DNA of 64,000 bases, taken from Synechococcus sp. A10-1-5-1. Its GTDB lineage: Bacteria > Cyanobacteriota > Cyanobacteriia > PCC-6307 > Cyanobiaceae. Shown here in pieces: positions 1 to 64,000 of this stretch. The first letter of the stretch is position 1; each line of letters opens with the position of its first letter. A program made the position numbers and the translations under genes. The stretch spans positions 372,001 through 436,000 of the forward strand of contig NZ_CP096032.1 in assembly GCF_023115425.1 (NCBI RefSeq), written 5' to 3'. The notes under the pieces were generated by a model. That model saw only the letters and a program-made list of their open reading frames with translations, did not search any database and was not told the DNA's origin.

Positions 1-1015
1 TGCTGCCGCGCTCGGAGTCCGGCTGGATTAAGGGCCGACCACCGGCCCACCGGCTGGTCACTGTCAAGTTGGTTTGGCCCGGGAACCAGCGCCGGAGGTG
101 ATCCAGCAGGAACGCCTCCTCGGCATCGGAGACCGTGGTCGCTTCCGCAACCCTGCAGGGGGTATCGGTGGTACCCACCAGTGTTCTGCCTTGGAAGGGC
201 AGCACAAACATCACACGACCATCACTGGTCTTGGGAATCAGCAGGCCGACACCGCTTGGACAGAACTGCTCTTCGAGAACCAAATGGACACCACGACTCA
301 CCAGCAGCCGCGGCTGGCAGTTGGGCTCCGCCAGGGCACGGAGGCTGTCGGCCTGGATACCCGTGGCATTGACCACACAGCGAGCCAACCAGTGGCTCGT
401 GGAGCCATCGGGCTGACGGGCCGTGACGCCAACCACCTTGCCCTGCTCCAGCTCAAAACCAACGACCGCGCAGTCCCGTTGGACCACTGCACCGGCTGCC
501 TGGGCCGTCAGCAGCAACAGCAGATTCAGTCGTGCATCGTCGAATTGACCATCGCTGTAAAGCACAGCACTATGGCGATCAGAATTCAGGCCAGGCAGGA
601 CCTGTTGCAGCTGCTGGCGGTCCACACCACTGCTGGGCTCAAGACCAGCTGAGCCAGCCAATAGGTCATACATCCCCAACCCCACTCGGAAGTAGGCCTG
701 CTCCAAGGGCCCCTGAGTGGGCAGGGCTATGCGCAGGGACTGGGCCAAAAAGGGAGCTTGATCGATCCAGTACTGCCGCTCAGCCAAGGCCTCCCGCACC
801 AACTTCAACTGGGCTGCGTCGAGTTGCTTAAAGGCCAGCTCGAGATAACGAACACCCCCATGCAGAAGCTTGGTGCTGCGGGAACTCGTGCCCTGGCCCG
901 GATCGCCAGCCTCGAGCAACGCCACGCGCAAGCCACGACGCACGGCCTCATAGGCCAGGGCGGCGCCACTACTGCCGCCGCCAATGATCAAGAGATCAAA
1001 CCGTTCCATCGCCAT
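1..1015 (-). CDS. glpD: Glycerol-3-phosphate dehydrogenase, FAD-dependent (3' end beyond window)
   Basis: Oxidises sn-glycerol-3-phosphate to dihydroxyacetone phosphate at the membrane, passing electrons to quinone. About 338 codons are visible. The N-terminus has the FAD-binding Rossmann motif (LLIIGGGSSGAA), then TSSRSTKLLHGGVRYLE, a hallmark of GlpD/GlpA, and near the edge WAGGRPL. The family is usually over 500 aa, so the C-terminal third is cut off. Two in-frame ATGs (1015 and 1009) are possible starts; both lie inside the end of glpK, so the two genes overlap and are probably co-translated. Family assignment is firm; the exact start is not. Confidence 0.9.
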   Translation of the reverse strand, partial: MAMERFDLLIIGGGSSGAALAYEAVRRGLRVALLEAGDPGQGTSSRSTKLLHGGVRYLELAFKQLDAAQLKLVREALAERQYWIDQAPFLAQSLRIALPTQGPLEQAYFRVGLGMYDLLAGSAGLEPSSGVDRQQLQQVLPGLNSDRHSAVLYSDGQFDDARLNLLLLLTAQAAGAVVQRDCAVVGFELEQGKVVGVTARQPDGSTSHWLARCVVNATGIQADSLRALAEPNCQPRLLVSRGVHLVLEEQFCPSGVGLLIPKTSDGRVMFVLPFQGRTLVGTTDTPCRVAEATTVSDAEEAFLLDHLRRWFPGQTNLTVTSRWAGGRPLIQPDSERGS

Positions 1016-2510
1016 GCCACTCCAAACAACGCTCAACCGCCTGATCCCAACGGCGTCGCCAGCGCTCCCGCTCGGCCTCGGTTCTCTGCGGGTTCACTTG
1101 GGTTGAGGACTTGCGGATGGTCGCGGCGATGGACTCGAGATCACTCACGACATCGACGCACTCACCGGCCATCAGCGCCACCCCAAGGGCCGTGGATTCC
1201 AGGTTGGCCGGTCTCACCACCTGAACAGCTGCACTGTCGGCCTGGGCTTGGAGCAAAACCGCAGAAGCGGCGGCTCCCCCATCAACGGCAATCGTTTGCA
1301 GTGGAGCTCCCAGGGCCTCCGCGGCCCCCCGCAACAAACCGGTCACAGCCAAGGCGATCCCCTCCAGGGCGGCCCTGGCAATCTGCGGAGCACCGGTGTC
1401 GCGCGTCATCCCAATCAGCAACCCCCGGGCATTGGGATCCCAGTGGGGTGATCCCCAGCCGGTGAAGGCCGGCACGAGCATCAGCTCACCAGCACTTGCA
1501 ACCTGCGAAGCCAGGGCATCAACCTCCGCGGACTCGCTGATGATCCCGAGACCATCACGGAGCCACTGGATCACCGTCCCGGCATTAAAGAGGCTGCCCT
1601 CAATGCAGTAGGTGGTGCTGCCATCGCGATTGCTCCAACCGACGGTGCTCAGGAGACCTCCTGAGGCCCGTTGCGGTTGTTGCCCGCAATTGACTACAAG
1701 AAAAGCACCGGTGCCGTAGGTGCATTTGGCCTGACCCGGTTGGTGGCAGAACTGGCCGTAACTGGCGGCCTGCTGATCACCGAGCATCGCCGTAATCGGA
1801 ACACCGCCAAAGGGCAGCCCATCGGCAATCACCCCGAAGGCGCTGCGGGTCGGCAACAGATCAGGAAGTGCAGCGGTGGTCAGGCCAACACGCTGGACTG
1901 CCTCAGGCAGCCAACTCAACTGCTCCAGATCCAGCAAAAGGGTGCGACTGGCATTGCTGATGTCCGTGGCATGACGCGTTCCTCCGGTTAGGTGCCACAG
2001 CAGCCAGCTGTCGACCGTGCCAAAACAGAGGTCATCCGCCTCTAAGGCCTGCTGGGCCTGAGGATGGGCCTCAAGCATCCACGCGACCTTGCTGGCGCTG
2101 AAATAGGGATCGAGCACAAGCCCTGTCTGGCTCTGCCAGCGCGCTGCGGCTGGCTCGCTCTTCCAACGGGCACAGATCGCGGCGGTCCGCCGGTCTTGCC
2201 AGACCAGGGAAGGACCAAAGGATTCTCCAGTACTGCGGCGCCAGAGGGTGGTGGTTTCCCGTTGGTTGGTGATGCCACAGGCCTGAACAGAACGGCGTTG
2301 CTGCGGGCTCAAACGCTGCTCCAGCAGAGCCATGGCCTCAAGCTGGCTCTGCCAAATCGCTGAGGCGTCCTGTTCCACCCAGCCGTCGTCCGGGTAGTGG
2401 ATCGCAAGGGGCACTTGGGCCGAGGCGACCGACTCACCTCGGGCGTTAAACAGAACCGCTCGGGAACTGCTGGTGCCCTGATCGAGAGCTAAGAGATAGG
2501 ACTCGGACAC
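996..2510 (-). CDS. glpK: Glycerol kinase
   Basis: Phosphorylates glycerol to sn-glycerol-3-phosphate with ATP, the substrate of the GlpD encoded directly downstream. FGGY-family kinase of 504 aa, the normal length. The phosphate-binding start LALDQGTSSSRAVLF and a C-terminal VDGGAAAS motif are visible. I chose the GTG at 2510, which gives the canonical N-terminus (VSESYLLALDQG); a longer reading adds 70 residues of low-complexity sequence that run into the divergent mscS promoter region. Its stop lies inside glpD. No glycerol facilitator gene is visible in the window. Confidence 0.93.
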   Translation of the reverse strand: MSESYLLALDQGTSSSRAVLFNARGESVASAQVPLAIHYPDDGWVEQDASAIWQSQLEAMALLEQRLSPQQRRSVQACGITNQRETTTLWRRSTGESFGPSLVWQDRRTAAICARWKSEPAAARWQSQTGLVLDPYFSASKVAWMLEAHPQAQQALEADDLCFGTVDSWLLWHLTGGTRHATDISNASRTLLLDLEQLSWLPEAVQRVGLTTAALPDLLPTRSAFGVIADGLPFGGVPITAMLGDQQAASYGQFCHQPGQAKCTYGTGAFLVVNCGQQPQRASGGLLSTVGWSNRDGSTTYCIEGSLFNAGTVIQWLRDGLGIISESAEVDALASQVASAGELMLVPAFTGWGSPHWDPNARGLLIGMTRDTGAPQIARAALEGIALAVTGLLRGAAEALGAPLQTIAVDGGAAASAVLLQAQADSAAVQVVRPANLESTALGVALMAGECVDVVSDLESIAATIRKSSTQVNPQRTEAERERWRRRWDQAVERCLEWHGDGTV

Positions 2511-2593
2511 AGGCAAAAGGGTTTCCCCACTCTTACGGGTACTCAGTGGATCTGTCAGGGGGTTGACGCAGCACGAGACAGTGGTGCCATCGC

Positions 2594-3643
2594 ATGACGT
2601 CGCTGCTGCTGATGACCTCGTTGTGGACACTCGCGCCTGCCCTGGCGGCTCTGCTTGGAGGGGGGCTGCTATCGCTTCTCGCCGCCCGGGTCTTTGGAGC
2701 ATTTTTCGGTCGCTTGACACGAAAAACGAGGAGTGAAACCGACGACTTCATCGTTCAGGTCATCGTTGACACCATCCCGATCCTGGGCTGGGTGATCAGC
2801 GCCAGCTGGGCCTGGTGGCTCGTGCCAACGCCTCCCGAGGCGGATCGAGTGGTCTTCACGATCGCCAAGCTGATCCTCGTGATCTTCCTGGTGCGGCTGG
2901 TCAACCGCATCAGCCTGCGCCTGCTGCAACGCTCCGCTGTTCACAGCGGAGATCCTGCAGTCGGAAACATGCTTCGGGCGCTTGCCCCAATGCTTCGCGC
3001 CCTGGTCTGGAGCATCGGCACTGTTCTCTATCTGCAGAACATTGGCGTCCAGATGGCTGCGATCTGGGCCCTGCTCAGCGCTGGTGGCATCGGAGCAGGT
3101 TTGGCCTTGAAGCAGCCGGTCTCTGAGTTTTTTGAGTACATCACGATCCTGCTGGACAAGCCCTTCCAACCCGGGCAGTTCATCAACGTGGGCGAGGTCT
3201 GGGGAACGGTGGATCGGGTCGGGGTTCGCTCCACCCGTCTGCGCAGCGTCAACGGTGAAGCCATCGTGATGAGCAACAGCGCGCTCACCAGTTCGGTGGT
3301 GGCGAACTACGGGGAAATGCAAGAGCGGCGGCTGATCTATCGATTGGGGGTGACCTATGACACCAGCCACTCCACATTGGAGCGGATTCCAGGCCTTCTG
3401 AAAGCCATCGTTGAGCAGGGCGGTGATGCCCGCTTCGACCGGGCCCATTTTGTGGCGTTTAACAGCAGCAGCCTCGATTTTGAGCTGGTGTATTTCGTTC
3501 CCTCGAACAACTACATCCAGGCGATGGAAGCGCAGCAACGGATCAATCTCGACATTGTTCAGCGCTTCGCCAAGGAGGGCATTGAATTTGCCTTCCCGAC
3601 CCAGACCCTGCACCTGCACAACGCTTTGGAGACTGGGGTGTGA
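2594..3643 (+). CDS. MscS-family mechanosensitive channel
   Basis: Small-conductance mechanosensitive channel of 349 aa that would release ions on hypo-osmotic shock. Hydrophobic segments fall at about residues 5-25, 55-80, 90-110 and 130-150. They are followed by the glycine/alanine-rich pore helix region (LLSAGGIGAGLALKQPV) and the MscS beta domain (DKPFQPGQFINVG, then VDRVGVRSTRLRS). The C-terminal alpha/beta part is present. Divergent from glpK with an 83-bp gap. The ATG at 2594 puts the first hydrophobic helix at the N-terminus. Whether it is a true osmotic valve or a specialised paralogue cannot be told. Confidence 0.88.
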   Translation: MTSLLLMTSLWTLAPALAALLGGGLLSLLAARVFGAFFGRLTRKTRSETDDFIVQVIVDTIPILGWVISASWAWWLVPTPPEADRVVFTIAKLILVIFLVRLVNRISLRLLQRSAVHSGDPAVGNMLRALAPMLRALVWSIGTVLYLQNIGVQMAAIWALLSAGGIGAGLALKQPVSEFFEYITILLDKPFQPGQFINVGEVWGTVDRVGVRSTRLRSVNGEAIVMSNSALTSSVVANYGEMQERRLIYRLGVTYDTSHSTLERIPGLLKAIVEQGGDARFDRAHFVAFNSSSLDFELVYFVPSNNYIQAMEAQQRINLDIVQRFAKEGIEFAFPTQTLHLHNALETGV

Positions 3644-3653
3644 CCCCACTTGC

Positions 3654-3694
3654 TATGATCGGCGCTTGGGCAAAATGCCCAATGTTGTGTTTTT
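3654..3694 (+). promoter_or_regulatory. Putative rpmB promoter -10 box and leader hairpin
   Basis: Between mscS and rpmB lies TATGAT (3654-3659), a good -10 hexamer with no clear -35. It is followed by a perfect 6-bp hairpin (TTGGGC 3666-3671 / GCCCAA 3677-3682) and, 7 nt later, a run of five T (3690-3694). The hairpin could be a terminator for mscS or, if transcription starts near 3666, the very 5' end of the rpmB leader. I cannot separate these by eye. Confidence 0.45.
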
Positions 3695-3705
3695 AGAAGA
3701 CGGTC

Positions 3706-3942
3706 ATGTCCCGGGTCTGCCAACTCACCGGCAAGCGCGCCAACAACGGCATGGCCGTCTCGCACTCCCACATCCGCACCAAGAAGCTTCAGCAGGTCAA
3801 CCTGCAAGAGCGCCGGCTGTGGTGGGCCGAAGGCAACCGCTACGTCAAGCTGCGGGTCTCCACCCGCGCCCTGAAGACCATCCAGAAGAAGGGTCTGGGC
3901 GCCTATGCCAAGCAGCTGGGCATCAACCTGGCCAAGATCTGA
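3706..3942 (+). CDS. rpmB: 50S ribosomal protein L28
   Basis: Ribosomal protein of the large subunit, 78 aa as usual. The N-terminus [20 protein letters not shown] and the conserved [10 protein letters not shown] followed by [13 protein letters not shown] are typical of bacterial/plastid L28. It stands alone, without rpmG (L33) beside it, between mscS and a peroxiredoxin. The ATG at 3706 is the only sensible start. Confidence 0.97.
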
Positions 3943-3967
3943 GCTTCAATCCTGAGAGTTCCTCAGG

Positions 3968-4534
3968 ATGCTCTTGAACCGCCGCGATCTGCTCCTCTCC
4001 TTCGGTGCTGCGGCCCTCGGCCTGTTGGGAAGACCCCAACAGGCTTTTTCAATGGGTGGCACCCTGCCGGATCTTGGTGAGCCGGCTCCAGATTTCATGC
4101 TCTCAGGAGTGGTCCCCGGCGGCGACGGCGCCATCGAAGCGGAGCGAAGCCTGAGGGACTTCCAAGGCCAGTGGCTCGTCCTCTACTTCTATCCCCGCGA
4201 TTTCACCGAAGGCTGCACGATTGAAGCCAAAGGGTTTCAACGGGATCTTCAGCGGTTCCACGCTCTCAATGCCGAGGTCGTCGGCATTAGCGCCGACGAC
4301 ACGGACTCCCACAAGGAGTTCTGCGGCAGTGAGGCCCTCACCTACCCGCTTCTCTCGGATCCCGGAGGCCAAATCAGCAAGCGCTATGGCAGCTGGATTC
4401 CTCCCTTCTCCCAACGGCACACGTTCCTCATTGACCCAGAGGGGGTACTCAAAGAAACCTGGCTCGCAGTCAGGCCACTGGGTCACAGCAGGGAGATCCT
4501 CGAACGCTTGGAGCAACTTCAAGCGAAAAGCTGA
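3968..4534 (+). CDS. Exported peroxiredoxin, PrxQ/Bcp family
   Basis: Thiol peroxidase of the AhpC-TSA fold, 188 aa. Residues 1-30 form a signal with twin arginine (NRRDLLLSFGAAALGLL), so export to the lumen or periplasm, probably by Tat, is likely. The peroxidatic motif is FTEGCTIEA at about residue 83. The second cysteine that PrxQ usually has five residues later is replaced (IEAKGF), so this copy would act as a 1-Cys enzyme or use the distant Cys in EFCGSEAL. It starts 25 bp after rpmB and converges on a small gene at 4540. Confidence 0.85.
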   Translation: MLLNRRDLLLSFGAAALGLLGRPQQAFSMGGTLPDLGEPAPDFMLSGVVPGGDGAIEAERSLRDFQGQWLVLYFYPRDFTEGCTIEAKGFQRDLQRFHALNAEVVGISADDTDSHKEFCGSEALTYPLLSDPGGQISKRYGSWIPPFSQRHTFLIDPEGVLKETWLAVRPLGHSREILERLEQLQAKS

Positions 4535-4539
4535 GTCCC

Positions 4540-4854
4540 TCAGCCAACAGACAATCGAGAGTGCTTCTCCTCCATCAAGCGCAGATGCGCCTGGCCAACA
4601 GGAAGGCTGTCGCAGTAGAGGCAGCTTCCTTCGAAGCAAACCTGGAAGAGATCTCCTTCGCTGGAGCGCAGTTGGTAGATGGCTCCACCTTGAGGATCAA
4701 CCAACACAGGGGACTGGGCCATGGGTGTGCAGGAGGAACGAGCAGAGAGTGGCTCGGCTGGATAGCCCGTGCCATAGGTGCTTCGACTCAACCGATGGCG
4801 GTTGTGCGAACGGCCGAAGGGGGAACAACTGGAGTGCACCAGAGACGCGCACAT
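4540..4854 (-). CDS. Conserved hypothetical protein (104 aa)
   Basis: Not recognised as a named family. The C-terminal 60 residues look well conserved (PQGGAIYQLRSSEGDLFQV, CFEGSCLYC, a hydrophobic end), while the N-terminus is rich in Ser, Arg and His. Two cysteines in CLYC could bind metal or form a disulfide. The ATG at 4854 lies 10 bp after the glycosyltransferase stop, suggesting the same transcript. It meets the peroxiredoxin gene tail to tail. Confidence 0.6.
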   Translation of the reverse strand: MCASLVHSSCSPFGRSHNRHRLSRSTYGTGYPAEPLSARSSCTPMAQSPVLVDPQGGAIYQLRSSEGDLFQVCFEGSCLYCDSLPVGQAHLRLMEEKHSRLSVG

Positions 4855-4864
4855 CCGTTGACAC

Positions 4865-6067
4865 CTAGCCCTCGAGCAAACGTCCCCGCCAGGTCCAGCC
4901 ACGGCCCGTGGTCGTCTTCCAGATGCTGGCCGGAACGATGGCTGCAATCAAGAACGCACCCAGCCAGCTAAGCCACCAAAAGCGGATCGGCGTGCCAAAG
5001 CGCCAGGAACTCCAAAGACGAATCGCCAAAACCAAAACCAATGACGCCCCGACAGTGATGGCCGTGAGCGGCATCACTGCTCCCCCCAACAGTTGCTGGA
5101 GAAGCAACAGAGCAGCAGCGACCCAAGGCCCCGCGAACAAAAGAAGCACGACGCCTACGCTCCCTGCCGCCTTGAACCAATTGCGATCCACCCCCAAGAA
5201 CCAGTTTTTGGTCCAGCCTTCCCAGAGGGCAGCCAGCGAGCGATACATCTGCAGGTCGACAAGATCCACACCCAGCAAATACCGCAAGCGCAGATTCGCT
5301 TGCTTGATCTTGCGCGCCAGGGCGAGATCCTCAACCACTTCCGAGGCCACTCCACGGTGACCACCAATGGCTAGGTAGCTGGAATAGCGAAAGAGCATGA
5401 AGGGCCCCGCCGCAAAAGCGGTTGGATCGTCGGGGTCATTGCTGCGGCGAATCGGGAAGCCAAGGCCGAGCAACGTCGCCACGATTGGCTGGACCAACCA
5501 TTCCGCCAAACAACTGCATTCCAGGCGCGGAGCCAGGGTCAGTAGGTCACTGCCTTGCGAGCAGGCCTCTTGAAGGGCGGCCTCGATGACACCCGGGCGT
5601 AAACGCACATCGGCATCCAGGAAAAGCAACCACTGGCTGGAGGCATCGCCGCCGGGCCAAGACAAATCAGCCCCCACGCTTGCCGGCCAGTTTTTGCCCG
5701 ACCAACGCTCACCGCCGGGACGTGGTCCGGCTTGCACGACTCTCCAGCTCAAATCCGTGCGCAGGCAGGCCAGGCGCGCCGAGTCGGCCAAGGCCTGGGT
5801 GTCATCGCTAGAGGCATCGTCGATCACCACCAGCTCGATCGGCCAATCAGGCGGTAGTGCAGCGACGATGGCTCCGAGACAGTCCGTGATGTTGTCGTGC
5901 TCGTTGTAGGCGGGCACCAGGATCCGCAACCAGCTACAGCCGCTGGGCCGTTCCTGCGAGCCACTCGCGCCCAGCCTCGGTGCGCGGCCCAGTTGCAGCT
6001 CGAGGGCCAGCAACAACAGCAGCAAGCAGGCACTGCTGGCGCTAGCCAGACAGAGGATCAGCGGCAT
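4865..6067 (-). CDS. Membrane glycosyltransferase, family 2
   Basis: Inverting GT-A glycosyltransferase, 400 aa. An N-terminal hydrophobic helix is followed by ILVPAYNEHDNI, VVIDDASSDDT and the metal-binding LFLDADVRL, then the acceptor-side EVVEDLALARKIK (ED base) and two or three C-terminal membrane helices. The phrase SGKNWPASVG resembles the GKNWA motif of carotenoid glycosyltransferases such as CruG/CruC, so a carotenoid or lipid acceptor is possible but unproven. The ATG at 6067 overlaps the end of csaB by 10 bp; the longer in-frame reading has no membrane start. Likely co-translated with csaB. Confidence 0.85.
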   Translation of the reverse strand: MPLILCLASASSACLLLLLLALELQLGRAPRLGASGSQERPSGCSWLRILVPAYNEHDNITDCLGAIVAALPPDWPIELVVIDDASSDDTQALADSARLACLRTDLSWRVVQAGPRPGGERWSGKNWPASVGADLSWPGGDASSQWLLFLDADVRLRPGVIEAALQEACSQGSDLLTLAPRLECSCLAEWLVQPIVATLLGLGFPIRRSNDPDDPTAFAAGPFMLFRYSSYLAIGGHRGVASEVVEDLALARKIKQANLRLRYLLGVDLVDLQMYRSLAALWEGWTKNWFLGVDRNWFKAAGSVGVVLLLFAGPWVAAALLLLQQLLGGAVMPLTAITVGASLVLVLAIRLWSSWRFGTPIRFWWLSWLGAFLIAAIVPASIWKTTTGRGWTWRGRLLEG

Positions 6068-7122
6068 AGGGCGCTCTTCAGAATCCGCCGATGCAGCTCC
6101 AAGGTCGAGCGAATCGAGGCAATCACTGAGCTCGCTGGAGGTTGATCCAAGCTTCGGCTCCACTGCTGCAGGCACTCGGATGCCGACCTGCTACAGGCCA
6201 CATCCAAGGCATCGCAACGCAACTGATCAGCACAGGCCTTGACCTTGGGGTCATAGCTCAGAGCACTGACTGGAGCACCGGAGAGGGCAGCCAAGATCAG
6301 GGCATGCAGCCGCATCGCTAGCACTAGGCCAGAAGAGCGGAACACCGCCATCGCCTCCCTGGGATGGCCAGCGCTGAGTTGGCGGCTACGCCGGGATAAC
6401 CCCTCAGGCATCAACCCTTCGCTGCGCAGCTGCTCCAGAAGCGAACCGTCCTGCTCGCGGTGGAACGGAAGCCAGAGCACCTCGCGATCCGCCTGGGAAG
6501 CGAGCTGATCGAGGGCCTCGAGATAGGGACTCCAATCGGTCCCCTGGAGCAGGGGGGTCGGACGCCAACAGACAACGATCGGACCGCCACGGCCAAGCCA
6601 TTGCTGCGGCGGCAGCAACCAAACCGCATCGCCAGCATGCTCGGCATCACAGCCCAAACCGCGAGCCAAGGTTGCCGATTCGGGATCACGCCAACTAACG
6701 GCAGTGGTCATCCGCAAAAGCAGACGGACCAACGCGCGACTGCGTCTGCGCTTGAGCGGACCCAGGCCCTGGGCCCAGAGGACGACAGGTTTCCCCTGCA
6801 GGCGCGCCGCCGTGAGCAAGGCGCCGTAATAAAGGAGGCTGTTGAAGCTGGTGCTGTCCTGCAGCAGGCTGCCGCCACCTAACACCAGTGCCTGGCAGGA
6901 GCGCAGACGAGCGAGAACAGCCTTCAGATCTCGCCGTTGGACGGTCTCAACGCGATGCCGTTGCTGAACCTCGACTTCATCAAAGGCCGTGACAACGGGG
7001 GTTAGGGACTCAGGAAGCTCTCCCAGCAGCGCCTGCAGGAGTGCGTCATCCCCCAGGTTGTGTTCGCCGTAGTAGCCGCAGAGCAAAACAGACTGGGGCA
7101 CACCACTGCATCGCGCGATCAC
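6058..7122 (-). CDS. csaB: Polysaccharide pyruvyl transferase, CsaB family
   Basis: Transfers pyruvate ketals from phosphoenolpyruvate to cell-wall polysaccharide, which in many bacteria anchors S-layer (SLH) proteins. 354 aa with the family start VLLCGYYGEHNLGDDALL, the LVLGGGSLLQD motif and SWRDPES. The C-terminal half has a GT-B-like fold with AMRLHALILAAL and SYDPKVKACA. It overlaps the next glycosyltransferase, which supports a joint role in surface glycoconjugates. The specific substrate is unknown. Confidence 0.88.
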   Translation of the reverse strand: MIARCSGVPQSVLLCGYYGEHNLGDDALLQALLGELPESLTPVVTAFDEVEVQQRHRVETVQRRDLKAVLARLRSCQALVLGGGSLLQDSTSFNSLLYYGALLTAARLQGKPVVLWAQGLGPLKRRRSRALVRLLLRMTTAVSWRDPESATLARGLGCDAEHAGDAVWLLPPQQWLGRGGPIVVCWRPTPLLQGTDWSPYLEALDQLASQADREVLWLPFHREQDGSLLEQLRSEGLMPEGLSRRSRQLSAGHPREAMAVFRSSGLVLAMRLHALILAALSGAPVSALSYDPKVKACADQLRCDALDVACSRSASECLQQWSRSLDQPPASSVIASIRSTLELHRRILKSALCR

Positions 7123-7146
7123 CAGTTTCGCATCGATGGAAATCGC

Positions 7147-7350
7147 CTAGGCCGCTGCCACAAGCCGTTGACGCAGCAAAGGAAGTTCCTGATCGATCAA
7201 TTCACGCGCATGATCAAGCGATGCGGTTGTTCCCAAAAACAAGCCACTGCTGTGACGGATTTCAAAGCAATGGGGTTGTTGGGGATGGGCCATAAGAGCG
7301 ATACGGCACCCCCGATGAATCCAAGCAGGGATCTGCTGTAAATCCGACAT
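7147..7350 (-). CDS. Small conserved protein (67 aa)
   Basis: Unknown family. The sequence is compact with a beta-rich first half (IPAWIHRGCRIALMAHPQ) and a helical tail (ASLDHARELIDQELPLLRQR), which looks like a small folded domain rather than a chance ORF. It lies 24 bp upstream of csaB on the same strand. Confidence 0.55.
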   Translation of the reverse strand: MSDLQQIPAWIHRGCRIALMAHPQQPHCFEIRHSSGLFLGTTASLDHARELIDQELPLLRQRLVAAA

Positions 7351-7420
7351 TCAGCCATGAGGACCTACGTCACTAGAGCGTCAGCCGATCCGAGGCACAA
7401 CCGCCAGAACGGAAGAAATT

Positions 7421-7732
7421 TCAAAGGTTGGGCAACAGTGCTGAAAGACGAGTTCTGAAATCCCCTTTGGGCATCCCTCCTTTCAGCTCCCCGTGGATCG
7501 TGAACTCGGCCTCGAGATTCTCCACGAGGAGATAGGTCGGCCAGCCCATGCCCTCCTTATTCGGGTACTGCGCCAGAAGAATCTTGCGGTACTTCCGATA
7601 GGTCTCGGTGTCCTGCAGCATCACACTGACAAAGATGCAACCCAGTTCTTCGACCACTTTCGCGTCGTAGTGGCTCATCCGATGGCATGTGCCGCAATCC
7701 TCGGAACTGAACTTGAGGACCGTTAACGCCAT
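7421..7732 (-). CDS. Thioredoxin-fold protein (103 aa)
   Basis: Thioredoxin-like protein. The N-terminal strand LTVLKFSSEDCGTCHRM carries a CGTC active-site motif, and GWPTYLLVEN fits the cis-proline strand. The segment between (VSVMLQDTETYRKYRKILLAQYP) is longer than in classic thioredoxin, so it is probably a cyanobacterial thioredoxin-family variant rather than TrxA. No signal peptide, so cytoplasmic. Redox partner unknown. Confidence 0.8.
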   Translation of the reverse strand: MALTVLKFSSEDCGTCHRMSHYDAKVVEELGCIFVSVMLQDTETYRKYRKILLAQYPNKEGMGWPTYLLVENLEAEFTIHGELKGGMPKGDFRTRLSALLPNL

Positions 7733-7756
7733 GTCGTCTGCTGCAACCTCAGAAAC

Positions 7757-7939
7757 TTAGAGGCATTGATCGAAGCTGATCTCACCCAAGAAACAAACAT
7801 CGAGAAGACGTTGCAATGCAGCCGCCCGAGATGGCAAACCCCATTCCTCCTTCAGTGCGTCGAGGCGAGCTAAGTGGACGCGGCGGATATCGCAGGTGAC
7901 CTTGACGCGCTCGTCACCCAAAAATGGAAGGCTGTGCAT
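7757..7939 (-). CDS. Ribbon-helix-helix-like small protein
   Basis: About 60 aa with the layout of MetJ/Arc-type DNA-binding proteins: a short strand (RVKVTCDIRR), helix (LARLDALKEEWG) and helix (SRAAALQRLLDVC). It may be a transcriptional regulator; no target is evident. The ATG at 7939 was chosen; an ATG at 7975 adds 12 residues. Family assignment is by pattern only. Confidence 0.5.
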   Translation of the reverse strand: MHSLPFLGDERVKVTCDIRRVHLARLDALKEEWGLPSRAAALQRLLDVCFLGEISFDQCL

Positions 7940-7986
7940 CTCCCTGGCGAATCGCTGCCGCAACGATGGCCGCAATCAGGGGGATG

Positions 7987-8103
7987 TCAACGCAGAACGG
8001 GAACCGGCAGATAGGCAGGGGCAAAGCTGCAGGCCAGCACCAGCTGACGCAAGGGCAGGCCAAAGACCGTGCTGACGAAATCAATCGCGACGCGGGACAG
8101 CAA
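7987..8103 (-). CDS. Possible membrane microprotein (38 aa)
   Basis: A short frame with a TTG start (8103) reads as hydrophobic with a positively charged end (LSRVAIDFVSTVFGLPL then LVLACSFAPAYLPVP). It fills the gap between the PAS protein and the ribbon-helix-helix gene. Too short to assign and the start is weak. Confidence 0.3.
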   Translation of the reverse strand: MLSRVAIDFVSTVFGLPLRQLVLACSFAPAYLPVPVLR

Positions 8104-8196
8104 AGGACCAAACCCAGTGTCTCAATTGTAAAGAGACGTAAAGCAGGACTCAGCTTGCAGGTGTCAGGTCAGGGATCGGCCCTGCCGCAGCTGGCT

Positions 8197-9021
8197 CTAG
8201 GGCGAGAGATCCGCATTGAGACCAGTCACTTCCTGCTTGGTATCGAGTTTGTCGGCCAAAGCCCTTGCCTCTTGAGCGAGCTGGCGCTCCAGCAGCACGC
8301 GGTCGGTGACATCCCGTTGCACGGAAACCCAGTGGGTGTACCAGCCGGTGGAATCAGCCAAGGGCGAGACCTTGAGCTCGATCCAACAGGTGGATTGATC
8401 ACGCCGGTAATTAATCACCTGCATGGTGGCCGGCTTCCACTGATCCATGGCCGCCCGCAGGGCAGCCGTACTGTCCCGCGATGTCTCAGGTCCTTGGAAC
8501 AAACGCGGACTCCGGCCAAGGACCTCATGGAGTGCGTAGCCCGTTTGCTCCAAGAGCGATTGATTGGCATAAACAATCACCGGTCCAGGCGCATCCAACG
8601 GCTCGGCCAGGGTCACGAGAACGGCGTCTTGGGCCGTGTCGAGGACACCCTCGAGCAAACGCCGATAGGCGTCTTCGTTGGTTTCTTCGGGGGAGGCATC
8701 AAGACGCTGGGCACGACGCCGCAACACGCCAACACCAAAACCAGAGTCACAAGCAAACAGCCGTATTCGAGTGGCCAACTCAACGCCGGTGGGATGGGGG
8801 AGAGGGAGGACATGGTCCCGCGGTCCCTCCGTGAGGCGCCGGTGTTCTTGGAAGATCAGATCGGCCAGCTGAGGCCAGCAATCGCGAATGAATTGGCCAC
8901 ACCACTCCTGGGACTGATGCCCCAGGCGATGCATTGCGGTGCGATCCACATGGCTGACTTGGCCATTCGCCCCGCAGAGCACCAGACCATCACCGGGCTC
9001 AAGCAGGAAGAAAGGTTGCAT
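8197..9021 (-). CDS. PAS-domain sensor protein
   Basis: 274 aa from the ATG at 9021. Residues ~120-250 form a clear PAS/PAC unit: VIVYANQSLLEQTGYALHEVLG, GRSPRLFQGPETSRD, then the PAC strand STCWIELKVSPLADSTGWYTHWVSVQRDVTDR. This resembles LOV domains, but the flavin-binding cysteine of the NCRFLQ motif is absent (SPRLFQ), so blue-light sensing by flavin adduct is not expected. A coiled-coil tail follows (VLLERQLAQEARALADKLD). There is no attached output domain; it may signal through a partner. The N-terminal ~110 residues may be a second, divergent PAS. Confidence 0.75.
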   Translation of the reverse strand: MQPFFLLEPGDGLVLCGANGQVSHVDRTAMHRLGHQSQEWCGQFIRDCWPQLADLIFQEHRRLTEGPRDHVLPLPHPTGVELATRIRLFACDSGFGVGVLRRRAQRLDASPEETNEDAYRRLLEGVLDTAQDAVLVTLAEPLDAPGPVIVYANQSLLEQTGYALHEVLGRSPRLFQGPETSRDSTAALRAAMDQWKPATMQVINYRRDQSTCWIELKVSPLADSTGWYTHWVSVQRDVTDRVLLERQLAQEARALADKLDTKQEVTGLNADLSP

Positions 9022-9076
9022 TCCAGATTCCCCAGGCACCAACCCTATCGGTCGTTCCAGGGCCGATGCTGAGGAG

Positions 9077-9889
9077 ATGGTTGCGGTCCCTTACTTCGAA
9101 GCCATCGCCGTTGAGGCATGGCTTGGCTCTCGCAGAATCTTCGACGGCCTGAATCTGACCCTGCGACTGGGGGAGCCCACCGTGCTACTCGGTCCCAACG
9201 GTGCCGGGAAAAGCACCTTGATCAAGCTGATCAGTCGCAGCCTCTATCCGGTGGTCAAGCCGGGGTCATCGCTTCACATCTTTGGCAGCAGCACCGTCAA
9301 TCTCTGGGCACTTCGCCAAAGGATTGGCTTTGTCTCTAGCGATCTTCAAGCTGGATACATCCCGAGCGTCTCCGCTGAAGAGGTCGTTCTCTCTGGGCTC
9401 TTTGGATCGATCGGATTGGGACGCCCCCAACAACCGAACCGCCAGCAATGGGAACAGGCGTTTAACCAACTCGAGGCCATCGGTCTAGCCGATCTCTGTG
9501 GTCGTCCTTTTGGTGAATGCTCGGATGGCCAGCGGCGTCGGTTGCTCTTAGGCCGGGCACTGATTCACAGGCCCGAGGTTCTGGTTCTCGATGAGCCAAC
9601 CAACGGACTCGACTTCAAAGCCAAGCATCAGTTGCTTGAAACACTCAGAACGCTGAGCCAGCAGGGCACCACACTGCTGCTGGTGACGCATCAGTTGGAT
9701 GCCGTCATTCCGGAGATCCAACGGGCAGTTCTTATCAAGCAAGGCTCCATCGTTGCGGATGGTGCTGCGGCGGATCGACTCACCAGCAAAGGCCTCAGTG
9801 ATTGTTTTGAGACACCGATTGCTGTTCTTCAGCAGGGGGGATGGCGCCAGGCTGTACCGCAATCAAAACCGCTAGGGATCAAGCCATAA
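9077..9889 (+). CDS. ABC transporter ATP-binding protein
   Basis: 270 aa. Walker A GPNGAGKST, signature CSDGQRRR (degenerate form of LSGGQ), Walker B VLVLDEPTNGLD and the switch His in LLVTHQLD are all present. It resembles ModF/YbbL-like stand-alone ATPases; no permease is next to it. GAGGAG abuts the ATG. Divergent from the PAS gene. Transport substrate unknown. Confidence 0.8.
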   Translation: MVAVPYFEAIAVEAWLGSRRIFDGLNLTLRLGEPTVLLGPNGAGKSTLIKLISRSLYPVVKPGSSLHIFGSSTVNLWALRQRIGFVSSDLQAGYIPSVSAEEVVLSGLFGSIGLGRPQQPNRQQWEQAFNQLEAIGLADLCGRPFGECSDGQRRRLLLGRALIHRPEVLVLDEPTNGLDFKAKHQLLETLRTLSQQGTTLLLVTHQLDAVIPEIQRAVLIKQGSIVADGAAADRLTSKGLSDCFETPIAVLQQGGWRQAVPQSKPLGIKP

Positions 9890-9911
9890 AAAACAGCCCG
9901 GTCAGGGCTGT
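9887..9911 (-). terminator. Intrinsic terminator of the minus-strand hydrolase gene
   Basis: Perfect 7-bp stem (9893-9899 / 9905-9911) with a 5-nt loop. On the minus strand it is followed by a run of T (A-run at 9888-9893 on plus). It lies 72 bp beyond the stop of the hydrolase gene and touches the stop of the converging ABC gene. Confidence 0.75.
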
Positions 9912-9982
9912 GTGAGGAGGCTTCGCTGCCATAGAACCGGAGCCAACCTCAGCAGGCGATGGGTAGAACAACTCAACCGTTC

Positions 9983-11515
9983 CTAGCGAAGGGTAGGGCT
10001 GATGTCCTTCAGCGGAATGGAGTCATTGCCCCAGGGTCCAGCGCCAAGGAGAGGTTCAGCGCCGGGGCGTGGAACGAGCGTTGAACCAGCCTGGTAAACA
10101 GCATCGACCCAGGCCAGGAGCAATGGACCCAGCACCCCACCATTGACCTGTTCACCAGGCCGCAGGTTGAAATGGTCGCCGCCCTTGGCCAAGACCAACT
10201 GGTGGCCGAAGGGCACCGCCTGACGCATCGGCGTAATCGCCTCCGGATCGGGAGGAACAACCCAGTCATGGGTGCCGCTGACAACCAGGAGACGGGCACT
10301 AGTGGCGCGCAGTTCCGGCATCGCAAACAGCAATGACATCGGGGGCGATACAGCCACCGCCGCCACAACGCGTTGATCCTGGAGTGCCGCCTGGTCCACG
10401 CCATCCAACCAGCTGCATTGGAGAGTCCAACTCAGATTGCGCTGGGGATCATCCAGTTGTGGGCAACGGCTTTTTAGCTTTGCGGCTTGCGGCACCAATC
10501 CCGCCTGCTGCAGCGCCGTCGTCGCTCCCCATGAGTGGCCAATGACGACCACCGCATCGGCGTTGACCCCAGAGACACCCGACAGCTGACCGGCCGCTAC
10601 AGCATCGGTCAAAGCACTGAGGTCGCGAAAGCGCAGGCCCAACTCAACGGGTTTGGGCGGTGGAACGGCGCCGGTGAGCATGCGCACCTGCTCCTTGTTG
10701 TCGCTGCCGGGGTGGCGGGGCAAGGCCACTGTGTAGCCGCGGGAAGCCAGCACAGTGCCCCAAGAGGCGAAGTTCCTTGGGCTGTCCCAAAGACCGTGGG
10801 AGATCAGGACCAAGCGTCCATTGCGCCGTTGAGTGGGTTCGAGCAGCAGCACATCCAGCGGTTCTGGGCGGTGGTTGACTTGAAGACGAACCTGACGTTG
10901 CCGTGCGGATTGAGATGTCTCCTTTGCAGGAGCCATAGGCAGAACAGGGGGATCAGCTTGCGCAAAAAAACTGTTGGCCTGGGCGCGCTGAGCCAGCATC
11001 CGGCCCAAGATTGTGCGCACCTGTCCAAGGTTGAAGCGAACACGCTGACCAGGCAGCGCCTCAATGAGCTCCACCAGGGTTGGAACACCACTGTTGGAGT
11101 TGGCCATGGCTTGCTCCAGAGCCATCCGAAAAGTATTGCCGGTGAGATCAGGACGACGGCCTTCGATGGTCCCAAGGGATGACACCACCAGAAGGGCCTG
11201 CTCCAACAGCGGTGATCCAACGGAGCCATCCGCCAATCGGGTGAGGGAGATCGGAATTGGCCGCTGAAGCAGCTGAAGCAGGGCCTGGCTGACTGCGCCA
11301 TTGGAGGCGCGGTCCAATTCCGCCAAGTCGCTGCGACCAGCCATCAGGGCATGGGGGCTTTTCAGCTCGCTGATCCGAACGCTGAAACTCGTCTGCAAGA
11401 GGGGCAGCTCGATCAGAACCTCTTCAATCGCGCGACTTGGCGCTGCCGTGAAGGGGAGAGAGGCGGCGGCGAGCAGGGCCAGGCTCAGCCGCTGAAACCA
11501 CTGGAAGCTCAACAC
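9983..11515 (-). CDS. Exported alpha/beta hydrolase with N-terminal DUF1400-like region
   Basis: About 510 aa. A signal peptide (FQRLSLALLAAASLPFTAAPSRA) starts at a GTG at 11515. The next ~120 residues (EEVLIELPLLQTSFSVRISEL and following) match the alpha-helical DUF1400 domain found before cyanobacterial hydrolases. The catalytic domain has the oxyanion region LVLISHGLWDSP, nucleophile elbow VIGHSWGAT, an acid in VVSGTHDWVVPP and the catalytic His in KGGDHFNL. The domain order is that of cyanobacterial platelet-activating-factor-acetylhydrolase-like lipases. Substrate unknown. The longer upstream reading runs into the NUDIX gene and is rejected. Confidence 0.82.
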   Translation of the reverse strand: MLSFQWFQRLSLALLAAASLPFTAAPSRAIEEVLIELPLLQTSFSVRISELKSPHALMAGRSDLAELDRASNGAVSQALLQLLQRPIPISLTRLADGSVGSPLLEQALLVVSSLGTIEGRRPDLTGNTFRMALEQAMANSNSGVPTLVELIEALPGQRVRFNLGQVRTILGRMLAQRAQANSFFAQADPPVLPMAPAKETSQSARQRQVRLQVNHRPEPLDVLLLEPTQRRNGRLVLISHGLWDSPRNFASWGTVLASRGYTVALPRHPGSDNKEQVRMLTGAVPPPKPVELGLRFRDLSALTDAVAAGQLSGVSGVNADAVVVIGHSWGATTALQQAGLVPQAAKLKSRCPQLDDPQRNLSWTLQCSWLDGVDQAALQDQRVVAAVAVSPPMSLLFAMPELRATSARLLVVSGTHDWVVPPDPEAITPMRQAVPFGHQLVLAKGGDHFNLRPGEQVNGGVLGPLLLAWVDAVYQAGSTLVPRPGAEPLLGAGPWGNDSIPLKDISPTLR

Positions 11516-11550
11516 AGGCGCAGCCGCGATCCGCTCTCCATCATCGGGGC

Positions 11551-12027
11551 ATGACTGCGATCGGCACCCCGTCCTCTTCCCTCCAACACGACGCTCCAGT
11601 GGAGGTCGCACTGGCTGTTCTTGAGAAAGACGGCTGCTGGCTACTGCAGTTGCGCGATGACCTTGCAGGAATCGTTGCCCCTGGCTGCTGGGGTCTGTTT
11701 GGTGGTCACCTCGATCCAGGGGAATCCCCAGAACAAGCGCTGCGCCGGGAACTCTGGGAAGAAATCCGGCTGGAGGTGGGCTCCGTGGAGCCTTGGTACG
11801 TCTCCCGCAGCCCCAGCAAAATCCGTCATGTCTTCCGTGCACCTCTGCAGATACCGCTTTGCCGGCTGGACTTGATGGAGGGGCAGGACCTGGCTCTGTT
11901 CCCACCGGAGCTTCTGGAGTCGGGCCAAGGGTTCAGCTCGAAACTGCAGACCTCTCGCCCCCTGGCCGAATCAACACTGGAAGCCCTAGGCCGATATCAA
12001 GCCGGGGGACGCTCAACAATGCGGTAA
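11551..12027 (+). CDS. NUDIX hydrolase
   Basis: 158 aa. The NUDIX box is GGHLDPGESPEQALRRELWEE, close to the consensus GX5EX7REUXEEXGU except that the final glycine is replaced. The fold start (VEVALAVLEKDGCWLLQLR) is also typical. Hydrolyses a nucleoside-diphosphate-linked compound; substrate not predictable. The 3' end overlaps the convergent gene at 11997 by 31 bp. Confidence 0.85.
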   Translation: MTAIGTPSSSLQHDAPVEVALAVLEKDGCWLLQLRDDLAGIVAPGCWGLFGGHLDPGESPEQALRRELWEEIRLEVGSVEPWYVSRSPSKIRHVFRAPLQIPLCRLDLMEGQDLALFPPELLESGQGFSSKLQTSRPLAESTLEALGRYQAGGRSTMR

Positions 12028-12638
12028 TAACTGCGCTCGTCGGAGCAACAAAGATCGGCGTAGTAGCGCTCAAGGACGTCATAGGCCGCGTCGTAACTCT
12101 CGAAGTCCTGCCCCGCAATGGGATCGCTTGGGTGCGGATTGGCGTCCTGCCCATCAAGAACGATGCGAAACACCGGTCGCTTCGGTTGCAGCCGTGCCAG
12201 TAACGCATCAAAAGTCAGACCCTCACCAAAGGCACGCTTCAGGGGGTTCAAGCCAATCGATTGGCGATCGGGATGCAACTTCGCGGTGGGGACGAGCCAA
12301 AACAGCCATTGCGCTGGCTCAAGGGGATTGGTCGGAGCAGAAGTGCTCTCCCCCAACAAAGCAAACAACAAGGTGGTGGCCTCACCACCGGGGATACGGA
12401 ACTGAACCGTGCCTGGCTTCAGCTGGTCGGCTGAGCTGTAGAACGCCGCCGTAGAAATCGCCAATTGCCAACTCTTCAGAGGCAACACAAGGGACTGAAG
12501 ATCGACATTGGGCTTGGAGGGACCCGGGTCGAGTTCCAGGCCTTTTAGAACCAACCAGTGGCAGCTGGCCTCTCGGACGTCATCGGCAAGCAGGTCGGGC
12601 GTATTCCATTCCAGGAAGGCCGAGAGCTCAGACATCAA
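11997..12638 (-). CDS. Conserved cyanobacterial protein of unknown function (213 aa)
   Basis: Not recognised. It reads as a soluble globular protein without signal or membrane segment, with conserved-looking aromatic stretches (QWLFWLVPTAKLHPD, FESYDAAYDVLERYYADL). Its start lies within the end of the upstream WbuC-like cupin gene (11 bp overlap), so both are likely one transcription unit. The second ATG (12635) is also possible. Confidence 0.65.
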   Translation of the reverse strand: MMSELSAFLEWNTPDLLADDVREASCHWLVLKGLELDPGPSKPNVDLQSLVLPLKSWQLAISTAAFYSSADQLKPGTVQFRIPGGEATTLLFALLGESTSAPTNPLEPAQWLFWLVPTAKLHPDRQSIGLNPLKRAFGEGLTFDALLARLQPKRPVFRIVLDGQDANPHPSDPIAGQDFESYDAAYDVLERYYADLCCSDERSYYRIVERPPA

Positions 12639-13119
12639 ACAAGCTCCTCCACTCGACTTCCTGGTTCACCGATTCAAGCTCGCCTTCCTGGGGAAACCCA
12701 ACCAGAAAGTCTTTGTCGGCCAGGGGCTGGTAAGGACCTTGTTTGAGCTCAAAGATGACCGTATCGGCCGTCAAGGCGACCAGGGAGTGGAACGATCCCT
12801 CGCTGAGTTGCAAGCCACGAACTGGGCCCGCGGCATCGAGCCGGTGGCGCTGAGTACACACTCCGTTGTCGTCAAACAGCAGAACACCGATTGAGCCCTG
12901 AAGCACCACAAAACACTCAAAGCCCTCCCCTGTTCCCTGACGGCTGTGCCGATGCGGCCTGACATAAGTACCGGGCTGCATGACGTTCAAGAAACGCTGC
13001 ACCAGATCGCTCTCCTGGTGCAGGTTGAAATTCATCCGTTGGCGATCGCTCTGGCGCGAGCGCAGCGCCACCTGATCGAACAGGTCTTGATCAATCAATT
13101 GGAGCGCAGGCGCAGTCAT
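12628..13119 (-). CDS. WbuC-family cupin-fold protein
   Basis: 163 aa from the ATG at 13119. The RMNFNLH segment, QRFLNVMQPGTYVRPHRH (metal-binding histidines of a cupin) and ECFVVLQGSIGVLLFDDNG are the pattern of the WbuC family, first found in O-antigen gene clusters. Function is probably sugar- or metal-related but not established. An in-frame start 13 codons upstream is less likely. Overlaps the downstream hypothetical gene. Confidence 0.8.
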   Translation of the reverse strand: MTAPALQLIDQDLFDQVALRSRQSDRQRMNFNLHQESDLVQRFLNVMQPGTYVRPHRHSRQGTGEGFECFVVLQGSIGVLLFDDNGVCTQRHRLDAAGPVRGLQLSEGSFHSLVALTADTVIFELKQGPYQPLADKDFLVGFPQEGELESVNQEVEWRSLFDV

Positions 13120-13340
13120 CGACAACAACGAGGAATCAACACAGGTCGGTAGCGACACGTACCGACAGCCTGGGATGGGTCAGCGACTGTGGCTGAGTCA
13201 TGAGCAGTGGCCATGCCCGATTGGATCCGACCTCTGATTGCCGTAAGTCTGACCAGCTGCAGCGTCGGCTTGCTGACCGCCCTTGGGGGTTAAACCTCGC
13301 TAGTGTGACGATTGCACATTCGTCCACACCCTGGGTCCCG

Positions 13341-13541
13341 TTGGGATTTCTTTGTCGACTCATCGTCAATACCGGCTGCGCCGGCGTCACCAGCATGGTC
13401 ATGCATGCCCAGAGCCATGCACAGGCCTTGATCGCAGCCCAGGAGTTGTTCCCGGCATGCCAAGTCCAGGTGATGGCCGGCAAGGGGCGCGATCCCATGG
13501 AAGCTGAAGGCAACCTCGATGAACCAAACGGGTTGACCTGA
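13341..13541 (+). CDS. Possible small protein (about 66 aa)
   Basis: The C-terminal part reads like a small alpha/beta domain (RLIVNTGCAGVTSMVMHA, then AQALIAAQELFPACQVQVM). The start is unclear: a TTG at 13341 or ATGs at 13389 or 13395 are possible. Opposite-strand reading is less protein-like. It ends 3 bp before the convergent TauE-like gene. Confidence 0.35.
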   Translation: MGFLCRLIVNTGCAGVTSMVMHAQSHAQALIAAQELFPACQVQVMAGKGRDPMEAEGNLDEPNGLT

Positions 13542-13543
13542 GT

Positions 13544-14296
13544 TCAGGCCAGAGCCTTCAGCAACAACGACAGCCCCATCAACAAGCACAGCAGCTCAAA
13601 AGCGCGCTTGACCAGCTGGGACCCCTGCCTGAGCGCCAAGTGGGCCCCCAGGTAACCGCCAGCCAGGGATCCAAGCAAAAGCATGGGAAGCCAGCCCCAA
13701 GCGATTTGCCCCTGGACCCCCAGGGTTAGAGCGCCGGTTCCGTTCCAGAACAACCCCACCAAGATCAATGTGTGGGGAACGGCTTTGCCGTAATCCAGGC
13801 CGAACCAACGCACGAGCCAGAGCGTGACAAAGAGACCCGTCCCCGAGGTCAGCGAGCCGTTGAGGAAACCAATCAAAAAGAGAACGAGCGCGCCCAGACC
13901 CACTCGCTGTCTCGTCCAACGGAACTCGCGGGAGCTGGCTCCCAGTTGCGGGCGAGAAGCGGAATAGCCCCCCAAGGCAATGGTCAAGAGCCCGAGCAAC
14001 ACTGTCGACAGCTGGGCAGGCAGGGCGAGAACGGCGCGAGCCCCCAACCAAACCCCTGGCAAACCGCTCAGCAGGATCAGCGCCGAAAGGCGCGCATTCA
14101 GGGTGCTCTCTCGGGCATGGCGCAGGCTGGCACCCACACCAAGGGAGACGCTGGCCACCTTGTGGGTAGCCAAGGCCACTGGGAAGGGCAAACCCAGCAA
14201 AATCAGCGCCGGCAACTGCACCAAACCAGCCCCACCTCCCGCAAGAGCAGAGAGGGCATTGGCCAGCAGCGCGACAGACAGCAACCCCAGCTGCAT
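13544..14296 (-). CDS. Sulfite exporter TauE/SafE family membrane protein
   Basis: 250 aa from the ATG at 14296, eight or so hydrophobic helices. The TauE/SafE pattern is clear: LSALAGGGAGLVQLPALILLG near the N-terminus, HKVASVSLGVGASLRH, and the second repeat LIGFLNGSLTSGTGLFV. Such proteins export small anions (sulfite, sulfoacetate); substrate here is unknown. It starts 18 bp downstream of the SDR stop, if the ATG is right; an upstream start would overlap that gene. Confidence 0.85.
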   Translation of the reverse strand: MQLGLLSVALLANALSALAGGGAGLVQLPALILLGLPFPVALATHKVASVSLGVGASLRHARESTLNARLSALILLSGLPGVWLGARAVLALPAQLSTVLLGLLTIALGGYSASRPQLGASSREFRWTRQRVGLGALVLFLIGFLNGSLTSGTGLFVTLWLVRWFGLDYGKAVPHTLILVGLFWNGTGALTLGVQGQIAWGWLPMLLLGSLAGGYLGAHLALRQGSQLVKRAFELLCLLMGLSLLLKALA

Positions 14297-14313
14297 CCAG
14301 AGCTCAGGGATGC

Positions 14314-15348
14314 TCAAGGACGACTCCGAAACCGCCGAGAGAAGCTCGCACTGAGAGCGTTCGCCCACGGCAGGGGTAGGTACTGAGCCACGGCTGCAAT
14401 CAAGCGATTCAGCCGTCCTGGGACGACGACAACACGCTGGTCTTGGAGGCCACGCTCCGTCAGCTGCACGAGCTGATCAACCGTCATCCAGAACACGCCC
14501 GGTAGACGCTGCATCCGCTCTTCGACCCCAAGGACGGAATGGAATTCCGTGTGGACGTATCCCGGGCAGAGCGCCATCACCCGAACCCCAGAACCGGCGT
14601 TCTCCGCCGCGAGGGATTGGGACAGACGAATCAGATAGGCCTTCACCGCGCTGTAGAGCGTGCTTCCGGGCAGTCCAGGAATCAAACCCGCAAGGGACGC
14701 GACGTTTAAAACTGTTCCCCGCTGGCGCCGCTGCATCTCAGGCAGGAGATGACGCGTCAGCTCCGTTGGCACCTGGACCATCAGCTGAAGCATGGCCTCA
14801 AGCTGCAGCCAGGGAGAAGCCTCGAAGGTCCCGCGCAGACCAAAACCAGCGTTGTTCACCAAGGTCTCCACCCACAGCCCATGGGCGGCCACACGAGCCA
14901 GAAGCTGCTCAACGGCCCTGGGCCCACTGAGATCCAAGGCCATGGCGACAACCCGGATGCCAAAGCGCTGCTCCAGACCAGCGGCCAATTGGTCCAGACG
15001 CTCCTGTCGGCGTGCCACCAACACCAGGACCCCTGAGCGCTGGGCAAAGGAATGAGCCAACGCCGCGCCAATCCCACTGGAGGCGCCGGTGATCAGCGTG
15101 CAGGGACAGGCAGCAGGATCGGAAAATTGCTCGAGCGATGCCAGCGAATCAGAGCTGGAAGACAAGCGCTCGGCGAGCTGCAAACACGCATCCATCTCGT
15201 TCCAAAGGAGCTCCCTTCGTTCAGAGGTGACGGAAAACGAGCGGTGGTGGAGATCACGGCCGACGTAGCGCAGGGCATCGACCACCCTGCGGCGATCGTC
15301 TGAAGCCAGCGCATCAACGGACCAGGAATCGTCTCTCGGTGATGTCAC
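14314..15348 (-). CDS. Short-chain dehydrogenase/reductase with N-terminal extension
   Basis: NAD(P)-dependent SDR of the classical type: TLITGASSGIGAAL (cofactor loop), LVNNAGFG, catalytic serine region LNVASLAGL and YSAVK (Tyr-xxx-Lys). The SDR domain begins only ~80 residues after the GTG at 15348. The extension (SVDALASDDRRRVVDALRYVG, SVTSERRELLWNEMDACLQL) is charged and helical and looks translated, but a start at the ATG 15195 would also give a functional enzyme. Substrate unknown. Directly upstream of the TauE-like gene. Confidence 0.8.
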   Translation of the reverse strand: MTSPRDDSWSVDALASDDRRRVVDALRYVGRDLHHRSFSVTSERRELLWNEMDACLQLAERLSSSSDSLASLEQFSDPAACPCTLITGASSGIGAALAHSFAQRSGVLVLVARRQERLDQLAAGLEQRFGIRVVAMALDLSGPRAVEQLLARVAAHGLWVETLVNNAGFGLRGTFEASPWLQLEAMLQLMVQVPTELTRHLLPEMQRRQRGTVLNVASLAGLIPGLPGSTLYSAVKAYLIRLSQSLAAENAGSGVRVMALCPGYVHTEFHSVLGVEERMQRLPGVFWMTVDQLVQLTERGLQDQRVVVVPGRLNRLIAAVAQYLPLPWANALSASFSRRFRSRP

Positions 15349-15494
15349 GCCAATGGAATCTGTAGGACCGATGCCAAGGGCCACAGTGCCGAACGGGAGA
15401 CCACCCTCGACCAAGCGGGAAACACGTTGGAAACAGTGATCCCCAATGGCTGGTCATCTTGACCCAACCCCCCTTGGCCACAGGTCCAATCTGA

Positions 15495-15686
15495 CTACTC
15501 GTACATCCAATCGAAGGATTCAGGGCTCGCAGGCGACAACGCATTGGGCTTGGGTTCGGCTGATCGCTGGAGGGTCAAACGGGCCAACAGCGTTAGCTCA
15601 ATGGTTAAGGCCGTGATCAGAACAACAAGACCCCCAGCCGCAACCAGCGCCTGGGGATGCGTCACAACGGAAAAAGCTTGTTCCAT
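15495..15686 (-). CDS. Small single-helix membrane protein (63 aa)
   Basis: One clear transmembrane helix (LVAAGGLVVLITALTIELTLLA) with a short N-terminus and a polar tail ending ESFDWMYE. The ATG at 15686 is preferred; an upstream ATG adds 12 residues. Unknown function. Confidence 0.55.
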   Translation of the reverse strand: MEQAFSVVTHPQALVAAGGLVVLITALTIELTLLARLTLQRSAEPKPNALSPASPESFDWMYE

Positions 15687-15822
15687 CTCCACAGGGCTCC
15701 ATTGGGTACGGTCCAACCCCACCCCTAGCCACGGCAGAGCGACCTGATCACAGTCGTCTCAAGGGGGACTAGCGCATCCCAAGAAAGACCCTTAAGATTG
15801 ATTTTAGGTTTGAGCACTGGGA

Positions 15823-15981
15823 GTGAACGAAAACAACCCCGTCCTGCAGTCGATGCGCCAAGAACTGCACGAGCTCAAGCTCCGCTACGGCCACTCTCCG
15901 ACGGATTTCAACCGCTACCAGCTCGTGCGCCATGAACAGCGCCTGGCTCAGTGGGTTCCGAGTGAAAAAATCGGCGCCTGA
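15823..15981 (+). CDS. Small conserved protein (52 aa)
   Basis: GTG start directly behind GGGAG. The product is charged and helical (SMRQELHELKLRYGHSPTDF followed by NRYQLVRHEQRLAQW). It precedes the PPC-glutaredoxin gene by 17 bp and is probably its operon partner. Unknown function. Confidence 0.6.
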   Translation: MNENNPVLQSMRQELHELKLRYGHSPTDFNRYQLVRHEQRLAQWVPSEKIGA

Positions 15982-15998
15982 GTGCAGCCCTGAACGGC

Positions 15999-16574
15999 AT
16001 GGAGCCCAAAGCGATTCACCTGGGTCCGGGTGCCGACCTTCGCAAAAGCCTTGAGGCGTTGGCCCAGGAAGAGCTAGCCGAAGGTTTTGTCCTGAGCGTT
16101 GTCGGCAACCTCAGCAAAGCAGCGTTTGCCTGCCCTGGAAGCAATCAACCCACTGTGCTCAGCGGTGAGCTGGAAATCATCACCCTGCAAGGAACCGTCT
16201 CCCCCAAGGGCGTCCACCTGCATCTGAGCTTCTCCGATGGTGACTGCCAGGTGTGGGGCGGCCACCTCGAGCATGGAAGCGAAGTCCTGAGGGGTGCCGA
16301 TGTGTTGGTGGGCCTCCTCAAGCGCTCCAACAAACCCGGAAGCCCGACCGTCCCGGGACAACCGCGCATCAAGCTTGCGGTTGCAGAGGGTTGCCCCTGG
16401 TCCAGCCGGGCCATGCGGATGCTCCGCAGTCTGGGAATTCCCTTCGAGCAAGCCGCTCCCGAAGCAGGTTCGCTGCCCCAAATCTGGATTGAGGGGACGA
16501 TGATCGGCGGATACGAGGACCTTGCTGACTGGCACGGCCAAGGAAAACTTGAGCGCTTCCGCACTGGCTCCTGA
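15999..16574 (+). CDS. PPC (DUF296) domain fused to a glutaredoxin domain
   Basis: 191 aa. Residues 1-115 follow the PPC/DUF296 pattern (LGPGADLRKSLEALAQEE, FVLSVVGNLSKAAF, LSGELEIITLQGT, HLHLSFSD, GGHL, VLVGLL), the trimeric domain known from archaea, bacteria and plant AT-hook proteins. Residues 120-191 are glutaredoxin-like: IKLAVAEGCPWSSRAMRML with a CPWS monothiol-type site, then LPQIWIEGTMIGGYEDL. The joined order suggests a redox-controlled binding protein; this is inference. It overlaps the next gene by 26 bp. Confidence 0.78.
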   Translation: MEPKAIHLGPGADLRKSLEALAQEELAEGFVLSVVGNLSKAAFACPGSNQPTVLSGELEIITLQGTVSPKGVHLHLSFSDGDCQVWGGHLEHGSEVLRGADVLVGLLKRSNKPGSPTVPGQPRIKLAVAEGCPWSSRAMRMLRSLGIPFEQAAPEAGSLPQIWIEGTMIGGYEDLADWHGQGKLERFRTGS

Positions 16575-17133
16575 CACCAGCACCTGGCAGCTCCGAACAG
16601 GGGCACGTTGTCAGCTGGTCATTGGACGCTTTCCCCCCTTCGACTACGACGCCTCCCGCGGCGGAGGGCTCGTTCTCCACTCACCAGCGGATGCTCATGG
16701 AGTACAGCAACTGCGGGTTCCTTGTGAAGGGCTGACCATTCCCCCACTCGATAGCCAGACTGCACGCCTCTTCGGGGTCCCCCTGCCACCGGGCATCAGC
16801 GTGCAGATCCAGCCAGACCGCTTGGAAGGCGTCCTGAACCCCAGCAGTGGCGAAGTCAACCTGACCTTCCGCTCTCGCTTTCGCTTCACCCTGGGACCAG
16901 CCAGTCGCCCCCTTTATCAAGCGTCCGATCTCATCGTGGAAACGGCGTTGACCAGCGGCACCAGTCATGGCCGGCGGCACCGGAGCCAGGGGCAACCACT
17001 GAATGACGAGGGCAGGGGTCGCCTGGTGGGCGTGGCCACCATTTCCCCCTGCCAAGACGGCTGGCTGAATGCCTTTCTGGGCCTTCCCGATGAAGCCCTG
17101 GCCGTCATGGATGTCCAGTTCCTCAGGCCGTGA
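16549..17133 (+). CDS. Conserved hypothetical protein (194 aa)
   Basis: Beta-rich soluble protein, family not recognised. The TTG at 16549 has AAGGA a few bases upstream and gives an N-terminus (LSASALAPDTSTWQLR) inside the end of the preceding gene. Distinct segments: CQLVIGRFPPFDYDASRGGG, ISVQIQPDRLEGVLNP, VNLTFRSRFRFTLGP. It overlaps the rhomboid gene start by 4 bp (GTGA), so it belongs to the same operon. Confidence 0.65.
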   Translation: MSASALAPDTSTWQLRTGARCQLVIGRFPPFDYDASRGGGLVLHSPADAHGVQQLRVPCEGLTIPPLDSQTARLFGVPLPPGISVQIQPDRLEGVLNPSSGEVNLTFRSRFRFTLGPASRPLYQASDLIVETALTSGTSHGRRHRSQGQPLNDEGRGRLVGVATISPCQDGWLNAFLGLPDEALAVMDVQFLRP

Positions 17134-17696
17134 CCCCGAGCGAACGCCCCCTAGGCCAGGAGCTGAAAGCGGCCCTGCTCATCCCAGTGGTCCTGCTTGC
17201 GATCGCTTGGCTGCAGGAAGGAATCGATCAGATCCTGTTCAGAGGGCAGTGGAATTTGCCCATGCTTCCCGGCGGTTCCGCCCTAGGGATCCTGACCGCT
17301 CCCTTCAGCCACGGCGGCTGGGGACACCTGCTGGCGAACAGCACGATGTTCTTACCGCTCTCCTGGTTGGTCTGCTTCAAAAGCAAGCGCGATTACGTCG
17401 CGGTCTGGTTTGGTGTATTGATCACGACCATCCCGGTCTGGCTGTGGTGGCGCAATGGAAGCCACGGGCTTTCGGGGGTGATCTATGGATTACTCGGATA
17501 TCTCTTGCTGATTGGCTGGCTTGAGCGCAGACCCCTGAGCATGCTCCTCTCCGTCAGCACCCTCGTGCTCTACGGAGGAGTCCTGCCAAGCTTGCTGCCA
17601 CTGTTCACACCAGCAGGTGTGAGCTGGATCGGCCACGCAGGCGGATTTACCGGAGGACTACTCGCCGCTGCAGCGGTCTCGCGATCAAGACCATGA
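17130..17696 (+). CDS. Rhomboid-family intramembrane serine protease
   Basis: 188 aa, six hydrophobic segments. The catalytic dyad is visible: Ser in HGLSGVIYGLLG and His in WIGHAGGFTGGLLA; the loop-1 region has SHGGWGHLLANS. It would cleave membrane-anchored substrates within the bilayer. The start is a GTG overlapping the previous stop; its own stop overlaps the ATG of the metallopeptidase gene (ATGA), so three genes are translationally coupled. Substrate unknown. Confidence 0.88.
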   Translation: MTPSERPLGQELKAALLIPVVLLAIAWLQEGIDQILFRGQWNLPMLPGGSALGILTAPFSHGGWGHLLANSTMFLPLSWLVCFKSKRDYVAVWFGVLITTIPVWLWWRNGSHGLSGVIYGLLGYLLLIGWLERRPLSMLLSVSTLVLYGGVLPSLLPLFTPAGVSWIGHAGGFTGGLLAAAAVSRSRP

Positions 17697-18817
17697 CAGG
17701 TACCAAGCGTCGGCAATCCATACCCCAGTGGCTTGGCGTTTCCGCCCTGGTGAGCGCCATGGGCCTTGGGGCCTCAGCGCAGCCCTGGGCACCGGGCATG
17801 GAGCCGCCGCCTGTGCTCGAGCCGGCCAGCGCCAAAGAAGCCCAGAACGTGGATGCGATGCGCGAAGGGGGGCAGCGAAAGCTCTACCTCAAGGCAGCCC
17901 ATGACCTGCTCCATCGCCATTGGGGCACCCAGGTCAAGCCGGAGCTGCTCTTTGCCGGCGACACGGCCAATGGCTGTGGCATCAAGCGGGTCCAGCATCC
18001 AATGGCCTTCTACTGCCCCCCGAGCAAACAGATCGCCATGGCCCTCGAGCTCCGCAGGAGCGTCAGGTCTGCCAAGGGACTCAGTGATGCCTCACTGCTC
18101 TTGCTCGATCTCGCCGTGTTAGCTCATGAATGGGGGCATCACGTCAACCGTGAGAAGGGGCTAGGTCCTTTTAGTGGCGGCATGGGACTGACCGTCAAAC
18201 AAGAGGAACTTGCCGCCGACTGGCGAACCGGTGTCTTTCTCGGCTGGCTCATGAACGTTGGCGCCCTGAAGGTTGATGACTTCTCACAGACCGCGAATCT
18301 TCTGTTTGAGATGGGGGATTACGAGCGCATCTCACGCCAGCACCATGGCTACCCCAAGGACCGGTTTAGGGCGCTGACCCGGGGCTTGAGCTCCCAACTC
18401 CAACCAGGGCAATCCATTGGGGAATGGACGGTCGACACCTCCGAGACCTTCAGCCGTCGACTTCCTGAGGAGCCAGGGGATGCACCACTTGGAGCGCGCC
18501 GCTACGAGGTCCGGCGCTTTGAGATTGAACGGGGCCAACAAATTGCCACGAACCTGATCGGCGGGTTGTTGGGCGCGGCCAGCTGCGTTTGGGGCAGCCA
18601 AGACCAGTGCGTTGGGATGGCCATGCAACAGGGAAAGGGGCGTGCCCTAGGCAGCTACACCGAACGTCAACTCACTCTGTGGTGCAACAGCGGCACCTTT
18701 GACATCAGCGCCGATGATTTCGATCCACAGCCGATCGGGCGGGACGGGAAAGGTCAGGCTCCGATCCTGGCCTCGAGAGACTGCAATGACCTAGCTGCCC
18801 TCAAGCAAGAGCTCTAG
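17693..18817 (+). CDS. Exported zinc metallopeptidase (HEWGHH)
   Basis: 374 aa. N-terminal signal (LGVSALVSAMGLGASAQP). The zinc site is LAHEWGHHVN with the third ligand probably in EELAADWRTG; this is the pattern of the YpfJ-like neutral zinc metallopeptidases. Several cysteines (NGCGIKR, FYCPP, SCVWGSQDQC) suggest disulfides outside the cytoplasm. Coupled to the rhomboid gene by a 4-bp overlap, suggesting a shared role in processing envelope proteins. Confidence 0.83.
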   Translation: MTGTKRRQSIPQWLGVSALVSAMGLGASAQPWAPGMEPPPVLEPASAKEAQNVDAMREGGQRKLYLKAAHDLLHRHWGTQVKPELLFAGDTANGCGIKRVQHPMAFYCPPSKQIAMALELRRSVRSAKGLSDASLLLLDLAVLAHEWGHHVNREKGLGPFSGGMGLTVKQEELAADWRTGVFLGWLMNVGALKVDDFSQTANLLFEMGDYERISRQHHGYPKDRFRALTRGLSSQLQPGQSIGEWTVDTSETFSRRLPEEPGDAPLGARRYEVRRFEIERGQQIATNLIGGLLGAASCVWGSQDQCVGMAMQQGKGRALGSYTERQLTLWCNSGTFDISADDFDPQPIGRDGKGQAPILASRDCNDLAALKQEL

Positions 18818-19066
18818 GGCCAGCTTCTCCGCCAGGGCTGCATCGATGGCGCGTAAGTGGCCAAGGGCCATCACTCGATCCTGGCTGGGGAGGTGTATGA
18901 GGTCCGCGACCGCCAGTTCCAAACAACGTCGATCGAACTCGAGATTCACGCATGGGGTGCAGCGATCGGATCGAACCGTGGGGCGTGAGCACCATCCAGC
19001 GCTGGTGGTCAGATCCGCAGCTAGCCCTCTCAACCTTGCAGGGCTTTGAGCTCCTCTTCCTGACAA
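18791..19066 (-). CDS. Small conserved protein, C-terminal part clear
   Basis: The last ~55 residues look like a conserved domain (CTPCVNLEFDRRCLELAVAD, MALGHLRAIDAALAEKLALE). The start is uncertain: the full frame begins at 19066 within the Nif11-like gene, but an internal GTG in CVNLEF is also possible. It overlaps the metallopeptidase tail by 27 bp. Function unknown. Confidence 0.45.
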   Translation of the reverse strand: MSGRGAQSPARLRGLAADLTTSAGWCSRPTVRSDRCTPCVNLEFDRRCLELAVADLIHLPSQDRVMALGHLRAIDAALAEKLALELLLEGS

Positions 19067-19230
19067 TGCTGGAGCCAGGCCTGCTGCAGATCCACCCGGG
19101 TAATGCGGTAACCCAAGAGACGAGCCTGAAGCAACAGGGCGTTGTCATCACTGCAGTGGCACAGCAAACGCCGCAGATGCGGTCGGGCTTCCGCTTCGTC
19201 GACCAAGCGCTCGAGTTCTTGCCAGCTCAT
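19030..19230 (-). CDS. Nif11-like small protein (66 aa)
   Basis: Resembles the Nif11 domain used as a leader in some peptide natural products and in proteins near nitrogenase genes: a first helix (WQELERLVDEAEARPHL), then a short helix (DDNALLLQARLLGYRI) and TRVDLQQAWLQH. There is no GG cleavage site and no modifying enzyme close by, so it is more likely a free-standing Nif11-type protein, which picocyanobacteria have in numbers. Its ATG overlaps the upstream stop (ATGA). Confidence 0.6.
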   Translation of the reverse strand: MSWQELERLVDEAEARPHLRRLLCHCSDDNALLLQARLLGYRITRVDLQQAWLQHCQEEELKALQG

Positions 19231-19427
19231 GACGCTTCACCGGGTTCCAAACCATCGCAAAGCCAGAGGCCGGAAGCCAGATGTTGGCCACGAGTCTCGC
19301 GAGCCTCCTGAGGCTCAACGGCTCCGCCTCTGTCGCGAGAAGCCCTTTGAACCTCCCGTGGTTCAGAGCAACGCTTGGCCCCTGATGGGCACATGAGACT
19401 GGTCTTTTTTGCAACGAGCTGTGTCAT
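19227..19427 (-). CDS. Small basic protein (66 aa), coupled to the Nif11-like gene
   Basis: Polar, Arg/Glu-rich protein with cysteines in SLMCPSGAKRCSEP and WLCDGL. No known family. Its reality is supported mainly by the exact ATGA overlap with the Nif11-like gene downstream. Divergent from pyrF-pyrE. Confidence 0.45.
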   Translation of the reverse strand: MTQLVAKKTSLMCPSGAKRCSEPREVQRASRDRGGAVEPQEARETRGQHLASGLWLCDGLEPGEAS

Positions 19428-19483
19428 GCCCTTTCCCAGAACGCCGCTGATCCCTTAACAACGACTCAAGCCGCCATCGGGCG

Positions 19484-20959
19484 ATGGGCTTCTTCGTTCA
19501 ACTCACTGAAGCCATCGCAGAGCGTCAGTCCCTGCTGATGACGGGACTCGACCCCAACCCAGAGATGCTCCAGAGCTGGGCTCTGAGCCGAGGGATGGGG
19601 AATCGCTCGTTCCTCAGCCAGGCCCGCCATTGGATCAAGGCCGTCGTGGAGGAGACCAGTCCCCATGTCTGTGCCATCAAAGCCAGCCTCGGCTTCTATC
19701 AGGCCCTTGGCCCCCTTGGCCTGGAGTTGCTGCTTGAGGTGCGCGACCTGGTGCCGCGCGATCTCCCCCTCATCATTGATGCCAAGCATGGCGATCTGAA
19801 TTCCTCCACGGCCTTAGCCCACTACCTGTTCAAGGACTTGGGGGTCGATGCGGTCACCCTCTCGCCCCTCGCCGGACAGGACATCGCCGCCCCGTTCTTG
19901 CTCTATCGGGACAAGGCCGTGGTGATCACCTGCCGCAGCTCCAACCCGGCGGCCAAACGAATCCAGTACCACCCCAACGACAGCGATCCACTCTTCCTCC
20001 AGATTGTTCGCGAAAGCCAACTCTGGGGAACACCCGATCAGGTCTTACTGGAAGTCGGCACCAGTGATCCGAAGGTGCTTTCACAGGTGAGGCAAGCGGC
20101 CCCAGAACGGGTCTTGATGCTCCGCTCCATCTGGAGTGAAGAGGAGCGCGTGGATGGATTGCTTGAAGCCGGCCTGAGCAATTCAGGGGACGGGCTGCTG
20201 ATTCCCATGCCCCAAAACCTCCTGGTTGAAGACGACCTATCCGAACAAGCCGAGGCTCTCAAAGGTCGAATCAACCGGCGGCGCACCAGCTGGATGGAAC
20301 AGCACCGTTCCGAGAAAGCCGAGACCTGCGAACTTTGGCTTGCCAACCAAACGGATGCCAAGAGCACGGCCGACCCGATGGCCGAGCTGATCGTTGAGCT
20401 CTTCGATATCGGATGCCTCCTCTTTGGCGAGTACGTCCAAGCCTCGGGAGCGGTGTTCAACTACTACATCGACCTCAGGCAAATCATTTCGGACCCAAAC
20501 CTCTTCCATCGCGTGCTGCATGGCTACGCGCAACTCATGGAGGGGCTGGACTTTGACCGGATTGCGGGCATTCCCTATGGAGCTCTGCCGACCGCAACCG
20601 GGCTGGCCCTACAACTGCACAAGCCGCTGATCTATCCCCGTAAGGAAGTCAAAGCGCACGGCGCCAGACGCCTAATCGAAGGGGACTTCCAGGAGGGGAA
20701 TCGCGTGATCGTTGTCGATGACATCTTGATCAGCGGAGGCAGTGTGCTGGAGGGCATTGCCAAATTGGAGCGCTCCGGCCTTGAGGTGAAAGACGTCGTT
20801 GTTTTCATCGATCACGGCGGGCAGCGCGATCAGAGTGCGCGCGAGCGGCTAAAGGCCAAGGGCTATGACTTCCACGCGGTCATGGACATTGAGCGGATCA
20901 CCAAAGCCCTGCTCGACGCCGGGCGACTCACGGCTGAGCAAGCCAAGGTGCTGGGATAG
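19484..20959 (+). CDS. pyrF-pyrE: Bifunctional orotidine-5'-phosphate decarboxylase / orotate phosphoribosyltransferase
   Basis: Catalyses the last two steps of UMP synthesis. 491 aa. Residues 1-270 are PyrF of the type-2 (mycobacterial-like) class: LLMTGLDPNPEML, IKASLGFYQAL and the catalytic LIIDAKHGDLNSS. Residues 290-491 are PyrE: the PRPP loop RVIVVDDILISGGS, YPRKEVKAHG and DFHAVMDI. The order decarboxylase-then-transferase is the reverse of animal UMP synthase and is known from cyanobacteria and kinetoplastids. ATG at 19484. Confidence 0.95.
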   Translation: MGFFVQLTEAIAERQSLLMTGLDPNPEMLQSWALSRGMGNRSFLSQARHWIKAVVEETSPHVCAIKASLGFYQALGPLGLELLLEVRDLVPRDLPLIIDAKHGDLNSSTALAHYLFKDLGVDAVTLSPLAGQDIAAPFLLYRDKAVVITCRSSNPAAKRIQYHPNDSDPLFLQIVRESQLWGTPDQVLLEVGTSDPKVLSQVRQAAPERVLMLRSIWSEEERVDGLLEAGLSNSGDGLLIPMPQNLLVEDDLSEQAEALKGRINRRRTSWMEQHRSEKAETCELWLANQTDAKSTADPMAELIVELFDIGCLLFGEYVQASGAVFNYYIDLRQIISDPNLFHRVLHGYAQLMEGLDFDRIAGIPYGALPTATGLALQLHKPLIYPRKEVKAHGARRLIEGDFQEGNRVIVVDDILISGGSVLEGIAKLERSGLEVKDVVVFIDHGGQRDQSARERLKAKGYDFHAVMDIERITKALLDAGRLTAEQAKVLG

Positions 20960-20970
20960 ATGCAGTTCTG

Positions 20971-21294
20971 ATGAAGCAGGTGGGCAAGCTCCTGGGCACA
21001 GCGACTGGGTTCATGGCCCTGGGCGTGCTGCTGGTGAGCTGCGGGCCCCCCGCTGGGCAGGTCAGTCCTGAACGGGAGTCCGAACAAGGCCCCTCGAGGG
21101 AGGCCCAAAAGGAACGCCAGGAAGAGGAAGAACGACTCCAAACCCTGAGCACAGAAGCGGAGGATCTGTTCAACCGCGGCGAAAATGACCTGGCCTGCGA
21201 GCGGGTTCGCCAAGTCCAGGAGCTGCAGTCGGAGCTCGGCGTTGAGCCCAGCGAGCTACGCCAGGAGCAAGCCCAGGCCTGCATCACCGACTGA
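20971..21294 (+). CDS. Putative lipoprotein (107 aa)
   Basis: Signal peptide with lipobox (ALGVLLVSCG, lipidation at the Cys), then a Glu/Gln-rich helical region (EAQKERQEEEERLQTLSTEA) and DLFNRGENDLACERV. It precedes the ABC-2 operon by 2 bp and may be part of it. Unknown role. Confidence 0.65.
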   Translation: MKQVGKLLGTATGFMALGVLLVSCGPPAGQVSPERESEQGPSREAQKERQEEEERLQTLSTEAEDLFNRGENDLACERVRQVQELQSELGVEPSELRQEQAQACITD

Positions 21295-21296
21295 GA

Positions 21297-22295
21297 TTGA
21301 CCTGCACGTCACCAGCCATCGTCTCCGCTCAAGGCCTGAGCAAGACCTATCGGATTGCCGAGAAACAACCGGGTTTACGCGGAACTGTTCGTCACCTCCT
21401 GCGACGGCGCTACCGCGACCTCCATGCGGTCAAGGGCGTCAGCTTCTCGATCCAAGAAGGGGAGATGGTGGGCTTTCTGGGGCCCAATGGTGCGGGCAAA
21501 ACCACCACCTTGAAAATGCTCAGCGGGCTCATTCACCCAAGCGCCGGTGAGCTACTGGTGGCGGGGTCGCAGCCCCAGCGCCGACAGGCACGATTTCTGC
21601 AGGACATCACCTTGGTGATGGGGAACAAACAGCAGCTGATCTGGGACCTACCGCCGTGGGATTCGATCCGGGTCAATGCGGCGGTTTATGGCATCCCTGA
21701 TCGGGAGATGAAGCGGCGAGTCAGCGAATTAGCCGATTTATTGGAACTCGGAGAAGAACTGCATCGGCCAGTCCGCAAGCTCTCCCTTGGCCAACGGATG
21801 AAAGCTGAGCTCCTGGCTTCACTGCTTCACGAGCCGAGGGTGCTGTTCTTGGATGAGCCAACCCTGGGCTTGGACGTCACGGCGCAGGGGCGGGTTCGCG
21901 ACTTTCTGGCCACCTACAACCAGCGCACAGGCGCAACAATCCTGCTCACGAGCCATTACATGGCAGACATCACTGCTCTCTGCGAGCGGGTCCTGCTGAT
22001 CCATGAGGGGGCGCTGTTTCATGACGGGCCCCTCGACGCGCTGACCAGCAAACTGGCGCCCCATCGACAAGTCCGGTTGGAGCTGCATCAGGCCCAACCC
22101 CGTGGCGTCTTTGAAGCATTCGGGACCGTTGAATCCCATCAAGACCATCAAGTTCAACTCTTGGTGCCAAGGGATCAACTAACTGAGACGGTTGCTGCAC
22201 TCCTGACCCGCTTTGAGGTTCTGGACCTAGAGGTCAGTGACCCACCGATCGAGGAGCTGATGCGGAGCCTGTTTCAACAGGCAGGGAGGACCTAA
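21297..22295 (+). CDS. ABC-2 type transporter ATP-binding protein
   Basis: 332 aa. Walker A GPNGAGKTT, signature LSLGQRMKAELLASLLHEP, Walker B VLFLDEPTLGLDV, switch TSHYM. The N-terminus (LSKTYRIAEKQPGLRGTVRHLLRRRYRDLHAV) with an insert before the P-loop is typical of the ABC subfamily that pairs with DUF990-type permeases. TTG start at 21297. Followed by its two permeases. Confidence 0.88.
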   Translation: MTCTSPAIVSAQGLSKTYRIAEKQPGLRGTVRHLLRRRYRDLHAVKGVSFSIQEGEMVGFLGPNGAGKTTTLKMLSGLIHPSAGELLVAGSQPQRRQARFLQDITLVMGNKQQLIWDLPPWDSIRVNAAVYGIPDREMKRRVSELADLLELGEELHRPVRKLSLGQRMKAELLASLLHEPRVLFLDEPTLGLDVTAQGRVRDFLATYNQRTGATILLTSHYMADITALCERVLLIHEGALFHDGPLDALTSKLAPHRQVRLELHQAQPRGVFEAFGTVESHQDHQVQLLVPRDQLTETVAALLTRFEVLDLEVSDPPIEELMRSLFQQAGRT

Positions 22296-22297
22296 AC

Positions 22298-23095
22298 GTG
22301 CGCTCCGCCGGTACCGCGATCCGAATCGCGCGCACACTGCTGAGTACGCAGTACGCCTACATGCTGGAGTACCGCGCCGAGATCGCGCTATGGGCTCTCT
22401 CAGGTGTCTTGCCCCTCATCATGCTCGGGGTCTGGCAAAACAGTGGAGCGGCGAGCCAGGCGGGATGGACCCAAGAGCAACTACGCCACTACTTCGTGGC
22501 CGCGTTCCTGGTCCGTCAATTCAGCGTCGTTTGGCTGATCCATGTCTTTGAAGAGGACGTCGTCAGCGGAAAGCTCTCGCCATTTCTGCTGCAACCGCTC
22601 CAGCCCCTGTGGCGTTACTTCGCGGCACACCTGGCTGAGCAGGGCACGCGAATTCCCTTTGTTGCCCTGATGCTGCTGGGTTTGGCCTGGATCAATCCTG
22701 GGCTGCTCTGGAGGCCCAGCTTGGAGAACCTCGTGCTGGGCATCGCGGCCATCTGGGGCGCGTTCGTCCTGCGGTTTCTACTGCAGACCCTCAGCAGCAT
22801 GCTCTGTTTCTGGAGTGAGCGAGCCGCGGCGCTGGATCGGCTCCTGGTCATTCCCTATCTCTTTCTCTCGGGTCTAGTGGCACCGCTGGACACCTTCCCT
22901 CCTGCGATCAAGAGCTTCGCCCTGGCCACCCCCTTTCCGGCGATGGTCGACTTTCCCGCACGCCTCTTGTCGGGTCTGCCCGTGGATCTGGCTGGCGGAT
23001 TCCTCAGCCTGTTGATCTGGTTCTTGATCCTCGGACCGCTCTGCTGGTGGGGCTGGCGTCGAGGGGTGCGGCGCTACGGAGCGATGGGGGCATGA
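22298..23095 (+). CDS. ABC-2 type permease, first subunit
   Basis: 265 aa, about six membrane helices, starting at a GTG 2 bp after the ATPase stop. The pattern (YAYMLEYRAEIALWALSGVLPLI) and the loop HVFEEDVVSGKLSPFLLQPLQP match ABC-2 / DUF990-like export permeases. It presumably forms a heterodimer with the next gene. Substrate unknown. Confidence 0.8.
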   Translation: MRSAGTAIRIARTLLSTQYAYMLEYRAEIALWALSGVLPLIMLGVWQNSGAASQAGWTQEQLRHYFVAAFLVRQFSVVWLIHVFEEDVVSGKLSPFLLQPLQPLWRYFAAHLAEQGTRIPFVALMLLGLAWINPGLLWRPSLENLVLGIAAIWGAFVLRFLLQTLSSMLCFWSERAAALDRLLVIPYLFLSGLVAPLDTFPPAIKSFALATPFPAMVDFPARLLSGLPVDLAGGFLSLLIWFLILGPLCWWGWRRGVRRYGAMGA

Positions 23096-23886
23096 GGCGC
23101 TCCCGCAGCTTGAGTACTTTGCTGCAGTGCTGGCGCAGCTCCCTGGAGGCTGAGAGCGAATACCAGCTCAATCTGCTGCTCGAGTGTTTGGCGGTCGCCG
23201 GAAATCTGGCGGGCAGTGTCTTCGTGCTGTCGCTGCTCTTCTCAGGTCAGTCAAACCTTGGGGGCTGGAGTTGGAATGAAGCATTGATCGTGCTGGGGCT
23301 CTACACCCTGCTTGATGGATTCACGAGCTGCCTACTGCAGCCGAACCTCAGCAAGATCGTCAACCATGTTCAGGAGGGAACCCTCGATTTCGTTCTGCTG
23401 AAACCGGTGGACAGTCAGTTCTGGCTCTCCCTGCGGTGTTTCTCTCCTTGGGGATGTCCAGCCCTGGTGGCGGGCTGCGTCCTTGTTGTCCTGGGCCTTC
23501 AGCGCAGTGCTGTTCTCATCCAAGCCGAATCGTTACTGCTTGGGGGAGCACTGCTGTTGAGCGGCGCCGCGATCCTCTACAGCCTCTGGTTTTCGCTGGC
23601 GGCTCTCTCGATTTGGTTCGTGAAAGTCTGGAATGCCACCGAGGTTCTTCGGTACACCCTCGTGGCTGGACGCTATCCGGTGAGCGCCTACCCGCCAGCT
23701 CTGCGCCTGGTGTTCGTCTTTGTTCTTCCGGTGGCGTTCATGACCACCGTTCCATCACAGGCTCTGCTGGGCGAAGGCTCCTGGCCGTGGGCCATGGGCT
23801 CCTTGCTGATGGCGGCCTGCAGCCTGATGGCGAGCCGCTGGTTCTGGCGCTTTGCCCTGCGTCACTACACATCGGCGAGTAGCTAG
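23092..23886 (+). CDS. ABC-2 type permease, second subunit
   Basis: 264 aa, six predicted membrane helices. The loop VNHVQEGTLDFVLLKPVDSQFWLSL parallels the EDVVSGKLSPFLLQP loop of its partner, so the two are distant paralogues. The ATG at 23092 overlaps the previous stop (ATGA), so the permease pair is translationally coupled. Confidence 0.8.
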   Translation: MRRSRSLSTLLQCWRSSLEAESEYQLNLLLECLAVAGNLAGSVFVLSLLFSGQSNLGGWSWNEALIVLGLYTLLDGFTSCLLQPNLSKIVNHVQEGTLDFVLLKPVDSQFWLSLRCFSPWGCPALVAGCVLVVLGLQRSAVLIQAESLLLGGALLLSGAAILYSLWFSLAALSIWFVKVWNATEVLRYTLVAGRYPVSAYPPALRLVFVFVLPVAFMTTVPSQALLGEGSWPWAMGSLLMAACSLMASRWFWRFALRHYTSASS

Positions 23887-23950
23887 CGGCTACACGCCTT
23901 GCATGAACTACACAGAATGAGTAATATTACGTGTAGGTCCTAGGCGCAGA

Positions 23951-24199
23951 TTGGCCAGCGAACGCCACCAAGTCATCCTCAGTGAGACCGCGGCAGGCTG
24001 GGTGCGCGACTTCTCCAAGGAGAAGCGCCATTCCATTTCCAAGGCCATTGCCATCCTGGTGGAGGAGGCCATTCAGCAGCGAACCACCCTGCCGATCCAG
24101 GCGGCGTTCGACGGCGTGTCAGACGCTGACTTCTCAGTGTTTCTGCGGGAGAAATTCGCGATGGACTTCGAGATTTGGCTGCGCTCCAAACGCGGGTAG
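23951..24199 (+). CDS. Ribbon-helix-helix-like protein (82 aa)
   Basis: Starts with a TTG (no ATG in frame). Sequence: VILSETAAGWVRDFSKEKRH, a helix with ISKAIAILVEEAIQQR, then an acidic tail. The spacing is consistent with a MetJ/CopG-like DNA-binding protein. Unknown target; 11 bp upstream of the next gene. Confidence 0.5.
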   Translation: MASERHQVILSETAAGWVRDFSKEKRHSISKAIAILVEEAIQQRTTLPIQAAFDGVSDADFSVFLREKFAMDFEIWLRSKRG

Positions 24200-24210
24200 G
24201 ACCTACTCAG

Positions 24211-24639
24211 ATGTTCGATCCAATGACCCTCTCTTTCGGCTCTGGCGTCAGCCTGAGAACCTGTGTCCAGCTGGGGCGATGGCTTGATCAGCGCTTCGGG
24301 CCGGCCACCAGCCACGACAGCCCCGCCAGTGATCGGCTCGGGATCCACGCCGGGCAATTGGTGGCCCACGACCTCGTGGCCACCAAGGGAGCAGAGCAAG
24401 GGATGGTCGACGTCTTCGCCGCCATGCACAGCTGCATCGACGACTGGCTCGAGACATCTCCGGTGCAGGAAGACGAACGCCGTCTGATCAAGCGCCGCGC
24501 GGTCCGCGCCGGAGTGATTCACTGTTGGACCACAGCCGCTGAGCTGCGTCCGGATGACCCCAGATATCTGGAACTCATGGAGCAGACCTGCAAGGCAGTG
24601 ATGGTGGCCGAGCTGGCCGAGGAGCAACTCGGCGCCTAA
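24211..24639 (+). CDS. Conserved hypothetical protein (142 aa)
   Basis: Soluble helical protein. Visible segments: SFGSGVSLRTCVQLGRWLDQ, LVAHDLVATKGAEQGMVDVF, RVHCWT-like region AGVIHCWTTAAELRP. No family recognised. Follows the small ribbon-helix-helix-like gene on the same strand. Confidence 0.6.
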   Translation: MFDPMTLSFGSGVSLRTCVQLGRWLDQRFGPATSHDSPASDRLGIHAGQLVAHDLVATKGAEQGMVDVFAAMHSCIDDWLETSPVQEDERRLIKRRAVRAGVIHCWTTAAELRPDDPRYLELMEQTCKAVMVAELAEEQLGA

Positions 24640-24642
24640 GGC

Positions 24643-25095
24643 TTAATCAACGAAGCGTTTGTACAGCCATCGCACAAAACCGCCAATCACGGGAACAGGC
24701 GCAAAGGTTGGGCCAACGAAGTCGAAATAATCGCGGTGATCAACAATGAATCCTTCACCATTGAAGAGCAGACGGGTCGCACCCGGATAGACAAATTCAA
24801 TGCCCTTGATCTTGAGCCCCATCGTCCACTCAATGAAGGCGGTTTGGCCGCTCATGGCCACAGCGTGAGGCGCCAAGTAGACATCATCACAGCGTTTCAC
24901 CAAACCGTCTTGGGCCTCGAGGTAGGCCAGTAGGCCGTCGCGGGATTGGGTCGGATCCTCGAAATGAACATCCGCGGCATAGACCGCTTTCCACTGCTCA
25001 TGGCTTGGAGCTGGAGCGCCGTAGGGCTTGGTAAACAATTGACGAAGGGACTGCTCCGTTAACGGGAGTTGAAATCCAGATGGTGAAACAGTCAC
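24643..25095 (-). CDS. NTF2/SnoaL-like protein
   Basis: 150 aa with the nuclear transport factor 2 fold pattern: EQWKAVYAADVHFEDPTQ, TAFIEWTMGLKIKGIEF, GATRLLFNGEGFIVDHRDYFD. Could be a steroid-isomerase-like enzyme or a binding protein; no catalytic residue can be named with confidence. Convergent with 24211-24639, 3 bp apart. Confidence 0.78.
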   Translation of the reverse strand: MTVSPSGFQLPLTEQSLRQLFTKPYGAPAPSHEQWKAVYAADVHFEDPTQSRDGLLAYLEAQDGLVKRCDDVYLAPHAVAMSGQTAFIEWTMGLKIKGIEFVYPGATRLLFNGEGFIVDHRDYFDFVGPTFAPVPVIGGFVRWLYKRFVD

Positions 25096-25115
25096 AGCTC
25101 AAGGTTTAAGCAGTC

Positions 25116-26042
25116 TCATCCTGCCGTCTGTGGTGGGGCGCTGCGGGGATGCAGTTGGAGGTAGCGCTCCACAGGCAGGGGTTGCAGCTGCTCGTAGCCA
25201 ACGGGAAGCCACAGATCTCCCTGCTGGGCGTTGTAGTGAATTTCCCAGTGGTACAGACCAACGATCGCTTGGGGATCGTCCTTCAGCAGTGAGGCATAGA
25301 GCAGCACCGCCTCGCCGTAGAGATCACTGTTGTTGTAGCCCCAAAGGCCGCGGCGAATGTTCTTCAGGCCCCCGCGACGAACGAGGTAGCGGGCAGCGGC
25401 TTGGATTGCGTCGTAGGGGTTACGGATGTCGCCTTTGCCGATCCCTGGCTCAGCCCAGGTCGTGGGCAGAAACTGCATCGGCCCTTGGGCATTGGCAACG
25501 GAGACCCCGTCAATGCGACCCATCCCGGTTTCCACCAGGTTCACCGCCGCCAGGACCTCCCACTCAATTCCCGTTGCCGCCTCGGCCTTGCGGTAGTGAT
25601 CCAACAACTGTGAAAGAGGTTCTGGCGCAATGATTCGCCAGGCCGGAACCCGCGTGGGACGGCGCTTGCTCATCGCCAAGAACGCACGCCTGGCGGCCAA
25701 GTGGCGTTCAGCAACGGAACGCCAACGAGCGGGGAGCTGTTGCACAACTTGGGCACTTCGCTGGCGATCTGCGGACAGCACGCGGTAGATCACCTGCTGC
25801 TGGTGTGCCAAATCCGGGAGTTGCGACGGCGGGGTCGCCGGATCTCGCAACTGTCTCTCCAGCTCAACCAAACGGCGAGCGATGGTGCCTGCGTCAGCCG
25901 GAACCGTTGGGTAGGTCCGCGGTGCGGACTGGGCTACAGCGCCGGTCTGAGGAGCATTCAGGGGGGAACAAGCCACCCCGCCGGCTGCAACGCTGAGTCC
26001 TGCAAGGGCAACAGCAAGAACCAAGCCTGCAGGTCGCGTCAC
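25116..26042 (-). CDS. Lytic transglycosylase, putative lipoprotein
   Basis: 308 aa. The N-terminus (LAVALAGLSVAAGGVACSPL) looks like a lipoprotein signal, with Cys at about residue 25. The SLT domain is in the C-terminal half: AAVNLVETGMGRI with the catalytic Glu, ANAQGPMQFLPTTWAE, NPYDAIQAAARYLVRRGG and LWGYNNSDLY. It would cleave peptidoglycan glycan strands to anhydro-muropeptides. Confidence 0.85.
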   Translation of the reverse strand: MTRPAGLVLAVALAGLSVAAGGVACSPLNAPQTGAVAQSAPRTYPTVPADAGTIARRLVELERQLRDPATPPSQLPDLAHQQQVIYRVLSADRQRSAQVVQQLPARWRSVAERHLAARRAFLAMSKRRPTRVPAWRIIAPEPLSQLLDHYRKAEAATGIEWEVLAAVNLVETGMGRIDGVSVANAQGPMQFLPTTWAEPGIGKGDIRNPYDAIQAAARYLVRRGGLKNIRRGLWGYNNSDLYGEAVLLYASLLKDDPQAIVGLYHWEIHYNAQQGDLWLPVGYEQLQPLPVERYLQLHPRSAPPQTAG

Positions 26043-26117
26043 GGATTCAAGGCAGCTGCGCCCATGCCTACAGCATTCGGACTCAGGTTGCAGACTGCGT
26101 ACACCAATGAATCAGCC

Positions 26118-26771
26118 ATGACCGTTCTGGTGCTGGAGGAGTCCCAGAGACGCAAATGGGATGGATCGGATGACGTGCTCTTCTATGCCGAGCCGAGGCT
26201 CGTGCATCACCTCGATCAGGCCTTCAGGACGCGCCTCACGTCCCTTTACTCCGAACGCATCCCCAGGAACGCCGTTGTCCTGGATCTGATGTCCAGCTGG
26301 GTCTCCCACCTGCCCGAGGACAAACCCTTTGAGCGGGTGATTGGCCACGGCTTAAACGAGAAAGAACTAGCCGCCAACCCCCGGCTCGACAGCTACTGGC
26401 TGCAAAACCTCAACCAGAACCAGGAGCTCCCATTGCCGGCTCACAGCGTGGACGCCACCTTGATCGTGGCCGGCTGGCAGTACCTGCAATACCCAGAAGC
26501 CATCGCCAGCGAACTGTTGCGGGTGACGCGGCCAGGCGGCCAGGTCATCGTGGCGTTCTCCAACCGAATGTTCTTCACCAAGGCCCCACTGATCTGGACC
26601 GACAGCAGTGACCAGGACCATCTCGATTACGTCGCCCAGGTCCTTGAAGCCCAGGGCTGGCAGCAAGCCGAACGGATCGCTGAAACCACCAAGGCCTCTG
26701 GGGTCATGGGACTACTCGGACAGCCAGGTGATCCCTTTTTTGCCGTTATCAGCAAAAAGCCCTCGAACTGA
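26118..26771 (+). CDS. SAM-dependent methyltransferase-like protein
   Basis: 217 aa class-I methyltransferase fold: VVLDLMSSWVSHLP (motif I, without the usual GxGxG), VDATLIVAGWQYLQYPE (motif IV) and LLRVTRPGGQVIVAFSNRMF. The N-terminus VLFYAEPRLVHHLDQAF is common in a cyanobacterial/plastid group. The missing glycine-rich loop raises doubt about methyl transfer. An upstream ATG at 26064 would add 18 residues. Substrate unknown. Confidence 0.72.
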   Translation: MTVLVLEESQRRKWDGSDDVLFYAEPRLVHHLDQAFRTRLTSLYSERIPRNAVVLDLMSSWVSHLPEDKPFERVIGHGLNEKELAANPRLDSYWLQNLNQNQELPLPAHSVDATLIVAGWQYLQYPEAIASELLRVTRPGGQVIVAFSNRMFFTKAPLIWTDSSDQDHLDYVAQVLEAQGWQQAERIAETTKASGVMGLLGQPGDPFFAVISKKPSN

Positions 26772-26772
26772 C

Positions 26773-26970
26773 CTAAGCCGCCATGTCGCGATCGCGGTCT
26801 GGGCGAACCCGGGCGCCTGAGCGCTCTTCTGACGAGAAGGCCAGCTCGAGGACCAGCCGCTTGGCCTTTTGGCGCAACCGACGGCGATGGCTCAGGAACG
26901 CACGCAGCATCTGAAGTCCGACGACTCCGTACAGCACCAGCAGCGCGGCGTTGGCAACAGCAGCAAGCAT
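26773..26970 (-). CDS. Small membrane protein (65 aa)
   Basis: One N-terminal hydrophobic helix (LAAVANAALLVLYGVVGLQML) followed by a strongly basic region (SHRRRLRQKAKRL). It is convergent with the methyltransferase gene, with stops nearly touching. Unknown function. Confidence 0.5.
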   Translation of the reverse strand: MLAAVANAALLVLYGVVGLQMLRAFLSHRRRLRQKAKRLVLELAFSSEERSGARVRPDRDRDMAA

Positions 26971-27118
26971 GCGGCAGTCCCAAAGTTGGGTCCATGAGAA
27001 CCCGCCAAGGCGAGATCCACCAGAAATTCGCCAAAAAGTTCCTGATTTGGCTCTGCAACGTTGTGACCCGTTACACCCGGGCGTTCGCGTAGGTTGAACT
27101 CTGGTTCAGGACCTTCAG

Positions 27119-27355
27119 ATGTCAGCAAGCTCGGAAGGTCTAACCATTGGCGAATTGGAATCCAAGTACTTCCTCTATCGCAAAGCCCTCAAGCAGCTCC
27201 TGCTGGAAGGTCGCTCGAGTGCTGGCATTGAGAAAACCCTCTGTTGGAGCCGGCTAGAGACCCTCCATAACTGCCTTCCCCGTCAGTACAAGGCCCCCGA
27301 TCAGATCCGCTATCAACTCCAGCGGGAGATCCAGCGCGAGCGCCCCGCCAGCTAG
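27119..27355 (+). CDS. Conserved small protein (78 aa)
   Basis: Helical soluble protein (LESKYFLYRKALKQLLLEG, ETLHNCLPRQYKAPDQI). The composition and length look like a conserved picocyanobacterial protein; no family name can be given. Precedes the sugar-kinase gene by 86 bp. Confidence 0.58.
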   Translation: MSASSEGLTIGELESKYFLYRKALKQLLLEGRSSAGIEKTLCWSRLETLHNCLPRQYKAPDQIRYQLQREIQRERPAS

Positions 27356-27441
27356 GTCAGACCTCTCAACCAGCTGACCCTCGAACACTGTTGTGGCCAG
27401 CATTTCGTGACAGCTTGACTAAACAGCTGTGACGGAGGCTG

Positions 27442-28560
27442 ATGGATCAAGCCCCCCTCGCCGCTGCCCAGGCCTTTCATCCCCCTGGAGCGGTGCTGAA
27501 GGTCAGCCCCCTGGGGAGCGGAAATGTCAATGACACCTTTCTGGTGCAGACCAGCAGGGGAGCCTTCGTCTTACAGCGCCTCAACACCGCTGTCTTCCCT
27601 GCCCCCGAGCAGGTGATGCGGAACCTGCAAACCCTTGAAGCCCACATTGAGCGCAAAGGTCGCCCTTTAGGTGGATCGCGCTGGGAGCACCCCCGCTTGC
27701 TGGCACCGGCAACCGGTGGAAACGATCTCTGGCACCGGTGCCCAGAGGGTGAAATCTGGCGCTGCATGAGCTTCATCGGCAATGCCCGCAGCGTTGATCG
27801 GATCGAAGATGAGAATCAGGCCTATCAACTTGGTCTCGGGCTCGGGCGATTTCACCAGCTGATCGGTGACCTGCCTGCCGAAGAGCTCCACGACACCCTC
27901 GAGGGGTTTCACATCACACCGCGGTACCTGGATCAATACCGCCAGGCGCTTGTGCGAACCCGTGCTGAGTCCTCGGATGATACCGATTACTGCATCGCCT
28001 TTATCCGAGAACGGGAGGAGTTCTGCTCAGTCCTCGAGCAAGCCAAGGCTCGCGGTGAACTGCAGGAGCGCCCAATCCACGGCGATCCGAAGATCAACAA
28101 CGTGATGCTCGACAACGTCAGCGGCGAGGCCATTGCCTTGATCGACCTCGACACCGTCAAACCAGGACTGGTGCACTACGACATCGGCGATTGCTTGCGC
28201 TCGTGCTGCAACCCTGCTGGCGAGGAAACCACGGACCTCAGGGGGGTGCGCTTTGACCTGGTCTTGGCCGAGGCCATCTTGCGCGGGTATCTCGAAGCTG
28301 CCGGTTCCCTGCTGACGGCATCAGATCGACGTTTTATCCCCGAATCCGCTCGCCTGATCAGCTTTGAACTGGGGCTTCGCTTCTTCACCGACCACCTCAA
28401 CGGTGATCGCTATTTCAAGGTCAGCCAACCTGGGCAAAACCTCAGGCGCGCCAGGGTGCAATTTGCACTAACCCAGAGCATTGAAGAGCAATGGGACGCG
28501 CTTCAAGCTCTCCTGCTCCGCCTGACCACCAGATCAAAAGCCGCGCTGGATGCGGCCTAA
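27442..28560 (+). CDS. Aminoglycoside phosphotransferase-fold kinase (NahK-like)
   Basis: 372 aa APH-fold small-molecule kinase. N-lobe: PLGSGNVNDTFLVQTSRGAFVLQRLN (glycine loop and ATP-binding Lys/Gln). Catalytic loop: PIHGDPKINNVMLDN; metal-binding Asp: ALIDLDTVKPG. The pattern matches N-acetylhexosamine 1-kinase-like proteins, so a sugar or sugar-like substrate is likely. It is 2 bp upstream of the DOMON-like gene. Confidence 0.8.
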   Translation: MDQAPLAAAQAFHPPGAVLKVSPLGSGNVNDTFLVQTSRGAFVLQRLNTAVFPAPEQVMRNLQTLEAHIERKGRPLGGSRWEHPRLLAPATGGNDLWHRCPEGEIWRCMSFIGNARSVDRIEDENQAYQLGLGLGRFHQLIGDLPAEELHDTLEGFHITPRYLDQYRQALVRTRAESSDDTDYCIAFIREREEFCSVLEQAKARGELQERPIHGDPKINNVMLDNVSGEAIALIDLDTVKPGLVHYDIGDCLRSCCNPAGEETTDLRGVRFDLVLAEAILRGYLEAAGSLLTASDRRFIPESARLISFELGLRFFTDHLNGDRYFKVSQPGQNLRRARVQFALTQSIEEQWDALQALLLRLTTRSKAALDAA

Positions 28561-28562
28561 CG

Positions 28563-29153
28563 ATGCTTCGCCTGCACCCCTTCCAAGACGAACCAGCTTT
28601 GGATGGACTCTCCCTTGAGGCTGCCCTGCGCTGGAGTCGCTCAGAGCTCCAGCTCCAGTTCAGACTCAAAGGCCCCAAAGACCAGCTGATCTGCCCGCCA
28701 GAGACAGCTGAACCACGCCGGCTCGATGGTCTGTGGAATTCCACCTGCCTGGAGGCCTTTTTTGGCATCCCTGGTCTGACTCAGTACTGGGAGTTCAACA
28801 TCAGCCCCAGTGGTGACTGGAACCTCTACCGCTTAGAGGACTACCGCCGAGGCTTGACCCGCGAAACAGGGATGGGGATTCAAGCGATCAGCTTCCAACG
28901 GAGCGTCGGGGATTCTGAATGCAGTCTGGAAGCAGAAATCTGCCTCGATCTGGGAGAGACCTTTGTTGCCGTAGGGGAACTGGAATACTGTCTGACCGCT
29001 GTCGTTGAACAGAAAGATTTCGGTTTGAGTTTTTGGGCCCTACAGCACTGTTCGGATGAAGCTGATTTTCACCGCCGTGAAAGCTTCAGGTTCACCGAGC
29101 CCAATAACCCTGTAAACGGCGATAACAAAACCGAAGACATTCTCGTGCTTTGA
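28563..29153 (+). CDS. DOMON-like domain protein
   Basis: 196 aa beta-sandwich protein: LQLQFRLKGPKD, LDGLWNSTCLEAFFG, YWEFNISPSGDWNLYRLEDYR. This WEFN-SPSGDW-YRF-YR pattern is typical of DOMON-like proteins that may bind sugar or heme. No signal peptide. Its ATG follows the kinase stop by 2 bp, so both are one unit; a sugar ligand would fit the kinase. Confidence 0.78.
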   Translation: MLRLHPFQDEPALDGLSLEAALRWSRSELQLQFRLKGPKDQLICPPETAEPRRLDGLWNSTCLEAFFGIPGLTQYWEFNISPSGDWNLYRLEDYRRGLTRETGMGIQAISFQRSVGDSECSLEAEICLDLGETFVAVGELEYCLTAVVEQKDFGLSFWALQHCSDEADFHRRESFRFTEPNNPVNGDNKTEDILVL

Positions 29154-29209
29154 AGCAAGAGGAAACTTCTCTGTAGCCTGCGCTACAGACACACCGCGTT
29201 TCTGCCAGT

Positions 29210-29395
29210 TTGAACGTCACCCACTGCGGGGAAGAGCATCTGATCAGCCTGACGACGGATGAAGCGTCTCAGCTGGTCGATGCCTGCGCTCTGCTGCTAC
29301 TGGCATCCAAGACAACGCCGGATTGCCAGCTCAAGGCCGAGATGGCCTGCGTCTTGCAGACGGTGTTTGAGCATCTCAGTACCCACGTCGTCTAG
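29210..29395 (+). CDS. Small conserved protein (61 aa)
   Basis: TTG start. A short beta hairpin (NVTHCGEEHLISLTTDEA) then two helices (QLVDACALLLLASKTTPD, KAEMACVLQTVFEHLS). Reads as a real helical domain. No family known. Confidence 0.55.
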   Translation: MNVTHCGEEHLISLTTDEASQLVDACALLLLASKTTPDCQLKAEMACVLQTVFEHLSTHVV

Positions 29396-29417
29396 ACGGG
29401 GTGGCTAGAAACAGCGG

Positions 29418-29720
29418 ATGCACGCCCTTTCTCTACCCACTTGGTGGATCCATGTGGCCTCCGTCTTGGAATGGGGCTTGGCCATGCTTGCGATCCAACG
29501 CTGGGGACTACGCCGAGGGGAAGCGGAATGGAACTGGCTCGCTCTGGCGATGGTTCCGGCCCTGATCAGCGCCATGGCGGCCTGCACCTGGCACCTGTTT
29601 GATAACGCTGAAGAGCTCTATGGATTGGTGGTGCTGCAGGCAGGCTGCACGGTCCTTGGCAACGGAACGATGGCGCTGGCGGCCTGGAATCTTCAACGCA
29701 AAAGAGTCAACCCAGGATGA
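29418..29720 (+). CDS. DUF2499 membrane protein
   Basis: 100 aa with three membrane helices and the family start MHALSLPTWWIHVASVLEW; GNGTMALAAW lies near the end. DUF2499 proteins occur in cyanobacteria and plastid lineages, with no established role. Its stop overlaps the start of the DUF3593 gene by 4 bp, an arrangement that suggests the two proteins act together. Confidence 0.88.
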   Translation: MHALSLPTWWIHVASVLEWGLAMLAIQRWGLRRGEAEWNWLALAMVPALISAMAACTWHLFDNAEELYGLVVLQAGCTVLGNGTMALAAWNLQRKRVNPG

Positions 29721-30049
29721 ATGGCCTGATCCCAGCCCTCAATGAGGGTCTGCGGCAACTCGGAGCCGTGGATCCTGCCCCCCTCTTCGCCGCCTCGCTG
29801 TTCCCCTACCTCGCGTTTCTCTGGTGGGCCTGGAAGTCCAAGCGCTTTCCAAGGCTGGCTCTTTGGGGGTTTGGCTTCACCTTGATCTTTGTCTTGATCA
29901 CCATTGCGGCCGCCATCGTTGCTGAAGGGCTTTACGGCCGTCAGCTGGCGGATGTGGACCCGCTGCATGGCGGAGCCGAGCTGTTTTTGACCATTAGCAA
30001 CGTGATGATCCTGCTTGGGTTTATGGAGAAGGGGGTGAACAAGTCTTAA
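29717..30049 (+). CDS. DUF3593 membrane protein
   Basis: 110 aa, three membrane helices (DPAPLFAASLFPYLAFLWWA, GFTLIFVLITIAAAIVAEGL, LFLTISNVMILLGFMEK). The family is found in cyanobacteria and plant chloroplasts next to DUF2499. Coupled to the DUF2499 gene by an ATGA overlap. Precedes psaK by 58 bp. Confidence 0.87.
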   Translation: MNGLIPALNEGLRQLGAVDPAPLFAASLFPYLAFLWWAWKSKRFPRLALWGFGFTLIFVLITIAAAIVAEGLYGRQLADVDPLHGGAELFLTISNVMILLGFMEKGVNKS

Positions 30050-30107
30050 GCGAAGGGCGCCATCGGCCAAAGGCCCTCGGAAGATGAGGTGTCACCCAAA
30101 GATTTCG

Positions 30108-30365
30108 ATGCTCGCTCCTCTGCTGGCTATCGCCCCCGCCTCCGTGGCCTGGTCTCCCAAGGTGGGCCTGGTGATGATCATCGCCAATGTGATCGCCATC
30201 GGCCTCGGCAAGGCCACCATCAAGTACCCCAACGAGGGTGCCCAACTGCCCAACTCCGCCATGTTCGGCGGCATGAGCCACGCCGCACTGCTGGCCACCA
30301 CCTCCTTTGGCCACATCCTTGGCATGGGCGCGATCCTCGGCCTGGCCGCCCGCGGCGTGGTCTGA
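30108..30365 (+). CDS. psaK: Photosystem I reaction center subunit PsaK
   Basis: Two-helix PSI subunit at the monomer periphery, used for antenna association. 85 aa from the ATG at 30108, the usual size. The signature AWSPKVGLVMIIANVIAIGLGKATIKYP and the second helix ATTSFGHILGMGAILGLAARGV are diagnostic. The first ~7 residues may be removed. An upstream in-frame ATG at 30084 is unlikely. Followed by a strong terminator. Confidence 0.94.
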   Translation: MLAPLLAIAPASVAWSPKVGLVMIIANVIAIGLGKATIKYPNEGAQLPNSAMFGGMSHAALLATTSFGHILGMGAILGLAARGVV

Positions 30366-30407
30366 AGCACTCCCTCCCGACCACTCTGCTGTGGTCCTTG
30401 TCCTCTT

Positions 30408-30438
30408 CAGCCCTCCTGGTCCAGGGGGGCTGTTTTTG
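30408..30438 (+). terminator. Intrinsic terminator of psaK
   Basis: A 10-bp stem (30408-30417 / 30423-30432, one G-T pair) with a 5-nt loop, followed directly by TTTTTG. Placed 43 bp after the psaK stop. Confidence 0.9.
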
Positions 30439-30452
30439 TAATCATCGCCAAC

Positions 30453-31664
30453 TCAACGCAGACCTATTAAGTAAGGAAGGGCCCGCAGGCCATAGCGCTC
30501 AAAGCGGTACTCAAACAAGAGCTGTGAAAGGGCCTCGGCAGTGGCTGTTGCCTGAAGGCCCTCCAGCAACCGCTCCAAGCGGCCATCGGCCCGTTGATCC
30601 GCAAGCCCCAACCAGGTGCGTTTTGCCAGACGGCCGCTCAAGGACCAGCGCCATCCGAGCCGCTGGCGCAACCGCTTCGGGTATGCCGCTAAGGCCCTGG
30701 GCCGGCCTCCGAGGGCAGCGAGCAAGAGGGGCGCCAACACATCAGCACTGGCGAGGGCATGACGGATCCCTTCGCCACCAAGCAAGTTTCCTGTACTGAC
30801 GGCATCTCCCAAGCCCACCAGGGCTCCGCGTTGATGCGTTTCACGTCTGCTGATGGTGCTCCGAATCAAGCCGCCATGGCGATCAACGACCGCTTGAGGC
30901 TGAAGCTCCAGACGCTGAAGCAGCTGTTGCTGCAACTGATGCAGCGGAGGTTGAGGGCGAGTTTTGTCATGCAATCGGCAGACACCAAGCTTCAAAAGCC
31001 CCGGTTGCATCGGAAAGACCCAGCCGTAGCCCTGGGGAACCCAGCGGCTGCCCAGCATGAAACTGAGGCGCCCTGCCCAGTCCTGCCACTGATCGGGAGA
31101 CACCTGGAGCAACCACTCCACCCCAGAACCGCTGATGAGCGCGCCTCCGGCTGGTTCAGGGTCGCCCAGCAAGGCTCGCTTTTCGCCGGTCGCATCGATC
31201 ACAAAACGGCTGGTGATGGAGGCTGCGCAACCCCCTTGGCCGCGCAGCTGGGTCCTGGCCAAACCCGAGGCCAGCGTTTGCGACGCGCACACCCTCCAGC
31301 CAAGGCGCAGCTCCGTACCACTGGAGCAGGCCTGATCAGCCAACCAGCGGCGCAGCACCGCGAAGTCCAGAACCACCCCGAGTGGGGAAGCGGAAGACCA
31401 GGAACGGCGACGTTCGCCTGGACCCAAGAGCTGCCACTGGCTCCAGCGGGAGGCAATCACCGATTCTGGGAGCTGCCAAGCCTCAGCAGCGCTGAGGGGT
31501 AAGGCTGCACTGCTGAAGGCGTTCTGAGAGAAATCAGTGAGAGCGTCAACAAGCAAGACCGAAGCCCCGGCTGCACTCAACTGCTGGGCCAAGCGAGATC
31601 CCGAGGGACCAGCCCCAGCGATCAGTACATCCCAGATTGTTTGATCAAGGATGGGCTCAGACAC
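30453..31664 (-). CDS. FAD-dependent oxidoreductase, geranylgeranyl-reductase-like
   Basis: 403 aa flavoprotein. FAD-binding start [29 protein letters not shown], a second motif [15 protein letters not shown], and [26 protein letters not shown], the pattern of the geranylgeranyl reductase/monooxygenase group. It is not ChlP itself by its lengths and motifs; a role in isoprenoid or carotenoid reduction or hydroxylation is possible. Its start overlaps the end of dxs by 8 bp, so it is made with the first enzyme of the MEP pathway. Confidence 0.78.
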
Positions 31665-33564
31665 CCACGGTCTGACGCTTCAGAGTGCCGAAGCGATTCA
31701 GGATCGACTCCGTCATCTGAGCTGGAGTGAGGCCCAGGGCTTCCTTGCTTTGGGCAGGGGTCGCGTGGTCGACGAGGACGTCAGGGATGCCAATCCGATG
31801 AACCGGCACCATCAGATCTCTGTCATTGAGGATCTCGACAACAGCGGCACCAAAGCCGCCAGCGAGGCAGCCCTCTTCCATGGTGACGACCTTGCCGATC
31901 CGGCTTGCCATCGGCAGGATCAGCGCCTCATCCAGAGGGCGGAGGAAGCGTGCATTAATCACCGCAGCGCGGACGCCCTGTTCTTGGAGCAAACCGGCAG
32001 TAGCCATGGCCGGCGCAACCATTGAGCCATAGGCCACGATCAGCAGGTCGTCTCCGTCGGTCAGCAATTCACCGCGACCGATCTCCAGAGGTTCCCAACC
32101 TTCCTCCATCAGTGGCGCCCCTTGCCCTTCACCCCGGGGAATACGGAGAGCCGTGGGGCCGTTGTGGTCCAGGCAGGTGACCAGCATCCGCTGCAGCTCA
32201 GCTTCATCCTTGGGTGCCATCACCGTGAAGTTCGGCACACAGCGCAGGTAGCTGATGTCGTACTGGCCCTGGTGGGTCGGGCCGTCAGCACCAACGATGC
32301 CGGCGCGATCGATCACAAAGGTGACCGGCAGGTTCTGAATCCCAACGTCGTGGATGAGTTGGTCATAGGCACGCTGCAGGAAGGTGCTGTAGATGGCGCA
32401 AACGGGCCGCAGGCCTTCGCAGGCCATGCCAGCCGCCATGGTCACAGCGTGCTGCTCGGCGATCCCGACATCGAAGTACTGCTTGGGACGAGCCTTCTCC
32501 AGCAAATCCAGACCAGTACCGGTGGCCATGGCCGCCGTGATACCCACCACCCTGGGGTCCTGCTCACAGAGTTTGACCAGCGTTTGGCCGAACACCTTGC
32601 TGTAGCTGGGGGGCTTGGGCTTGCTGGAGGGGTAAGCCTTCCCTGTGGCCAGATCAAAGGCGCTCTGAGCGTGATACCCGACCTGGTCCTCCTCAGCGAA
32701 GGCATAGCCCTTGCCCTTTGTGGTGGCTACGTGAACCAGGACGGGGCCCTCATGGGCATGGGCCTGCTCAAAGACATCGATCAAACCAGCGATGTCGTGG
32801 CCGTCGACAGGGCCCATGTAAGTGAAGCCCAGCTCCTCAAACACTGCCCCAACCTTGGGAACAGCAAGGCGCTTCATGCTCTCCTTGAGGTTCTTGAGCT
32901 CTGGCGGGAGCTCTCCATGCATGAACGGCAGGTGCTTGATCGCTTCTTCAGCGTTGTCCTGAAGGAACTGAAGCGGGCGGCTATGCCGCATGCGATTCAG
33001 GTGGGTTGAAAGGGCCCCCACAGGAGGGCTGATCGACATGTCGTTGTCATTGAGAACAACCAACAGCCGAGTCTTGGGTAGGTGACCGGCGTGGTTGATG
33101 GCTTCGAGAGCCATGCCCCCGGTCAAGGAGCCGTCGCCGATGACGGCCACACTCTTGAAGTCTTCACCCCGTTGATCTCGGGCCAAAGCCATGCCGAGAG
33201 CAGCGGAGATGGAGGTGCTGGCGTGACCAGCACCGAAGTGGTCAAAGGAGCTTTCGCAGCGCTTGAGGTAGCCCGCCACGCCGTTCTGTTGGCGCAGCGT
33301 GTGGAAATCGTTGTATCGGCCAGTAATCAGCTTGTGGGGATAGGCCTGGTGACCCACATCCCAGACCACGCGGTCCTTGTCCAGATCCAGGGTCTGGTAA
33401 AGGGCCAGGGTCAGTTCAACCACACCCAAACCGGGACCCAGGTGACCACCGCTTGTGCTCACCACCTCGAGGTGGCGCTCGCGGATTTGCCGGGCGATTC
33501 CTTCCAGCTCAGCGACGCTGAGGCCATGCAGCTGATTGGGATGCGTCAGCTCGCTGAGATGCAT
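31657..33564 (-). CDS. dxs: 1-deoxy-D-xylulose-5-phosphate synthase
   Basis: Entry enzyme of the MEP isoprenoid pathway; condenses pyruvate and glyceraldehyde-3-phosphate with TPP. 635 aa from the ATG at 33564. TPP domain: [21 protein letters not shown] and [15 protein letters not shown]; central domain [17 protein letters not shown] (catalytic Glu) and [15 protein letters not shown]. The length is standard. Divergent from ilvA; co-transcribed with the downstream flavoprotein. Supplies precursors for carotenoids, chlorophyll phytyl chains and quinones. Confidence 0.96.
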
Positions 33565-33682
33565 GCCTGCGGCCAAGATTTGGATTCAGCCTACGCGCAG
33601 CAAGACGCCACCTGGGGTGAATTCGGCACCCCCCTAGACCGATATGCGGGGCTTGCGACACTGGTGTGATCTTCCAGTCGCA

Positions 33683-35275
33683 ATGACAGCCACCGGCTCT
33701 GCCCTGAACTCCAGCTCTGGCATGGAAATGCTGCAGCGAATCCTGCGGGCCAGGGTCTACGACGTGGCGATCGAATCCCCGCTCGACCCCGCTCCCAATC
33801 TCTCGAGGCGGCTGAAGAACAACGTTCTGCTGAAGCGTGAGGACCTGCAGCCGGTCTTCAGTTTCAAGCTGCGGGGCGCCTACAACAAGATGTCCAGCCT
33901 GAGCCCCTCAGAGCTGGAACGGGGGGTGATCGCGGCTAGCGCCGGCAACCATGCCCAGGGCGTGGCCTTGGGGGCCCAGCGGCTTGGCTGCCGGGCGGTG
34001 ATCGTCATGCCGGTCACGACTCCGGAGATGAAAGTCAGGGCCGTGGCAGCCCGTGGGGCCGAAGTGGTGCTCAAGGGCGATACCTATGACGCCGCCTGCG
34101 CTGAGGCCTACCGCCTGGCCGACGAGCGGGGTCTGACATTTATCCATCCCTTCGATGACCCTGAGGTGATCGCGGGTCAGGGGACGATCGGACTGGAGAT
34201 CCTTCGGCAATGCTCCGAGCCACCCGATGCGATCTACATCGCCGTGGGTGGAGGAGGTCTGATCGCTGGGGTGGGGGCTTACGTGAAAAGCCTTTGGCCT
34301 GGCGTCGAAGTCATCGGAGTGGAACCGGTGGATGCCGATGCCATGACCCGCTCACTGGCTCTGGGGGAGCGGGTGAAGCTGGAGCAAGTCGGGCTCTTCG
34401 CTGACGGTGTCGCCGTTCGGGAGGTCGGTGTCCAGACCTTTGCCCTGGCACGGGACGTCGTTGACGCCATGGTCACCGTGGACAACGACGCCATCTGCGC
34501 GGCCATTAAGGATGTCTTTGAAGACACCCGCTCCATCCTTGAGCCAGCCGGAGCCCTTGCAGTGGCTGGGATGAAGGCCGATATCAGCCGCCGGAAGCTC
34601 GAAGGGCGAACCCTCGTGGCTGTGGCCTGCGGAGCCAACATGAACTTTGATCGACTGCGCTTTGTCGCTGAGCGCACCGAGATCACTGAAGACCGCGAAG
34701 CGATGTTGGCGGTGGAGATCCCTGAGCAAGCCGGGAGCCTGCGTCAGTTCTGCACCCTGCTGGGTGAACGCAGCCTGACCGAATTCAGCTACCGGCTGGC
34801 CGACCCCAGTCGGGCCCACATTTTCGTAGGGGTCCAAACCAGTGGGAGTTCCGACGAACAGGAACTGATCCACAGCCTGCGCGATGCCGGCTTCCCCTGC
34901 CTGGATCTCTCCAATGACGAGCTCTCCAAGCTGCACCTGCGGCACATGGTCGGAGGACGCCTGCCGGCCAGCACCGGTGAAGCCGCTGGCCATGGCCGTG
35001 AACTGCTCTATCGCTTCGAATTCCCGGAACGACCAGGCGCGCTCATGCGCTTCCTGACGAGCCTGCATCCCAACTGGAATATCAGCATCTTTCATTACCG
35101 GAACCACGGTGCTGATGTCGGCCGCATCGTCGTAGGCGTTCAGGTTCCTGAGGCGGAGATGAACGATTGGCAAAGCTTCCTGGATGGCCTCGGCTATCAG
35201 TACGCCGACGAAACCGATAACCCGGCCTACCGCCTATTCCTCGGTGAACTGGCCGGCAGCCTGAGCGTGGGATAA
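33683..35275 (+). CDS. ilvA: Threonine ammonia-lyase, biosynthetic
   Basis: PLP enzyme making 2-oxobutanoate for isoleucine. 530 aa. PLP lysine in VFSFKLRGAYNKM, phosphate loop AVGGGGLIAGVGAYV, and two C-terminal ACT-like regulatory repeats (EIPEQAGSLRQFCTLLG and EFPERPGALMRFLTSLHP), which mark the isoleucine-feedback-regulated biosynthetic form. The ATG at 33683 was chosen; one at 33722 is also in frame. Confidence 0.94.
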   Translation: MTATGSALNSSSGMEMLQRILRARVYDVAIESPLDPAPNLSRRLKNNVLLKREDLQPVFSFKLRGAYNKMSSLSPSELERGVIAASAGNHAQGVALGAQRLGCRAVIVMPVTTPEMKVRAVAARGAEVVLKGDTYDAACAEAYRLADERGLTFIHPFDDPEVIAGQGTIGLEILRQCSEPPDAIYIAVGGGGLIAGVGAYVKSLWPGVEVIGVEPVDADAMTRSLALGERVKLEQVGLFADGVAVREVGVQTFALARDVVDAMVTVDNDAICAAIKDVFEDTRSILEPAGALAVAGMKADISRRKLEGRTLVAVACGANMNFDRLRFVAERTEITEDREAMLAVEIPEQAGSLRQFCTLLGERSLTEFSYRLADPSRAHIFVGVQTSGSSDEQELIHSLRDAGFPCLDLSNDELSKLHLRHMVGGRLPASTGEAAGHGRELLYRFEFPERPGALMRFLTSLHPNWNISIFHYRNHGADVGRIVVGVQVPEAEMNDWQSFLDGLGYQYADETDNPAYRLFLGELAGSLSVG

Positions 35276-35306
35276 CTTGCCAACAACGCGCTGTTCGGCA
35301 CGGGGT

Positions 35307-35942
35307 ATGACAGGCGAAACCCGGGAGCCGATCCCCGCTGATAGCGATGCCATTGCGCTTCAGCCGGCCAGCAGCAACCACTCCCTCCCCGCCCGTTTAG
35401 AGGCGATCCTGTATCTCAAAGGCAGGGCCCTGACCCAGGGGGAGCTGGCTGAAATCTCTGGCGCCAGTCGTGATGAGGTCGAATTGGGCCTGATCACCCT
35501 GATGGCCGACTACGCGCATCGGGACACGGCCCTGGAGATTCGCCAGGAGGGCAGGCGCTACAGCCTTCAACTGCGAGACGGCCTGGGGGATTTGGTGCAG
35601 AACCTTCTGCCCGTCGATCTCTCCACCGCAGCGCTACGCACCCTGGCCACGATCGCGATCAAGAAGCGGATCCTGCAGTCCGATCTGGTCGATCTGCGCG
35701 GATCGGGGGCCTACGACCACATCAAGGAATTGCTGGCTCAGAACTTCATTGAGCGCAAGCGCCAAAGCGAAGGTCGCTCCTTTTGGTTAAGCCTCAGCGA
35801 AAAATTCCATCGCACCTTCTCCGTCAAGACCGATGAGCTGGTGGCTCAACGCAAAGCCGTGAAGCCGGTTCCTGCCAGCCCCTCTGTTGAGACCAGCAAT
35901 CCGCCTGCGGTCAGCGATGAGGAATGGGAACAGGCCGCGTAG
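35307..35942 (+). CDS. scpB: Segregation and condensation protein B
   Basis: Subunit of the SMC-ScpAB chromosome-condensation complex; two winged-helix domains. 211 aa. ARLEAILYLKGRALTQGELAEISGAS (first domain) and AALRTLATIAIKKRILQSDLVDLRGSGAYDHIKELL (second domain, with the conserved RGSGAYD). The tail after residue ~190 is disordered. Starts 31 bp after ilvA. scpA is not in this window. Confidence 0.9.
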   Translation: MTGETREPIPADSDAIALQPASSNHSLPARLEAILYLKGRALTQGELAEISGASRDEVELGLITLMADYAHRDTALEIRQEGRRYSLQLRDGLGDLVQNLLPVDLSTAALRTLATIAIKKRILQSDLVDLRGSGAYDHIKELLAQNFIERKRQSEGRSFWLSLSEKFHRTFSVKTDELVAQRKAVKPVPASPSVETSNPPAVSDEEWEQAA

Positions 35943-35997
35943 GCCAATCCCAGCCTCCGCATTCACTCAATAGAGTTCTTCCAACGCAGCTGCAGCC

Positions 35998-36285
35998 ATG
36001 TCCATCCTCGGCGATCTGATCGGCGTCCTCATCCAGACCCTCTCGATCTACACGCTGGTCTTGTTTGTCCGGGTGCTGCTGAGCTGGTTCCCCAACCTCG
36101 ATTGGGGCAACCCTGTGCTTTCGACGGTGAGCGCCATCACCGACCCCTACCTGAATGTTTTCCGGGGACTCATCCCTCCCCTTGGTGGCCTGGACCTCTC
36201 CGCAATCGTGGCTTTTCTGGCCCTGCAGTTGCTCCAAGGCTTGTTGGAGCAAAGCCGCGGTTACTTCTATCCAGCGTTCTTCTAA
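35998..36285 (+). CDS. YggT-family membrane protein
   Basis: 95 aa with two membrane helices; the family hallmarks VRVLLSWFPNLDWGNPVLSTVSAITDPYLNVFRGLIPP are present. In cyanobacteria and chloroplasts, YggT/YlmG proteins are linked to nucleoid and thylakoid organisation; role here by homology only. Overlaps the 3' end of the convergent gene at 36282 by 4 bp. Confidence 0.88.
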   Translation: MSILGDLIGVLIQTLSIYTLVLFVRVLLSWFPNLDWGNPVLSTVSAITDPYLNVFRGLIPPLGGLDLSAIVAFLALQLLQGLLEQSRGYFYPAFF

Positions 36286-36791
36286 GAAAGATCGGCTTCA
36301 GCTACGGCCTGCTCCAGGGGGAGGAGGTCATCAAATTCGCCAGCGCGGGTCCGAACGGGAGCACTGAATCCTCGGGCCTTGACGTTGGAAAAGGTGAAGG
36401 GCCCAGGAGTTCCTGCTGGGACCGCGAGACGCAGGGCAAACGTCGAGGTGCCCTGCTCCACATCGCCAATCGAGCCCACCCGTGAGCGGTTCTGCAGCAC
36501 AGGCTCTCCACTGGCATCCAGGATCTGTGCAAAGACATCGGTATCGAAGACCGTCTTTCGCCCAGGGTTATCAACGCTGCCCCGCAAGACAAAGCAGCTA
36601 GCACCGCTGGGACGTTTGAGCTGAGGTTGCGCCCCAACATCCTCGGCAGGACAGGGATCCAAGCTCACGTCGTGGACCGTTAGGCCAGCAGCGAACGCCC
36701 CGGGAACAGCGCCGAGGAGCACCACAACCGTCAACGCCAAACCCGCAAGGGCGCTGGCGATCCGGCTTGAAACCGATCTGCGCGTCTGCAT
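36282..36791 (-). CDS. Secreted protein of unknown function (169 aa)
   Basis: Signal peptide (IASALAGLALTVVVLLGAVPGAFAA) then a beta-sandwich-like region (SCFVLRGSVDNPGRKTVFDT, DVFAQILDASGEPVLQNRSR, GTSTFALRLAVPAG). The pattern suggests an exported, FxLYD-like binding domain; no named family confirmed. The second of two ATGs is used. Likely in a unit with the MazG-type gene upstream. Confidence 0.65.
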   Translation of the reverse strand: MQTRRSVSSRIASALAGLALTVVVLLGAVPGAFAAGLTVHDVSLDPCPAEDVGAQPQLKRPSGASCFVLRGSVDNPGRKTVFDTDVFAQILDASGEPVLQNRSRVGSIGDVEQGTSTFALRLAVPAGTPGPFTFSNVKARGFSAPVRTRAGEFDDLLPLEQAVAEADLS

Positions 36792-36810
36792 CAAGCCTTG
36801 CTCCAGGTCT

Positions 36811-37140
36811 CTAGCGGTGGTCGCCGCTTCCAGAGATCACGTTACGGGCGGCGCGACTGGCCAATTTGTCGAGATTGGACTGCGCAATCTCATCCAGGCT
36901 GAAGTCCAACTCGCTCGCCAGCTGAGCGACATACCAAAGGACATCGCCGAGCTCCAGCTTCAGGGCATCCCGTACCTCTGCGCTGAACTCACCGCCGCGA
37001 TCGCGCAGAACCTTTTTGACCTTGTCGGCCACCTCGCCGGACTCTCCGCACAGACCCAAGGTTGGGTAGATGGGGTTCGAACCCACGTTGGGATAGCGCG
37101 CCGTTTGCCTCGCGCCCTGCTGGTAAGCGTTGAGATCCAT
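36811..37140 (-). CDS. MazG-like nucleotide pyrophosphohydrolase
   Basis: 109 aa all-alpha NTP pyrophosphohydrolase. The MazG/dUTPase metal-binding motifs are present: LGLCGESGEVADKVKK (ExxE) and KLELGDVLWYVAQLASEL (ExxD). It would remove non-canonical nucleoside triphosphates. The ATG at 37140 gives the natural start MDLNAYQQGARQTARYP. Divergent from pyk. Confidence 0.86.
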   Translation of the reverse strand: MDLNAYQQGARQTARYPNVGSNPIYPTLGLCGESGEVADKVKKVLRDRGGEFSAEVRDALKLELGDVLWYVAQLASELDFSLDEIAQSNLDKLASRAARNVISGSGDHR

Positions 37141-37201
37141 TGGTACAACAGCGCTGGAGGGCCTCGATGATAGGGTCACTTCACCCCTTTGGCGCCCCCG
37201 A

Positions 37202-38659
37202 ATGGCCCTGCCCGATCTCACGCGTCGCACCAAGATCGTGGCAACCATCGGTCCGGCGACTGAATCCCCGGAGCAGCTCCGGCGTCTGATCGAAGCTGGT
37301 GCCTCCACCTTCCGGCTGAACTTTTCCCACGGCGATCACAGCGAGCATGCGGCTCGGATCACCACCATCCGCCAAGTTGCGGCTGAGATGGGCGTTCATA
37401 TCGGGATCCTGCAGGACCTTCAGGGACCGAAAATTCGCCTGGGTCGTTTTAAAGACGGTCCAATCACCGTTGCCAAGGGTGATTCCTTCACCCTGACCTC
37501 CAGGGACGTCGAGTGCTGCCAAACCATCGCGACTGTCACCTACGACAAGCTGGCTGATGAGGTCGTTCCCGGCAGCCGAATCTTGCTGGATGACGGCCGG
37601 GTGGAGATGGTCGTCGATCGGGTTGAAAAGCCCACCCATACTCTTTATTGCACCGTCACCGTTGGCGGAGTTCTCTCCAACAACAAGGGCGTCAATTTCC
37701 CAGACGTTCAACTCTCGATCCGTGCACTGACCGACAAGGACAGGGTGGATCTGGAGTTCGGCCTCAGCCAAGGGGTTGATTGGGTCGCCCTGAGCTTCGT
37801 CCGCAATCCATCGGACATGGAGGAGATCAAGGCTCTGATTCGCTCCCACGGCCACAACACACCGGTGGTCGCCAAGATCGAAAAGTTTGAAGCCATCGAC
37901 CAGATGGATTCGCTGCTTCCGATGTGCGACGGCGTGATGGTGGCTCGTGGTGACCTCGGGGTGGAGATGCCTGCCGAGGAAGTTCCGCTGCTGCAAAAGG
38001 AGCTGATTCGCAAGTGCAACACCTTGGGCATTCCGGTGATAACCGCCACCCAGATGCTCGACTCGATGGTGAGCTGCCCAAGACCGACCCGAGCTGAAGT
38101 CAGCGACGTAGCTAATGCCATCCTCGATGGCACCGACGCCGTGATGCTCTCCAACGAGAGCGCCGTGGGGGATTACCCGGTCGAGGCAGTGGCCACCATG
38201 AGCCAAATTGCCCGTCGGATTGAGCGGGATTACCCCAGCCGCAGCAGCGACGGTCAGTTGGCTTCGACCGTGCCGAACGCCATCTCCCACGCCGTCAGCT
38301 CCATTGCCAGCCAGTTGGAGGCGGCCGCCATCCTCCCTCTGACCAAGAGCGGATCCACCGCGCGCAACGTCAGCAAGTTCCGACCCAGTACCCCGATCCT
38401 CGCCATCACGAGCGACACGAAAGTCGCCTCCCAACTTCAACTGGTCTGGGGCGTGACACCGCTCGTGGTTTCTGACATGGACAACGCAGCAGCAACGTTT
38501 AACCGCGCCATGGAAGTGGCGTCCGAGGCCAACCTGCTTAAAGAAGGTGATCTGGTGATCCAAACCGCCGGTACCTTTGCCGATGTCAGCGGCTCGACCG
38601 ACCTGGTCAAGGTCAGCGTTGTAGGTAAGGGAACCGTGCTGAACCCGAGCATCGTTTAA
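37202..38659 (+). CDS. pyk: Pyruvate kinase
   Basis: Converts phosphoenolpyruvate and ADP to pyruvate and ATP. 485 aa, the compact form without the extra C-terminal PEP-utiliser domain seen in the longer cyanobacterial isozyme. Motifs: TKIVATIGPATES, LNFSHGDHSEH, VVAKIEKFEAI, GVMVARGDLGVEMP and ITATQMLDSM. ATG at 37202. Confidence 0.95.
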   Translation: MALPDLTRRTKIVATIGPATESPEQLRRLIEAGASTFRLNFSHGDHSEHAARITTIRQVAAEMGVHIGILQDLQGPKIRLGRFKDGPITVAKGDSFTLTSRDVECCQTIATVTYDKLADEVVPGSRILLDDGRVEMVVDRVEKPTHTLYCTVTVGGVLSNNKGVNFPDVQLSIRALTDKDRVDLEFGLSQGVDWVALSFVRNPSDMEEIKALIRSHGHNTPVVAKIEKFEAIDQMDSLLPMCDGVMVARGDLGVEMPAEEVPLLQKELIRKCNTLGIPVITATQMLDSMVSCPRPTRAEVSDVANAILDGTDAVMLSNESAVGDYPVEAVATMSQIARRIERDYPSRSSDGQLASTVPNAISHAVSSIASQLEAAAILPLTKSGSTARNVSKFRPSTPILAITSDTKVASQLQLVWGVTPLVVSDMDNAAATFNRAMEVASEANLLKEGDLVIQTAGTFADVSGSTDLVKVSVVGKGTVLNPSIV

Positions 38660-38686
38660 AACAGGCCTTAGCTGGCCGTTCCGGCA

Positions 38687-39916
38687 ATGCCCGCCAAGCT
38701 GCCCATGCGTGAGACCGTCGGGATGGCCTTGGCCACCCTCAGGGCTAATCGCCTGCGCTCGCTACTCACCATGCTGGGCATCGTGATCGGGAATGCTTCC
38801 GTGATCACCTTGGTAGGCGTTGGTCGCGGCGCACAGAACCTCGCTGAAGGTCAGCTGAACACGCTTGGGGCCAATGTCCTGTTCGTGGTTCCAGGCAACA
38901 ACGACAGCCGCCGGCGCGGCATTGATTTCCCCAAGACCTTGGTTCTTGAGGACGCCGAAGCCATCGCCGAGCAGGTCCCGAGCGTTCGCCGCGTTGTCCC
39001 ACAGATCACCCTGAGCGCGGTTCTGCAAGCGGGAGCAAAAAGTGCCAGCGCCACCGTCTCTGGAATCAATCCCGCATTTCTGACGGTTCGGCGCTTTGAG
39101 GTTGCACGCGGTCGGTTCATCGACCAGCGGGACATGGATGGGGCCCGGAACGTGGTCGTCATCGGCCCCGACCTTAAGCAAAAGCTTCTTCCATCCGGTT
39201 CAGCGATCGGACAGCGCATCCGAATACGCAATCAGGGCTTTGAAGTCATCGGGGTGATGGCACCCAAAGGGGCAGTCTTCGGGCAGAACCAAGACGAAGC
39301 CGCCTACATCCCCTTGACCACCATGGTCAGCAAACTCTCGGGCCGCGATCCCACCTACGGAGTCAGCCTGAACTTCATCAGCGTGGAGGCCGTCGATGAG
39401 GCCAGCACCGGTGCGGCCAAGTTCCAGATCACGAACCTGCTGCGGCAACGACACAACATTCTTCGTGAGGACGACTTTGCGGTTCGCTCCCAAAAAGATG
39501 CCCTGTCGATCGTGAGCACCATCACCGGCGGGCTGACCTTGATGCTGGGCGCCATTGGCGCGATCTCGCTCCTGGTTGGTGGCATCGGGATCATGAACAT
39601 CATGCTGGTCTCGGTCAGTGAGCGAACCTCTGAAATCGGCCTGCGCAAGGCGATTGGAGCGCGGAGCAGTGACGTGCTGACTCAGTTCTTGGTAGAAGCC
39701 TTGGTGCTCTCCACCCTGGGGGGATTAATCGGGAGTGGTCTGGGACTTTCGGCCATTGCGATCGTGGCGGCGATCACCCCGCTACCCGCAGCAATTGGCA
39801 CCAGCAGCGTGCTGGTGACCATGGGCCTCTCGGGAACTATCGGCCTCGTCTTTGGGGTGCTGCCAGCGCGGCGGGCTGCACGACTTGACCCAATTACGGC
39901 CCTCCGCAGCCTCTGA
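38687..39916 (+). CDS. MacB/FtsX-family ABC permease
   Basis: 409 aa with one N-terminal and three C-terminal membrane helices around a large extracytoplasmic (MacB-PCD) domain. Features: LRANRLRSLLTMLGIVIGNAS, then GGLTLMLGAIGAISLLVGGIGIMNIMLVSV and SERTSEIGLRKAIGA. Such permeases move lipoproteins, peptides or drugs with a MacA-like adaptor, which is not next door. 27 bp downstream of pyk, possibly the same transcript. Confidence 0.86.
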   Translation: MPAKLPMRETVGMALATLRANRLRSLLTMLGIVIGNASVITLVGVGRGAQNLAEGQLNTLGANVLFVVPGNNDSRRRGIDFPKTLVLEDAEAIAEQVPSVRRVVPQITLSAVLQAGAKSASATVSGINPAFLTVRRFEVARGRFIDQRDMDGARNVVVIGPDLKQKLLPSGSAIGQRIRIRNQGFEVIGVMAPKGAVFGQNQDEAAYIPLTTMVSKLSGRDPTYGVSLNFISVEAVDEASTGAAKFQITNLLRQRHNILREDDFAVRSQKDALSIVSTITGGLTLMLGAIGAISLLVGGIGIMNIMLVSVSERTSEIGLRKAIGARSSDVLTQFLVEALVLSTLGGLIGSGLGLSAIAIVAAITPLPAAIGTSSVLVTMGLSGTIGLVFGVLPARRAARLDPITALRSL

Positions 39917-40042
39917 AGGAAAGCCATTTCAGGCAATCTTTAGAGAATCGAAAGAAGAAACCGCAAAATCCTTTGAGGTCTCATCGACGACAAATCAGGT
40001 CGGAGAAAGCGGCGTGAATGGCCCTCTGAATTCTTAAGGGTT

Positions 40043-40288
40043 TTGAACCAGCTCCAGTGTGGGTACCAAAACCGCGGCGATCGGATGGTGATCCTTCGCT
40101 GCATCGGACCCGATCAGTTTTTCTTGGAGCGCGTGGTGTTTCCAGTGGAAATCCTTGGCTTCGAGGCGCCGGCGGCCTCCGAAATCGAGATCTGGAGTCA
40201 CTCCTTAGGTGGTCCTGAGCTGCTCGAGCGCTTTATGGCCGAAGAGCTCACCACCGATTTCGAGGTTGAGTGGCCGAAATCGGCCTGA
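40043..40288 (+). CDS. DUF1830 protein
   Basis: 81 aa cyanobacterial family. TTG start with AAGGG 2-6 bp upstream. The pattern QCGYQNRGDRMVILRCIGP, FFLERVVFPVEILGFEAP, EIEIW is typical of DUF1830. Function unknown; found only in cyanobacteria to my knowledge. Lies between the MacB-like permease and ftsH. Confidence 0.8.
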   Translation: MNQLQCGYQNRGDRMVILRCIGPDQFFLERVVFPVEILGFEAPAASEIEIWSHSLGGPELLERFMAEELTTDFEVEWPKSA

Positions 40289-40398
40289 ACTTCAGCTCGA
40301 ATGAGAGGAATGAAGTGCTGCGCCGTCTGAGATCTGCCCAGAACAGGCCTCGCTCGCTTTACACTTGTTAAACATTCAGATCTGCACCTGAGGCGGCC

Positions 40399-42336
40399 AT
40401 GAATCAACGCTGGCGAACGATCGTCCTCTGGGTCCTACCCATTGGCGTCGCCGTCTTTCTCGGCTGGCAAGTGCTGGGCGGTGGTTTCGGTGGGGTGAGT
40501 CCTTCTTCCGGAACAACCGTTGCCCCCCGCAACGCTGCCGTGGCTCGAATGAGCTACGGACGCTTCATTGACTACGTCGATGCGGGCCGTGTGACAGCCG
40601 TGGACATCTTCGATGGTGGTCGGACCGCCGTCGTCGAAGCCGTTGATCCGGACCTGGACAACCGCGTTCAGCGTCTCCGGGTGGATCTCCCAGGTCTCGC
40701 CCCTGAGTTGGTCAACAACCTCAAGGAGCAAGGCATCAGCTTTGACATCCACCCCCCCCGCACGGCGCCTCCGGCACTCGGCCTGCTTGGCAATCTGCTC
40801 TTTCCCCTTCTGTTGATTGGTGGTTTAGTGCTGCTGTCTCGCCGTGGTGGCGGCGGCATGCCAGGCGGCCCTGGTCAGGCCATGCAATTTGGCAAGACCA
40901 AGGCGCGCTTCCTGATGGAGGCTGAAACCGGTGTGATGTTCGACGACGTCGCCGGTGTTGAGGAAGCCAAGCAAGACCTCCAGGAGGTCGTGACCTTCCT
41001 GAAGACCCCTGAACGGTTCACTTCGGTTGGGGCCAAAATCCCCAAAGGCGTGCTGCTGGTGGGCCCTCCTGGTACGGGTAAAACTTTGCTCGCCAAAGCC
41101 ATTGCAGGCGAAGCTGGCGTTCCGTTCTTCTCCCTCTCCGGCTCGGAGTTCGTGGAGATGTTCGTCGGCGTTGGCGCCAGCCGCGTGCGTGACCTTTTCA
41201 AGCGTGCCAAGGAGAACAGCCCCTGTCTGATCTTCATTGACGAGATTGACGCCGTCGGCCGTCAACGTGGTGCAGGTGTCGGTGGTGGCAACGACGAGCG
41301 TGAGCAGACCCTCAACCAGTTGCTGACCGAAATGGACGGCTTCGAGGGCAACAGCGGGATCATCATCATCGCGGCGACCAACCGGGCTGATGTTCTTGAT
41401 TCGGCTCTGCTTCGTCCGGGCCGTTTCGACCGACAGGTCCAAGTCGATGTCCCCGACATCAAGGGTCGACTGGCAGTACTCAAGGTCCACTGCCGCGACA
41501 AGAAACTCGCCGATGACGTGAGCCTGGAGGCCATCGCACGACGGACCCCTGGCTTCTCGGGCGCCGACCTAGCCAACCTGCTCAATGAGGCTGCGATTCT
41601 CACCGCCCGTCGCCGGAAGGAGGCCACCAGCCTCGCCGAAATCGATGACGCGGTCGATCGCATCATTGCCGGGATGGAGGGCAAGCCTCTGACCGATGGC
41701 CGCAGCAAGCGCCTGATCGCTTACCACGAGGTCGGACACGCCCTCGTCGGCACGCTGGTCAAAGCCCACGATCCTGTTCAGAAAGTCACCCTGATTCCCC
41801 GCGGCCAAGCTCAGGGACTGACCTGGTTCTCGCCGGATGAGGAGCAGATGCTGGTGAGCCGTGCACAACTGCGCGCCCGCATCATGGGTGCCCTGGGCGG
41901 CCGCGCCGCAGAGGATGTGGTCTTCGGTTATGCCGAGGTCACCACCGGTGCAGGCGGTGATATCCAGCAGGTGGCATCCATTGCACGCCAGATGGTCACG
42001 CGCTTCGGCATGAGTGATCTAGGTCAATGCTCCCTGGATGCAGGTAGCCAGGAAGTCTTCTTGGGCCGTGATCTGATGACCCGTAGCGATGGTTCTGACG
42101 CCACAGCGGCGCGTGTTGACGCCTCCGTTCGCAAGATCGTCCAGAGCTGCTACGAAGAGACCGTCAAGCTCGTCTCCGAGCACCGGGCCTGCATGGATCG
42201 GGTCGTGGAACTCCTGATTGAGAAGGAGAGCCTCGATGGCGATGAATTCCGGGCGATCGTCAGCGAATTCACCACCGTCCCTGAGAAGGAGCGTTTTTCT
42301 CCTCTGCTCAACACTGCTGAAACGGCTTCGGCCTAA
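40399..42336 (+). CDS. ftsH: ATP-dependent zinc metalloprotease FtsH
   Basis: Membrane-bound AAA+ protease, 645 aa. N-terminal helix, a periplasmic/lumenal domain and a second helix ([21 protein letters not shown]). AAA module with [24 protein letters not shown] and [19 protein letters not shown]; protease site [10 protein letters not shown] with third zinc ligand further on ([21 protein letters not shown]). Thylakoid FtsH hexamers degrade damaged D1. Four homologues are usual in cyanobacteria and I cannot say which this is. Confidence 0.96.
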
Positions 42337-42360
42337 GGGCTACCAAGCAGTTCACAACAA

Positions 42361-42388
42361 AGCCCGCGGTTAACCCGCGGGCTTTTTG
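42361..42388 (+). terminator. Intrinsic terminator of ftsH
   Basis: 9-bp GC-rich stem (42361-42369 / 42375-42383) followed by five T. The hairpin overlaps the last codons and stop of the convergent DUF2256 gene, so those codons are fixed by the terminator. Confidence 0.9.
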
Positions 42389-42570
42389 CTGTCTAGACCC
42401 TGATTGCGACAGCGATCGGAGCAGTAAATCACCTGCTCCCAAACTGAAGCCCACTTCTTACGCCACTGGAATGGGCGCTGACAAACAGGACAGAGTTTGC
42501 TTGGGCGTTCACTTGGTGGTCGGCCACGGCCGCCCACCGCTCCGCTGCGTTGACCGCGGCCGCGGGGCAT
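42370..42570 (-). CDS. DUF2256 protein
   Basis: 66 aa with a zinc-ribbon-like pattern: [20 protein letters not shown] and [10 protein letters not shown] (two CxxC-type pairs). DUF2256 is small and widespread, of unknown function. Its last residues (SKKPAG) are encoded inside the ftsH terminator. Lies just downstream of clpP on the same strand. Confidence 0.85.
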
Positions 42571-42588
42571 GGTTCTTCTTGTCGGCGA

Positions 42589-43179
42589 TCAGACAGGGCG
42601 AACAGGACGCTTATCGATCACCTTGTCGATCAAGCCGTATTCAACCGCTTCAGCGGGAGACATAAAGAAGTCCCGGTCGGTGTCGTCCTCAATGCGGCTC
42701 AGGGGCTGGCCAGTGCGATCGGAGAGTTCCTGGTTCAGCTTCTTCTTGAGATACAGGATTTCATCGGCCTGGATCCGAATGTCACTGGCCTGGCCCTGGG
42801 CACCACCCAGGGGCTGGTGAATCATGATCCGCGAGTGGGTCAAGCTGCTGCGCTTGCCCTTGGCGCCAGCACAAAGCAGGAAGGCACCCATCGAGGCCGC
42901 CAGACCAACGCAGACGGTCTGCACGTCGGGCTTGATGTGCTGCATCGTGTCGAAGATGCCCAGGCCGTCATAGACGGAGCCACCCGGGGAATTGATGTAG
43001 AGGAAGATGTCCTTCTCGGGGTCCTCTGCCTCCAAAAACAGCAGCTGGGCCACGATCCGGTTGGCGGACTCGGAGGTCACCGGCTCGCCTAAAAAGACGA
43101 TGCGCTCCCGCAGAAGACGGGAATAAATATCGAATGCCCGCTCACCACGGCCCGACTCTTCGATCACGATCGGGATCAT
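42589..43179 (-). CDS. clpP: ATP-dependent Clp protease proteolytic subunit
   Basis: Serine peptidase that forms the Clp barrel. 196 aa. Catalytic serine in [10 protein letters not shown], histidine in [11 protein letters not shown], and the family blocks [21 protein letters not shown]. The position 3-to-1 residues upstream also offers an ATG at 43185. All triad residues are compatible with an active subunit rather than ClpR. Divergent from thf1. Confidence 0.95.
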
Positions 43180-43281
43180 GGTCACTGGGAGGTTCTGCAG
43201 GTAGGCGGATCTTACTGAGGTTGTGCCCTGTTCAGCGTTCTCAGCGAGCTAGGGTCGCCCCAACTTGATGGATGTTCCAGC

Positions 43282-43962
43282 GTGAGTGCGAGCCTCACCG
43301 TTGCCGATAGCAAGCGGGCCTTTCACAAGGCATTCCCCTACGTCATTGCCCCGCTCTACCGCCGCTTGGTGGACGAGTTGCTGGTGGAGCTGCACCTCCT
43401 GAGCCACCAGAAGGGCTTCCACCCTGATGGGCTGTTCGCAGTGGGGCTGACCCAGGTCTTCGACAGCTTCTCCAACGGCTACAAGCCCGACACTCAACGT
43501 GAACCGCTCTTCCTGGCGCTCTGTAGCGCGAACGGTTTCGATGGTGAGGCCTTCCGTCAAATGGCAGCGGATGCCGCCACCCAGGTCGGTCACCACAGCC
43601 TCGATGAGGTCAAAGGTTGGCTAAGCAACCGTGGGGAGGGTGCCCCTGCTCCGATTGCCGGCTTGTTGCAGGGTGTCCAAAGGGAAGACTTCCACTACTC
43701 CAGGCTGGTTGCCGTCGGTCTGCTCAGCCTTCTCCAACGGGCCCAGGGTGCTGAAGCCATTGATCCTCAGGCACTCCGCAGTGCCGCCCACGAGATTGGC
43801 GAAGCGATGGGCTTGATCAAGTCGCGGGTCGACAAGGATCTCAGCCTCTACGCCGGGAACATCGAAAAGATGACCCAGGCGGTGGAACTGATGGAGGAGA
43901 CCGTGGCCGCTGAGCGTCGTCGCCGTGAACGCGCTGAAGCCGAACACGAGTCGGCGGACTAG
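43282..43962 (+). CDS. thf1: Thylakoid formation protein Thf1 / Psb29
   Basis: 226 aa coiled-coil-rich protein needed for photosystem II repair; in cyanobacteria it keeps FtsH complexes stable. Family blocks: AFPYVIAPLYRRLVDELLVELHLL, FDSFSNGYKP and REPLFLALCSANGFD. The C-terminus is an Arg/Glu coiled coil. GTG start at 43282. Its location next to clpP and near ftsH fits its role. Overlaps the convergent gene by 4 bp. Confidence 0.94.
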   Translation: MSASLTVADSKRAFHKAFPYVIAPLYRRLVDELLVELHLLSHQKGFHPDGLFAVGLTQVFDSFSNGYKPDTQREPLFLALCSANGFDGEAFRQMAADAATQVGHHSLDEVKGWLSNRGEGAPAPIAGLLQGVQREDFHYSRLVAVGLLSLLQRAQGAEAIDPQALRSAAHEIGEAMGLIKSRVDKDLSLYAGNIEKMTQAVELMEETVAAERRRRERAEAEHESAD

Positions 43963-45197
43963 AGCTTCAGCTCGCCGTTGAGGGCCGTTTGCCCCTCGCC
44001 TGGACTGGAGCTCATGCCGGTGAACTCCAGCTGCCGGGCTTGGCGAACAACCAATGGCAGCAGGGGGGGGAGCAGACCCTTGGCCTGAAGCTGCTTCGGC
44101 CGAATCCGCAGGGACCACCCCTGCTCCGATGCCAAAGCTTCGGTCTTGAGATCCCGTGGAGCTGGCCCCAAGAACAGCAGTAGCTGACGATCCGACAGCC
44201 AGCGCCAGCCCCCCTGGGCCGCACCATCCCGGCTCCAGAGGCGTTGATCGCCGGACCCAGTCGCCACGGTCAGCCCCTGATCCTTCAGGGCCTGCTCCAA
44301 CGAGGCCAGGGGTGTCGTCCAAAAAGAGCGGCCATCCCGCAGGAGGAGTTGCACTTGAAGGCCGGCCAAGAAGGGACCCCGTTCAACGGCAACCAGTCGC
44401 AACGCAAAGGGACTATCAGAGAGCCGCTTCAGGGCCTCCGCCTTTAATCCATAGCGCTCAGCCAGAGCCTGCTTTAAAGCTCCACTGCTGAGCAGGCCAC
44501 GGAGCAAGAGTTCAAGCTTCGGCCCCTGAAGCTCAAGCAGTGATGGGGCTGAAAGGGGAATCGCGCGGGATCTGGGCGCAAAGCGCGGGGCAGCCGCCAA
44601 GCTGCCGCGGGCCGAGTCAGCCTCACCACTCCAGAGAAGTCTGGACCCTTCACTGGAGAGGGCTAAGCAACCCTGCTGCAAGCTGCCGGCCAGGGGTGCC
44701 AGGGGACCGAGCAATGACGACAAACCCGCAGCACTCCAATAGACGGCATCGCTGCGCTTGAGTTGCTGCGCGCAGCGGCGCTCCAGGCCGCGCAACGACG
44801 GGCGCTCCAAGGTCAGTCGCTCCTGCAGTTGTTGGCGAACCAGGGCATTAGGAGCCACCAAGGTCAGCTGCTGATGGCGGAAGGCATGGGCCGGTAAGGG
44901 AGATAGGGCGGGTGCCTCGAGGACCAGGACCGCACCCGATGAACCATGGGACCCCCAGAGTTGCCACCAGAGCTGCTGACGGGCGGACCAAAGTGGAGCA
45001 GCTTGGGAACCAAGGCGGTCTATCCAAAGGGAGGGCGGTGGATCGGCCGGGCGTGAGCGATGGGTTTGAAGGAGGGACGCCTCAAGCAGAAGCCGATCCA
45101 GACCGAGCGCAGATCCCCTGGGGAACAGACACAAGGCCAAGGCCGGTAGCGCGAGCAACAGAGCGGTGAGGCCCAGGGTGGCGCGCATGCCCTTCAT
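43959..45197 (-). CDS. Exported or membrane-anchored protein, DUF3352-like (412 aa)
   Basis: N-terminal hydrophobic segment (LGLTALLLALPALALCLFP) as signal or anchor. The rest is Leu/Gln-rich and looks like DUF3352-type proteins (LLWSGEADSARGSLAAAP, SPFALRLVAVERGPFLAG). Low complexity makes family assignment weak. The ATG at 45197 overlaps the cofH stop (TGATG), so the two are coupled. Confidence 0.6.
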   Translation of the reverse strand: MKGMRATLGLTALLLALPALALCLFPRGSALGLDRLLLEASLLQTHRSRPADPPPSLWIDRLGSQAAPLWSARQQLWWQLWGSHGSSGAVLVLEAPALSPLPAHAFRHQQLTLVAPNALVRQQLQERLTLERPSLRGLERRCAQQLKRSDAVYWSAAGLSSLLGPLAPLAGSLQQGCLALSSEGSRLLWSGEADSARGSLAAAPRFAPRSRAIPLSAPSLLELQGPKLELLLRGLLSSGALKQALAERYGLKAEALKRLSDSPFALRLVAVERGPFLAGLQVQLLLRDGRSFWTTPLASLEQALKDQGLTVATGSGDQRLWSRDGAAQGGWRWLSDRQLLLFLGPAPRDLKTEALASEQGWSLRIRPKQLQAKGLLPPLLPLVVRQARQLEFTGMSSSPGEGQTALNGELKL

Positions 45198-46429
45198 CAA
45201 GCCAAGGATCCGTAGAGAGTGGTGCGCTCTCGCACCGGCCGACCCACTTCAAGCGCAGCTGAACGGAGGGCCTCAACCGATTGGCAGGTGCCCCCCTCGG
45301 CTCCGGCCATGCTGGTGATGCTCTCCTCCATCAGCGTCCCGCCGAGGTCATTGCAGCCCCATCGCAGGGCCTCGGCAGCACCAGACAAGGTGAGCTTGAC
45401 CCAGCTGGGCTGGTGGTTGGGAAACCATGGCCCTAACAGCAGTCGACACTGAGCTGTCAGCCGCAGCATCTCAGCTCGATCCGGTTGATCCCGTCCCACG
45501 CGATGGCGCAACGCTGCCGGTGCTTGAGCGCCAATAAAGGGGAGCAAAACAAACTCGGAAAAACCACGCTGCTGGGATCGCTCGGCCTCCTGCTGGAGAG
45601 CAACGAGGGTGAGGAGATGAAGAGCACGGTCACGGCTGGTCTCAATGTGACCGGCCATCAAGGTGGCGGTGCTGGGGAGTCCGGTGCGATGGCACTGAAG
45701 GATCACGGCACACCACTGCCGGGCCGTGATTTTCTCGGGACAGAGCTGACGCCGAACGTCTTCACTCAAAACCTCAGCAGCGGTGCCCGGGATCGAGGCC
45801 AAGCCTGCATCGCGAAGCCGCTCAAGCACGGCCTGCAGGGGAATCCCGTCCTGCTCCGCAATGAACAGGAGCTCCTGGGGTGAAAACGCATGCAGATGCA
45901 AGCCAGGTGCTGCCTCGGCCAGGGCCTCCAAAAGCTCGGCGTAGTAAGTGAGGGCCGAACCATTGGTCCGGGCCTGCGGATTCAATCCCCCTTGGATACA
46001 GAGTTCGGTTGCCCCAAGGGCTGCAGCTTCAGAGGCTTTGCCTTGCAGCAGCTCACGGCCATGCCAGTAGGCACCAGCTGCACCGGCATCACGACGAAAG
46101 GCGCAAAAACTGCAGTGCTGTACACAGTGATTGGTGAAATTGAGATTTCGGTTCACCACGTAGGTCACCGTCTCACCCACCAGCTCTTGCCGCAGGGCAT
46201 CGGCCTGCTCTTGGAGGCTGGCGGCATTGGTCGTTGCCATCAGGACCTCAGCCGCAGCCAAGGCAGCTGGGCTTGAGGGATTCAGCCGAACGGCCGCCCG
46301 CAAGGGCTGGAGCAGTCCTGGAGTCCAGGGGACAGAATCCTGAGAATCAGATGACTCCGGAGCTGTGACCAACAGCTCGACGGAACGCTTCCAGGCCCAA
46401 GGTTCAAAAACCCCCGGCTCGCCGGTCAC
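45197..46429 (-). CDS. cofH: FO synthase subunit 2 (CofH)
   Basis: Radical SAM enzyme that joins a tyrosine-derived radical to the flavin precursor of 8-hydroxy-5-deazaflavin (FO). 410 aa. The iron-sulfur motif CVQHCSFC follows YVVNRNLNFTN, and TATLMAGHIETSRDR fits the family. In cyanobacteria FO serves as photolyase antenna. The partner cofG is not in the window. I chose the GTG at 46429, which overlaps the upstream stop (GTGA); the ORF can be read 18 codons further upstream. Confidence 0.9.
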   Translation of the reverse strand: MTGEPGVFEPWAWKRSVELLVTAPESSDSQDSVPWTPGLLQPLRAAVRLNPSSPAALAAAEVLMATTNAASLQEQADALRQELVGETVTYVVNRNLNFTNHCVQHCSFCAFRRDAGAAGAYWHGRELLQGKASEAAALGATELCIQGGLNPQARTNGSALTYYAELLEALAEAAPGLHLHAFSPQELLFIAEQDGIPLQAVLERLRDAGLASIPGTAAEVLSEDVRRQLCPEKITARQWCAVILQCHRTGLPSTATLMAGHIETSRDRALHLLTLVALQQEAERSQQRGFSEFVLLPFIGAQAPAALRHRVGRDQPDRAEMLRLTAQCRLLLGPWFPNHQPSWVKLTLSGAAEALRWGCNDLGGTLMEESITSMAGAEGGTCQSVEALRSAALEVGRPVRERTTLYGSLA

Positions 46430-46581
46430 TTGCGGGCGCGGGAGGATTGAACGGGTTGTTGGCGACGACGCCTGTCCCGCCATTCAATTGTGGAGAGATA
46501 GATCACTCCACCACTGACAAAAACCAACAGTGCGGCGGAGGTCACCGCCAGCACACTGTTGAGATTGATTGACTCAATCAC
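46426..46581 (-). CDS. Small single-helix membrane protein (51 aa)
   Basis: GTG start at 46581. One transmembrane helix (LAVTSAALLVFVSGGVIYLS) followed by a basic tail (IEWRDRRRRQQ). Size and shape resemble the accessory subunits of photosynthetic complexes, but no such family is recognised. Located between petN (24 bp) and cofH (4-bp overlap), so it is likely expressed with both. Confidence 0.6.
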   Translation of the reverse strand: MIESINLNSVLAVTSAALLVFVSGGVIYLSTIEWRDRRRRQQPVQSSRARK

Positions 46582-46605
46582 GGATGAGTGACCCGAAGCT
46601 CAAGC

Positions 46606-46707
46606 TCAGAAGTTGATGGTGCCGTCGCCGTTGCGGCCCCACACCACCATGGCGATCGAGAAGGTGAAGACGGCGGCGAGAGCGGCCCAACCCACAGTGA
46701 TCAGCAT
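46606..46707 (-). CDS. petN: Cytochrome b6f complex subunit PetN
   Basis: 33-aa single-helix subunit of the cytochrome b6f complex. The whole sequence is typical ([20 protein letters not shown] then [12 protein letters not shown]). Too short for usual ORF lists. Divergent from clpS. Confidence 0.93.
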
Positions 46708-46784
46708 CGTTGTGCGACAAGCGTTTGAGTCAGTGTAACCAGGGCTGTGACCCAAACTGGATCTGATTTGTTGGCTGTCTCGAG

Positions 46785-47096
46785 ATGCAACCCATCCGCT
46801 CCATCAGCTCCTCGCCAGGTGGCCAGGCCGTCATGGAGCGTCAACAGGTGCGGGCCCCTTACCCGACAGGTCGGGTCATCGTTCTCAACGACGACCACAA
46901 CACCTTCCAGCATGTTGTGGATGTACTGGTGAGACACATTCCTGGCATGAACTCCGACCGTGCTTGGGAGCTGGCCCATCAAATCGACTCCCAAGGTTCT
47001 GCTGTGGTCTGGAGTGGGCCTCTGGAGCAGGCAGAGCTGTACCACCAGCTCCTCGCCGGAGAGGGCCTGACCATGGCCCCCGTCGAACGGGGCTGA
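46785..47096 (+). CDS. clpS: ATP-dependent Clp protease adaptor ClpS
   Basis: N-recognin adaptor that delivers N-degron substrates to ClpAP/ClpCP. 103 aa with [21 protein letters not shown] (the conserved NDD..T..V pocket) and [17 protein letters not shown]. Cyanobacteria have two ClpS paralogues; which one this is cannot be told. The N-terminal 20 residues are variable. Confidence 0.93.
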
Positions 47097-47105
47097 AGAC
47101 GGAAA

Positions 47106-47330
47106 TCAGGCGAAACGCCGTTGCAGCAGTTCGAACATCGGCAACGTCCGCAGACGCTCCTGTTCAGCATCCAAAACGAAGGACAGGATTCGGCCGGAAC
47201 AGACCGCCACACCTTTGACACTCTTGTCGGAACTGCGCTCAACACTGACCAACTGTGCGACGCCACCGAGCTCGTCACTGAGCCGTTGACGCAGCTGCTC
47301 GCGCAACTCAGGAGCCTGCTGGCCTGCCAT
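47106..47330 (-). CDS. Conserved small protein (74 aa)
   Basis: Alpha/beta protein (LREQLRQRLSDELGGVAQLV, VKGVAVCSGRILSFVLDAEQ). Family not recognised. Convergent with clpS, 9 bp apart. Confidence 0.62.
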   Translation of the reverse strand: MAGQQAPELREQLRQRLSDELGGVAQLVSVERSSDKSVKGVAVCSGRILSFVLDAEQERLRTLPMFELLQRRFA

Positions 47331-47409
47331 GCGGCAAAACGAGGGGACAGCATCTTTAGCAGCGGCGACGGCATCCGGCTACGGGGTCTGAGTTTCTAGG
47401 GTGCTCGAC

Positions 47410-47688
47410 ATGGGACGGCTGGTCATCACCCACAGCACCTACCTCGAGGGCCTCATTCCCTGCCTCAAGAAGTTGATTCGGGAGCCTGAGATCGACACGA
47501 TCACTCCGGCGGTCATCTCGCGGGTCAAGGGACGGGCACCAGAGCTGCGCTTGAAGGTCTCGATTCCGATTCGTGGTGGATGGAAAGTGGTCGCGCGACG
47601 GGGAAGCAGCGCCCAAGAGGTGTTTGTGGTGACAGGGCTGAGCGCTGTGGAACTGGAAGAGCGGATCCAGCAGGTCCTTTCGAGGTGA
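47410..47688 (+). CDS. DUF2103 protein
   Basis: 92 aa of the DUF2103 type: MGRLVITHSTYLEGLIPCLK, TITPAVISRVKGRAPELRL and RGGWKVVARRGSSAQEVFVV. The family is described as a predicted metal-binding protein; its role is unknown. ATG at 47410; a GTG three codons upstream is an alternative. Ends 1 bp before the convergent DUF1651 gene. Confidence 0.82.
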   Translation: MGRLVITHSTYLEGLIPCLKKLIREPEIDTITPAVISRVKGRAPELRLKVSIPIRGGWKVVARRGSSAQEVFVVTGLSAVELEERIQQVLSR

Positions 47689-47689
47689 G

Positions 47690-47938
47690 CTAAACCTCGA
47701 GCTCCTGGCCCCATTGGGGGCTCACCTCAACCCAACCTCGCCTCAGGAGAGACCGCCAAAGCTCAATTGCCTGGTCTCGGTGGAGGTGGTCACGGGACTG
47801 GAGCAAAGGGGGCTGAGCTGGAAAAGGTCGCCCTGAATCGACGAAGACCATCGGGTCTTGCGACCAACTTTTTTCGTCGCGATGGAAGCGCTTGGTCGCG
47901 AGCGTGACGGAATCTTGGAGCCAACCGTGTCCTGGCAT
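47690..47938 (-). CDS. DUF1651 protein
   Basis: 82 aa from the ATG at 47938. Pattern RFHRDEKSWSQDPMVFVDSG, LQSRDHLHRDQAIELWRSLL and GWVEVSPQWG is that of DUF1651, a family expanded in marine Synechococcus and Prochlorococcus. Function unknown; a useful lineage marker. Confidence 0.82.
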   Translation of the reverse strand: MPGHGWLQDSVTLATKRFHRDEKSWSQDPMVFVDSGRPFPAQPPLLQSRDHLHRDQAIELWRSLLRRGWVEVSPQWGQELEV

Positions 47939-48075
47939 GGGGGCGTGACGACTGAAGCGGCCGGCCAGACCCAATCGGAAGCCCGAAACGTGGCGTAGGG
48001 GGAAGCAACAGGGGGCATCAACCCGGCGCAAGTACACCTGTACTAGCCGGCTTTTGCTGAGCTGTCAACAATCGG

Positions 48076-48246
48076 CTATGGCCGGCGCTCCGCCAGAGCT
48101 TTCATGACTTGCCGGCGCACGCGATTCATCTGCGTGCGCTCCTTCTCGTAACGGGTCGTCCGCGTGAAGCCGTAAAAGAGCACCAGCCAGGTCGCACTGA
48201 GCCCCGCCGCGATCAGCGCAACTGAGACGACGCTGACATCCCCCAC
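48076..48246 (-). CDS. Small membrane protein (56 aa)
   Basis: GTG start. One hydrophobic helix (SVVSVALIAAGLSATWLVLF) followed by YGFTRTTRYEKERTQM and a basic tail. Below usual ORF-length cutoffs. Unknown function. Confidence 0.5.
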   Translation of the reverse strand: MGDVSVVSVALIAAGLSATWLVLFYGFTRTTRYEKERTQMNRVRRQVMKALAERRP

Positions 48247-48267
48247 CGCGGCTTCGCTCAGGAAGCC

Positions 48268-48483
48268 CTAACGGTAAGAGCGACTGCAGAGACCGAGCCT
48301 CCAATCACTAATGCAGCGTCTGGCTTCCATGCGTTTGCGGTGCTGGCGGGCCAGCTCCCTGCGCTCCCAATCGCTGAGGTGCTCTTGGGACTCCGCCGAA
48401 GAGGGTTGATTGATCTCCGCGAGCACTGGTGAGACCAACAAGCCCAGGCTGCAGCCGAGGGCAATTAACAGTCGCTGCGTCAT
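48268..48483 (-). CDS. Small exported protein (71 aa)
   Basis: ATG at 48483 gives a good signal peptide (RLLIALGCSLGLLVSPVLAE). The mature part is charged (HLSDWERRELARQHRKRM) with two cysteines (RRCISDWRLGLCS). Unknown function. Confidence 0.58.
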   Translation of the reverse strand: MTQRLLIALGCSLGLLVSPVLAEINQPSSAESQEHLSDWERRELARQHRKRMEARRCISDWRLGLCSRSYR

Positions 48484-48781
48484 CGAGCGGATCCTGTTCT
48501 GACCCCCTGAAGTCTGGAAACAGGTGAGACCCTTGTCAGCTGATGCAGAACTGGCAGTCTTCGAGAACAACTGGGACTTCACCATGACCCCAGATCAACC
48601 CCGTCTCAACAACGAATTAAGGGCCCAACCCAAGATCCAGGAACTCAAAAAACCAACCAACCGCAAACGCAGTGCCAAGGGCGCCCGCTGCACGAAACCG
48701 CCTATCAACGTGAAGCCCTTGGGTTTGCTGGCAATGAGTTGGGCGAGGGAAGCAAGGCAGCGACCTTCTTTTCCCTGATCT

Positions 48782-49450
48782 TCAGGCCACTGCTTGGGAA
48801 CGAATCTGAGCGATGAGTTTGGGACCGATGCCGCGAATCGCGCGTAGTTCGGCGTCTGAGGCGGCTTGAACCATGGCTGGTGTCCGAAGACCGGCATTCC
48901 AAAGGTGCAGTGCTTTTTGAAGGCCAATACCTCGCAGTGTGGTCAGCTCAGCTACAAAGACATCGTCTGGAAAGTGCTCGCCCATCAGGCTGGAGGCCAC
49001 CGACCGAGCGCCGTCCTGATCAACCAGGGCATAGATCTGCATGAGTTTCTGATCCACGTGCAGGACCTTGCTCTCGAAGATCTCGCGGAAGCGGATGAGA
49101 AGCCTGAGCTTCGGCTCACGTTGGACGCCTGACTCTGCGGTCCAGCACTCCATCTGAGCGGAGCTGAGTTCAGCCACGGCGACAAAGCCATCGAATCGAT
49201 AGGGAATCCAATCGCCGCATCCCTTGCCACTGCGCTGCATCGGTTGGAGCTCGGGCGGATGCTGTCTTCGGACCTCGCCGTCTCGCTTGAGGTAGGTCAG
49301 GGGCGTGTGAAAACTGAGTCGGGCGTGATAGCGCCAGAAGGCGATGGTCTGCAGAGAAGTAACCGTTATCTCTTCGCTGGGCAACGGCGGGGTATCGCGC
49401 TCCAGCCGGGGCGACGACGACAGAAGAGAGCGAATCCGCTGCCAAATCAT
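48782..49450 (-). CDS. Helix-hairpin-helix domain protein (222 aa)
   Basis: C-terminal tandem HhH pattern: ELTTLRGIGLQKALHLWNAG followed by AELRAIRGIGPKLIAQIRSQ, as in non-sequence-specific DNA-binding proteins. The N-terminal 140 residues are of unknown fold (FHTPLTYLKRDGEVRR, GDWIPYRFDGFVAVAEL). Could be a DNA-repair-related protein. ATG at 49450. Confidence 0.72.
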   Translation of the reverse strand: MIWQRIRSLLSSSPRLERDTPPLPSEEITVTSLQTIAFWRYHARLSFHTPLTYLKRDGEVRRQHPPELQPMQRSGKGCGDWIPYRFDGFVAVAELSSAQMECWTAESGVQREPKLRLLIRFREIFESKVLHVDQKLMQIYALVDQDGARSVASSLMGEHFPDDVFVAELTTLRGIGLQKALHLWNAGLRTPAMVQAASDAELRAIRGIGPKLIAQIRSQAVA

Positions 49451-49790
49451 GGCGAGAACCTAGGCAGACTTTCGCTCCCGCGCTGTAGCGCAGGACAACA
49501 AGAGAAGGAAGAGGGACCCCCTTAGCCAAGAAAAAAACGCTGGTGTTCTACGCCCAGAGGTTCAGTGGTCCCTGTCCCAGAGACGCCCCGTCGGTCTAAG
49601 AGGTCCTCCCCATCCGCAAAAGGTGGAGAACAGCCTCAATCAGTTCGGTTCAGCGACCCAGCCCCGAGGAAAGGAAGGAGTGGTGCTGATGACTATTGTT
49701 CAAAGGTGAGGGGGAGACCCGCTCTTGCGTGGTTGCTTGATCGGGTGGGTGGGGTCACGCTCACTGCCTCTCTCACACCCTATTTAGCCG
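49451..49790. other. Gene-free interval, 340 bp
   Basis: No credible coding frame on either strand and no tRNA-like fold recognised. It separates two divergent-in-history minus-strand genes. A G-rich stretch (49705-49760) lies in the middle. Nothing specific is seen. Confidence 0.4.
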
Positions 49791-50207
49791 TCAGCCGCCG
49801 TCCACTCGGCAGCCGACCAGGGCACCAGCTGCGGCTCCCACAGGAACCCCGATCCAGCGGCCATTGCCACGGGAGAGGGCTGCTCCAGCGCCAGCACCCA
49901 GAAGGCCACCGATGACCGAGCCTTCAATGCAGCTGTTGTCGTCCACCTTTTTAGAGGACGTCGGGTCTTGGCTGGTGCCCTCGACTGCGGTCGGGGAGTC
50001 GCAGGGGATCTCGACCTTCTCGCTCCACTTCTTGACGTAGCCAGGGGAGTCCTTGGTTCCAGGGACGTACTCCTCCCGATATTCATCCTTGAAACACTCG
50101 CTGGTCTTGGAATAGCCAGGCTGCGAGACCTGCTGAGCCATGACAGGAAACACCTGAGTAGAGCTCAGCGCCAGCGTGAGCCCAACGACAGCGGACAAGC
50201 GGTTCAT
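49791..50207 (-). CDS. Exported protein with glycine-zipper segment (138 aa)
   Basis: Signal peptide (VGLTLALSSTQVFPVMAQ), then a Cys-containing region (KTSECFKDEYREEYVPG, EIPCDSPTAVEG). The C-terminal segment VIGGLLGAGAGAALSRGNGR and WIGVPVGAAAGALVGCRV is a glycine-zipper of the type seen in 17-kDa surface antigens and SmpA/OmlA-like proteins. Probably periplasmic or outer-membrane associated. It is the last gene before the integrative element. Confidence 0.72.
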   Translation of the reverse strand: MNRLSAVVGLTLALSSTQVFPVMAQQVSQPGYSKTSECFKDEYREEYVPGTKDSPGYVKKWSEKVEIPCDSPTAVEGTSQDPTSSKKVDDNSCIEGSVIGGLLGAGAGAALSRGNGRWIGVPVGAAAGALVGCRVDGG

Positions 50208-50301
50208 GAGGCCTTAGGGCTGCACCACTCCAATGATCCCGTGTGAGCTCGGGATGAACAGAGCAAGGTCCCGTTGGACTTGCGACAGAACGTGACCCGG
50301 T

Positions 50302-50375
50302 CCGAGATCGACTGCGCTGCAAAGAGGTGAACCGCTGTGCCGTTCTGCCCCAGATTCCGACCTGAATAAACCAGA
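50302..50375. repeat. Left attachment repeat (attL core)
   Basis: Direct repeat of 60036-60110. Exact for 39 bp (50326-50364 versus 60061-60099); differences are a CG/TA pair, one indel with a substitution near 50325 and one A/G. It is the displaced copy of the 6S RNA 3' end. Confidence 0.9.
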
Positions 50376-50426
50376 GACAGACCAGAACCCAGTTCCTGCC
50401 AAGAAAGCTTGCTGCAACATGGTCCC

Positions 50427-50459
50427 GTCAGTCAATATGTCAGTCAGTTTGTCAGTCAA
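50427..50459. repeat. Left iteron set (putative recombinase arm sites)
   Basis: Three direct GTCAGTCA units at 12-bp spacing (50427, 50439, 50451). It ends 5 bp before the integrase start, so binding there could repress the integrase. An almost identical set (one mismatch in 33 bp) lies at 59987-60019. Confidence 0.8.
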
Positions 50460-50464
50460 CCAGC

Positions 50465-51766
50465 GTGGCCCTGCCCTCTGGGTTGATCCAAATCAAAGGC
50501 AGGCGTGGGTTCTACACGAACATCACAGTCCCGCTGAAGCACCGCAAAACGCTCGGCAAGTCAGTCATCCAAAAGAAGGCTGGCGACACGCTTCAGGAAG
50601 CGCGGCAGAAGCTGTGGGAGGAGCAGTCCAAGGCTCGAGATCTGTTCCAGCGGCTTGAGCAGGAAACGCCCGAAGGACAGCTAAGGGCTCGCTTCCGTCA
50701 ATGGCAGCAGATCGAAACCGAGGAAAAGGCAAAGGGGATCGAGCCGAGTGATTTGGAGCTGAGCGCAGAGGAGTCACTCGAGCTTGAGATCAACGAGGCG
50801 GTCTGGCCAACGGCTGACCCAATAGATCCCACCGAAGGAAGACTCTCCAGAAAAGACAGGAGGCTCGTTGAAGAAGCGGAGGCGCTCAAGGCAGGCCTTC
50901 ACCATTGGGAGGAGTGGCTGAGCGAGAGAACGGTCACGTCAGGGGGTGTCAGCCCACTTGTTGAGAAGCGTTGGAGGACGGTCCTTAAAAGGTTTGTCGG
51001 GTGGTCAAGAGAGGAGTACCCAGAACGGGTCGAGAAGAAAACAGCTGCTGACTACAAGCGCCATCTCCTCACCAGGACCAACAGACAAGGGAGAACCTCG
51101 AAGCAGTCGACGGTGGCGAAAGACATCCGAGACCTAAGCGCTGCCTGGAAATGGGCAACCCGGCACGGGTTCGCCAAGGTCAACATCTGGGAGGGGCTTG
51201 CAAGAAACCTGGAAACAAGCAAGCCGCGCTCACTGCCCGACAAGAACACGATCACGAAGGCAGACGAACGAGCTGCTGTGAATTCAGACCTGAGGTACCT
51301 GATCCAAAGATTCACTGGCTGCCGCAAACAAGGGGTCTGCGGACTGAGGAAGCAAGACATTGATCTCGAGAATCAGCTCATCCATTTCGTGGAGTACGAG
51401 GAGGAGGGCAGGGTCAGAAAGCTGAAAGGGGGGCAAGAGCTACACATCCCCATTCACAGGACCCTGCTGCCGTTCCTCCTAAATGCGATTCCGGCGTTCC
51501 AAGACGGGCCTCTATGGCCAGAGGAGTACAAGGCAGGTGAGGAGAGCTGGGGTGATCGATATGGGGACAGCTTCAAAGACCGCTATGGCTTTAACAGCCA
51601 TGACCTGAGACGGATTGTCGAGACACAGATGGCGAAAGCGAATGTGAGCCCATACTTCGCCTTCTATGTGACTGGTCACCGAGTTCCAGGGATGTCTGAA
51701 GTGACGACCAAATACGTAAGACCCACTGCTGATGAGCTGAGGCAAGTCGTAGAGCTTATTGACTGA
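50465..51766 (+). CDS. int: Tyrosine recombinase / integrase
   Basis: 433 aa site-specific recombinase that would insert and excise the element. The catalytic residues are visible: Arg in RFTGCRKQGVCGLR (box I), Lys in RVRKLKGGQELHI, HDLRR (His and Arg of box II), the GH in YVTGHRVPG and the nucleophile Tyr in TTKYVRP. Residues ~150-245 form a core-binding domain (WRTVLKRFVGWSREEYP, AAWKWATRHGF). The N-terminal ~50 residues (IQIKGRRGFYTNITVPLK) look like an arm-binding domain. GTG start at 50465. Confidence 0.93.
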   Translation: MALPSGLIQIKGRRGFYTNITVPLKHRKTLGKSVIQKKAGDTLQEARQKLWEEQSKARDLFQRLEQETPEGQLRARFRQWQQIETEEKAKGIEPSDLELSAEESLELEINEAVWPTADPIDPTEGRLSRKDRRLVEEAEALKAGLHHWEEWLSERTVTSGGVSPLVEKRWRTVLKRFVGWSREEYPERVEKKTAADYKRHLLTRTNRQGRTSKQSTVAKDIRDLSAAWKWATRHGFAKVNIWEGLARNLETSKPRSLPDKNTITKADERAAVNSDLRYLIQRFTGCRKQGVCGLRKQDIDLENQLIHFVEYEEEGRVRKLKGGQELHIPIHRTLLPFLLNAIPAFQDGPLWPEEYKAGEESWGDRYGDSFKDRYGFNSHDLRRIVETQMAKANVSPYFAFYVTGHRVPGMSEVTTKYVRPTADELRQVVELID

Positions 51767-51769
51767 TGC

Positions 51770-52810
51770 TGTGAAAGGTGATGTCTGGGCTCTACAGACG
51801 AAGGAAGTAGCGGGCGTCGACGAAGACAAGTAGTAACGGTCCCATAGGGGAGGGACAGATCCGCCTCGTAAATAGCGAAAGCGTTGATAGCGGGCGTTTA
51901 GAGGAGAGGGTTCCGAGCAGTCCACGAAGCAGTCTCCAAGAGCCAGGTCGAAAAATCAGACCTGGCGAGGAATGAAACCGTGGTTCCAGGCTGAATCTGG
52001 AGTGCCTGTTCCCACAGGCGGTTTAACCGAACACGCACTTATATAGGGGAGGCATCTGGCTCAAGCCATCACTGGGAGTGCTGGGTTAATGGCGCACTTA
52101 TACGGAAGAGACGCCTGGTTAAAGCACTAAATAGGAGAGCTTGGCTAATGACACACTTATACAGGGAAGCCCCCTAGCTGAATCCCTGAGAGGGGAGAGC
52201 TGGGGTAATGGCGGACTTATACAGAGAAGTCACCTGGCTAAAGCCCTAAATGGGAGAGCTGGGGCAATGGCGCACTAATACAGGGAAGGCGCCTCAGGGC
52301 GTCTCGCTGTTCCTGGGCCGTCGCCGCTGACCGTCAAAGCAAAGACGTAAAAACTCCACGCCTGGAAACGTGGTTAAAGAAAGGCAGAGCTGCGAATGCC
52401 CATTGGGGAGTAGCTCGTTCTGCGGTTTCGTTGAACCCAGGCACTAAGGACGTCAGGCACCCTTAGCAGCGGCCAAATCAACGCTTGCCCGCGACACCTG
52501 GAGAGGTGGCGTGAGGACCCTCTCCAAGTTGAAGCCCGTTGCAATGCCGCTTGGCGTTACGACGGGACTAACGAACCGACTGGAAGGTCAAAGAGAAGCC
52601 TCCGGCTGTAGCCAGTTCATTTGAAACAACTGCCGACCAAGGCAGTAGCGAAGACGAAGCAGAGTCCATGTCATCCAGACAAGACCACTGAAAGTCTTTG
52701 TGTTTCAAACGGGCTGAGCTACAGGCGGAGCCACTTTTAGTGGCGAGTTTCACTTTGCACCATCCAGTTGAAGATATATACGGGTTAACTGTATAGAGAA
52801 GCAGTTAAGT
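51770..52810 (+). ncRNA. Large structured noncoding RNA candidate
   Basis: About 1 kb directly after the integrase holds no credible gene but many perfect inverted repeats: 51783-51799 (5 bp), 51839-51856 (5), 51942-51966 (8), 52004-52019 (6), the tandem array at 52035-52300, 52356-52373 (5), 52444-52466 (6), 52495-52508 (5), 52535-52566 with inner 52543-52558 (6), 52629-52646 (6), 52681-52698 (5), 52730-52744 (5) and 52785-52808 (7). Several stems contain G-T pairs that only work as G-U in the plus-strand RNA. Context and size recall phage-borne giant RNAs such as GOLLD and ROOL, but I see no specific match. Ends and promoter are not defined. Confidence 0.6.
52035..52300 (+). repeat. Tandem array of ~59-60-bp hairpin units
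   Basis: Units begin near 52035, 52094, 52153, 52213 and 52272 (spacing 59, 59, 60, 59), the last partial. Consensus start GCACTTATACAGGGAAG, then CCTGGCTAAAGCCC and GGGAGAGCTGGGG. Within each unit CCTGGCT-type and AGCTGGG-type segments can pair, closing an inner CCC/GGG hairpin. The mixed 59/60 period argues against coding. Confidence 0.85.
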
Positions 52811-53032
52811 GCACTCCAGAAATGGAGCCTAAATGAACACAGGAGCAATCCATCACTCGACAAAGAACATATCTGGACAACAGAATAGGTGCTATAGGCA
52901 AAACCTAAGACAACACAACCCAAGATGACTCTCCGTGAAATACCCAGATAGGTACTTATCACTCGATCGACAATCACCGTCTACCAGGACAAGGGACCAG
53001 TAGGCGGCACCAAAGATTTCAACGTTGAAAAA

Positions 53033-53935
53033 ATGGACTTACCAACACTTATTAATCCAATTCGAGATGATGGCGGCCTCGACCACCGCTACACAGGCTT
53101 GGCAAGGCAAATCGTTGACCTGGCTGGCAAGAAGTGTGTCAGCGAATTGGCAGCCTTTCATCAATACACCAATGACGCCGAAGCACGTTTTGAGAAGGCC
53201 GGACTAACGCTTGTCATTTCGTTCTTCCAAATCACGATGGAGCCTTGGCAACGCAGAAGCTTTAAGAAGAGACTGCGTCAGTGCCTGGAAGAGATTGGTT
53301 TCAGGCCATCCAAGATCACCAAGCTCCTCACAGCAGGGGAGTTCGTAGCAGCAGAGCTGACTGATCAGTTCAGGCAATCCGATTCCTATCAAGACTGGTT
53401 TGACTCTGCAGAGGCTGCTAAGGCACACAACGAGGAGCACATCGTCTATCTCCATAGTCATGGAGTAACAGCTCTGTACCACCTGGCGAGGATGAATTAC
53501 AAAGGTCAAGCAAAGGCACGTAGTAGCTACGACCACGAGATAGGAAAACCACTATCCGTACGAGACCTTGAGAAGCTCCAGCGGCAGCACCCAGCAGAGA
53601 ACAGAAGCCAACGATCAGGTCGCGGAAGGCAACCAGGAACCAATCAGAAGGCGAACTCAGCACTTCCTCAAGGTTCTGAGTGCCCAAAAGTAGAAGTCGA
53701 ATCTTCTGTCATTGCTGAACTGATGCCTTTGGAACCATCCGTAGACAGCCGTGAAGCCACCACCACCGAGCTGGCTGAACAGCTTGTCTATTTGGTTCAA
53801 AGCATTGACTGGTCAATGATCAAGGACAACCAAGAAGCGATGGAAGTACTCAGCACTGTTGAGTACACCTGGAGTCAGATCAGCGAGGTTGTCGACGACT
53901 GGAAGTACTTACCCCAGCAACTCACTCATGCATAA
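53033..53935 (+). CDS. Element protein of unknown function (300 aa)
   Basis: Soluble helical protein. The first half (ARQIVDLAGKKCVSELAAF, RRSFKKRLRQCLEEIGFRPS, KITKLLTAGEFVAAEL) looks DNA-binding or replication-related, broadly like DUF3102-type plasmid/phage proteins. The middle (RSQRSGRGRQPGTNQKANS) is a basic linker. It is first in a row of overlapping small ORFs. No function can be assigned. Confidence 0.65.
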   Translation: MDLPTLINPIRDDGGLDHRYTGLARQIVDLAGKKCVSELAAFHQYTNDAEARFEKAGLTLVISFFQITMEPWQRRSFKKRLRQCLEEIGFRPSKITKLLTAGEFVAAELTDQFRQSDSYQDWFDSAEAAKAHNEEHIVYLHSHGVTALYHLARMNYKGQAKARSSYDHEIGKPLSVRDLEKLQRQHPAENRSQRSGRGRQPGTNQKANSALPQGSECPKVEVESSVIAELMPLEPSVDSREATTTELAEQLVYLVQSIDWSMIKDNQEAMEVLSTVEYTWSQISEVVDDWKYLPQQLTHA

Positions 53936-54089
53936 GAAGCAGATTACTCACAAATGCACACCACACATTCGCTACTGGCAGTCTGGGCAGATCTCAGTAT
54001 CTGCAAGAACACGGATCGAATCACTGATTCAACAAGGACGCCAGCGTGAAGCCAGAGCAATGGCTAGCGAATGGATTATCAGAACATAA
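53928..54089 (+). CDS. Small element protein (53 aa)
   Basis: Starts at an ATG 8 bp inside the end of the 300-aa gene. Basic and helical (VSARTRIESLIQQGRQREAR, AMASEWIIRT). Unknown; kept because of the tight overlap. Confidence 0.45.
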   Translation: MHKKQITHKCTPHIRYWQSGQISVSARTRIESLIQQGRQREARAMASEWIIRT

Positions 54090-54099
54090 ACGCAATCAA

Positions 54100-54261
54100 A
54101 TGAACAACCAACCAGAAACTCTCAACCATCGACTCACACTCATCACTAAGAATGGATCTATTCACCTGGGATGGGTCGAAGACACTCTCCCTCAACCCTC
54201 CCCAACCAAACCCATCCAGCTGGAACTGGACTTCAACCAAGGAGACACCCAATGGCACTGA
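54100..54261 (+). CDS. Small element protein (53 aa)
   Basis: ATG at 54100, 10 bp after the previous stop. Contains LTLITKNGSIHLGWVED and a Pro-rich acidic end (PSPTKPIQLELDFNQGD). It overlaps the next gene by 10 bp. Unknown. Confidence 0.42.
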   Translation: MNNQPETLNHRLTLITKNGSIHLGWVEDTLPQPSPTKPIQLELDFNQGDTQWH

Positions 54262-54515
54262 CCATCAGTCGCTACGGAGAGGTTTCACCTACAGAGATCC
54301 ACTCCAGCGGCATTGCTGTCTCCACTCCCATCTACATCACACTCACAAGCGATCAACGGAAGGCGCTGCTCAATCGCTTCAGACAGATCAAGCAGGAGCA
54401 GCTAGCAACAACTAACTGCCTCGTAAATAACCCAGGAGAGGCTTCCAAGCCTCCCGATGATGCAGGTTTAAGCAAGCGGTTTGACGCACGTAGAGGAGCT
54501 TCTAGGCATGTCTGA
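54252..54515 (+). CDS. Small element protein (87 aa)
   Basis: ATG at 54252 overlapping the preceding ORF. Segment GIAVSTPIYITLTSDQRKALLNRFRQIKQEQ reads as a strand and amphipathic helix; the tail is polar. Unknown. Confidence 0.48.
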   Translation: MALTISRYGEVSPTEIHSSGIAVSTPIYITLTSDQRKALLNRFRQIKQEQLATTNCLVNNPGEASKPPDDAGLSKRFDARRGASRHV

Positions 54516-54708
54516 GGAGCGTCTCCGTTATGGGTTATTTAGTCGGAATGGAATGCCTGAACGGTTAGTGGTCAGTCTTCAAAGAATTACTGGGTTAGAG
54601 CTGGTGAATAGAAGGGAGATTGAATTGACTATGACTGGGTGGTTGGATTATTTGTTTTCAGCCAGTAGCGCCAGAGATTCGATTATGAGCAATCTTCAGT
54701 CGCTTTGA
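54508..54708 (+). CDS. Small element protein (66 aa)
   Basis: ATG at 54508 lies 8 bp inside the previous ORF, with GGAG 10 bp upstream. EERLRYGLFSRNGMPERLVV and SLQRITGLELVNRREIELT suggest a compact helical, perhaps DNA-binding fold. Last gene of the overlapping cassette. Confidence 0.5.
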   Translation: MSEERLRYGLFSRNGMPERLVVSLQRITGLELVNRREIELTMTGWLDYLFSASSARDSIMSNLQSL

Positions 54709-54805
54709 GTGTTGTGCTGTGTGAGTAATGAGTCAAGCTGCGTTGATAGCGATGGTGCCAGGTATTGGAGGCTGATTTGCTGGCTTATGGGTGTGACTGA
54801 AGAAA

Positions 54806-54835
54806 TAAAAAGCCCCTGCGGTTGCAAAGGCTTTG
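54806..54835. terminator. Likely bidirectional terminator
   Basis: AAAAAGCC (from 54807) and GGCTTT (54829-54834) flank a GC-rich loop between the converging cassette and beta-barrel gene. T-runs occur in the minus direction, so it probably ends the minus-strand transcript as well as stopping the cassette. Confidence 0.55.
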
Positions 54836-54852
54836 GGTGGTTAGGATGCGTG

Positions 54853-55842
54853 TTATTGACTACCAGCAGCTATCCAGCCCCCACCAGCTCCTATTGATTG
54901 TAAAAATATCTCACCAAGATTTGTATCGTGCACCCGCACATCCCTATTGCTAGGCGTTGATGTTATGGCGCTAACAGCGGCATTTGTTTTTGGTGTTTCT
55001 TTGCCAGGACCGCCATTCGTATTGAAGCGCCACTTGATGTCTGCCGAGAAGCGTGACTTGAAGGCACTGTCATAAGACAGGTTGGTGCCAACCGTAAGTC
55101 CGTTGTTGATGGCATAAGCGAGGCGAGCCAAGACACCAGAGCCATCGGCTGCACCTTCATCACCGTTTTGGTAGTAGTAACCAACAGAGGCTCTTAGTCC
55201 TGGCGTCAGGTTGTAACCAGCATCTAAGCCATAGGTGTCCAGTGCACCGCCTTGATAGACGGTGTTGAGCTGTTGCTCGGTGTCACCCGTTGGAATGAGC
55301 GCATAAGCATTGAATGCCCACTTATCGCTTACCGCTTCTGCATTGACAGCCGCCTGCTAGAAGAAAGCCGTGCGTGAGGCATAGACAGGGATGCCTGTAT
55401 CAGCAGGACCCGTGCTCATTGGTCGGGTGTCATAGCCCGCATTCAGTCCATACATCCAACTGCGGTCACCATTGAGCCAGCGATAGCCCAGGCGCGATGA
55501 GGTGGAGATGGTGGTACCAGCCACCTTCGTATTGATGATGCTGCTGCTGTTACCCCAGTCCGAGAAGTTGGCATTCGCCAGGACATCAGCAAAGAAGACG
55601 CTGTTGCTGCCGACGACCAGTGGAAGGAAGCTACCCAGACCTGCTTGGTTGGGGGTGCCAGCGGCTTGGGTTTGACCTTGGATGCCGACCTGCGGTTTGA
55701 CGATGTCCTTGAGCTGAATGCTCATCACGCCCAGATCTTCTGCTGACCCTTGAGCTACGGCAGGCTCGGCGTTAACGGAAGGGAGGGTTGCAAACGCAAA
55801 AGCCGTTGCAGCCACGCCGCAAAAAGGTCTTATGAGGGACAT
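54853..55842 (-). pseudogene. Outer-membrane beta-barrel protein gene with in-frame amber codon
   Basis: A 330-codon frame beginning with a signal peptide (FCGVAATAFAFATLPSVNAE) is interrupted by a single TAG at 55357-55359; frame, composition and motifs continue unchanged after it. Before the stop: SSRLGYRWLNGDRSWMYGLN and AGYDTRPMSTG, resembling the beta-domain of inverse autotransporters (intimin-like). After it: DTYGLDAGYNLTPGLRASVG and GLTVGTNLSYDSAFKSRF, more barrel strands. The local codon reads TTC TAG CAG, so one C-to-T change of CAG would explain it. It is either a fresh pseudogene, a read-through gene or a sequencing error. Confidence 0.75.
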
Positions 55843-55998
55843 TGAAAGGTTTCCCTCACGAATCAATTTGCATCACATTGCATCGGCGACAGCTCACTTC
55901 AGCGGCTTAGGTGTCAGTCGCTTTATTGGCGGCTCCGACCTTCGGTATGGAGATTGGGGAAAGGGGTCACTGCCTTGATCAATGATGGGGTGATGCAC

Positions 55999-56253
55999 TT
56001 AGGGTGTATTCGCGAAATTGCGAGCAGGCCACCCTCGCCGATTTTTCGCTACACCTGTAGCGCCTGTTGAGTGAGTCGCTACAGGCTGTGGAGCTTGGTG
56101 CTTCCACTCAGGCAGCTCCTGCTTGGTGCCAATAACTTCACCGCTAGTACGCATCAAGCCAGGCATAAAAGTAATCACAAAGAAAATCACAGGTAGACCA
56201 ACGACGAGCCCGCCAACGAATACATAGCTAAGCGCAAGTTCGCTCCATGACAT
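55999..56253 (-). CDS. Small membrane protein (84 aa)
   Basis: One long hydrophobic segment (LSYVFVGGLVVGLPVIFFVI then TFMPGLM) followed by a polar tail (KQELPEWKHQAPQPVATH). Unknown family. Lies upstream of the broken barrel gene on the same strand. Confidence 0.52.
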   Translation of the reverse strand: MSWSELALSYVFVGGLVVGLPVIFFVITFMPGLMRTSGEVIGTKQELPEWKHQAPQPVATHSTGATGVAKNRRGWPARNFANTP

Positions 56254-56800
56254 GTTTCCAATCTCCTGCTCACCGATGAGCCAAGCCTAAGGGCGATGGA
56301 TTCCAAACTTGTTAAGACTGCATTGTCGAGATAGATCTCCTTCATATCTGCTCCAACATGCAGTATCGCGTGGGTCTCATGGATCTTCTGTTGGCTGTCG
56401 TATCGGAGCCGGTGCTGACTGCTTGGTATTGCGACTCCTTTGCGTATCTCCTTCTCGTTTGGATTACGGATGAGCGCAACATGGCAGTGAGCTGTGCGGC
56501 ATCGATAAGGAATCTCTACATACAGGCAACTAACGCAAAAACCACAGCTGCACCAGGTGCGCGTTAGGCGCAGAAGCTAACGCGGCAATTAGACATGCAA
56601 TAAATAACTGACCGATATCTCTGCAAATGACCCTCAAGCCGAGAGACGAACACGAATAGTTCAAACACAGATTTCTGAGGCCAATTCACGTACCAGCAAG
56701 GACTCCAGATACCCCCGTACCGGGTGTCCGTTTGCTCGCATGAGCTGGCGGCAGCACTGCAGGTAGTGCCAGCGTTCACCAGTTACTGGGCGACCTTCCA
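56254..56800. other. Interval with no supported gene, 547 bp
   Basis: Only low-quality frames are present (for example 56358-56567 plus). Nothing recognised on either strand; part of the sparse right half of the element. Confidence 0.4.
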
Positions 56801-56953
56801 ATGAACCCAGCCGCTCTTACCCGCCACGACCAGCTGGAGCAGGAATGGCAGCAGCGTCTGCTGATGCAATCCAGCAGCAATCAGGCAAAAAAAGAGACGG
56901 ATTCCACCCCGCCTCGTCTATCTCCCTTACCCGACCCGAAGGCCGTGAAGTGA
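56801..56953 (+). CDS. Possible small protein (50 aa)
   Basis: ATG start, polar and helical (NPAALTRHDQLEQEWQQRLL) with a Pro-rich end. Reads like a real small protein but has no recognised family and no good ribosome binding site. Confidence 0.42.
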   Translation: MNPAALTRHDQLEQEWQQRLLMQSSSNQAKKETDSTPPRLSPLPDPKAVK

Positions 56954-57172
56954 TCATCCGGCAGCCGTTCAAGCGGTGATGTGCTGTTTGTAACCGGCTG
57001 AACGTTTTGTGTGGGACTGAGGACCGCCGCAGGACGAGTTCAGGCAGCTGGCGAGGTGTGCATACCAGCAGCAGCTCCGATACATACCAACGGCGGCTCA
57101 AATGCCGCTCAGCGGCTTAGATGCGGCTACCTCCGCACGAAGTGATGAACGCGCTGACCTAAGTGCAGGTGA

Positions 57173-57439
57173 CTAGCGAGCAAGACCTGGGTCTGTCGAT
57201 GCACCCGCGTTGCCGCCGCCAATCCCTGTCGGGACACCTGATGGGTACTGCATGACCTGACGAGCTGATGGAGGGAGGTTTCCGATTCTCCTAACCGTGG
57301 CCTCCCCGCCTGTAGTGGTCTTCAAGCCGCTACCGACCAATTGAACCGCCAATGAGACCAGCGCAAAGACGCCGATAAAGACACCACCGATTGCCCAAGG
57401 ATTGACGTGAGATTGGTGGAGCGTCGAGTTGTGAGCCAT
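57173..57439 (-). CDS. Small membrane protein (88 aa)
   Basis: One clear helix (PWAIGGVFIGVFALVSLAVQ then LVGSG) with a polar C-terminus (RRIGNLPPSARQVMQYPSG). Unknown. Stands alone in the element. Confidence 0.5.
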   Translation of the reverse strand: MAHNSTLHQSHVNPWAIGGVFIGVFALVSLAVQLVGSGLKTTTGGEATVRRIGNLPPSARQVMQYPSGVPTGIGGGNAGASTDPGLAR

Positions 57440-57687
57440 AAAAAGGGAGGTTCACTCTCCTCTCTTTATGTAGTCGCGGCTACCAACCTGGCGTGAGTAT
57501 TTGAGCTCGTCTCTGCAAGTTATGTTCGCTGGTATACAAAAGATTGGAAGGCACGATCAATGGAAATGCAAGCGCCGAAACGCCATGCGCAAAACCAAGA
57601 AAAGCCGCCAGGGACACCACTTTTCTCATGTCTAGACCCTTAAGAGAATCTAAATATTGACATGAACGGGCCGCCGGCCTCGCGAAA

Positions 57688-57732
57688 AGCGCCAACAGCT
57701 CCCCGACCCACTGCTCAGTAGCGGGGAGTGTT
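57688..57732. repeat. Repeated hairpin, copy 1
   Basis: Hairpin with CTCCCC / GGGGAG outer stem and inner ACTG / CAGT, opening AGCGCCAACAGCTCCC and closing GGGAGTGTT. A related copy lies at 59547-59590. Confidence 0.6.
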
Positions 57733-57816
57733 GAGGTGGGGGAGCTTGGCACTCCCCCGTCTCGGATCACGGGGTTCTCTCGGACCGTGTCCTCAGCGGT
57801 TATGGCCTTAGTTGGT

Positions 57817-58047
57817 TCAGGAGTGCAAGGGGAACCCGTCGCGACTTCCCCAATAGGGAGGAAGTTGTTCGTCTCCATCGCCGTTGGCGTCGGCCTCCGG
57901 AACATTTCGGCTCAAGTACAGGGCGTTGGCATAGCCCTTTACGACAGTGCATCCAGCAGGACCGCATACGCGGTATTCGTTGCGCCCCAGAGGTTGAAGT
58001 GTTCCTTTTCCTGGAGCTGGTTCAGACGGGACGAATCGGAGATCCAT
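57817..58047 (-). CDS. Possible small protein (76 aa)
   Basis: ATG at 58047 (a TTG one codon upstream is an option). QPLGRNEYRVCGPAGCTVVK and NALYLSRNVPEADANGDG look like a secreted or domain-like protein with a CxxxxC pair. The open frame extends further upstream without a start, so it may be a 3' remnant of a longer gene. Confidence 0.42.
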   Translation of the reverse strand: MDLRFVPSEPAPGKGTLQPLGRNEYRVCGPAGCTVVKGYANALYLSRNVPEADANGDGDEQLPPYWGSRDGFPLHS

Positions 58048-58196
58048 CAAGACTTTCGCAACCGAAGCCAGTCCTACCGCCTCGGAAAGAGACCAGCTTG
58101 ATATAGATGATACGGATTTTGCAATTGTTTGCGTGCTGCGCCTTGTCCCTCTTGAGCGGCGGCGCTTGCAGCTGGCAGCTCTAAAGCTTTAGCGAA

Positions 58197-58412
58197 CTAG
58201 TACACCTGAGCATTGCGATTAGGTTTGTCGTCGCAGGTAGGCTCGCCGATCTGCTCAAGGACGTCTCCGTCGCTAGTGACCAGTCGATAGACGCGGCCTG
58301 TGACTCGTGATTTCGCCAGTGCTGTCAAGTAGGCCTTGAAATGATTTCTTTTGCTGCCCTCGTCTTGCCAAGGCTCATCGGTGCTGGAGCGGCTTTGGAT
58401 CAAGACAGCCAT
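58197..58412 (-). CDS. Small protein (71 aa)
   Basis: ATG at 58412. Layout: a strand (AVLIQSRSSTDE), a helix (KRNHFKAYLTALAKSRVTG) and a strand pair (RVYRLVTSDGDVLEQIGEPT). Resembles the protein at 59051-59257 in shape (helix, then YR-V-D). Unknown. Confidence 0.5.
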   Translation of the reverse strand: MAVLIQSRSSTDEPWQDEGSKRNHFKAYLTALAKSRVTGRVYRLVTSDGDVLEQIGEPTCDDKPNRNAQVY

Positions 58413-59050
58413 GGTGCAGACGGACTTGTATCCCTGAGATAACGATGCCTCGTCGTCATGTTGAGATAGGAGAAATACCGATCTGCTTTGGGATTCACGA
58501 TTCACTCGGATTCTCAAGGGGAGCGTGGGATGAGCTGTTGTTTTCCTGTAGTTTCTTCATTCGCAAATGGAGACATTGCTTGCAGGTAAATCGAGGCTTG
58601 AGACGATCTCCACAGCACTACGACCTTTGGCTGTATGCCATCGCCAGGCTCTGAATTGAGCGTCGCGGACATAGAGAGGCGCCAACTCGCTTTGCGTGAC
58701 TGTCCAGACCTTTTTGCTCTTCCCCGCCGCTGCAGTGACCTGGTCATCGACTACCAGAGTTCGGCGCAAGCAGATGTGGATCAACGGATTAAGGGCGGTT
58801 CACGGGAAGACAAGCGTGCCGCTTAGCTCGTGCTGAACACCTTGTGTTTTGCAGGTGTTCGCATGTTGCTGATATCGCTTGCCCAGGCTCTTTCCCTTGG
58901 GGACCAATAAGTATCCACTACATGCAGTGTTCCGTGTAAGGCGATACCTCCTGGGACGCTGTGCATGGCGTGATCCCAAGGAGATTCCGTTGTTTTTACC
59001 CAAGTCAGTGGCGCCGATCGACCTTGTGCATCCCCTCCACTGAGAAGCTC

Positions 59051-59257
59051 GTGTTTTCCATCGAAAGACTGACCAGCACAGGCTGGAGACAAACCGAAGA
59101 ACATCCCGACCACGATCTTGCCCACTTGCACGCACGGCTCAAGAACTTCGCGGATGGTTCCACCTACAGAGTCATTGACCCTGACCAGACCATGGTTTGC
59201 CTGTTCTCAGGCGGCGCCACGGAGTGTTGGGCAATGGACCACGTCAAGGTGGGGTGA
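59051..59257 (+). CDS. Small protein (68 aa)
   Basis: GTG start. VFSIERLTSTGWRQTEEHPD, then DLAHLHARLKNFADGSTYRV and IDPDQTMVCLFSGG. Same general plan as 58197-58412, which suggests distant paralogues. Unknown; a minus-strand frame (58823-59131) overlaps its start and is judged less likely. Confidence 0.5.
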   Translation: MFSIERLTSTGWRQTEEHPDHDLAHLHARLKNFADGSTYRVIDPDQTMVCLFSGGATECWAMDHVKVG

Positions 59258-59546
59258 GTCCAGGCTTGCCTCGGCGAAACAGCTCCCACCGCTTCTATTC
59301 GGCCGCAACGCCAGTGCTATCACGCAACGGCTCCCTGTTCATAGAGGTCGACGGCGCGATCGCCGATCTATGTGCAAGCTTCGGGAATGGAAACGAGTTT
59401 CAGTGCCCGTCCGAGCGATGAGGATTTAGCCCTTTTGTGGCCAAAAACCCCCTACAACTGCTGGATAGGTGGCGACTTTGTGTTGCCTTGCAGGTGTGAG
59501 CTGTGCGCTGCTCACCGACGCTCACGTTGGGACGAAAAAGACGAGT

Positions 59547-59590
59547 AGCGCCAACAGCTCCCAACCAACTGCTTAGTAGTAGGGAGTGTT
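59547..59590. repeat. Repeated hairpin, copy 2
   Basis: Diverged copy of 57688-57732 (about four fifths identical by eye) that keeps the CTCCC / GGGAG stem and the inner ACT/AGT pairing. Conservation of pairing despite changes suggests a structural element. Confidence 0.6.
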
Positions 59591-59592
59591 TC

Positions 59593-59682
59593 TCAGCAGT
59601 CCGCCACGGGTTTGTCGTCGCCTTGTCGGATGTACACGTGGCAAGTCGGTTCTGGCTTTTTCCAGGACCCTTTCTTGATCAT
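59593..59682 (-). CDS. Possible microprotein (29 aa)
   Basis: MIKKGSWKKPEPTCHVYIR and a short acidic end with Cys as last residue. Its ATG overlaps the stop of the 19-codon frame upstream (ATGA). Very short; kept as a candidate only. Confidence 0.28.
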   Translation of the reverse strand: MIKKGSWKKPEPTCHVYIRQGDDKPVADC

Positions 59683-59738
59683 CGCAACCGTTGCCAAAGG
59701 AACAGCGCGATGAGGATGCCGTCAGTGAGTGGTTCCAT
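59679..59738 (-). CDS. Possible membrane microprotein (19 aa)
   Basis: MEPLTDGILIALFLWQRLR: a short hydrophobic helix with a basic end. Overlaps the start of the 29-aa frame by 4 bp. Candidate only. Confidence 0.28.
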   Translation of the reverse strand: MEPLTDGILIALFLWQRLR

Positions 59739-59986
59739 CAGCCTCTCCTTGCCTACCTCTGGTCTAGCCCTAGCGGGTGCTTCTCAACCAAGGCGAGCGA
59801 GCGGCCAGGGGTGCAAGTGGGTGGCAAGCGCTAAGGGGTCAGAATTCGCGGCAAAATTTCCGAACCCATTTCTCGTACCCCCAAGGTCTCGAAACGCCCC
59901 CATGGCCCCTTCTGCGTTGAACGTCTAGGGGAGGCATCAACGACCCACCTGAGAGGCTCTGCAGCCCGTCGAGACGGCACTCAGCT

Positions 59987-60019
59987 GTCAGTCAATGTGT
60001 CAGTCAGTTTGTCAGTCAA
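59987..60019. repeat. Right iteron set (putative recombinase arm sites)
   Basis: Three GTCAGTCA units at 12-bp spacing (59987, 59999, 60011), one mismatch from the left set over 33 bp and in the same orientation. After excision the two sets would flank the att core. Confidence 0.8.
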
Positions 60020-60035
60020 TCGGATCCAACAAAAC

Positions 60036-60110
60036 CCGAGATTAACTGCGCTGCAAAGGGGGTGAACCGCTGTGCCGTTCTGCCCCAGATTCCGACCTGG
60101 ATAAACCAGA
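60036..60110. repeat. Right attachment repeat (attR core, 3' part of 6S RNA)
   Basis: Direct repeat of 50302-50375. It lies within the 3' arm of the predicted 6S RNA hairpin, so this end of the element rebuilds the RNA gene. Confidence 0.9.
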
Positions 60111-60228
60111 AGGGGAGTCAAAGCGAAGATTCGTTTCCGGCTACGAGGCCGGTCTACGGCACTGTCGCGACAGACGCCCCAAGTCGAAAAGGGAGTCAGA
60201 TCAGAAAACTGTAAAAGGCAGTGACCAA
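60040..60228 (-). ncRNA. ssaA: 6S RNA (SsaA), putative
   Basis: Lies ~30 bp downstream of purK on the same strand, the place known for cyanobacterial 6S RNA, and spans about 185-190 nt, the usual size. Long-range pairing fits a 6S rod: 60218-60222 with 60045-60049, a CCCC/GGGG block (60177-60180 with 60058-60062), and a perfect 7-bp helix 60156-60162 with 60072-60078. Two local hairpins sit inside (60137-60152 and 60097-60109). 6S RNA binds RNA polymerase holoenzyme and tunes transcription. Exact ends are estimates; identity rests on position and fold. Confidence 0.68.
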
Positions 60229-60257
60229 CACAGCAGTCCGTCGAAATCTTAGGCCCA

Positions 60258-61478
60258 CTAGGCAGCCACTGTCTCCTCCGGCAAGGGCCAAATCGCCCGG
60301 ATCTGCTGCAGACGTTCCATCGCTTCCTGGCGGCGTTGTTGCGCTTCGCTGGACCGCAGCAAGACAGTCAAATGGCCCAACTTCCGTCCGAGGGAGGACC
60401 CCCTTTTGCCATACCAGTGAAGGTGGGCATCGTCCAGGGACGCCAAAGCGTGACGCTGACGGCCATAGTCCGCCTCGGGGTCATCAGCGGAACGCCGCTC
60501 AAAGCCCAAGAGATTGACCATCAAGGCACCAGGAACCTGCAAGGACGGTTCTGGTACGGCCTGACCGCTCACGCTGAGCAGTTGCAGGTCGAACTGGCTG
60601 CAGCTGCTGGCCTCGATCGAATAGTGACCGGAGTTGTGGGTCCGAGGGGCCAGCTCGTTGATGAGCAATCCTTGGCGCCCATAGAAAAACTCCAGTGAGA
60701 GCACCCCGACGTAGTCCAGGGAGGTCAGGAGGGATGCGGCGATGTTGCGGGCGGCCTGCTGCAAGGCATGGCTGGCTTCCACAGGGGCCAGCACCCAATC
60801 ACAGACCTGCTGATGCTGGTGGGTTTGAACCAACGGCAGACAGACCACCTCACCGAAGCGATCGCGAGCGGCCACCAGGGCGAGTTCCTGCTCGAACGCG
60901 ACAAACTCCTCAACGATCCAGTTTTCGGGATCAACCCGAGCGATTAAGGCCGCCAAGTCATCGAGACCCTGAAGGATCGCGGTGCCCTTGCCGTCGTAAC
61001 CGCCGGTCGCAGCCTTGGCCATCAAGGGAAAGCTGAATCCCTCGGGGCACACCGCTTGGCTCCGGGGCGGAGCGGACGTGGCAGGTGTTGGCTTTGGCGG
61101 GCAGGCCGCGGTGAGCGGAAACCAGCGCGGCGAAGGCAAATTCAACCGCCGCAGTAGCTCCCGCTGGTTGCGCTTGCAAACCAGGGGTTGCAGAGCACTC
61201 AAGCTGGGGACGAACTGGACCCCTTGGGCCTCCAGTGGCGCCAGGCCCTCCAGATCAATCCACTCGTTCTCAAAGCTGATGGCCGAGCAGCGTGTCGCCA
61301 GCTCCGCCGTGCCCGCCACATCGCGAACGGCTGCCTCCACGACCCCCGCGGCCAAGGCGGCGGCGGGGTCATCGGTGGAGGGGGTTTGAACCTGCAGGGC
61401 GATCTGCCGGCGCTGGGCAGCCTCGGCAAGCATCCAGGCCAACTGCCCGCCGCCGACGATGCCGATCGCAGGGCCCAT
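60258..61478 (-). CDS. purK: 5-(carboxyamino)imidazole ribonucleotide synthase
   Basis: ATP-grasp enzyme of purine synthesis that carboxylates AIR. 406 aa from the ATG at 61478. IGIVGGGQLAWMLAEAAQRR at the N-terminus, PLMAKAATGGYDGKGT (ATP-grasp lysine and glycine loop), VEEFVAFEQELALV and INELAPRTHNSGHYSIEAS are diagnostic. The C-terminal HWYGKRGSSLGRKLGHLTVL is also typical. The stop lies next to the putative 6S RNA. Confidence 0.95.
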   Translation of the reverse strand: MGPAIGIVGGGQLAWMLAEAAQRRQIALQVQTPSTDDPAAALAAGVVEAAVRDVAGTAELATRCSAISFENEWIDLEGLAPLEAQGVQFVPSLSALQPLVCKRNQRELLRRLNLPSPRWFPLTAACPPKPTPATSAPPRSQAVCPEGFSFPLMAKAATGGYDGKGTAILQGLDDLAALIARVDPENWIVEEFVAFEQELALVAARDRFGEVVCLPLVQTHQHQQVCDWVLAPVEASHALQQAARNIAASLLTSLDYVGVLSLEFFYGRQGLLINELAPRTHNSGHYSIEASSCSQFDLQLLSVSGQAVPEPSLQVPGALMVNLLGFERRSADDPEADYGRQRHALASLDDAHLHWYGKRGSSLGRKLGHLTVLLRSSEAQQRRQEAMERLQQIRAIWPLPEETVAA

Positions 61479-61513
61479 GCGCCTTGAGCTCCAATCGTTC
61501 AATGTCGCATGCA

Positions 61514-62410
61514 CTAGGTCAAGCCGCGATCGCCTGCAAACAGGAAGCGAACCAGTGACAACAGCAGCACGATCACGAACAGGGCCAGACCAACCGTGCA
61601 GGCGTAGCTGATCTCCAGCTCGGCGAAGGCCTGGTCGTAGACGTAATACACCAGGGTCTTCGTGCTGTTCGCGGGTCCCCCCTGGGTCATCAGATAGACC
61701 TCCTCAAACACCTTGGTGGCCGCAATCGCTGAGATCACCGCCACCAAGGTGACGTAGGGACGCAGAAGGGGCAGCGTGATGTCGAGGTGCTTACGCCAAC
61801 CCTCACTGCCGTCGAGCTCCGCGGCCTCATAGAGATCGCCCGGGATCCCCTGGAGACCGGCCAGGAAGATCACCATGTAATACCCCAGGCCCTTCCAGAG
61901 GGTCACAAGCATCACGGCCGGAAGCGCCAGCAATGGGTTGGTGAGGAAGCCAATCGGCTCAAAACCAGGACCCAAGAGCGTGCCGAGCCATCCATTAATC
62001 AAGCCGTTCTCGGCGTAGAGCCAACGGAAGGCAATCGCCGCCACCACGATCGAGACCAGCACCGGGGTGTAGAAGGCGGCCCGAAACCAGTGGATCCCTG
62101 GAAGCTGACGGTTCACCAGGACCGCCAACGCGAGCGCCCCCAGCACCACCGGCGGCACCACCCCAAAGAGATAGGCCAAGGTCGTCCCCAGGACCTTGAA
62201 GAACATCGGATCCGCCAACAGGCGCCGCACGTTGGCTAGGCCAACAAAACGGAGGGGTTCAGAGACGTCCAAACCGGTCTGGGTGAAGCTCATCACCAGG
62301 GCCATCGCCGCTGGGATCAGCACCGAGAGGGAAATCAGCAGCAGCGCCGGCGCCAGAAAGGACCAGGCGGTGGCGGAGGAAGCACCGGTACGGAGGGAAC
62401 GCTCAGCCAT
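61514..62410 (-). CDS. Sugar ABC transporter permease (MalF/UgpA type)
   Basis: 298 aa, six membrane helices. N-terminus AWSFLAPALLLISLSVLIPA and the EAA loop EAAELDGSEGWRKHLDITLP are standard for CUT1 carbohydrate permeases. Substrate may be a disaccharide or glucosylglycerol-type solute. The partner permease and binding protein are not in the window. It lies 35 bp upstream of purK. Confidence 0.9.
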   Translation of the reverse strand: MAERSLRTGASSATAWSFLAPALLLISLSVLIPAAMALVMSFTQTGLDVSEPLRFVGLANVRRLLADPMFFKVLGTTLAYLFGVVPPVVLGALALAVLVNRQLPGIHWFRAAFYTPVLVSIVVAAIAFRWLYAENGLINGWLGTLLGPGFEPIGFLTNPLLALPAVMLVTLWKGLGYYMVIFLAGLQGIPGDLYEAAELDGSEGWRKHLDITLPLLRPYVTLVAVISAIAATKVFEEVYLMTQGGPANSTKTLVYYVYDQAFAELEISYACTVGLALFVIVLLLSLVRFLFAGDRGLT

Positions 62411-62467
62411 GCAGCCAGCCTTGATCGCGCCATTGTGGTGGATCTTTTCCGATCAGCCAGTCGCCCC

Positions 62468-64000
62468 ATGCTGAGTAGCCCGGCCCAGCCAAGCAGCGAT
62501 CCGCTGGAGGTGCTGCAACGGGTGTTCGGCTACGCCAGCTTCCGCGGCCCGCAAGAGGCGATCGTGCGCCATGTGCTCGGCGGCGGATCGGGGTTGGTGT
62601 TGATGCCCACCGGCGGCGGCAAATCCCTCTGCTACCAGGTACCGGCCCTCTGCACGCCTGGGCTGGCCGTGGTGGTCTCTCCGCTGATCGCCCTGATGCA
62701 GGATCAGGTGGAAGCGCTGCAGCAACTCGGTGTTGCGGCCGCCGCCCTGCATTCCGGCCTCGAGGTCGGCGCAAGCCAAACCATCTGGCGGCAGCTCGGG
62801 AACGGCGAGCTTGATCTGATCTATGTCTCGCCGGAGCGACTCTTCAGCGGTGATGTGCTGGAGCGACTGGGATCCATGCCGCTGGCCCTCTTTGCCATCG
62901 ATGAGGCCCATTGCGTCTCGCAGTGGGGACATGACTTCCGGCCTGAATACCGCCAACTCGATCAGCTCGCGAAGCGCTTTCCCCAGGTGCCGCGGCTGGC
63001 CCTGACCGCGACCGCCGACCCGCGCACCCAGCTGGACATCCGCGAGCGCCTGCAGCTGCAGCAGGGCGAGGTGTTTCTGGCCAGCTTCGATCGGCCCAAC
63101 ATCCGCTACACGCTGCGCCACAAACAAGGCGGTCATGCGCAGCTGCTGCAGTTCCTGGCGGAGCACCGCGGCGAATCGGGGATTGTCTACGCCCGCTCCC
63201 GCAACCGTGTGGACCGCGTGGCCGCAGAACTCAAGGCCGCTGGCATCGATGCCATCGCCTACCACGCCGGAATGGACGCCGAGTCACGGCGGGAGGCCCT
63301 GCAGCGCTTCCGCCTTGGCAGCGGCGTGGTCGTGGTCGCCACGATCGCCTTTGGCATGGGGATCGACAAACCCGATGTGCGCTTTGTGGCCCACGTGGAC
63401 CTGCCCAAAAGCCTCGAGGCCTACTACCAAGAAACCGGTCGGGCGGGTCGCGATGGCCTACCGGCGGTGGCCTGGATGGCCCACGGCGCAGGCGACATCC
63501 CACAGCTGCGCCGCTTCATCGATGACTCAGGAGCCAGTGAGGAGCAGAAGCGCATCGAGCGCGGGAAGCTCGAGGCCCTAATCGCCTACAGCGAAGCCAG
63601 CGGCTGCCGGCGTCAGGTGCTGCTCAGCCATTTCGGCGAGGAGCTGGCCGAGCCCTGCAACAACTGCGATGGCTGCCTTGAACCCAAGCAGCGCAGCGAC
63701 TGCCGCGTCGCGGCGCAGAAAGGGCTTTCGGCTGTGTATCGGACCGGCCAACGCTTCGGAGCGGGCCACGTGGTGGACGTGCTGCTCGGCGCCAACACCG
63801 AGCGCATCCGATCGCTGGGGCACCAGCAGCTGAGTGTGTACGGGATCGGCAAGGAACTGGACCGGGGCCAGTGGCGGGCTCTGCTGCGGCAGCTGGTGAG
63901 TCTTGGGGCCCTCCATTCCCCGGAGGACGCCAAGGGGGGGCTGTGTTTCGGTCCACCCGAGCTGGTTCAGCCGCTGCTGAGGGGCGAGCGGGAGCTGAAT
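62468..64000 (+). CDS. recQ: ATP-dependent DNA helicase RecQ (3' end beyond window)
   Basis: 511 codons visible. 3'-to-5' helicase for recombination and fork repair. Motifs: FGYASFRGPQEAIV (motif 0), LMPTGGGKSLCYQVPAL (Walker A), AIDEAHCVSQWGHDFR (DEAH box and RecQ loop), LTATAD, YARSRNRVD, AYYQETGRAGRDG; the zinc-binding cysteines appear as GCRRQ and EPCNNCDGC. The winged-helix (RQC) region begins near residue 390; the end is cut off. ATG at 62468, divergent from the permease. Confidence 0.95.
   Translation, partial: MLSSPAQPSSDPLEVLQRVFGYASFRGPQEAIVRHVLGGGSGLVLMPTGGGKSLCYQVPALCTPGLAVVVSPLIALMQDQVEALQQLGVAAAALHSGLEVGASQTIWRQLGNGELDLIYVSPERLFSGDVLERLGSMPLALFAIDEAHCVSQWGHDFRPEYRQLDQLAKRFPQVPRLALTATADPRTQLDIRERLQLQQGEVFLASFDRPNIRYTLRHKQGGHAQLLQFLAEHRGESGIVYARSRNRVDRVAAELKAAGIDAIAYHAGMDAESRREALQRFRLGSGVVVVATIAFGMGIDKPDVRFVAHVDLPKSLEAYYQETGRAGRDGLPAVAWMAHGAGDIPQLRRFIDDSGASEEQKRIERGKLEALIAYSEASGCRRQVLLSHFGEELAEPCNNCDGCLEPKQRSDCRVAAQKGLSAVYRTGQRFGAGHVVDVLLGANTERIRSLGHQQLSVYGIGKELDRGQWRALLRQLVSLGALHSPEDAKGGLCFGPPELVQPLLRGERELN

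Follow-up and report, generated by a model that had tools for sequence, protein, structure and literature searches.

A predicted structured RNA behind phage-type promoter-like units in an integrative element of Synechococcus sp. A10-1-5-1

In the genome of Synechococcus sp. A10-1-5-1, about 1 kb of DNA directly behind an integrase gene is crowded with short inverted repeats. The question raised by this locus is whether it encodes an RNA and, if so, which part of it does so and what would transcribe it. An earlier note, made from the sequence, had read the whole of 51770-52810 as one candidate RNA, densely hairpinned, carried by a mobile element and transcribed from the plus strand. We analysed the window in which the locus lies, a stretch of 64,000 nucleotides (contig NZ_CP096032.1, positions 372,001 to 436,000 of the forward strand), together with related loci (L numbers) and genomes (G numbers). 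A single ORF (open reading frame) of at least 100 aa reaches into 51770-52810; it lies on the minus strand at 51512-51925 and overlaps the end of the integrase gene.

The region is part of an element of about 9.7 kb, which has an integrase and end repeats at the 6S RNA gene. The features that delimit it are as follows.

50302-50375, no strand: left end repeat, a copy of the 3'-end sequence of the 6S RNA gene (direct repeats D6, 88%, and D4, 95%, with 60036-60110)
50427-50459, no strand: arm-like repeat just within the left end (97% identity to 59987-60019)
50465-51766, plus strand: tyrosine recombinase (integrase), 433 aa (PF00589, E 8.5e-08; phrog_1, E 1.8e-20)
59987-60019, no strand: arm-like repeat just within the right end, pairing with 50427-50459
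60036-60110, no strand: right end repeat, which overlaps the 6S RNA gene at its 3' end (repeat comparison and Rfam)
60060-60242, minus strand: 6S RNA gene (ssrS), the presumed integration site (Rfam RF00013, 94.1 bits)

Having both an integrase and attachment-site repeats, this small integrative element resembles phage satellites (PICI, PICMI and others), and induction by a helper phage is proposed for it below. The known inducers of phage satellites are phage proteins that relieve a repressor, whereas the cue proposed here is a phage RNA polymerase acting on promoters. Packaging genes were not recognised in the element either: among the 8 ORFs of the 54-60 kb stretch, which gave no informative PHROGs match, there was no recognisable capsid, terminase or packaging-interference gene, and genes that are too divergent could escape these models. 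The tycheposons of Prochlorococcus are likewise tyrosine-recombinase elements, found in picocyanobacterial islands, and they integrate at tRNA genes, whereas the element of the window sits at the 6S RNA gene and no tRNA gene was found in the 64-kb window. To our knowledge, no such RNA or promoter array is known from tycheposons.

The surroundings of related loci were also inspected. A 6S RNA gene lies less than 4.5 kb from the RNA in L067 as well (1531-1714 of that locus), hinting that this gene may be a recurrent integration site of the family. L013 and L032 have a second neighbourhood in common, in which the start of the integrase gene adjoins the 5' end of one type of gene, presumably a cysteine-desulfurase-like one, and L032 also encodes what looks, by eye, like a relative of the glycine-zipper protein next to the element of the window. 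Inside the latter element, a minus-strand ORF (55357-55866) gave no Pfam or PHROGs match; by eye its start is signal-like and its product resembles an outer-membrane protein. An additional ORF with KKLTxxQxQYRKRKK near its start is located between integrase and RNA in L010 and L011.

To answer the first part of the question, the folding energy of the region was compared with that of shuffled controls. The plus strand of 51770-52760 folded at -403.6 kcal/mol, against -341.1 +- 6.9 for 20 shuffles (z -9.1), and the minus strand gave a z of -5.6 (20 shuffles). Both strands fold better than their shuffles, the plus strand more so, and the signal lies in the 3' half: for 52281-52830 on the plus strand z was -6.95 and none of 100 shuffles folded as well, whereas for the 5' half, 51770-52280, z was -1.99 and 4 of 100 shuffles folded equally well. 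The hairpins of the 5' half are thus near what chance gives for their composition, and the structure sits in the 3' half. Of the dense hairpins that had been described over about 1 kb, those in 52281-52830 stand and those in 51770-52280 do not, so that the 5' boundary had been set about 500 bases too far upstream. The RNA is predicted to be about 540 nt long, with its 5' end near 52281, as judged by the position of the last promoter-like unit (see below), and its 3' end at 52830, the limit of conservation.

52281-52830, plus strand: structured RNA core (z -6.95; 73-75% identity to the cores of relatives; both sides changed in 32 of the 144 pairs predicted for 5 sequences)
52356-52373, plus strand: helix P1 (4 of 5 pairs covary in 8 sequences)
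52384-52423, plus strand: helix P2, with the GAATGCC..GGGAGTAG element (in 8 sequences, 5 of 9 pairs of the outer helix covary and 100% of its cells are paired; inner helix, 1 of 3 and 95.8%)
52976-53008, plus strand: hairpin with ACCAGGACAAG between the RNA and the downstream gene (by eye; similar in several relatives)

Homologues were then sought. A BLAST search with the region gave matches in 6 of 149 genomes, the window's own among them. Core-covering matches, of about 410-490 bases at 73-75% identity, were obtained in G007, G068 and (twice) G014; the match in G013 is confined to near both ends of the region, and that in G060 (L006/L014) is of 40 bases. For five cores, RNAalifold predicted the 144 pairs mentioned above. 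In a structure of P1 and P2 built on eight sequences, 99.3% of the cells were paired and 10 of 17 pairs had changed on both sides, and the pairing dropped to 27-49% of the cells when the partners were slid; the shorter forms, also in eight sequences, gave 42 pairs, of which 22 had changed on both sides. When a covariance model of the 74 positions of P1 and P2 was run on 400 genomes of the window's family, it matched 25 places at E up to 0.01, spread over 22 of the genomes, and the window's genome has a single such place. The homologues thus contain covarying pairs, as had been suggested as a check on the RNA. The proposed plus-strand direction is likewise backed by the fold, by the compensatory pairs in the homologues and by the orientation of the promoter-like units described below.

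We compared the RNA with catalogued families. In the window and 17 related loci, Rfam did not match it at gathering score, and a relaxed search with the region (E up to 5) gave solely CRISPR-DR9 (1.4) and HOTTIP_2 (0.2), both far under their gathering scores; the other Rfam matches across the runs were 6S RNA (window and L067), a tRNA (L009) and a glutamine-II riboswitch (L065). The last, RF01704, lies at L065:6551-6610 on the RNA's strand, about 400 bases upstream of the RNA. From these sequence comparisons we conclude that the predicted RNA represents a covarying family that is not catalogued in Rfam, and the idea of a large structured RNA, possibly of a new class, borne by the element has held up. 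GOLLD, ROOL and HEARO are large structured RNAs of phages or mobile elements, and a search with their models had been suggested. A giant ornate RNA of that kind, about 1 kb long, would suit the size first described and the location in a mobile element. Models of these families gave no match either at gathering score (window and 17 related loci) or at E up to 5 (region), the 5' half is hardly structured, and the RNA differs from them in length and arrangement; we regard this explanation as extremely unlikely.

Further members were looked for in other DNA. A homology search of phage DNA with the region returned three records, at E 0.4. A sequence-pattern search of genome contigs returned one record, Synechococcus sp. 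HJ21-Hayes, which equals G007/L009 over the 1510 compared bases. With five patterns, no member of the RNA family was found in IMG/VR viral contigs: 6 pattern matches were rejected as chance and 9 others because they fail the RNA model at E 0.01, and three more specific patterns gave no IMG/VR match. The candidate loci L034 and L036 were rejected because they lie inside coding genes, and L035 looks alike by sequence. Two copies of the RNA motif are present in L070 (6406-6478 and 9584-9654), 3.2 kb apart with a broken gene for a single-subunit RNA polymerase (ssRNAP) between them. In L070, L071 and L075 a tetratricopeptide-repeat-like gene lies, by eye, immediately upstream of the RNA on the opposite strand.

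If the 5' half is not part of the folded RNA, what is it? The tandem units that had been noticed there are real (59 nt, 52034-52288, 4.3 copies) and look like promoters rather than RNA hairpins. Judged by the comparisons below, 51770-52280 is an array of degenerate units like the ssRNAP promoters of T7-like cyanophages. Its parts are listed here with their scores against the phage matrix described below.

51780-52027, plus strand: 5' part of the array, with more degenerate units (one above 9, at 51857-51880, 11.0)
52028-52051, plus strand: phage-type promoter-like unit CGAACACGCACTTATATAGGGGAG (17.1)
52146-52169, plus strand: phage-type promoter-like unit TAATGACACACTTATACAGGGAAG (21.1, the top of the 64-kb window)
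52206-52229, plus strand: phage-type promoter-like unit TAATGGCGGACTTATACAGAGAAG (14.4)
52265-52288, plus strand: last phage-type promoter-like unit CAATGGCGCACTAATACAGGGAAG (17.2), with the RNA start presumed near 52281

Similar arrays, of one to about ten degenerate copies of a TAATGGCGCACTTATACAGGGAAG-like unit, are found at the array-type loci (the window, L009, L010, L012, L013, L032 and L033), and 51772-51909 is 73% identical to the array of L013. The array units share a TATACAGGG-type start region and specificity words with the T7-like promoters of cyanophages (Syn5 and relatives, Autographiviridae). They differ from them in arrangement, since the phage sites are paired in the five phages read whole, one in the RNA polymerase (RNAP) gene and one near the terminase gene, and the units of the element stand in tandem arrays before an RNA gene. 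The Syn5 promoter is given as ATTGGGCACCCGTAA in PMC3950665; as far as this source goes, it is the one site among them published as a promoter, and the other phage sites are assigned by position.

The likeness was examined in both directions. The sequence ATTGGGCACCCGTAA is located at positions 4929 and 44797 of Syn5, the places of the RNAP gene and the terminase, and at both of these places P60 has a 20-nt sequence, identical in its two copies, that differs from the Syn5 promoter. A matrix made from 24 array units was run on five complete cyanopodovirus genomes. In S-CBP1 and P-SSP7 its top two matches lie about 810 bases into the RNAP gene and just after the terminase gene, and in S-CBP42 its matches of ranks 2 and 3 lie at the same place of the RNAP gene and about 290 bases past an unannotated terminase-like frame. 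The scores in S-CBP1 (22.8 and 17.2) are above the maxima of five shuffles; those in P-SSP7 (16.6 and 15.7) and S-CBP42 (11.9) are within the range of the shuffles, so that in these two phages it is the position that is the evidence. The array matrix failed to find the promoters of Syn5 or P60.

For the reverse comparison, the RNAP-gene site was gathered from 23 phages. The core ATACAGGG is carried by 15 of the 23 sites and missing from 8 (Syn5, P60, S-CBP42, S-CBP2, S-TIP28, P-SSP10, 9515-10a and SS120-1). The phage matrix was made from 13 of the 15 sites, because those of 7B11-B and S-B28 are identical and were counted once and that of S-CBP3 is one base short. When both strands of the 64-kb window were searched with it, the three best matches and 5 of the 9 matches scoring at least 9 were in the array, all on the plus strand. 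The best score, 21.1, was reached in none of 200 dinucleotide shuffles (maximum 20.2). The window holds five matches of at least 14, of which the one at 15745 is not in the array; the 200 dinucleotide shuffles gave 0.18 such matches on average and never more than 2. The largest same-strand cluster within 450 nt comprised 5 matches, against a shuffle maximum of 2. The total of 9 matches scoring at least 9 is not unusual for the window (0-9 in 20 mononucleotide shuffles). In the 900 nt that precede the RNA, 7 of 8 array-type loci had phage-matrix matches, L011 being the exception. The 16 other loci had none; upstream sequence is short in three of them (14 bases in L062, 381 in L076 and 827 in L077). 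The results showed that the likeness of the array to the promoter sites of T7-like cyanophages goes beyond chance.

The nine specificity bases were compared with those of 14 phage sites. Fifteen of 28 array units are at most 2 mismatches from some phage, against 7.7 +- 2.0 with shuffled columns, a statistic that overstates independence because the units of one array share descent, and the sets of 24 and 28 units were chosen by eye and matrix, with one unit of L012 a base out of register. The units of L012 resemble S-RIP1 and S-TIP37, and those of L033 resemble S-CBP1/DSL-LC07, NATL1A-7 and S-RIP2. Those of the window have 2-4 mismatches of 9, are nearest to P-GSP1 and 7B11-B and are a close fit to no sequenced phage; this looser fit is expected if the phages of the window's host are unsequenced. 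Promoter-like matches were also seen farther from the RNA: L066:41-483 holds six phage-promoter matches on the plus strand (scores 12.0 to 29.6), 5.5-6 kb upstream of the RNA, and the RNA model found no copy of the RNA at that array; L075:1436-1529, some 4.5 kb upstream of the RNA, holds two phage-promoter-like units (19.6 and 10.4).

Guide arrays and iterons were considered for the tandem repeats and rejected once the phage matrix matched them. As a wider explanation, the repeats could be iterons of a replication origin and the protein encoded downstream (see below) an initiator or partition protein, as might be suggested by the 20-60 bp direct repeats close to a gene that has a palindrome before it. 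The units match phage promoters in sequence and orientation, the start-site region included, their copy number varies by eye from one to about ten, and the downstream protein has no initiator match, all of which makes such an origin very unlikely.

The next part of the question is what polymerase would read the array. In L063, L069, L072, L073 and L074 a gene of 812-831 aa ends 19-168 bases before helix P1, and in L067 a polymerase gene ends 1.8 kb before it. All five polymerases tested (L063, L067, L069, L072 and L074) contain PF00940, with E values of 3.8e-34 to 5.3e-42, and the polymerase of L069 matches T7 RNA polymerase at E 1.4e-34. The upstream gene in these relatives is thus predicted from its sequence to encode a T7-like ssRNAP. 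When the ssRNAP was compared with phages, 2566 records matched; among the 40 matches listed there were 28 cyanophages, and the 40 are at 25-28% identity. The ssRNAP of the sister elements therefore matches the T7 RNA polymerase family (PF00940/PF14700) and differs from the phage enzymes in being chromosomal and near the RNA gene. Broken ssRNAP copies are present in L066 and L070. The relatives that carry an ssRNAP gene upstream of the RNA have no array before the RNA; by eye, loci of this type have a single promoter-like site (GGACACTAATAGTAGAGAAG or TTATTACTATAGAGAAG) roughly 20-60 nt before P1.

The element of the window contains no ssRNAP, and none was detected in its genome: PF00940 was not found there in a first search, which covered this genome alone and had no positive control, nor in a search of 22 genomes that was positive in 12 of them, and a protein search concurs. 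PF00940 is missing in 5 of 7 array-type genomes, the window's included, and present in 10 of 15 other RNA-carrying genomes. In the two remaining array-type genomes, G013 and G175, the ssRNAP gene is far from the RNA or on a different contig, and it is possible that the RNAP of an element acts in trans there. Five of the 15 other genomes (G459, G183, G365, G536 and G544) have neither an array before the RNA nor a detected ssRNAP; among them the assembly of G183 alone is given as complete and in one contig, the other four being incomplete.

The arrays could accordingly be relics, that is, promoters of the element's own ssRNAP, since lost. That sister elements encode an ssRNAP near the RNA, intact or broken (L066 and L070), and that G013 and G175 keep one elsewhere would agree with such a history. 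The promoter-like sites of the ssRNAP-type loci differ by eye from the array units (for example GGACACTAATAGTAGAGAAG), the phage matrix matched before the RNA in none of the 16 other loci, and the array units match the promoters of sequenced phages, with several types in one array. Because the sites of the element's own polymerases differ and the array units resemble promoters of sequenced phages, this reading is the weaker one, and we consider it unlikely. Since no ssRNAP was detected in the window's genome, the most economical reading is that the polymerase comes from an infecting T7-like phage.

Behind the RNA, a palindrome and a gene for a conserved protein follow on the same strand.

53017-53030, no strand: perfect palindrome TTTCAACGTTGAAA, just ahead of the downstream gene (sequence)
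53033-53935, plus strand: gene of a conserved 300-aa protein (15 of 24 loci have a relative close to the RNA)

In these 15 loci the gene is on the RNA's strand and starts about 290-730 nt after the start of P1; the E values of the relatives may stem from an iterated search and are therefore not independent tests. The gene was not recognised in 9 of the 24 loci, some of which are cut or decayed, and in L073 and L074 an unrecognised ORF of 258 aa stands in its place. The 300-aa protein has no Pfam or PHROGs family above threshold and no relative among viral contigs. PADLOC did not match the protein of the window and gave one weak match (E 0.04) in one of 10 members, and AlphaFold2 (AF2), with two sequences, predicted a helical protein at low confidence (pLDDT 53.9). 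A perfect palindrome of 14-16 nt was found at most about 60 nt upstream of the gene in 10 of 13 loci, with one of 12 nt in 1 and none in 2, the start codons of L033, L069 and L070 being a few bases off in this survey; its sequence varies from element to element. We infer that the downstream protein may be a DNA-binding autoregulator that acts at the palindrome.

The position of this gene raises the alternative that the RNA serves chiefly as the gene's structured 5' leader and is not an independent RNA. The gene does lie on the RNA's strand some 290-730 nt past the start of P1 in the 15 loci. A covarying, multi-helix structure that spans hundreds of nt is more than one expects of a leader, separate control of the gene is suggested by the palindrome in front of it, and the gene is unrecognised in the loci mentioned above, including the two with the 258-aa ORF; we think a leader rather unlikely.

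The computed layout thus runs from a promoter-like array through the structured RNA and the palindrome to the gene of a conserved protein. The explanation that we prefer, and hold to be probably correct on the present comparisons, is that the RNA of this integrative element and its relatives is read by a phage-type RNAP, which would be the element's own in some of them and that of an infecting phage here. When a T7-like cyanophage infects the cell, its RNAP would read the array and the RNA would be made; read-through from the RNA would give the downstream protein, and the programme of the element would thereby be launched. The varied promoter-like units could allow one element to answer several phages.

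What this programme does is a further question. The array may be an anti-phage trap, which draws the phage RNAP so that the resulting RNA, alone or with the protein, stops the phage or kills the cell. That the array units resemble promoters of several phages would suit a trap, and some ncRNAs of Prochlorococcus, including the island RNA Yfr15, rise on phage infection according to PMC2518516, by which their membership of the RNA family is not implied. An element with its own ssRNAP could presumably make the RNA in the absence of any phage, and PADLOC was negative for the downstream protein apart from the single weak match; a trap is possible, and we are doubtful of it. We lean somewhat towards mobilisation or copy-up of the element, in the manner of a satellite, over an anti-phage effector: an element that brings its own polymerase carries the same RNA and could make it with no phage present.

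More generally, we propose that these elements sense infection by a panel of viral promoters, that the viral RNAP makes the RNA that runs the response, and that sister elements have internalised a viral-type polymerase, a proposal that we consider evenly balanced between right and wrong. Within a bacterial element, a panel of putative viral promoters set ahead of a structured RNA would be a new kind of arrangement, its nearest known counterparts being the phage promoters themselves, T7-like polymerases and phage satellites, and neither such an array nor such an RNA is described for cyanobacteria in the titles and opening lines of abstracts that searches of an open-licence library listed. The covariance data define a new RNA family that is open to functional study. 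If the proposal is true, a virus would be sensed through the binding preference of its RNA polymerase and the reply would be given by RNA, not by protein alone; promoter baiting of a viral polymerase would be a new way of virus sensing and the RNA a new class of effector, and the T7-like cyanophages, which are common in the sea and in lakes, would be tied to a hidden class of genomic elements.

What the first reader, a model, noticed from the sequence alone, without database searches (positions are those of the whole stretch)
60036..60228. The integrative element appears to use the 6S RNA gene as attachment site
Seen: the right direct repeat (60036-60110) forms the 3' arm of a ~188-nt rod-like RNA that starts ~30 bp after purK; the left repeat at 50302-50375 is the displaced original 3' end. 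Known: cyanobacterial 6S RNA lies downstream of purK; islands often target the 3' ends of tRNA or tmRNA genes and restore them. Inference: here the restored gene is 6S RNA, a global regulator of RNA polymerase, which I do not know as a common target.
Basis: partly seen in the sequence, partly recalled or inferred. Interest (0 to 1): 0.85.

Follow-up and report, generated by a model that had tools for sequence, protein, structure and literature searches.

The report
Mobile islands target 6S RNA gene
A family of mobile DNA elements in small marine and freshwater cyanobacteria inserts itself into the gene for 6S RNA, a master regulator of RNA polymerase, and replaces the last 40 letters of the gene with its own copy so that the RNA stays whole; the RNA genes usually known for this are those of tRNA and tmRNA.

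Summary
The finding holds and is broader than claimed. Rfam 6S (94 bits) lies at 60060-60242 minus, next to purK. Its last ~50 nt are repeated at 50302-50375, beside a tyrosine integrase (50465-51766). A close relative (G009) has the empty site: purK-6S-glycine-zipper gene, no element. In a 300-genome sample of the family, 11 genomes in 8 genera carry elements or remnants at 6S, including Prochlorococcus single cells, Synechococcus UW140 and an Aphanothece MAG; sizes run from about 3 to 40 kb. In eight genomes a displaced 6S 3' end lies just upstream of a related integrase that faces back to 6S. In G086 and G273 the displaced copy is the native one, and the intact 6S is a chimera whose 3' end came from the element. 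G273 limits strand exchange to CAGGTCGA, about 40 nt inside the RNA. It works like tRNA/tmRNA-gene islands but with a new target gene. Matching integrases were absent from phages, viral contigs and other families in the class sample; E. coli ssrS shows no such duplicates. I found no paper describing 6S as an attachment site, but two key papers were not readable here.

The parts
60060..60242 (-). 6S RNA gene (intact, restored), single copy in the genome
   Evidence: Rfam RF00013 94.1 bits, model 1-187/187; single copy
60036..60110 (-). attachment repeat on the 6S side: last ~50 nt of 6S plus 24 bp downstream
   Evidence: 93% over 75 columns to 50302-50375, E 7.8e-25
50302..50375 (-). attachment repeat on the integrase side: displaced 6S 3' end, followed outward by the host flank
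   Evidence: flank matches relatives
60093..60099 (-). core CAGGTCG in the intact 6S, proposed strand-exchange site (CAGGTCGA in most relatives)
   Evidence: invariant in family 6S alignment; boundary of identity in the elements, and polymorphism in G273
50358..50364 (-). same core in the displaced copy; the base before it is T here and C in the intact copy
50427..50459 (.). three 12-bp-spaced TGTCAGTCA-type repeats, proposed integrase arm sites, integrase side
   Evidence: (97% to the other array); arm function inferred
59987..60019 (.). matching array of arm-like repeats at the 6S-side end
50465..51766 (+). tyrosine integrase, 433 aa
   Evidence: PF00589 8.5e-08, phrog_1 integrase 1.8e-20; conserved catalytic region in alignment
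53033..53935 (+). cargo ORF, 300 aa, unknown function; distant relative (22%) in the G273 element
   Evidence: no family above cut-off
50365..60098 (.). element (about 9.7 kb), GC about 0.54 against about 0.60-0.65 in the flanks; mostly short or unrecognised ORFs
   Evidence: repeat spacing 9735 bp; composition
49791..50207 (-). host flank: glycine-zipper protein gene, directly downstream of 6S in the empty relative
   Evidence: PF05433; position in G009 and G092
60258..61514 (-). host flank: purK, upstream neighbour of 6S
   Evidence: next to 6S in relatives

Best explanation
The window holds an integrative element of about 9.7 kb whose tyrosine integrase recombines its attP with an attB inside the 3' part of the host 6S RNA gene. 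Strand exchange takes place in the core CAGGTCG(A), about 40 nt before the 3' end of the RNA. The element's attP carries a copy of those last ~40 nt (and some downstream DNA), so after integration the 6S gene is whole again with an element-supplied 3' arm, while the host's own 3' end is pushed to the far end of the element, next to the integrase gene. Direct arm repeats at both ends probably bind the integrase's N-terminal domain. Shown by sequence: the 6S gene, the repeats, the integrase, the empty sites, the recurrence, and the chimeric 6S in two relatives. Inferred: the catalytic act, excision, arm binding, and continued function of the chimeric RNA.
For: 6S identity. Repeat and integrase at the expected places. 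G000, G150, G273, G156, G086, G198, G023 and G145 have a displaced 6S 3' end of 21-50 nt upstream of the integrase start, in a fixed orientation; in G109 the integrase lies 4.3 kb from 6S at a contig end. Empty sites: G009 for G000/G092, G069 for the ~40-kb element of G023, G005 for G198. Origin of the 3' end: in G086 the displaced copy CTTACGGCAAAG matches unoccupied relatives, whereas the intact 6S has CATACGGCAAGG; in G273 the intact 6S has GAAGCCTGGAGGCTG where relatives and the displaced copy have forms of GACCACTGGGGCTCG. Chimeric RNAs keep the rod fold. The displaced copy of G150 has lost 2 nt while the intact gene has not. The integrase group is confined to this family in 390 genomes of the class.
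Against: No excised circle or attP was seen: phage and viral collections hold no relative of the integrase and a scan of viral contigs for the 6S 3' end gave only chance matches. Three close relatives of the integrase (G156 second copy, G169, G101) have no 6S fragment beside them, and a 6S-only clade is rejected, so the specificity is not fixed in the group. In the window genome the two copies differ too little to tell donor from host.
Confidence: 0.93

Rival explanations
1. The true attachment site is the region just downstream of 6S (terminator or intergenic DNA), and the RNA gene is touched only because the repeat reaches into it.
For: In genus g52 the repeat includes the conserved terminator-like hairpin, and in the window it reaches 24 bp beyond the RNA.
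Against: Across genera the only part common to all repeats is the last ~40 nt of 6S; the downstream parts differ between genera and between intact and displaced copies. In G086 and G273 the element-specific differences lie inside the RNA, so the exchange is upstream of them.
Confidence: 0.04
2. The repeat is a partial duplication of the 6S gene made by homologous or illegitimate recombination, and the integrase nearby is a bystander.
For: Short direct repeats also arise by other means; G092 has the repeat but no related integrase.
Against: Same arrangement with an integrase in eight genomes of seven genera, exact empty sites, arm-like repeats at both ends, and no such duplicates in 5375 E. coli genomes.
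Confidence: 0.02
3. Beyond a safe harbour, the element changes 6S RNA: by swapping the 3' arm and the downstream DNA it alters the amount, end or refolding of 6S and so host transcription, to its own benefit.
For: The element supplies about 40 of 183 nt and the downstream flank; in G273 eight positions differ from the displaced 3' arm and the predicted MFE changes from -65.3 to -72.8 kcal/mol. Two elements carry a T7-type RNA polymerase.
Against: In most elements the supplied arm is the same as or nearly the same as the native one and the fold is unchanged, as expected if the purpose is to leave 6S unharmed.
Confidence: 0.08

Closest known systems
[quoted passage not shown] TIGER/Islander resource, PMC12424338)
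   Same: Tyrosine integrase, target is the 3' part of a structural RNA gene, the gene is restored by the element and a displaced fragment marks the other end.
   Different: The target is 6S RNA. The TIGER/Islander resource sorts its sites into tRNA/tmRNA, protein-coding and intergenic and names no 6S class.
Tycheposons of Prochlorococcus and others
   Same: Islands with a tyrosine recombinase and cargo in picocyanobacteria.
   Different: Reported to sit at seven tRNA genes (as cited in PMC10872708). The original tycheposon paper was not held, so relatedness of the integrases was not tested.
T7-like cyanophages with integrase (P-SSP7, S-TIP37; PMC8776855)
   Same: Picocyanobacterial integrases; two of the 6S elements also carry a T7-type RNA polymerase.
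   Different: All attP sites found in that study match tRNA-Leu; the two 6S integrases tested have no match in the phage collection and the element polymerase is only about 27% identical to theirs.
Cyanobacterial 6S RNA / Yfr7 / 6Sa (PMC1242208, PMC2518516)
   Same: Same gene, downstream of purK.
   Different: In the passages read there is no mention of integration at this gene.

Membership tests
Integrative element of the tRNA/tmRNA-gene island type | tyrosine integrase encoded at one end | tested here: met
   PF00589, phrog_1; gene starts 90 bp from the repeat
Integrative element of the tRNA/tmRNA-gene island type | intact RNA gene at one end, displaced 3' fragment at the other | tested here: met
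Integrative element of the tRNA/tmRNA-gene island type | empty site in relatives | tested here: met
   G009, G069, G005
Integrative element of the tRNA/tmRNA-gene island type | target is a tRNA or tmRNA gene | tested here: not met
   no tRNA or tmRNA in the window; target is 6S
Integrative element of the tRNA/tmRNA-gene island type | excision as a circle | not testable with these tools
   no reads held and no attP found
6S RNA (RF00013) | sequence and rod-like structure over the curated score | tested here: met
   94.1 bits against 46.4, full model
6S RNA (RF00013) | binds RNA polymerase holoenzyme | not testable with these tools
   needs an experiment
Tycheposon | sits at one of seven tRNA genes | tested here: not met
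   target is 6S; definition taken from PMC10872708
Tycheposon | integrase of the tycheposon family | not tested
   reference sequences not available here
Prophage or phage satellite | phage structural or packaging genes | tested here: inconclusive
   none in the proteins scanned from the elements, but only a selection of ORFs was scanned; two elements have a phage-type RNA polymerase

The most novel reading that the evidence does not exclude
The 6S gene is used not only as a safe harbour: elements supply a modified 6S 3' arm and flank that change how 6S restrains the host RNA polymerase, and some of them carry their own T7-type polymerase that 6S would not be expected to restrain, so that integration couples element expression to the host's growth state.
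Probability: 0.07. Interest if true: 0.9.

Novelty: new variant of a known kind. Interest (0 to 1): 0.62.

Why it matters
Structural RNA genes are the classical landing sites of mobile elements, but the catalogue that I could read names only tRNA and tmRNA genes. A lineage-wide integrase group devoted largely to 6S adds a third RNA gene. It shows that mobile elements repeatedly rewrite the 3' arm of a global regulator of RNA polymerase in some of the most abundant phototrophs, gives exact borders for islands that would otherwise count as intergenic, and provides natural pairs of strains (with and without the element) in which the effect on 6S can be measured. It also offers integrases with a conserved landing site in picocyanobacteria, which are hard to engineer.

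Tried and rejected
Scans of genome contigs and viral contigs with the single integrase found nothing; with the alignment they gave six named genome loci and no viral ones. The 6S 3'-end pattern in viral contigs gave 12 matches, all without similarity to 6S or to the integrases, so chance. The phage collection has no match to the integrases tested or to the 6S gene. Weak second matches of the 6S-end model under about 22 bits (G009, G026, G072 and others) mostly lie elsewhere in the genome and were treated as chance; the second copy in G119 lies at a contig start and may be an assembly duplicate. G209 and G173 have arm-like repeats beside 6S but no second 6S end, so they are possible remnants only. 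A first tree had a wrong frame for G150 and wrong strands for two outgroups; it was replaced. The attachment sites of the three sister integrases without a 6S fragment were sought by direct repeats and not found. Paper hits for the word ssrS together with prophage were other meanings of SSRs in the three papers opened.

Full report
Observation. Rfam finds one RNA gene in the window: 6S RNA (RF00013) at 60060-60242 on the minus strand, 94.1 bits against a gathering score of 46.4, full model length. It is the only 6S gene in this complete 2.40-Mb genome and follows purK (60258-61514, minus), which is its place in cyanobacteria (PMC1242208). It covers the last ~50 nt of the RNA and 24 bp beyond. 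A tyrosine integrase of 433 aa (PF00589, phrog_1) starts 90 bp from the left repeat. The DNA between the repeats has lower GC (about 0.54 over the element, minimum 0.485 per kb) than the flanks. Both ends also carry a 33-nt array of 12-bp-spaced repeats.

Empty site. In G009, a relative of the same genus (PurK 87% identical), 6S is followed after about 80 bp by the same glycine-zipper gene and then the same next gene that lie outside the left repeat in the window. G092, another relative, has the same flanks and a 6.5-kb insert with a displaced 6S 3' end of 42 nt but no related integrase. Its insert shares with the window's element about 290 bp at the 6S-side end (89%) and the terminal repeats, not the interior. 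The same locus therefore exists empty, filled with an integrase-bearing element, and filled with an integrase-less one.

Recurrence. In 300 genomes of the family, 19 have an integrase match at E <= 1e-10. Of the eleven matching places at E <= 1e-43 outside the window genome, seven lie 4 to 40 kb downstream of the 6S gene and face back toward it: G150, G273, G156 (contig 14), G086, G198, G109 and G023. A displaced 6S 3' end lies upstream of the integrase start in G000, G150, G273, G156, G086, G198, G023 and also G145, whose own 6S gene was not found in its incomplete assembly. In G109 the contig ends there. G021 has a decayed case with about 97 matching residues of the integrase left. A search for second copies of the 6S 3' end that does not use the integrase found the same genomes and added only G092, G021 and a doubtful one, G119. 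In total 11 of 300 genomes in 8 genera carry an element or remnant at 6S. In 390 genomes of the whole class the integrase group (E <= 1e-150) appears only in this family.

Crossover and origin of the 3' end. Aligning 6S 3' ends by genus on the invariant CAGGTCG gives three results. First, displaced copies agree with 6S from CAGGTCG to the 3' end and diverge just before it. Second, empty sites exist for two more elements: the sequence after the displaced copy of G023 (~40-kb element) is the sequence after the intact 6S of G069, and likewise, more loosely, G198 and G005. Third, where copies differ, the displaced one is native and the intact one is foreign. In G086 the displaced copy reads CTTACGGCAAAG and is followed by AT-rich flank, as in the unoccupied relatives G185, G110, G130, G056 and G161; the intact gene reads CATACGGCAAGG. 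In G273 the intact gene reads GAAGCCTGGAGGCTG, where eleven other genomes of its genus and the displaced copy have forms of GACCACTGGGGCTCG. Under a single conservative exchange this places the crossover in G273 within CAGGTCGA. The element thus supplies about 40 of 183 nt. The RNAs rebuilt with the displaced end and the present ones fold as rods in nearly all cases, and one displaced copy (G150) has lost two bases, as expected for a copy no longer under selection.

Ends and order. At both ends of most elements, direct repeats with 12-13-bp spacing occur, roughly 25-100 bp from the core. The sequence differs between element groups: TTGACTGACA in G000 and G150, GGTACCCACA in G156, GGTCCTACCA in G086, GTCCCAACCAG in G109. 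They look like arm sites of heterobivalent integrases; that is inference. In G198 and the decayed G021 no shared repeat was detected by the script. In G145 the displaced copies are followed outward by arm-like repeats of another type, which suggests tandem accretion of elements.

Phylogeny. The 6S-associated integrases and three relatives form a fully supported group against other integrases of the family (100/100). The nine 6S-associated ones are not a clade of their own (AU p 1.8e-05): G156's second copy, G169 and G101 lie among them and have no 6S fragment. The simplest reading is an old 6S specificity with later change of target or loss of the fragment; their targets were not found.

Controls and searches elsewhere. 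The 3' end of E. coli ssrS is present once, never twice, in all 5375 E. coli genomes that match (fragments under 28 nt would be missed). Viral contigs and phage records hold no relative of the integrase. In the literature searched, no paper joined 6S RNA with an attachment site. The TIGER/Islander resource sorts sites as tRNA/tmRNA, protein-coding or intergenic (PMC12424338); tycheposons are reported at seven tRNA genes (PMC10872708); integrase-bearing T7-like cyanophages use tRNA-Leu (PMC8776855). The original tycheposon paper and the 2020 TIGER paper were not held, so the statement that the target is new is provisional.

Judgement. It works like a tRNA/tmRNA-gene island and meets every tested feature except the target gene. 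I therefore file it as a new variant: 6S RNA as a further structural RNA gene used, with restoration, by a lineage-wide group of integrases. Mobility itself and the fate of the chimeric RNA remain to be shown.

Noticed in passing
L053:8587-11037 (G273) and L054:7046-9478 (G156): Two 6S-inserted elements encode a full-length T7-type single-subunit RNA polymerase (phrog_414, E 1e-152 and 1e-144), 39% identical to each other; the G273 one is about 27% identical to cyanopodovirus polymerases, and its catalytic Asp residues are kept in the alignment to T7.
   Followed up: partly
family genomes, e.g. G075:C1:813559-815997, G089:C1:1109079-1111505, G092:C1:2046613-2049006, G056:C1:763437-765881: Relatives of that polymerase (38-74% identity) occur in about a dozen chromosomes of the family, mostly not at 6S, which suggests a wider class of chromosomal elements with their own polymerase.
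   Followed up: no
L065 (G092:C1:727000-743000), 6865-13322: Element at 6S without an integrase of this group but with both ends kept; could be a non-autonomous or decayed form.
   Followed up: partly
L062 (G156:C2), L063 (G169), L064 (G101): Close relatives of the 6S integrases without a 6S fragment beside them; the target is unknown. G156's second copy is very near to its 6S-linked copy, a possible recent change of target.
   Followed up: partly
L061 and L071 (G145): Displaced 6S ends followed outward by arm-like repeats of another type: possible tandem array of elements at 6S in a Prochlorococcus single cell.
   Followed up: no
L110 and L111 (G023:C1:3359000-3398800): The largest 6S-bounded island (~40 kb) is full of repeated ORFs that look like insertion sequences and carries sugar-metabolism genes (alpha-amylase/isoamylase type); its integrase differs from the others at its C-terminal end.
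   Followed up: no
window 52000-60000: Apart from the integrase and a 300-aa ORF, the window's element has few convincing genes; 54853-55866 resembles two pieces of one 332-aa protein in the G156 element, so it may be a broken gene.
   Followed up: no
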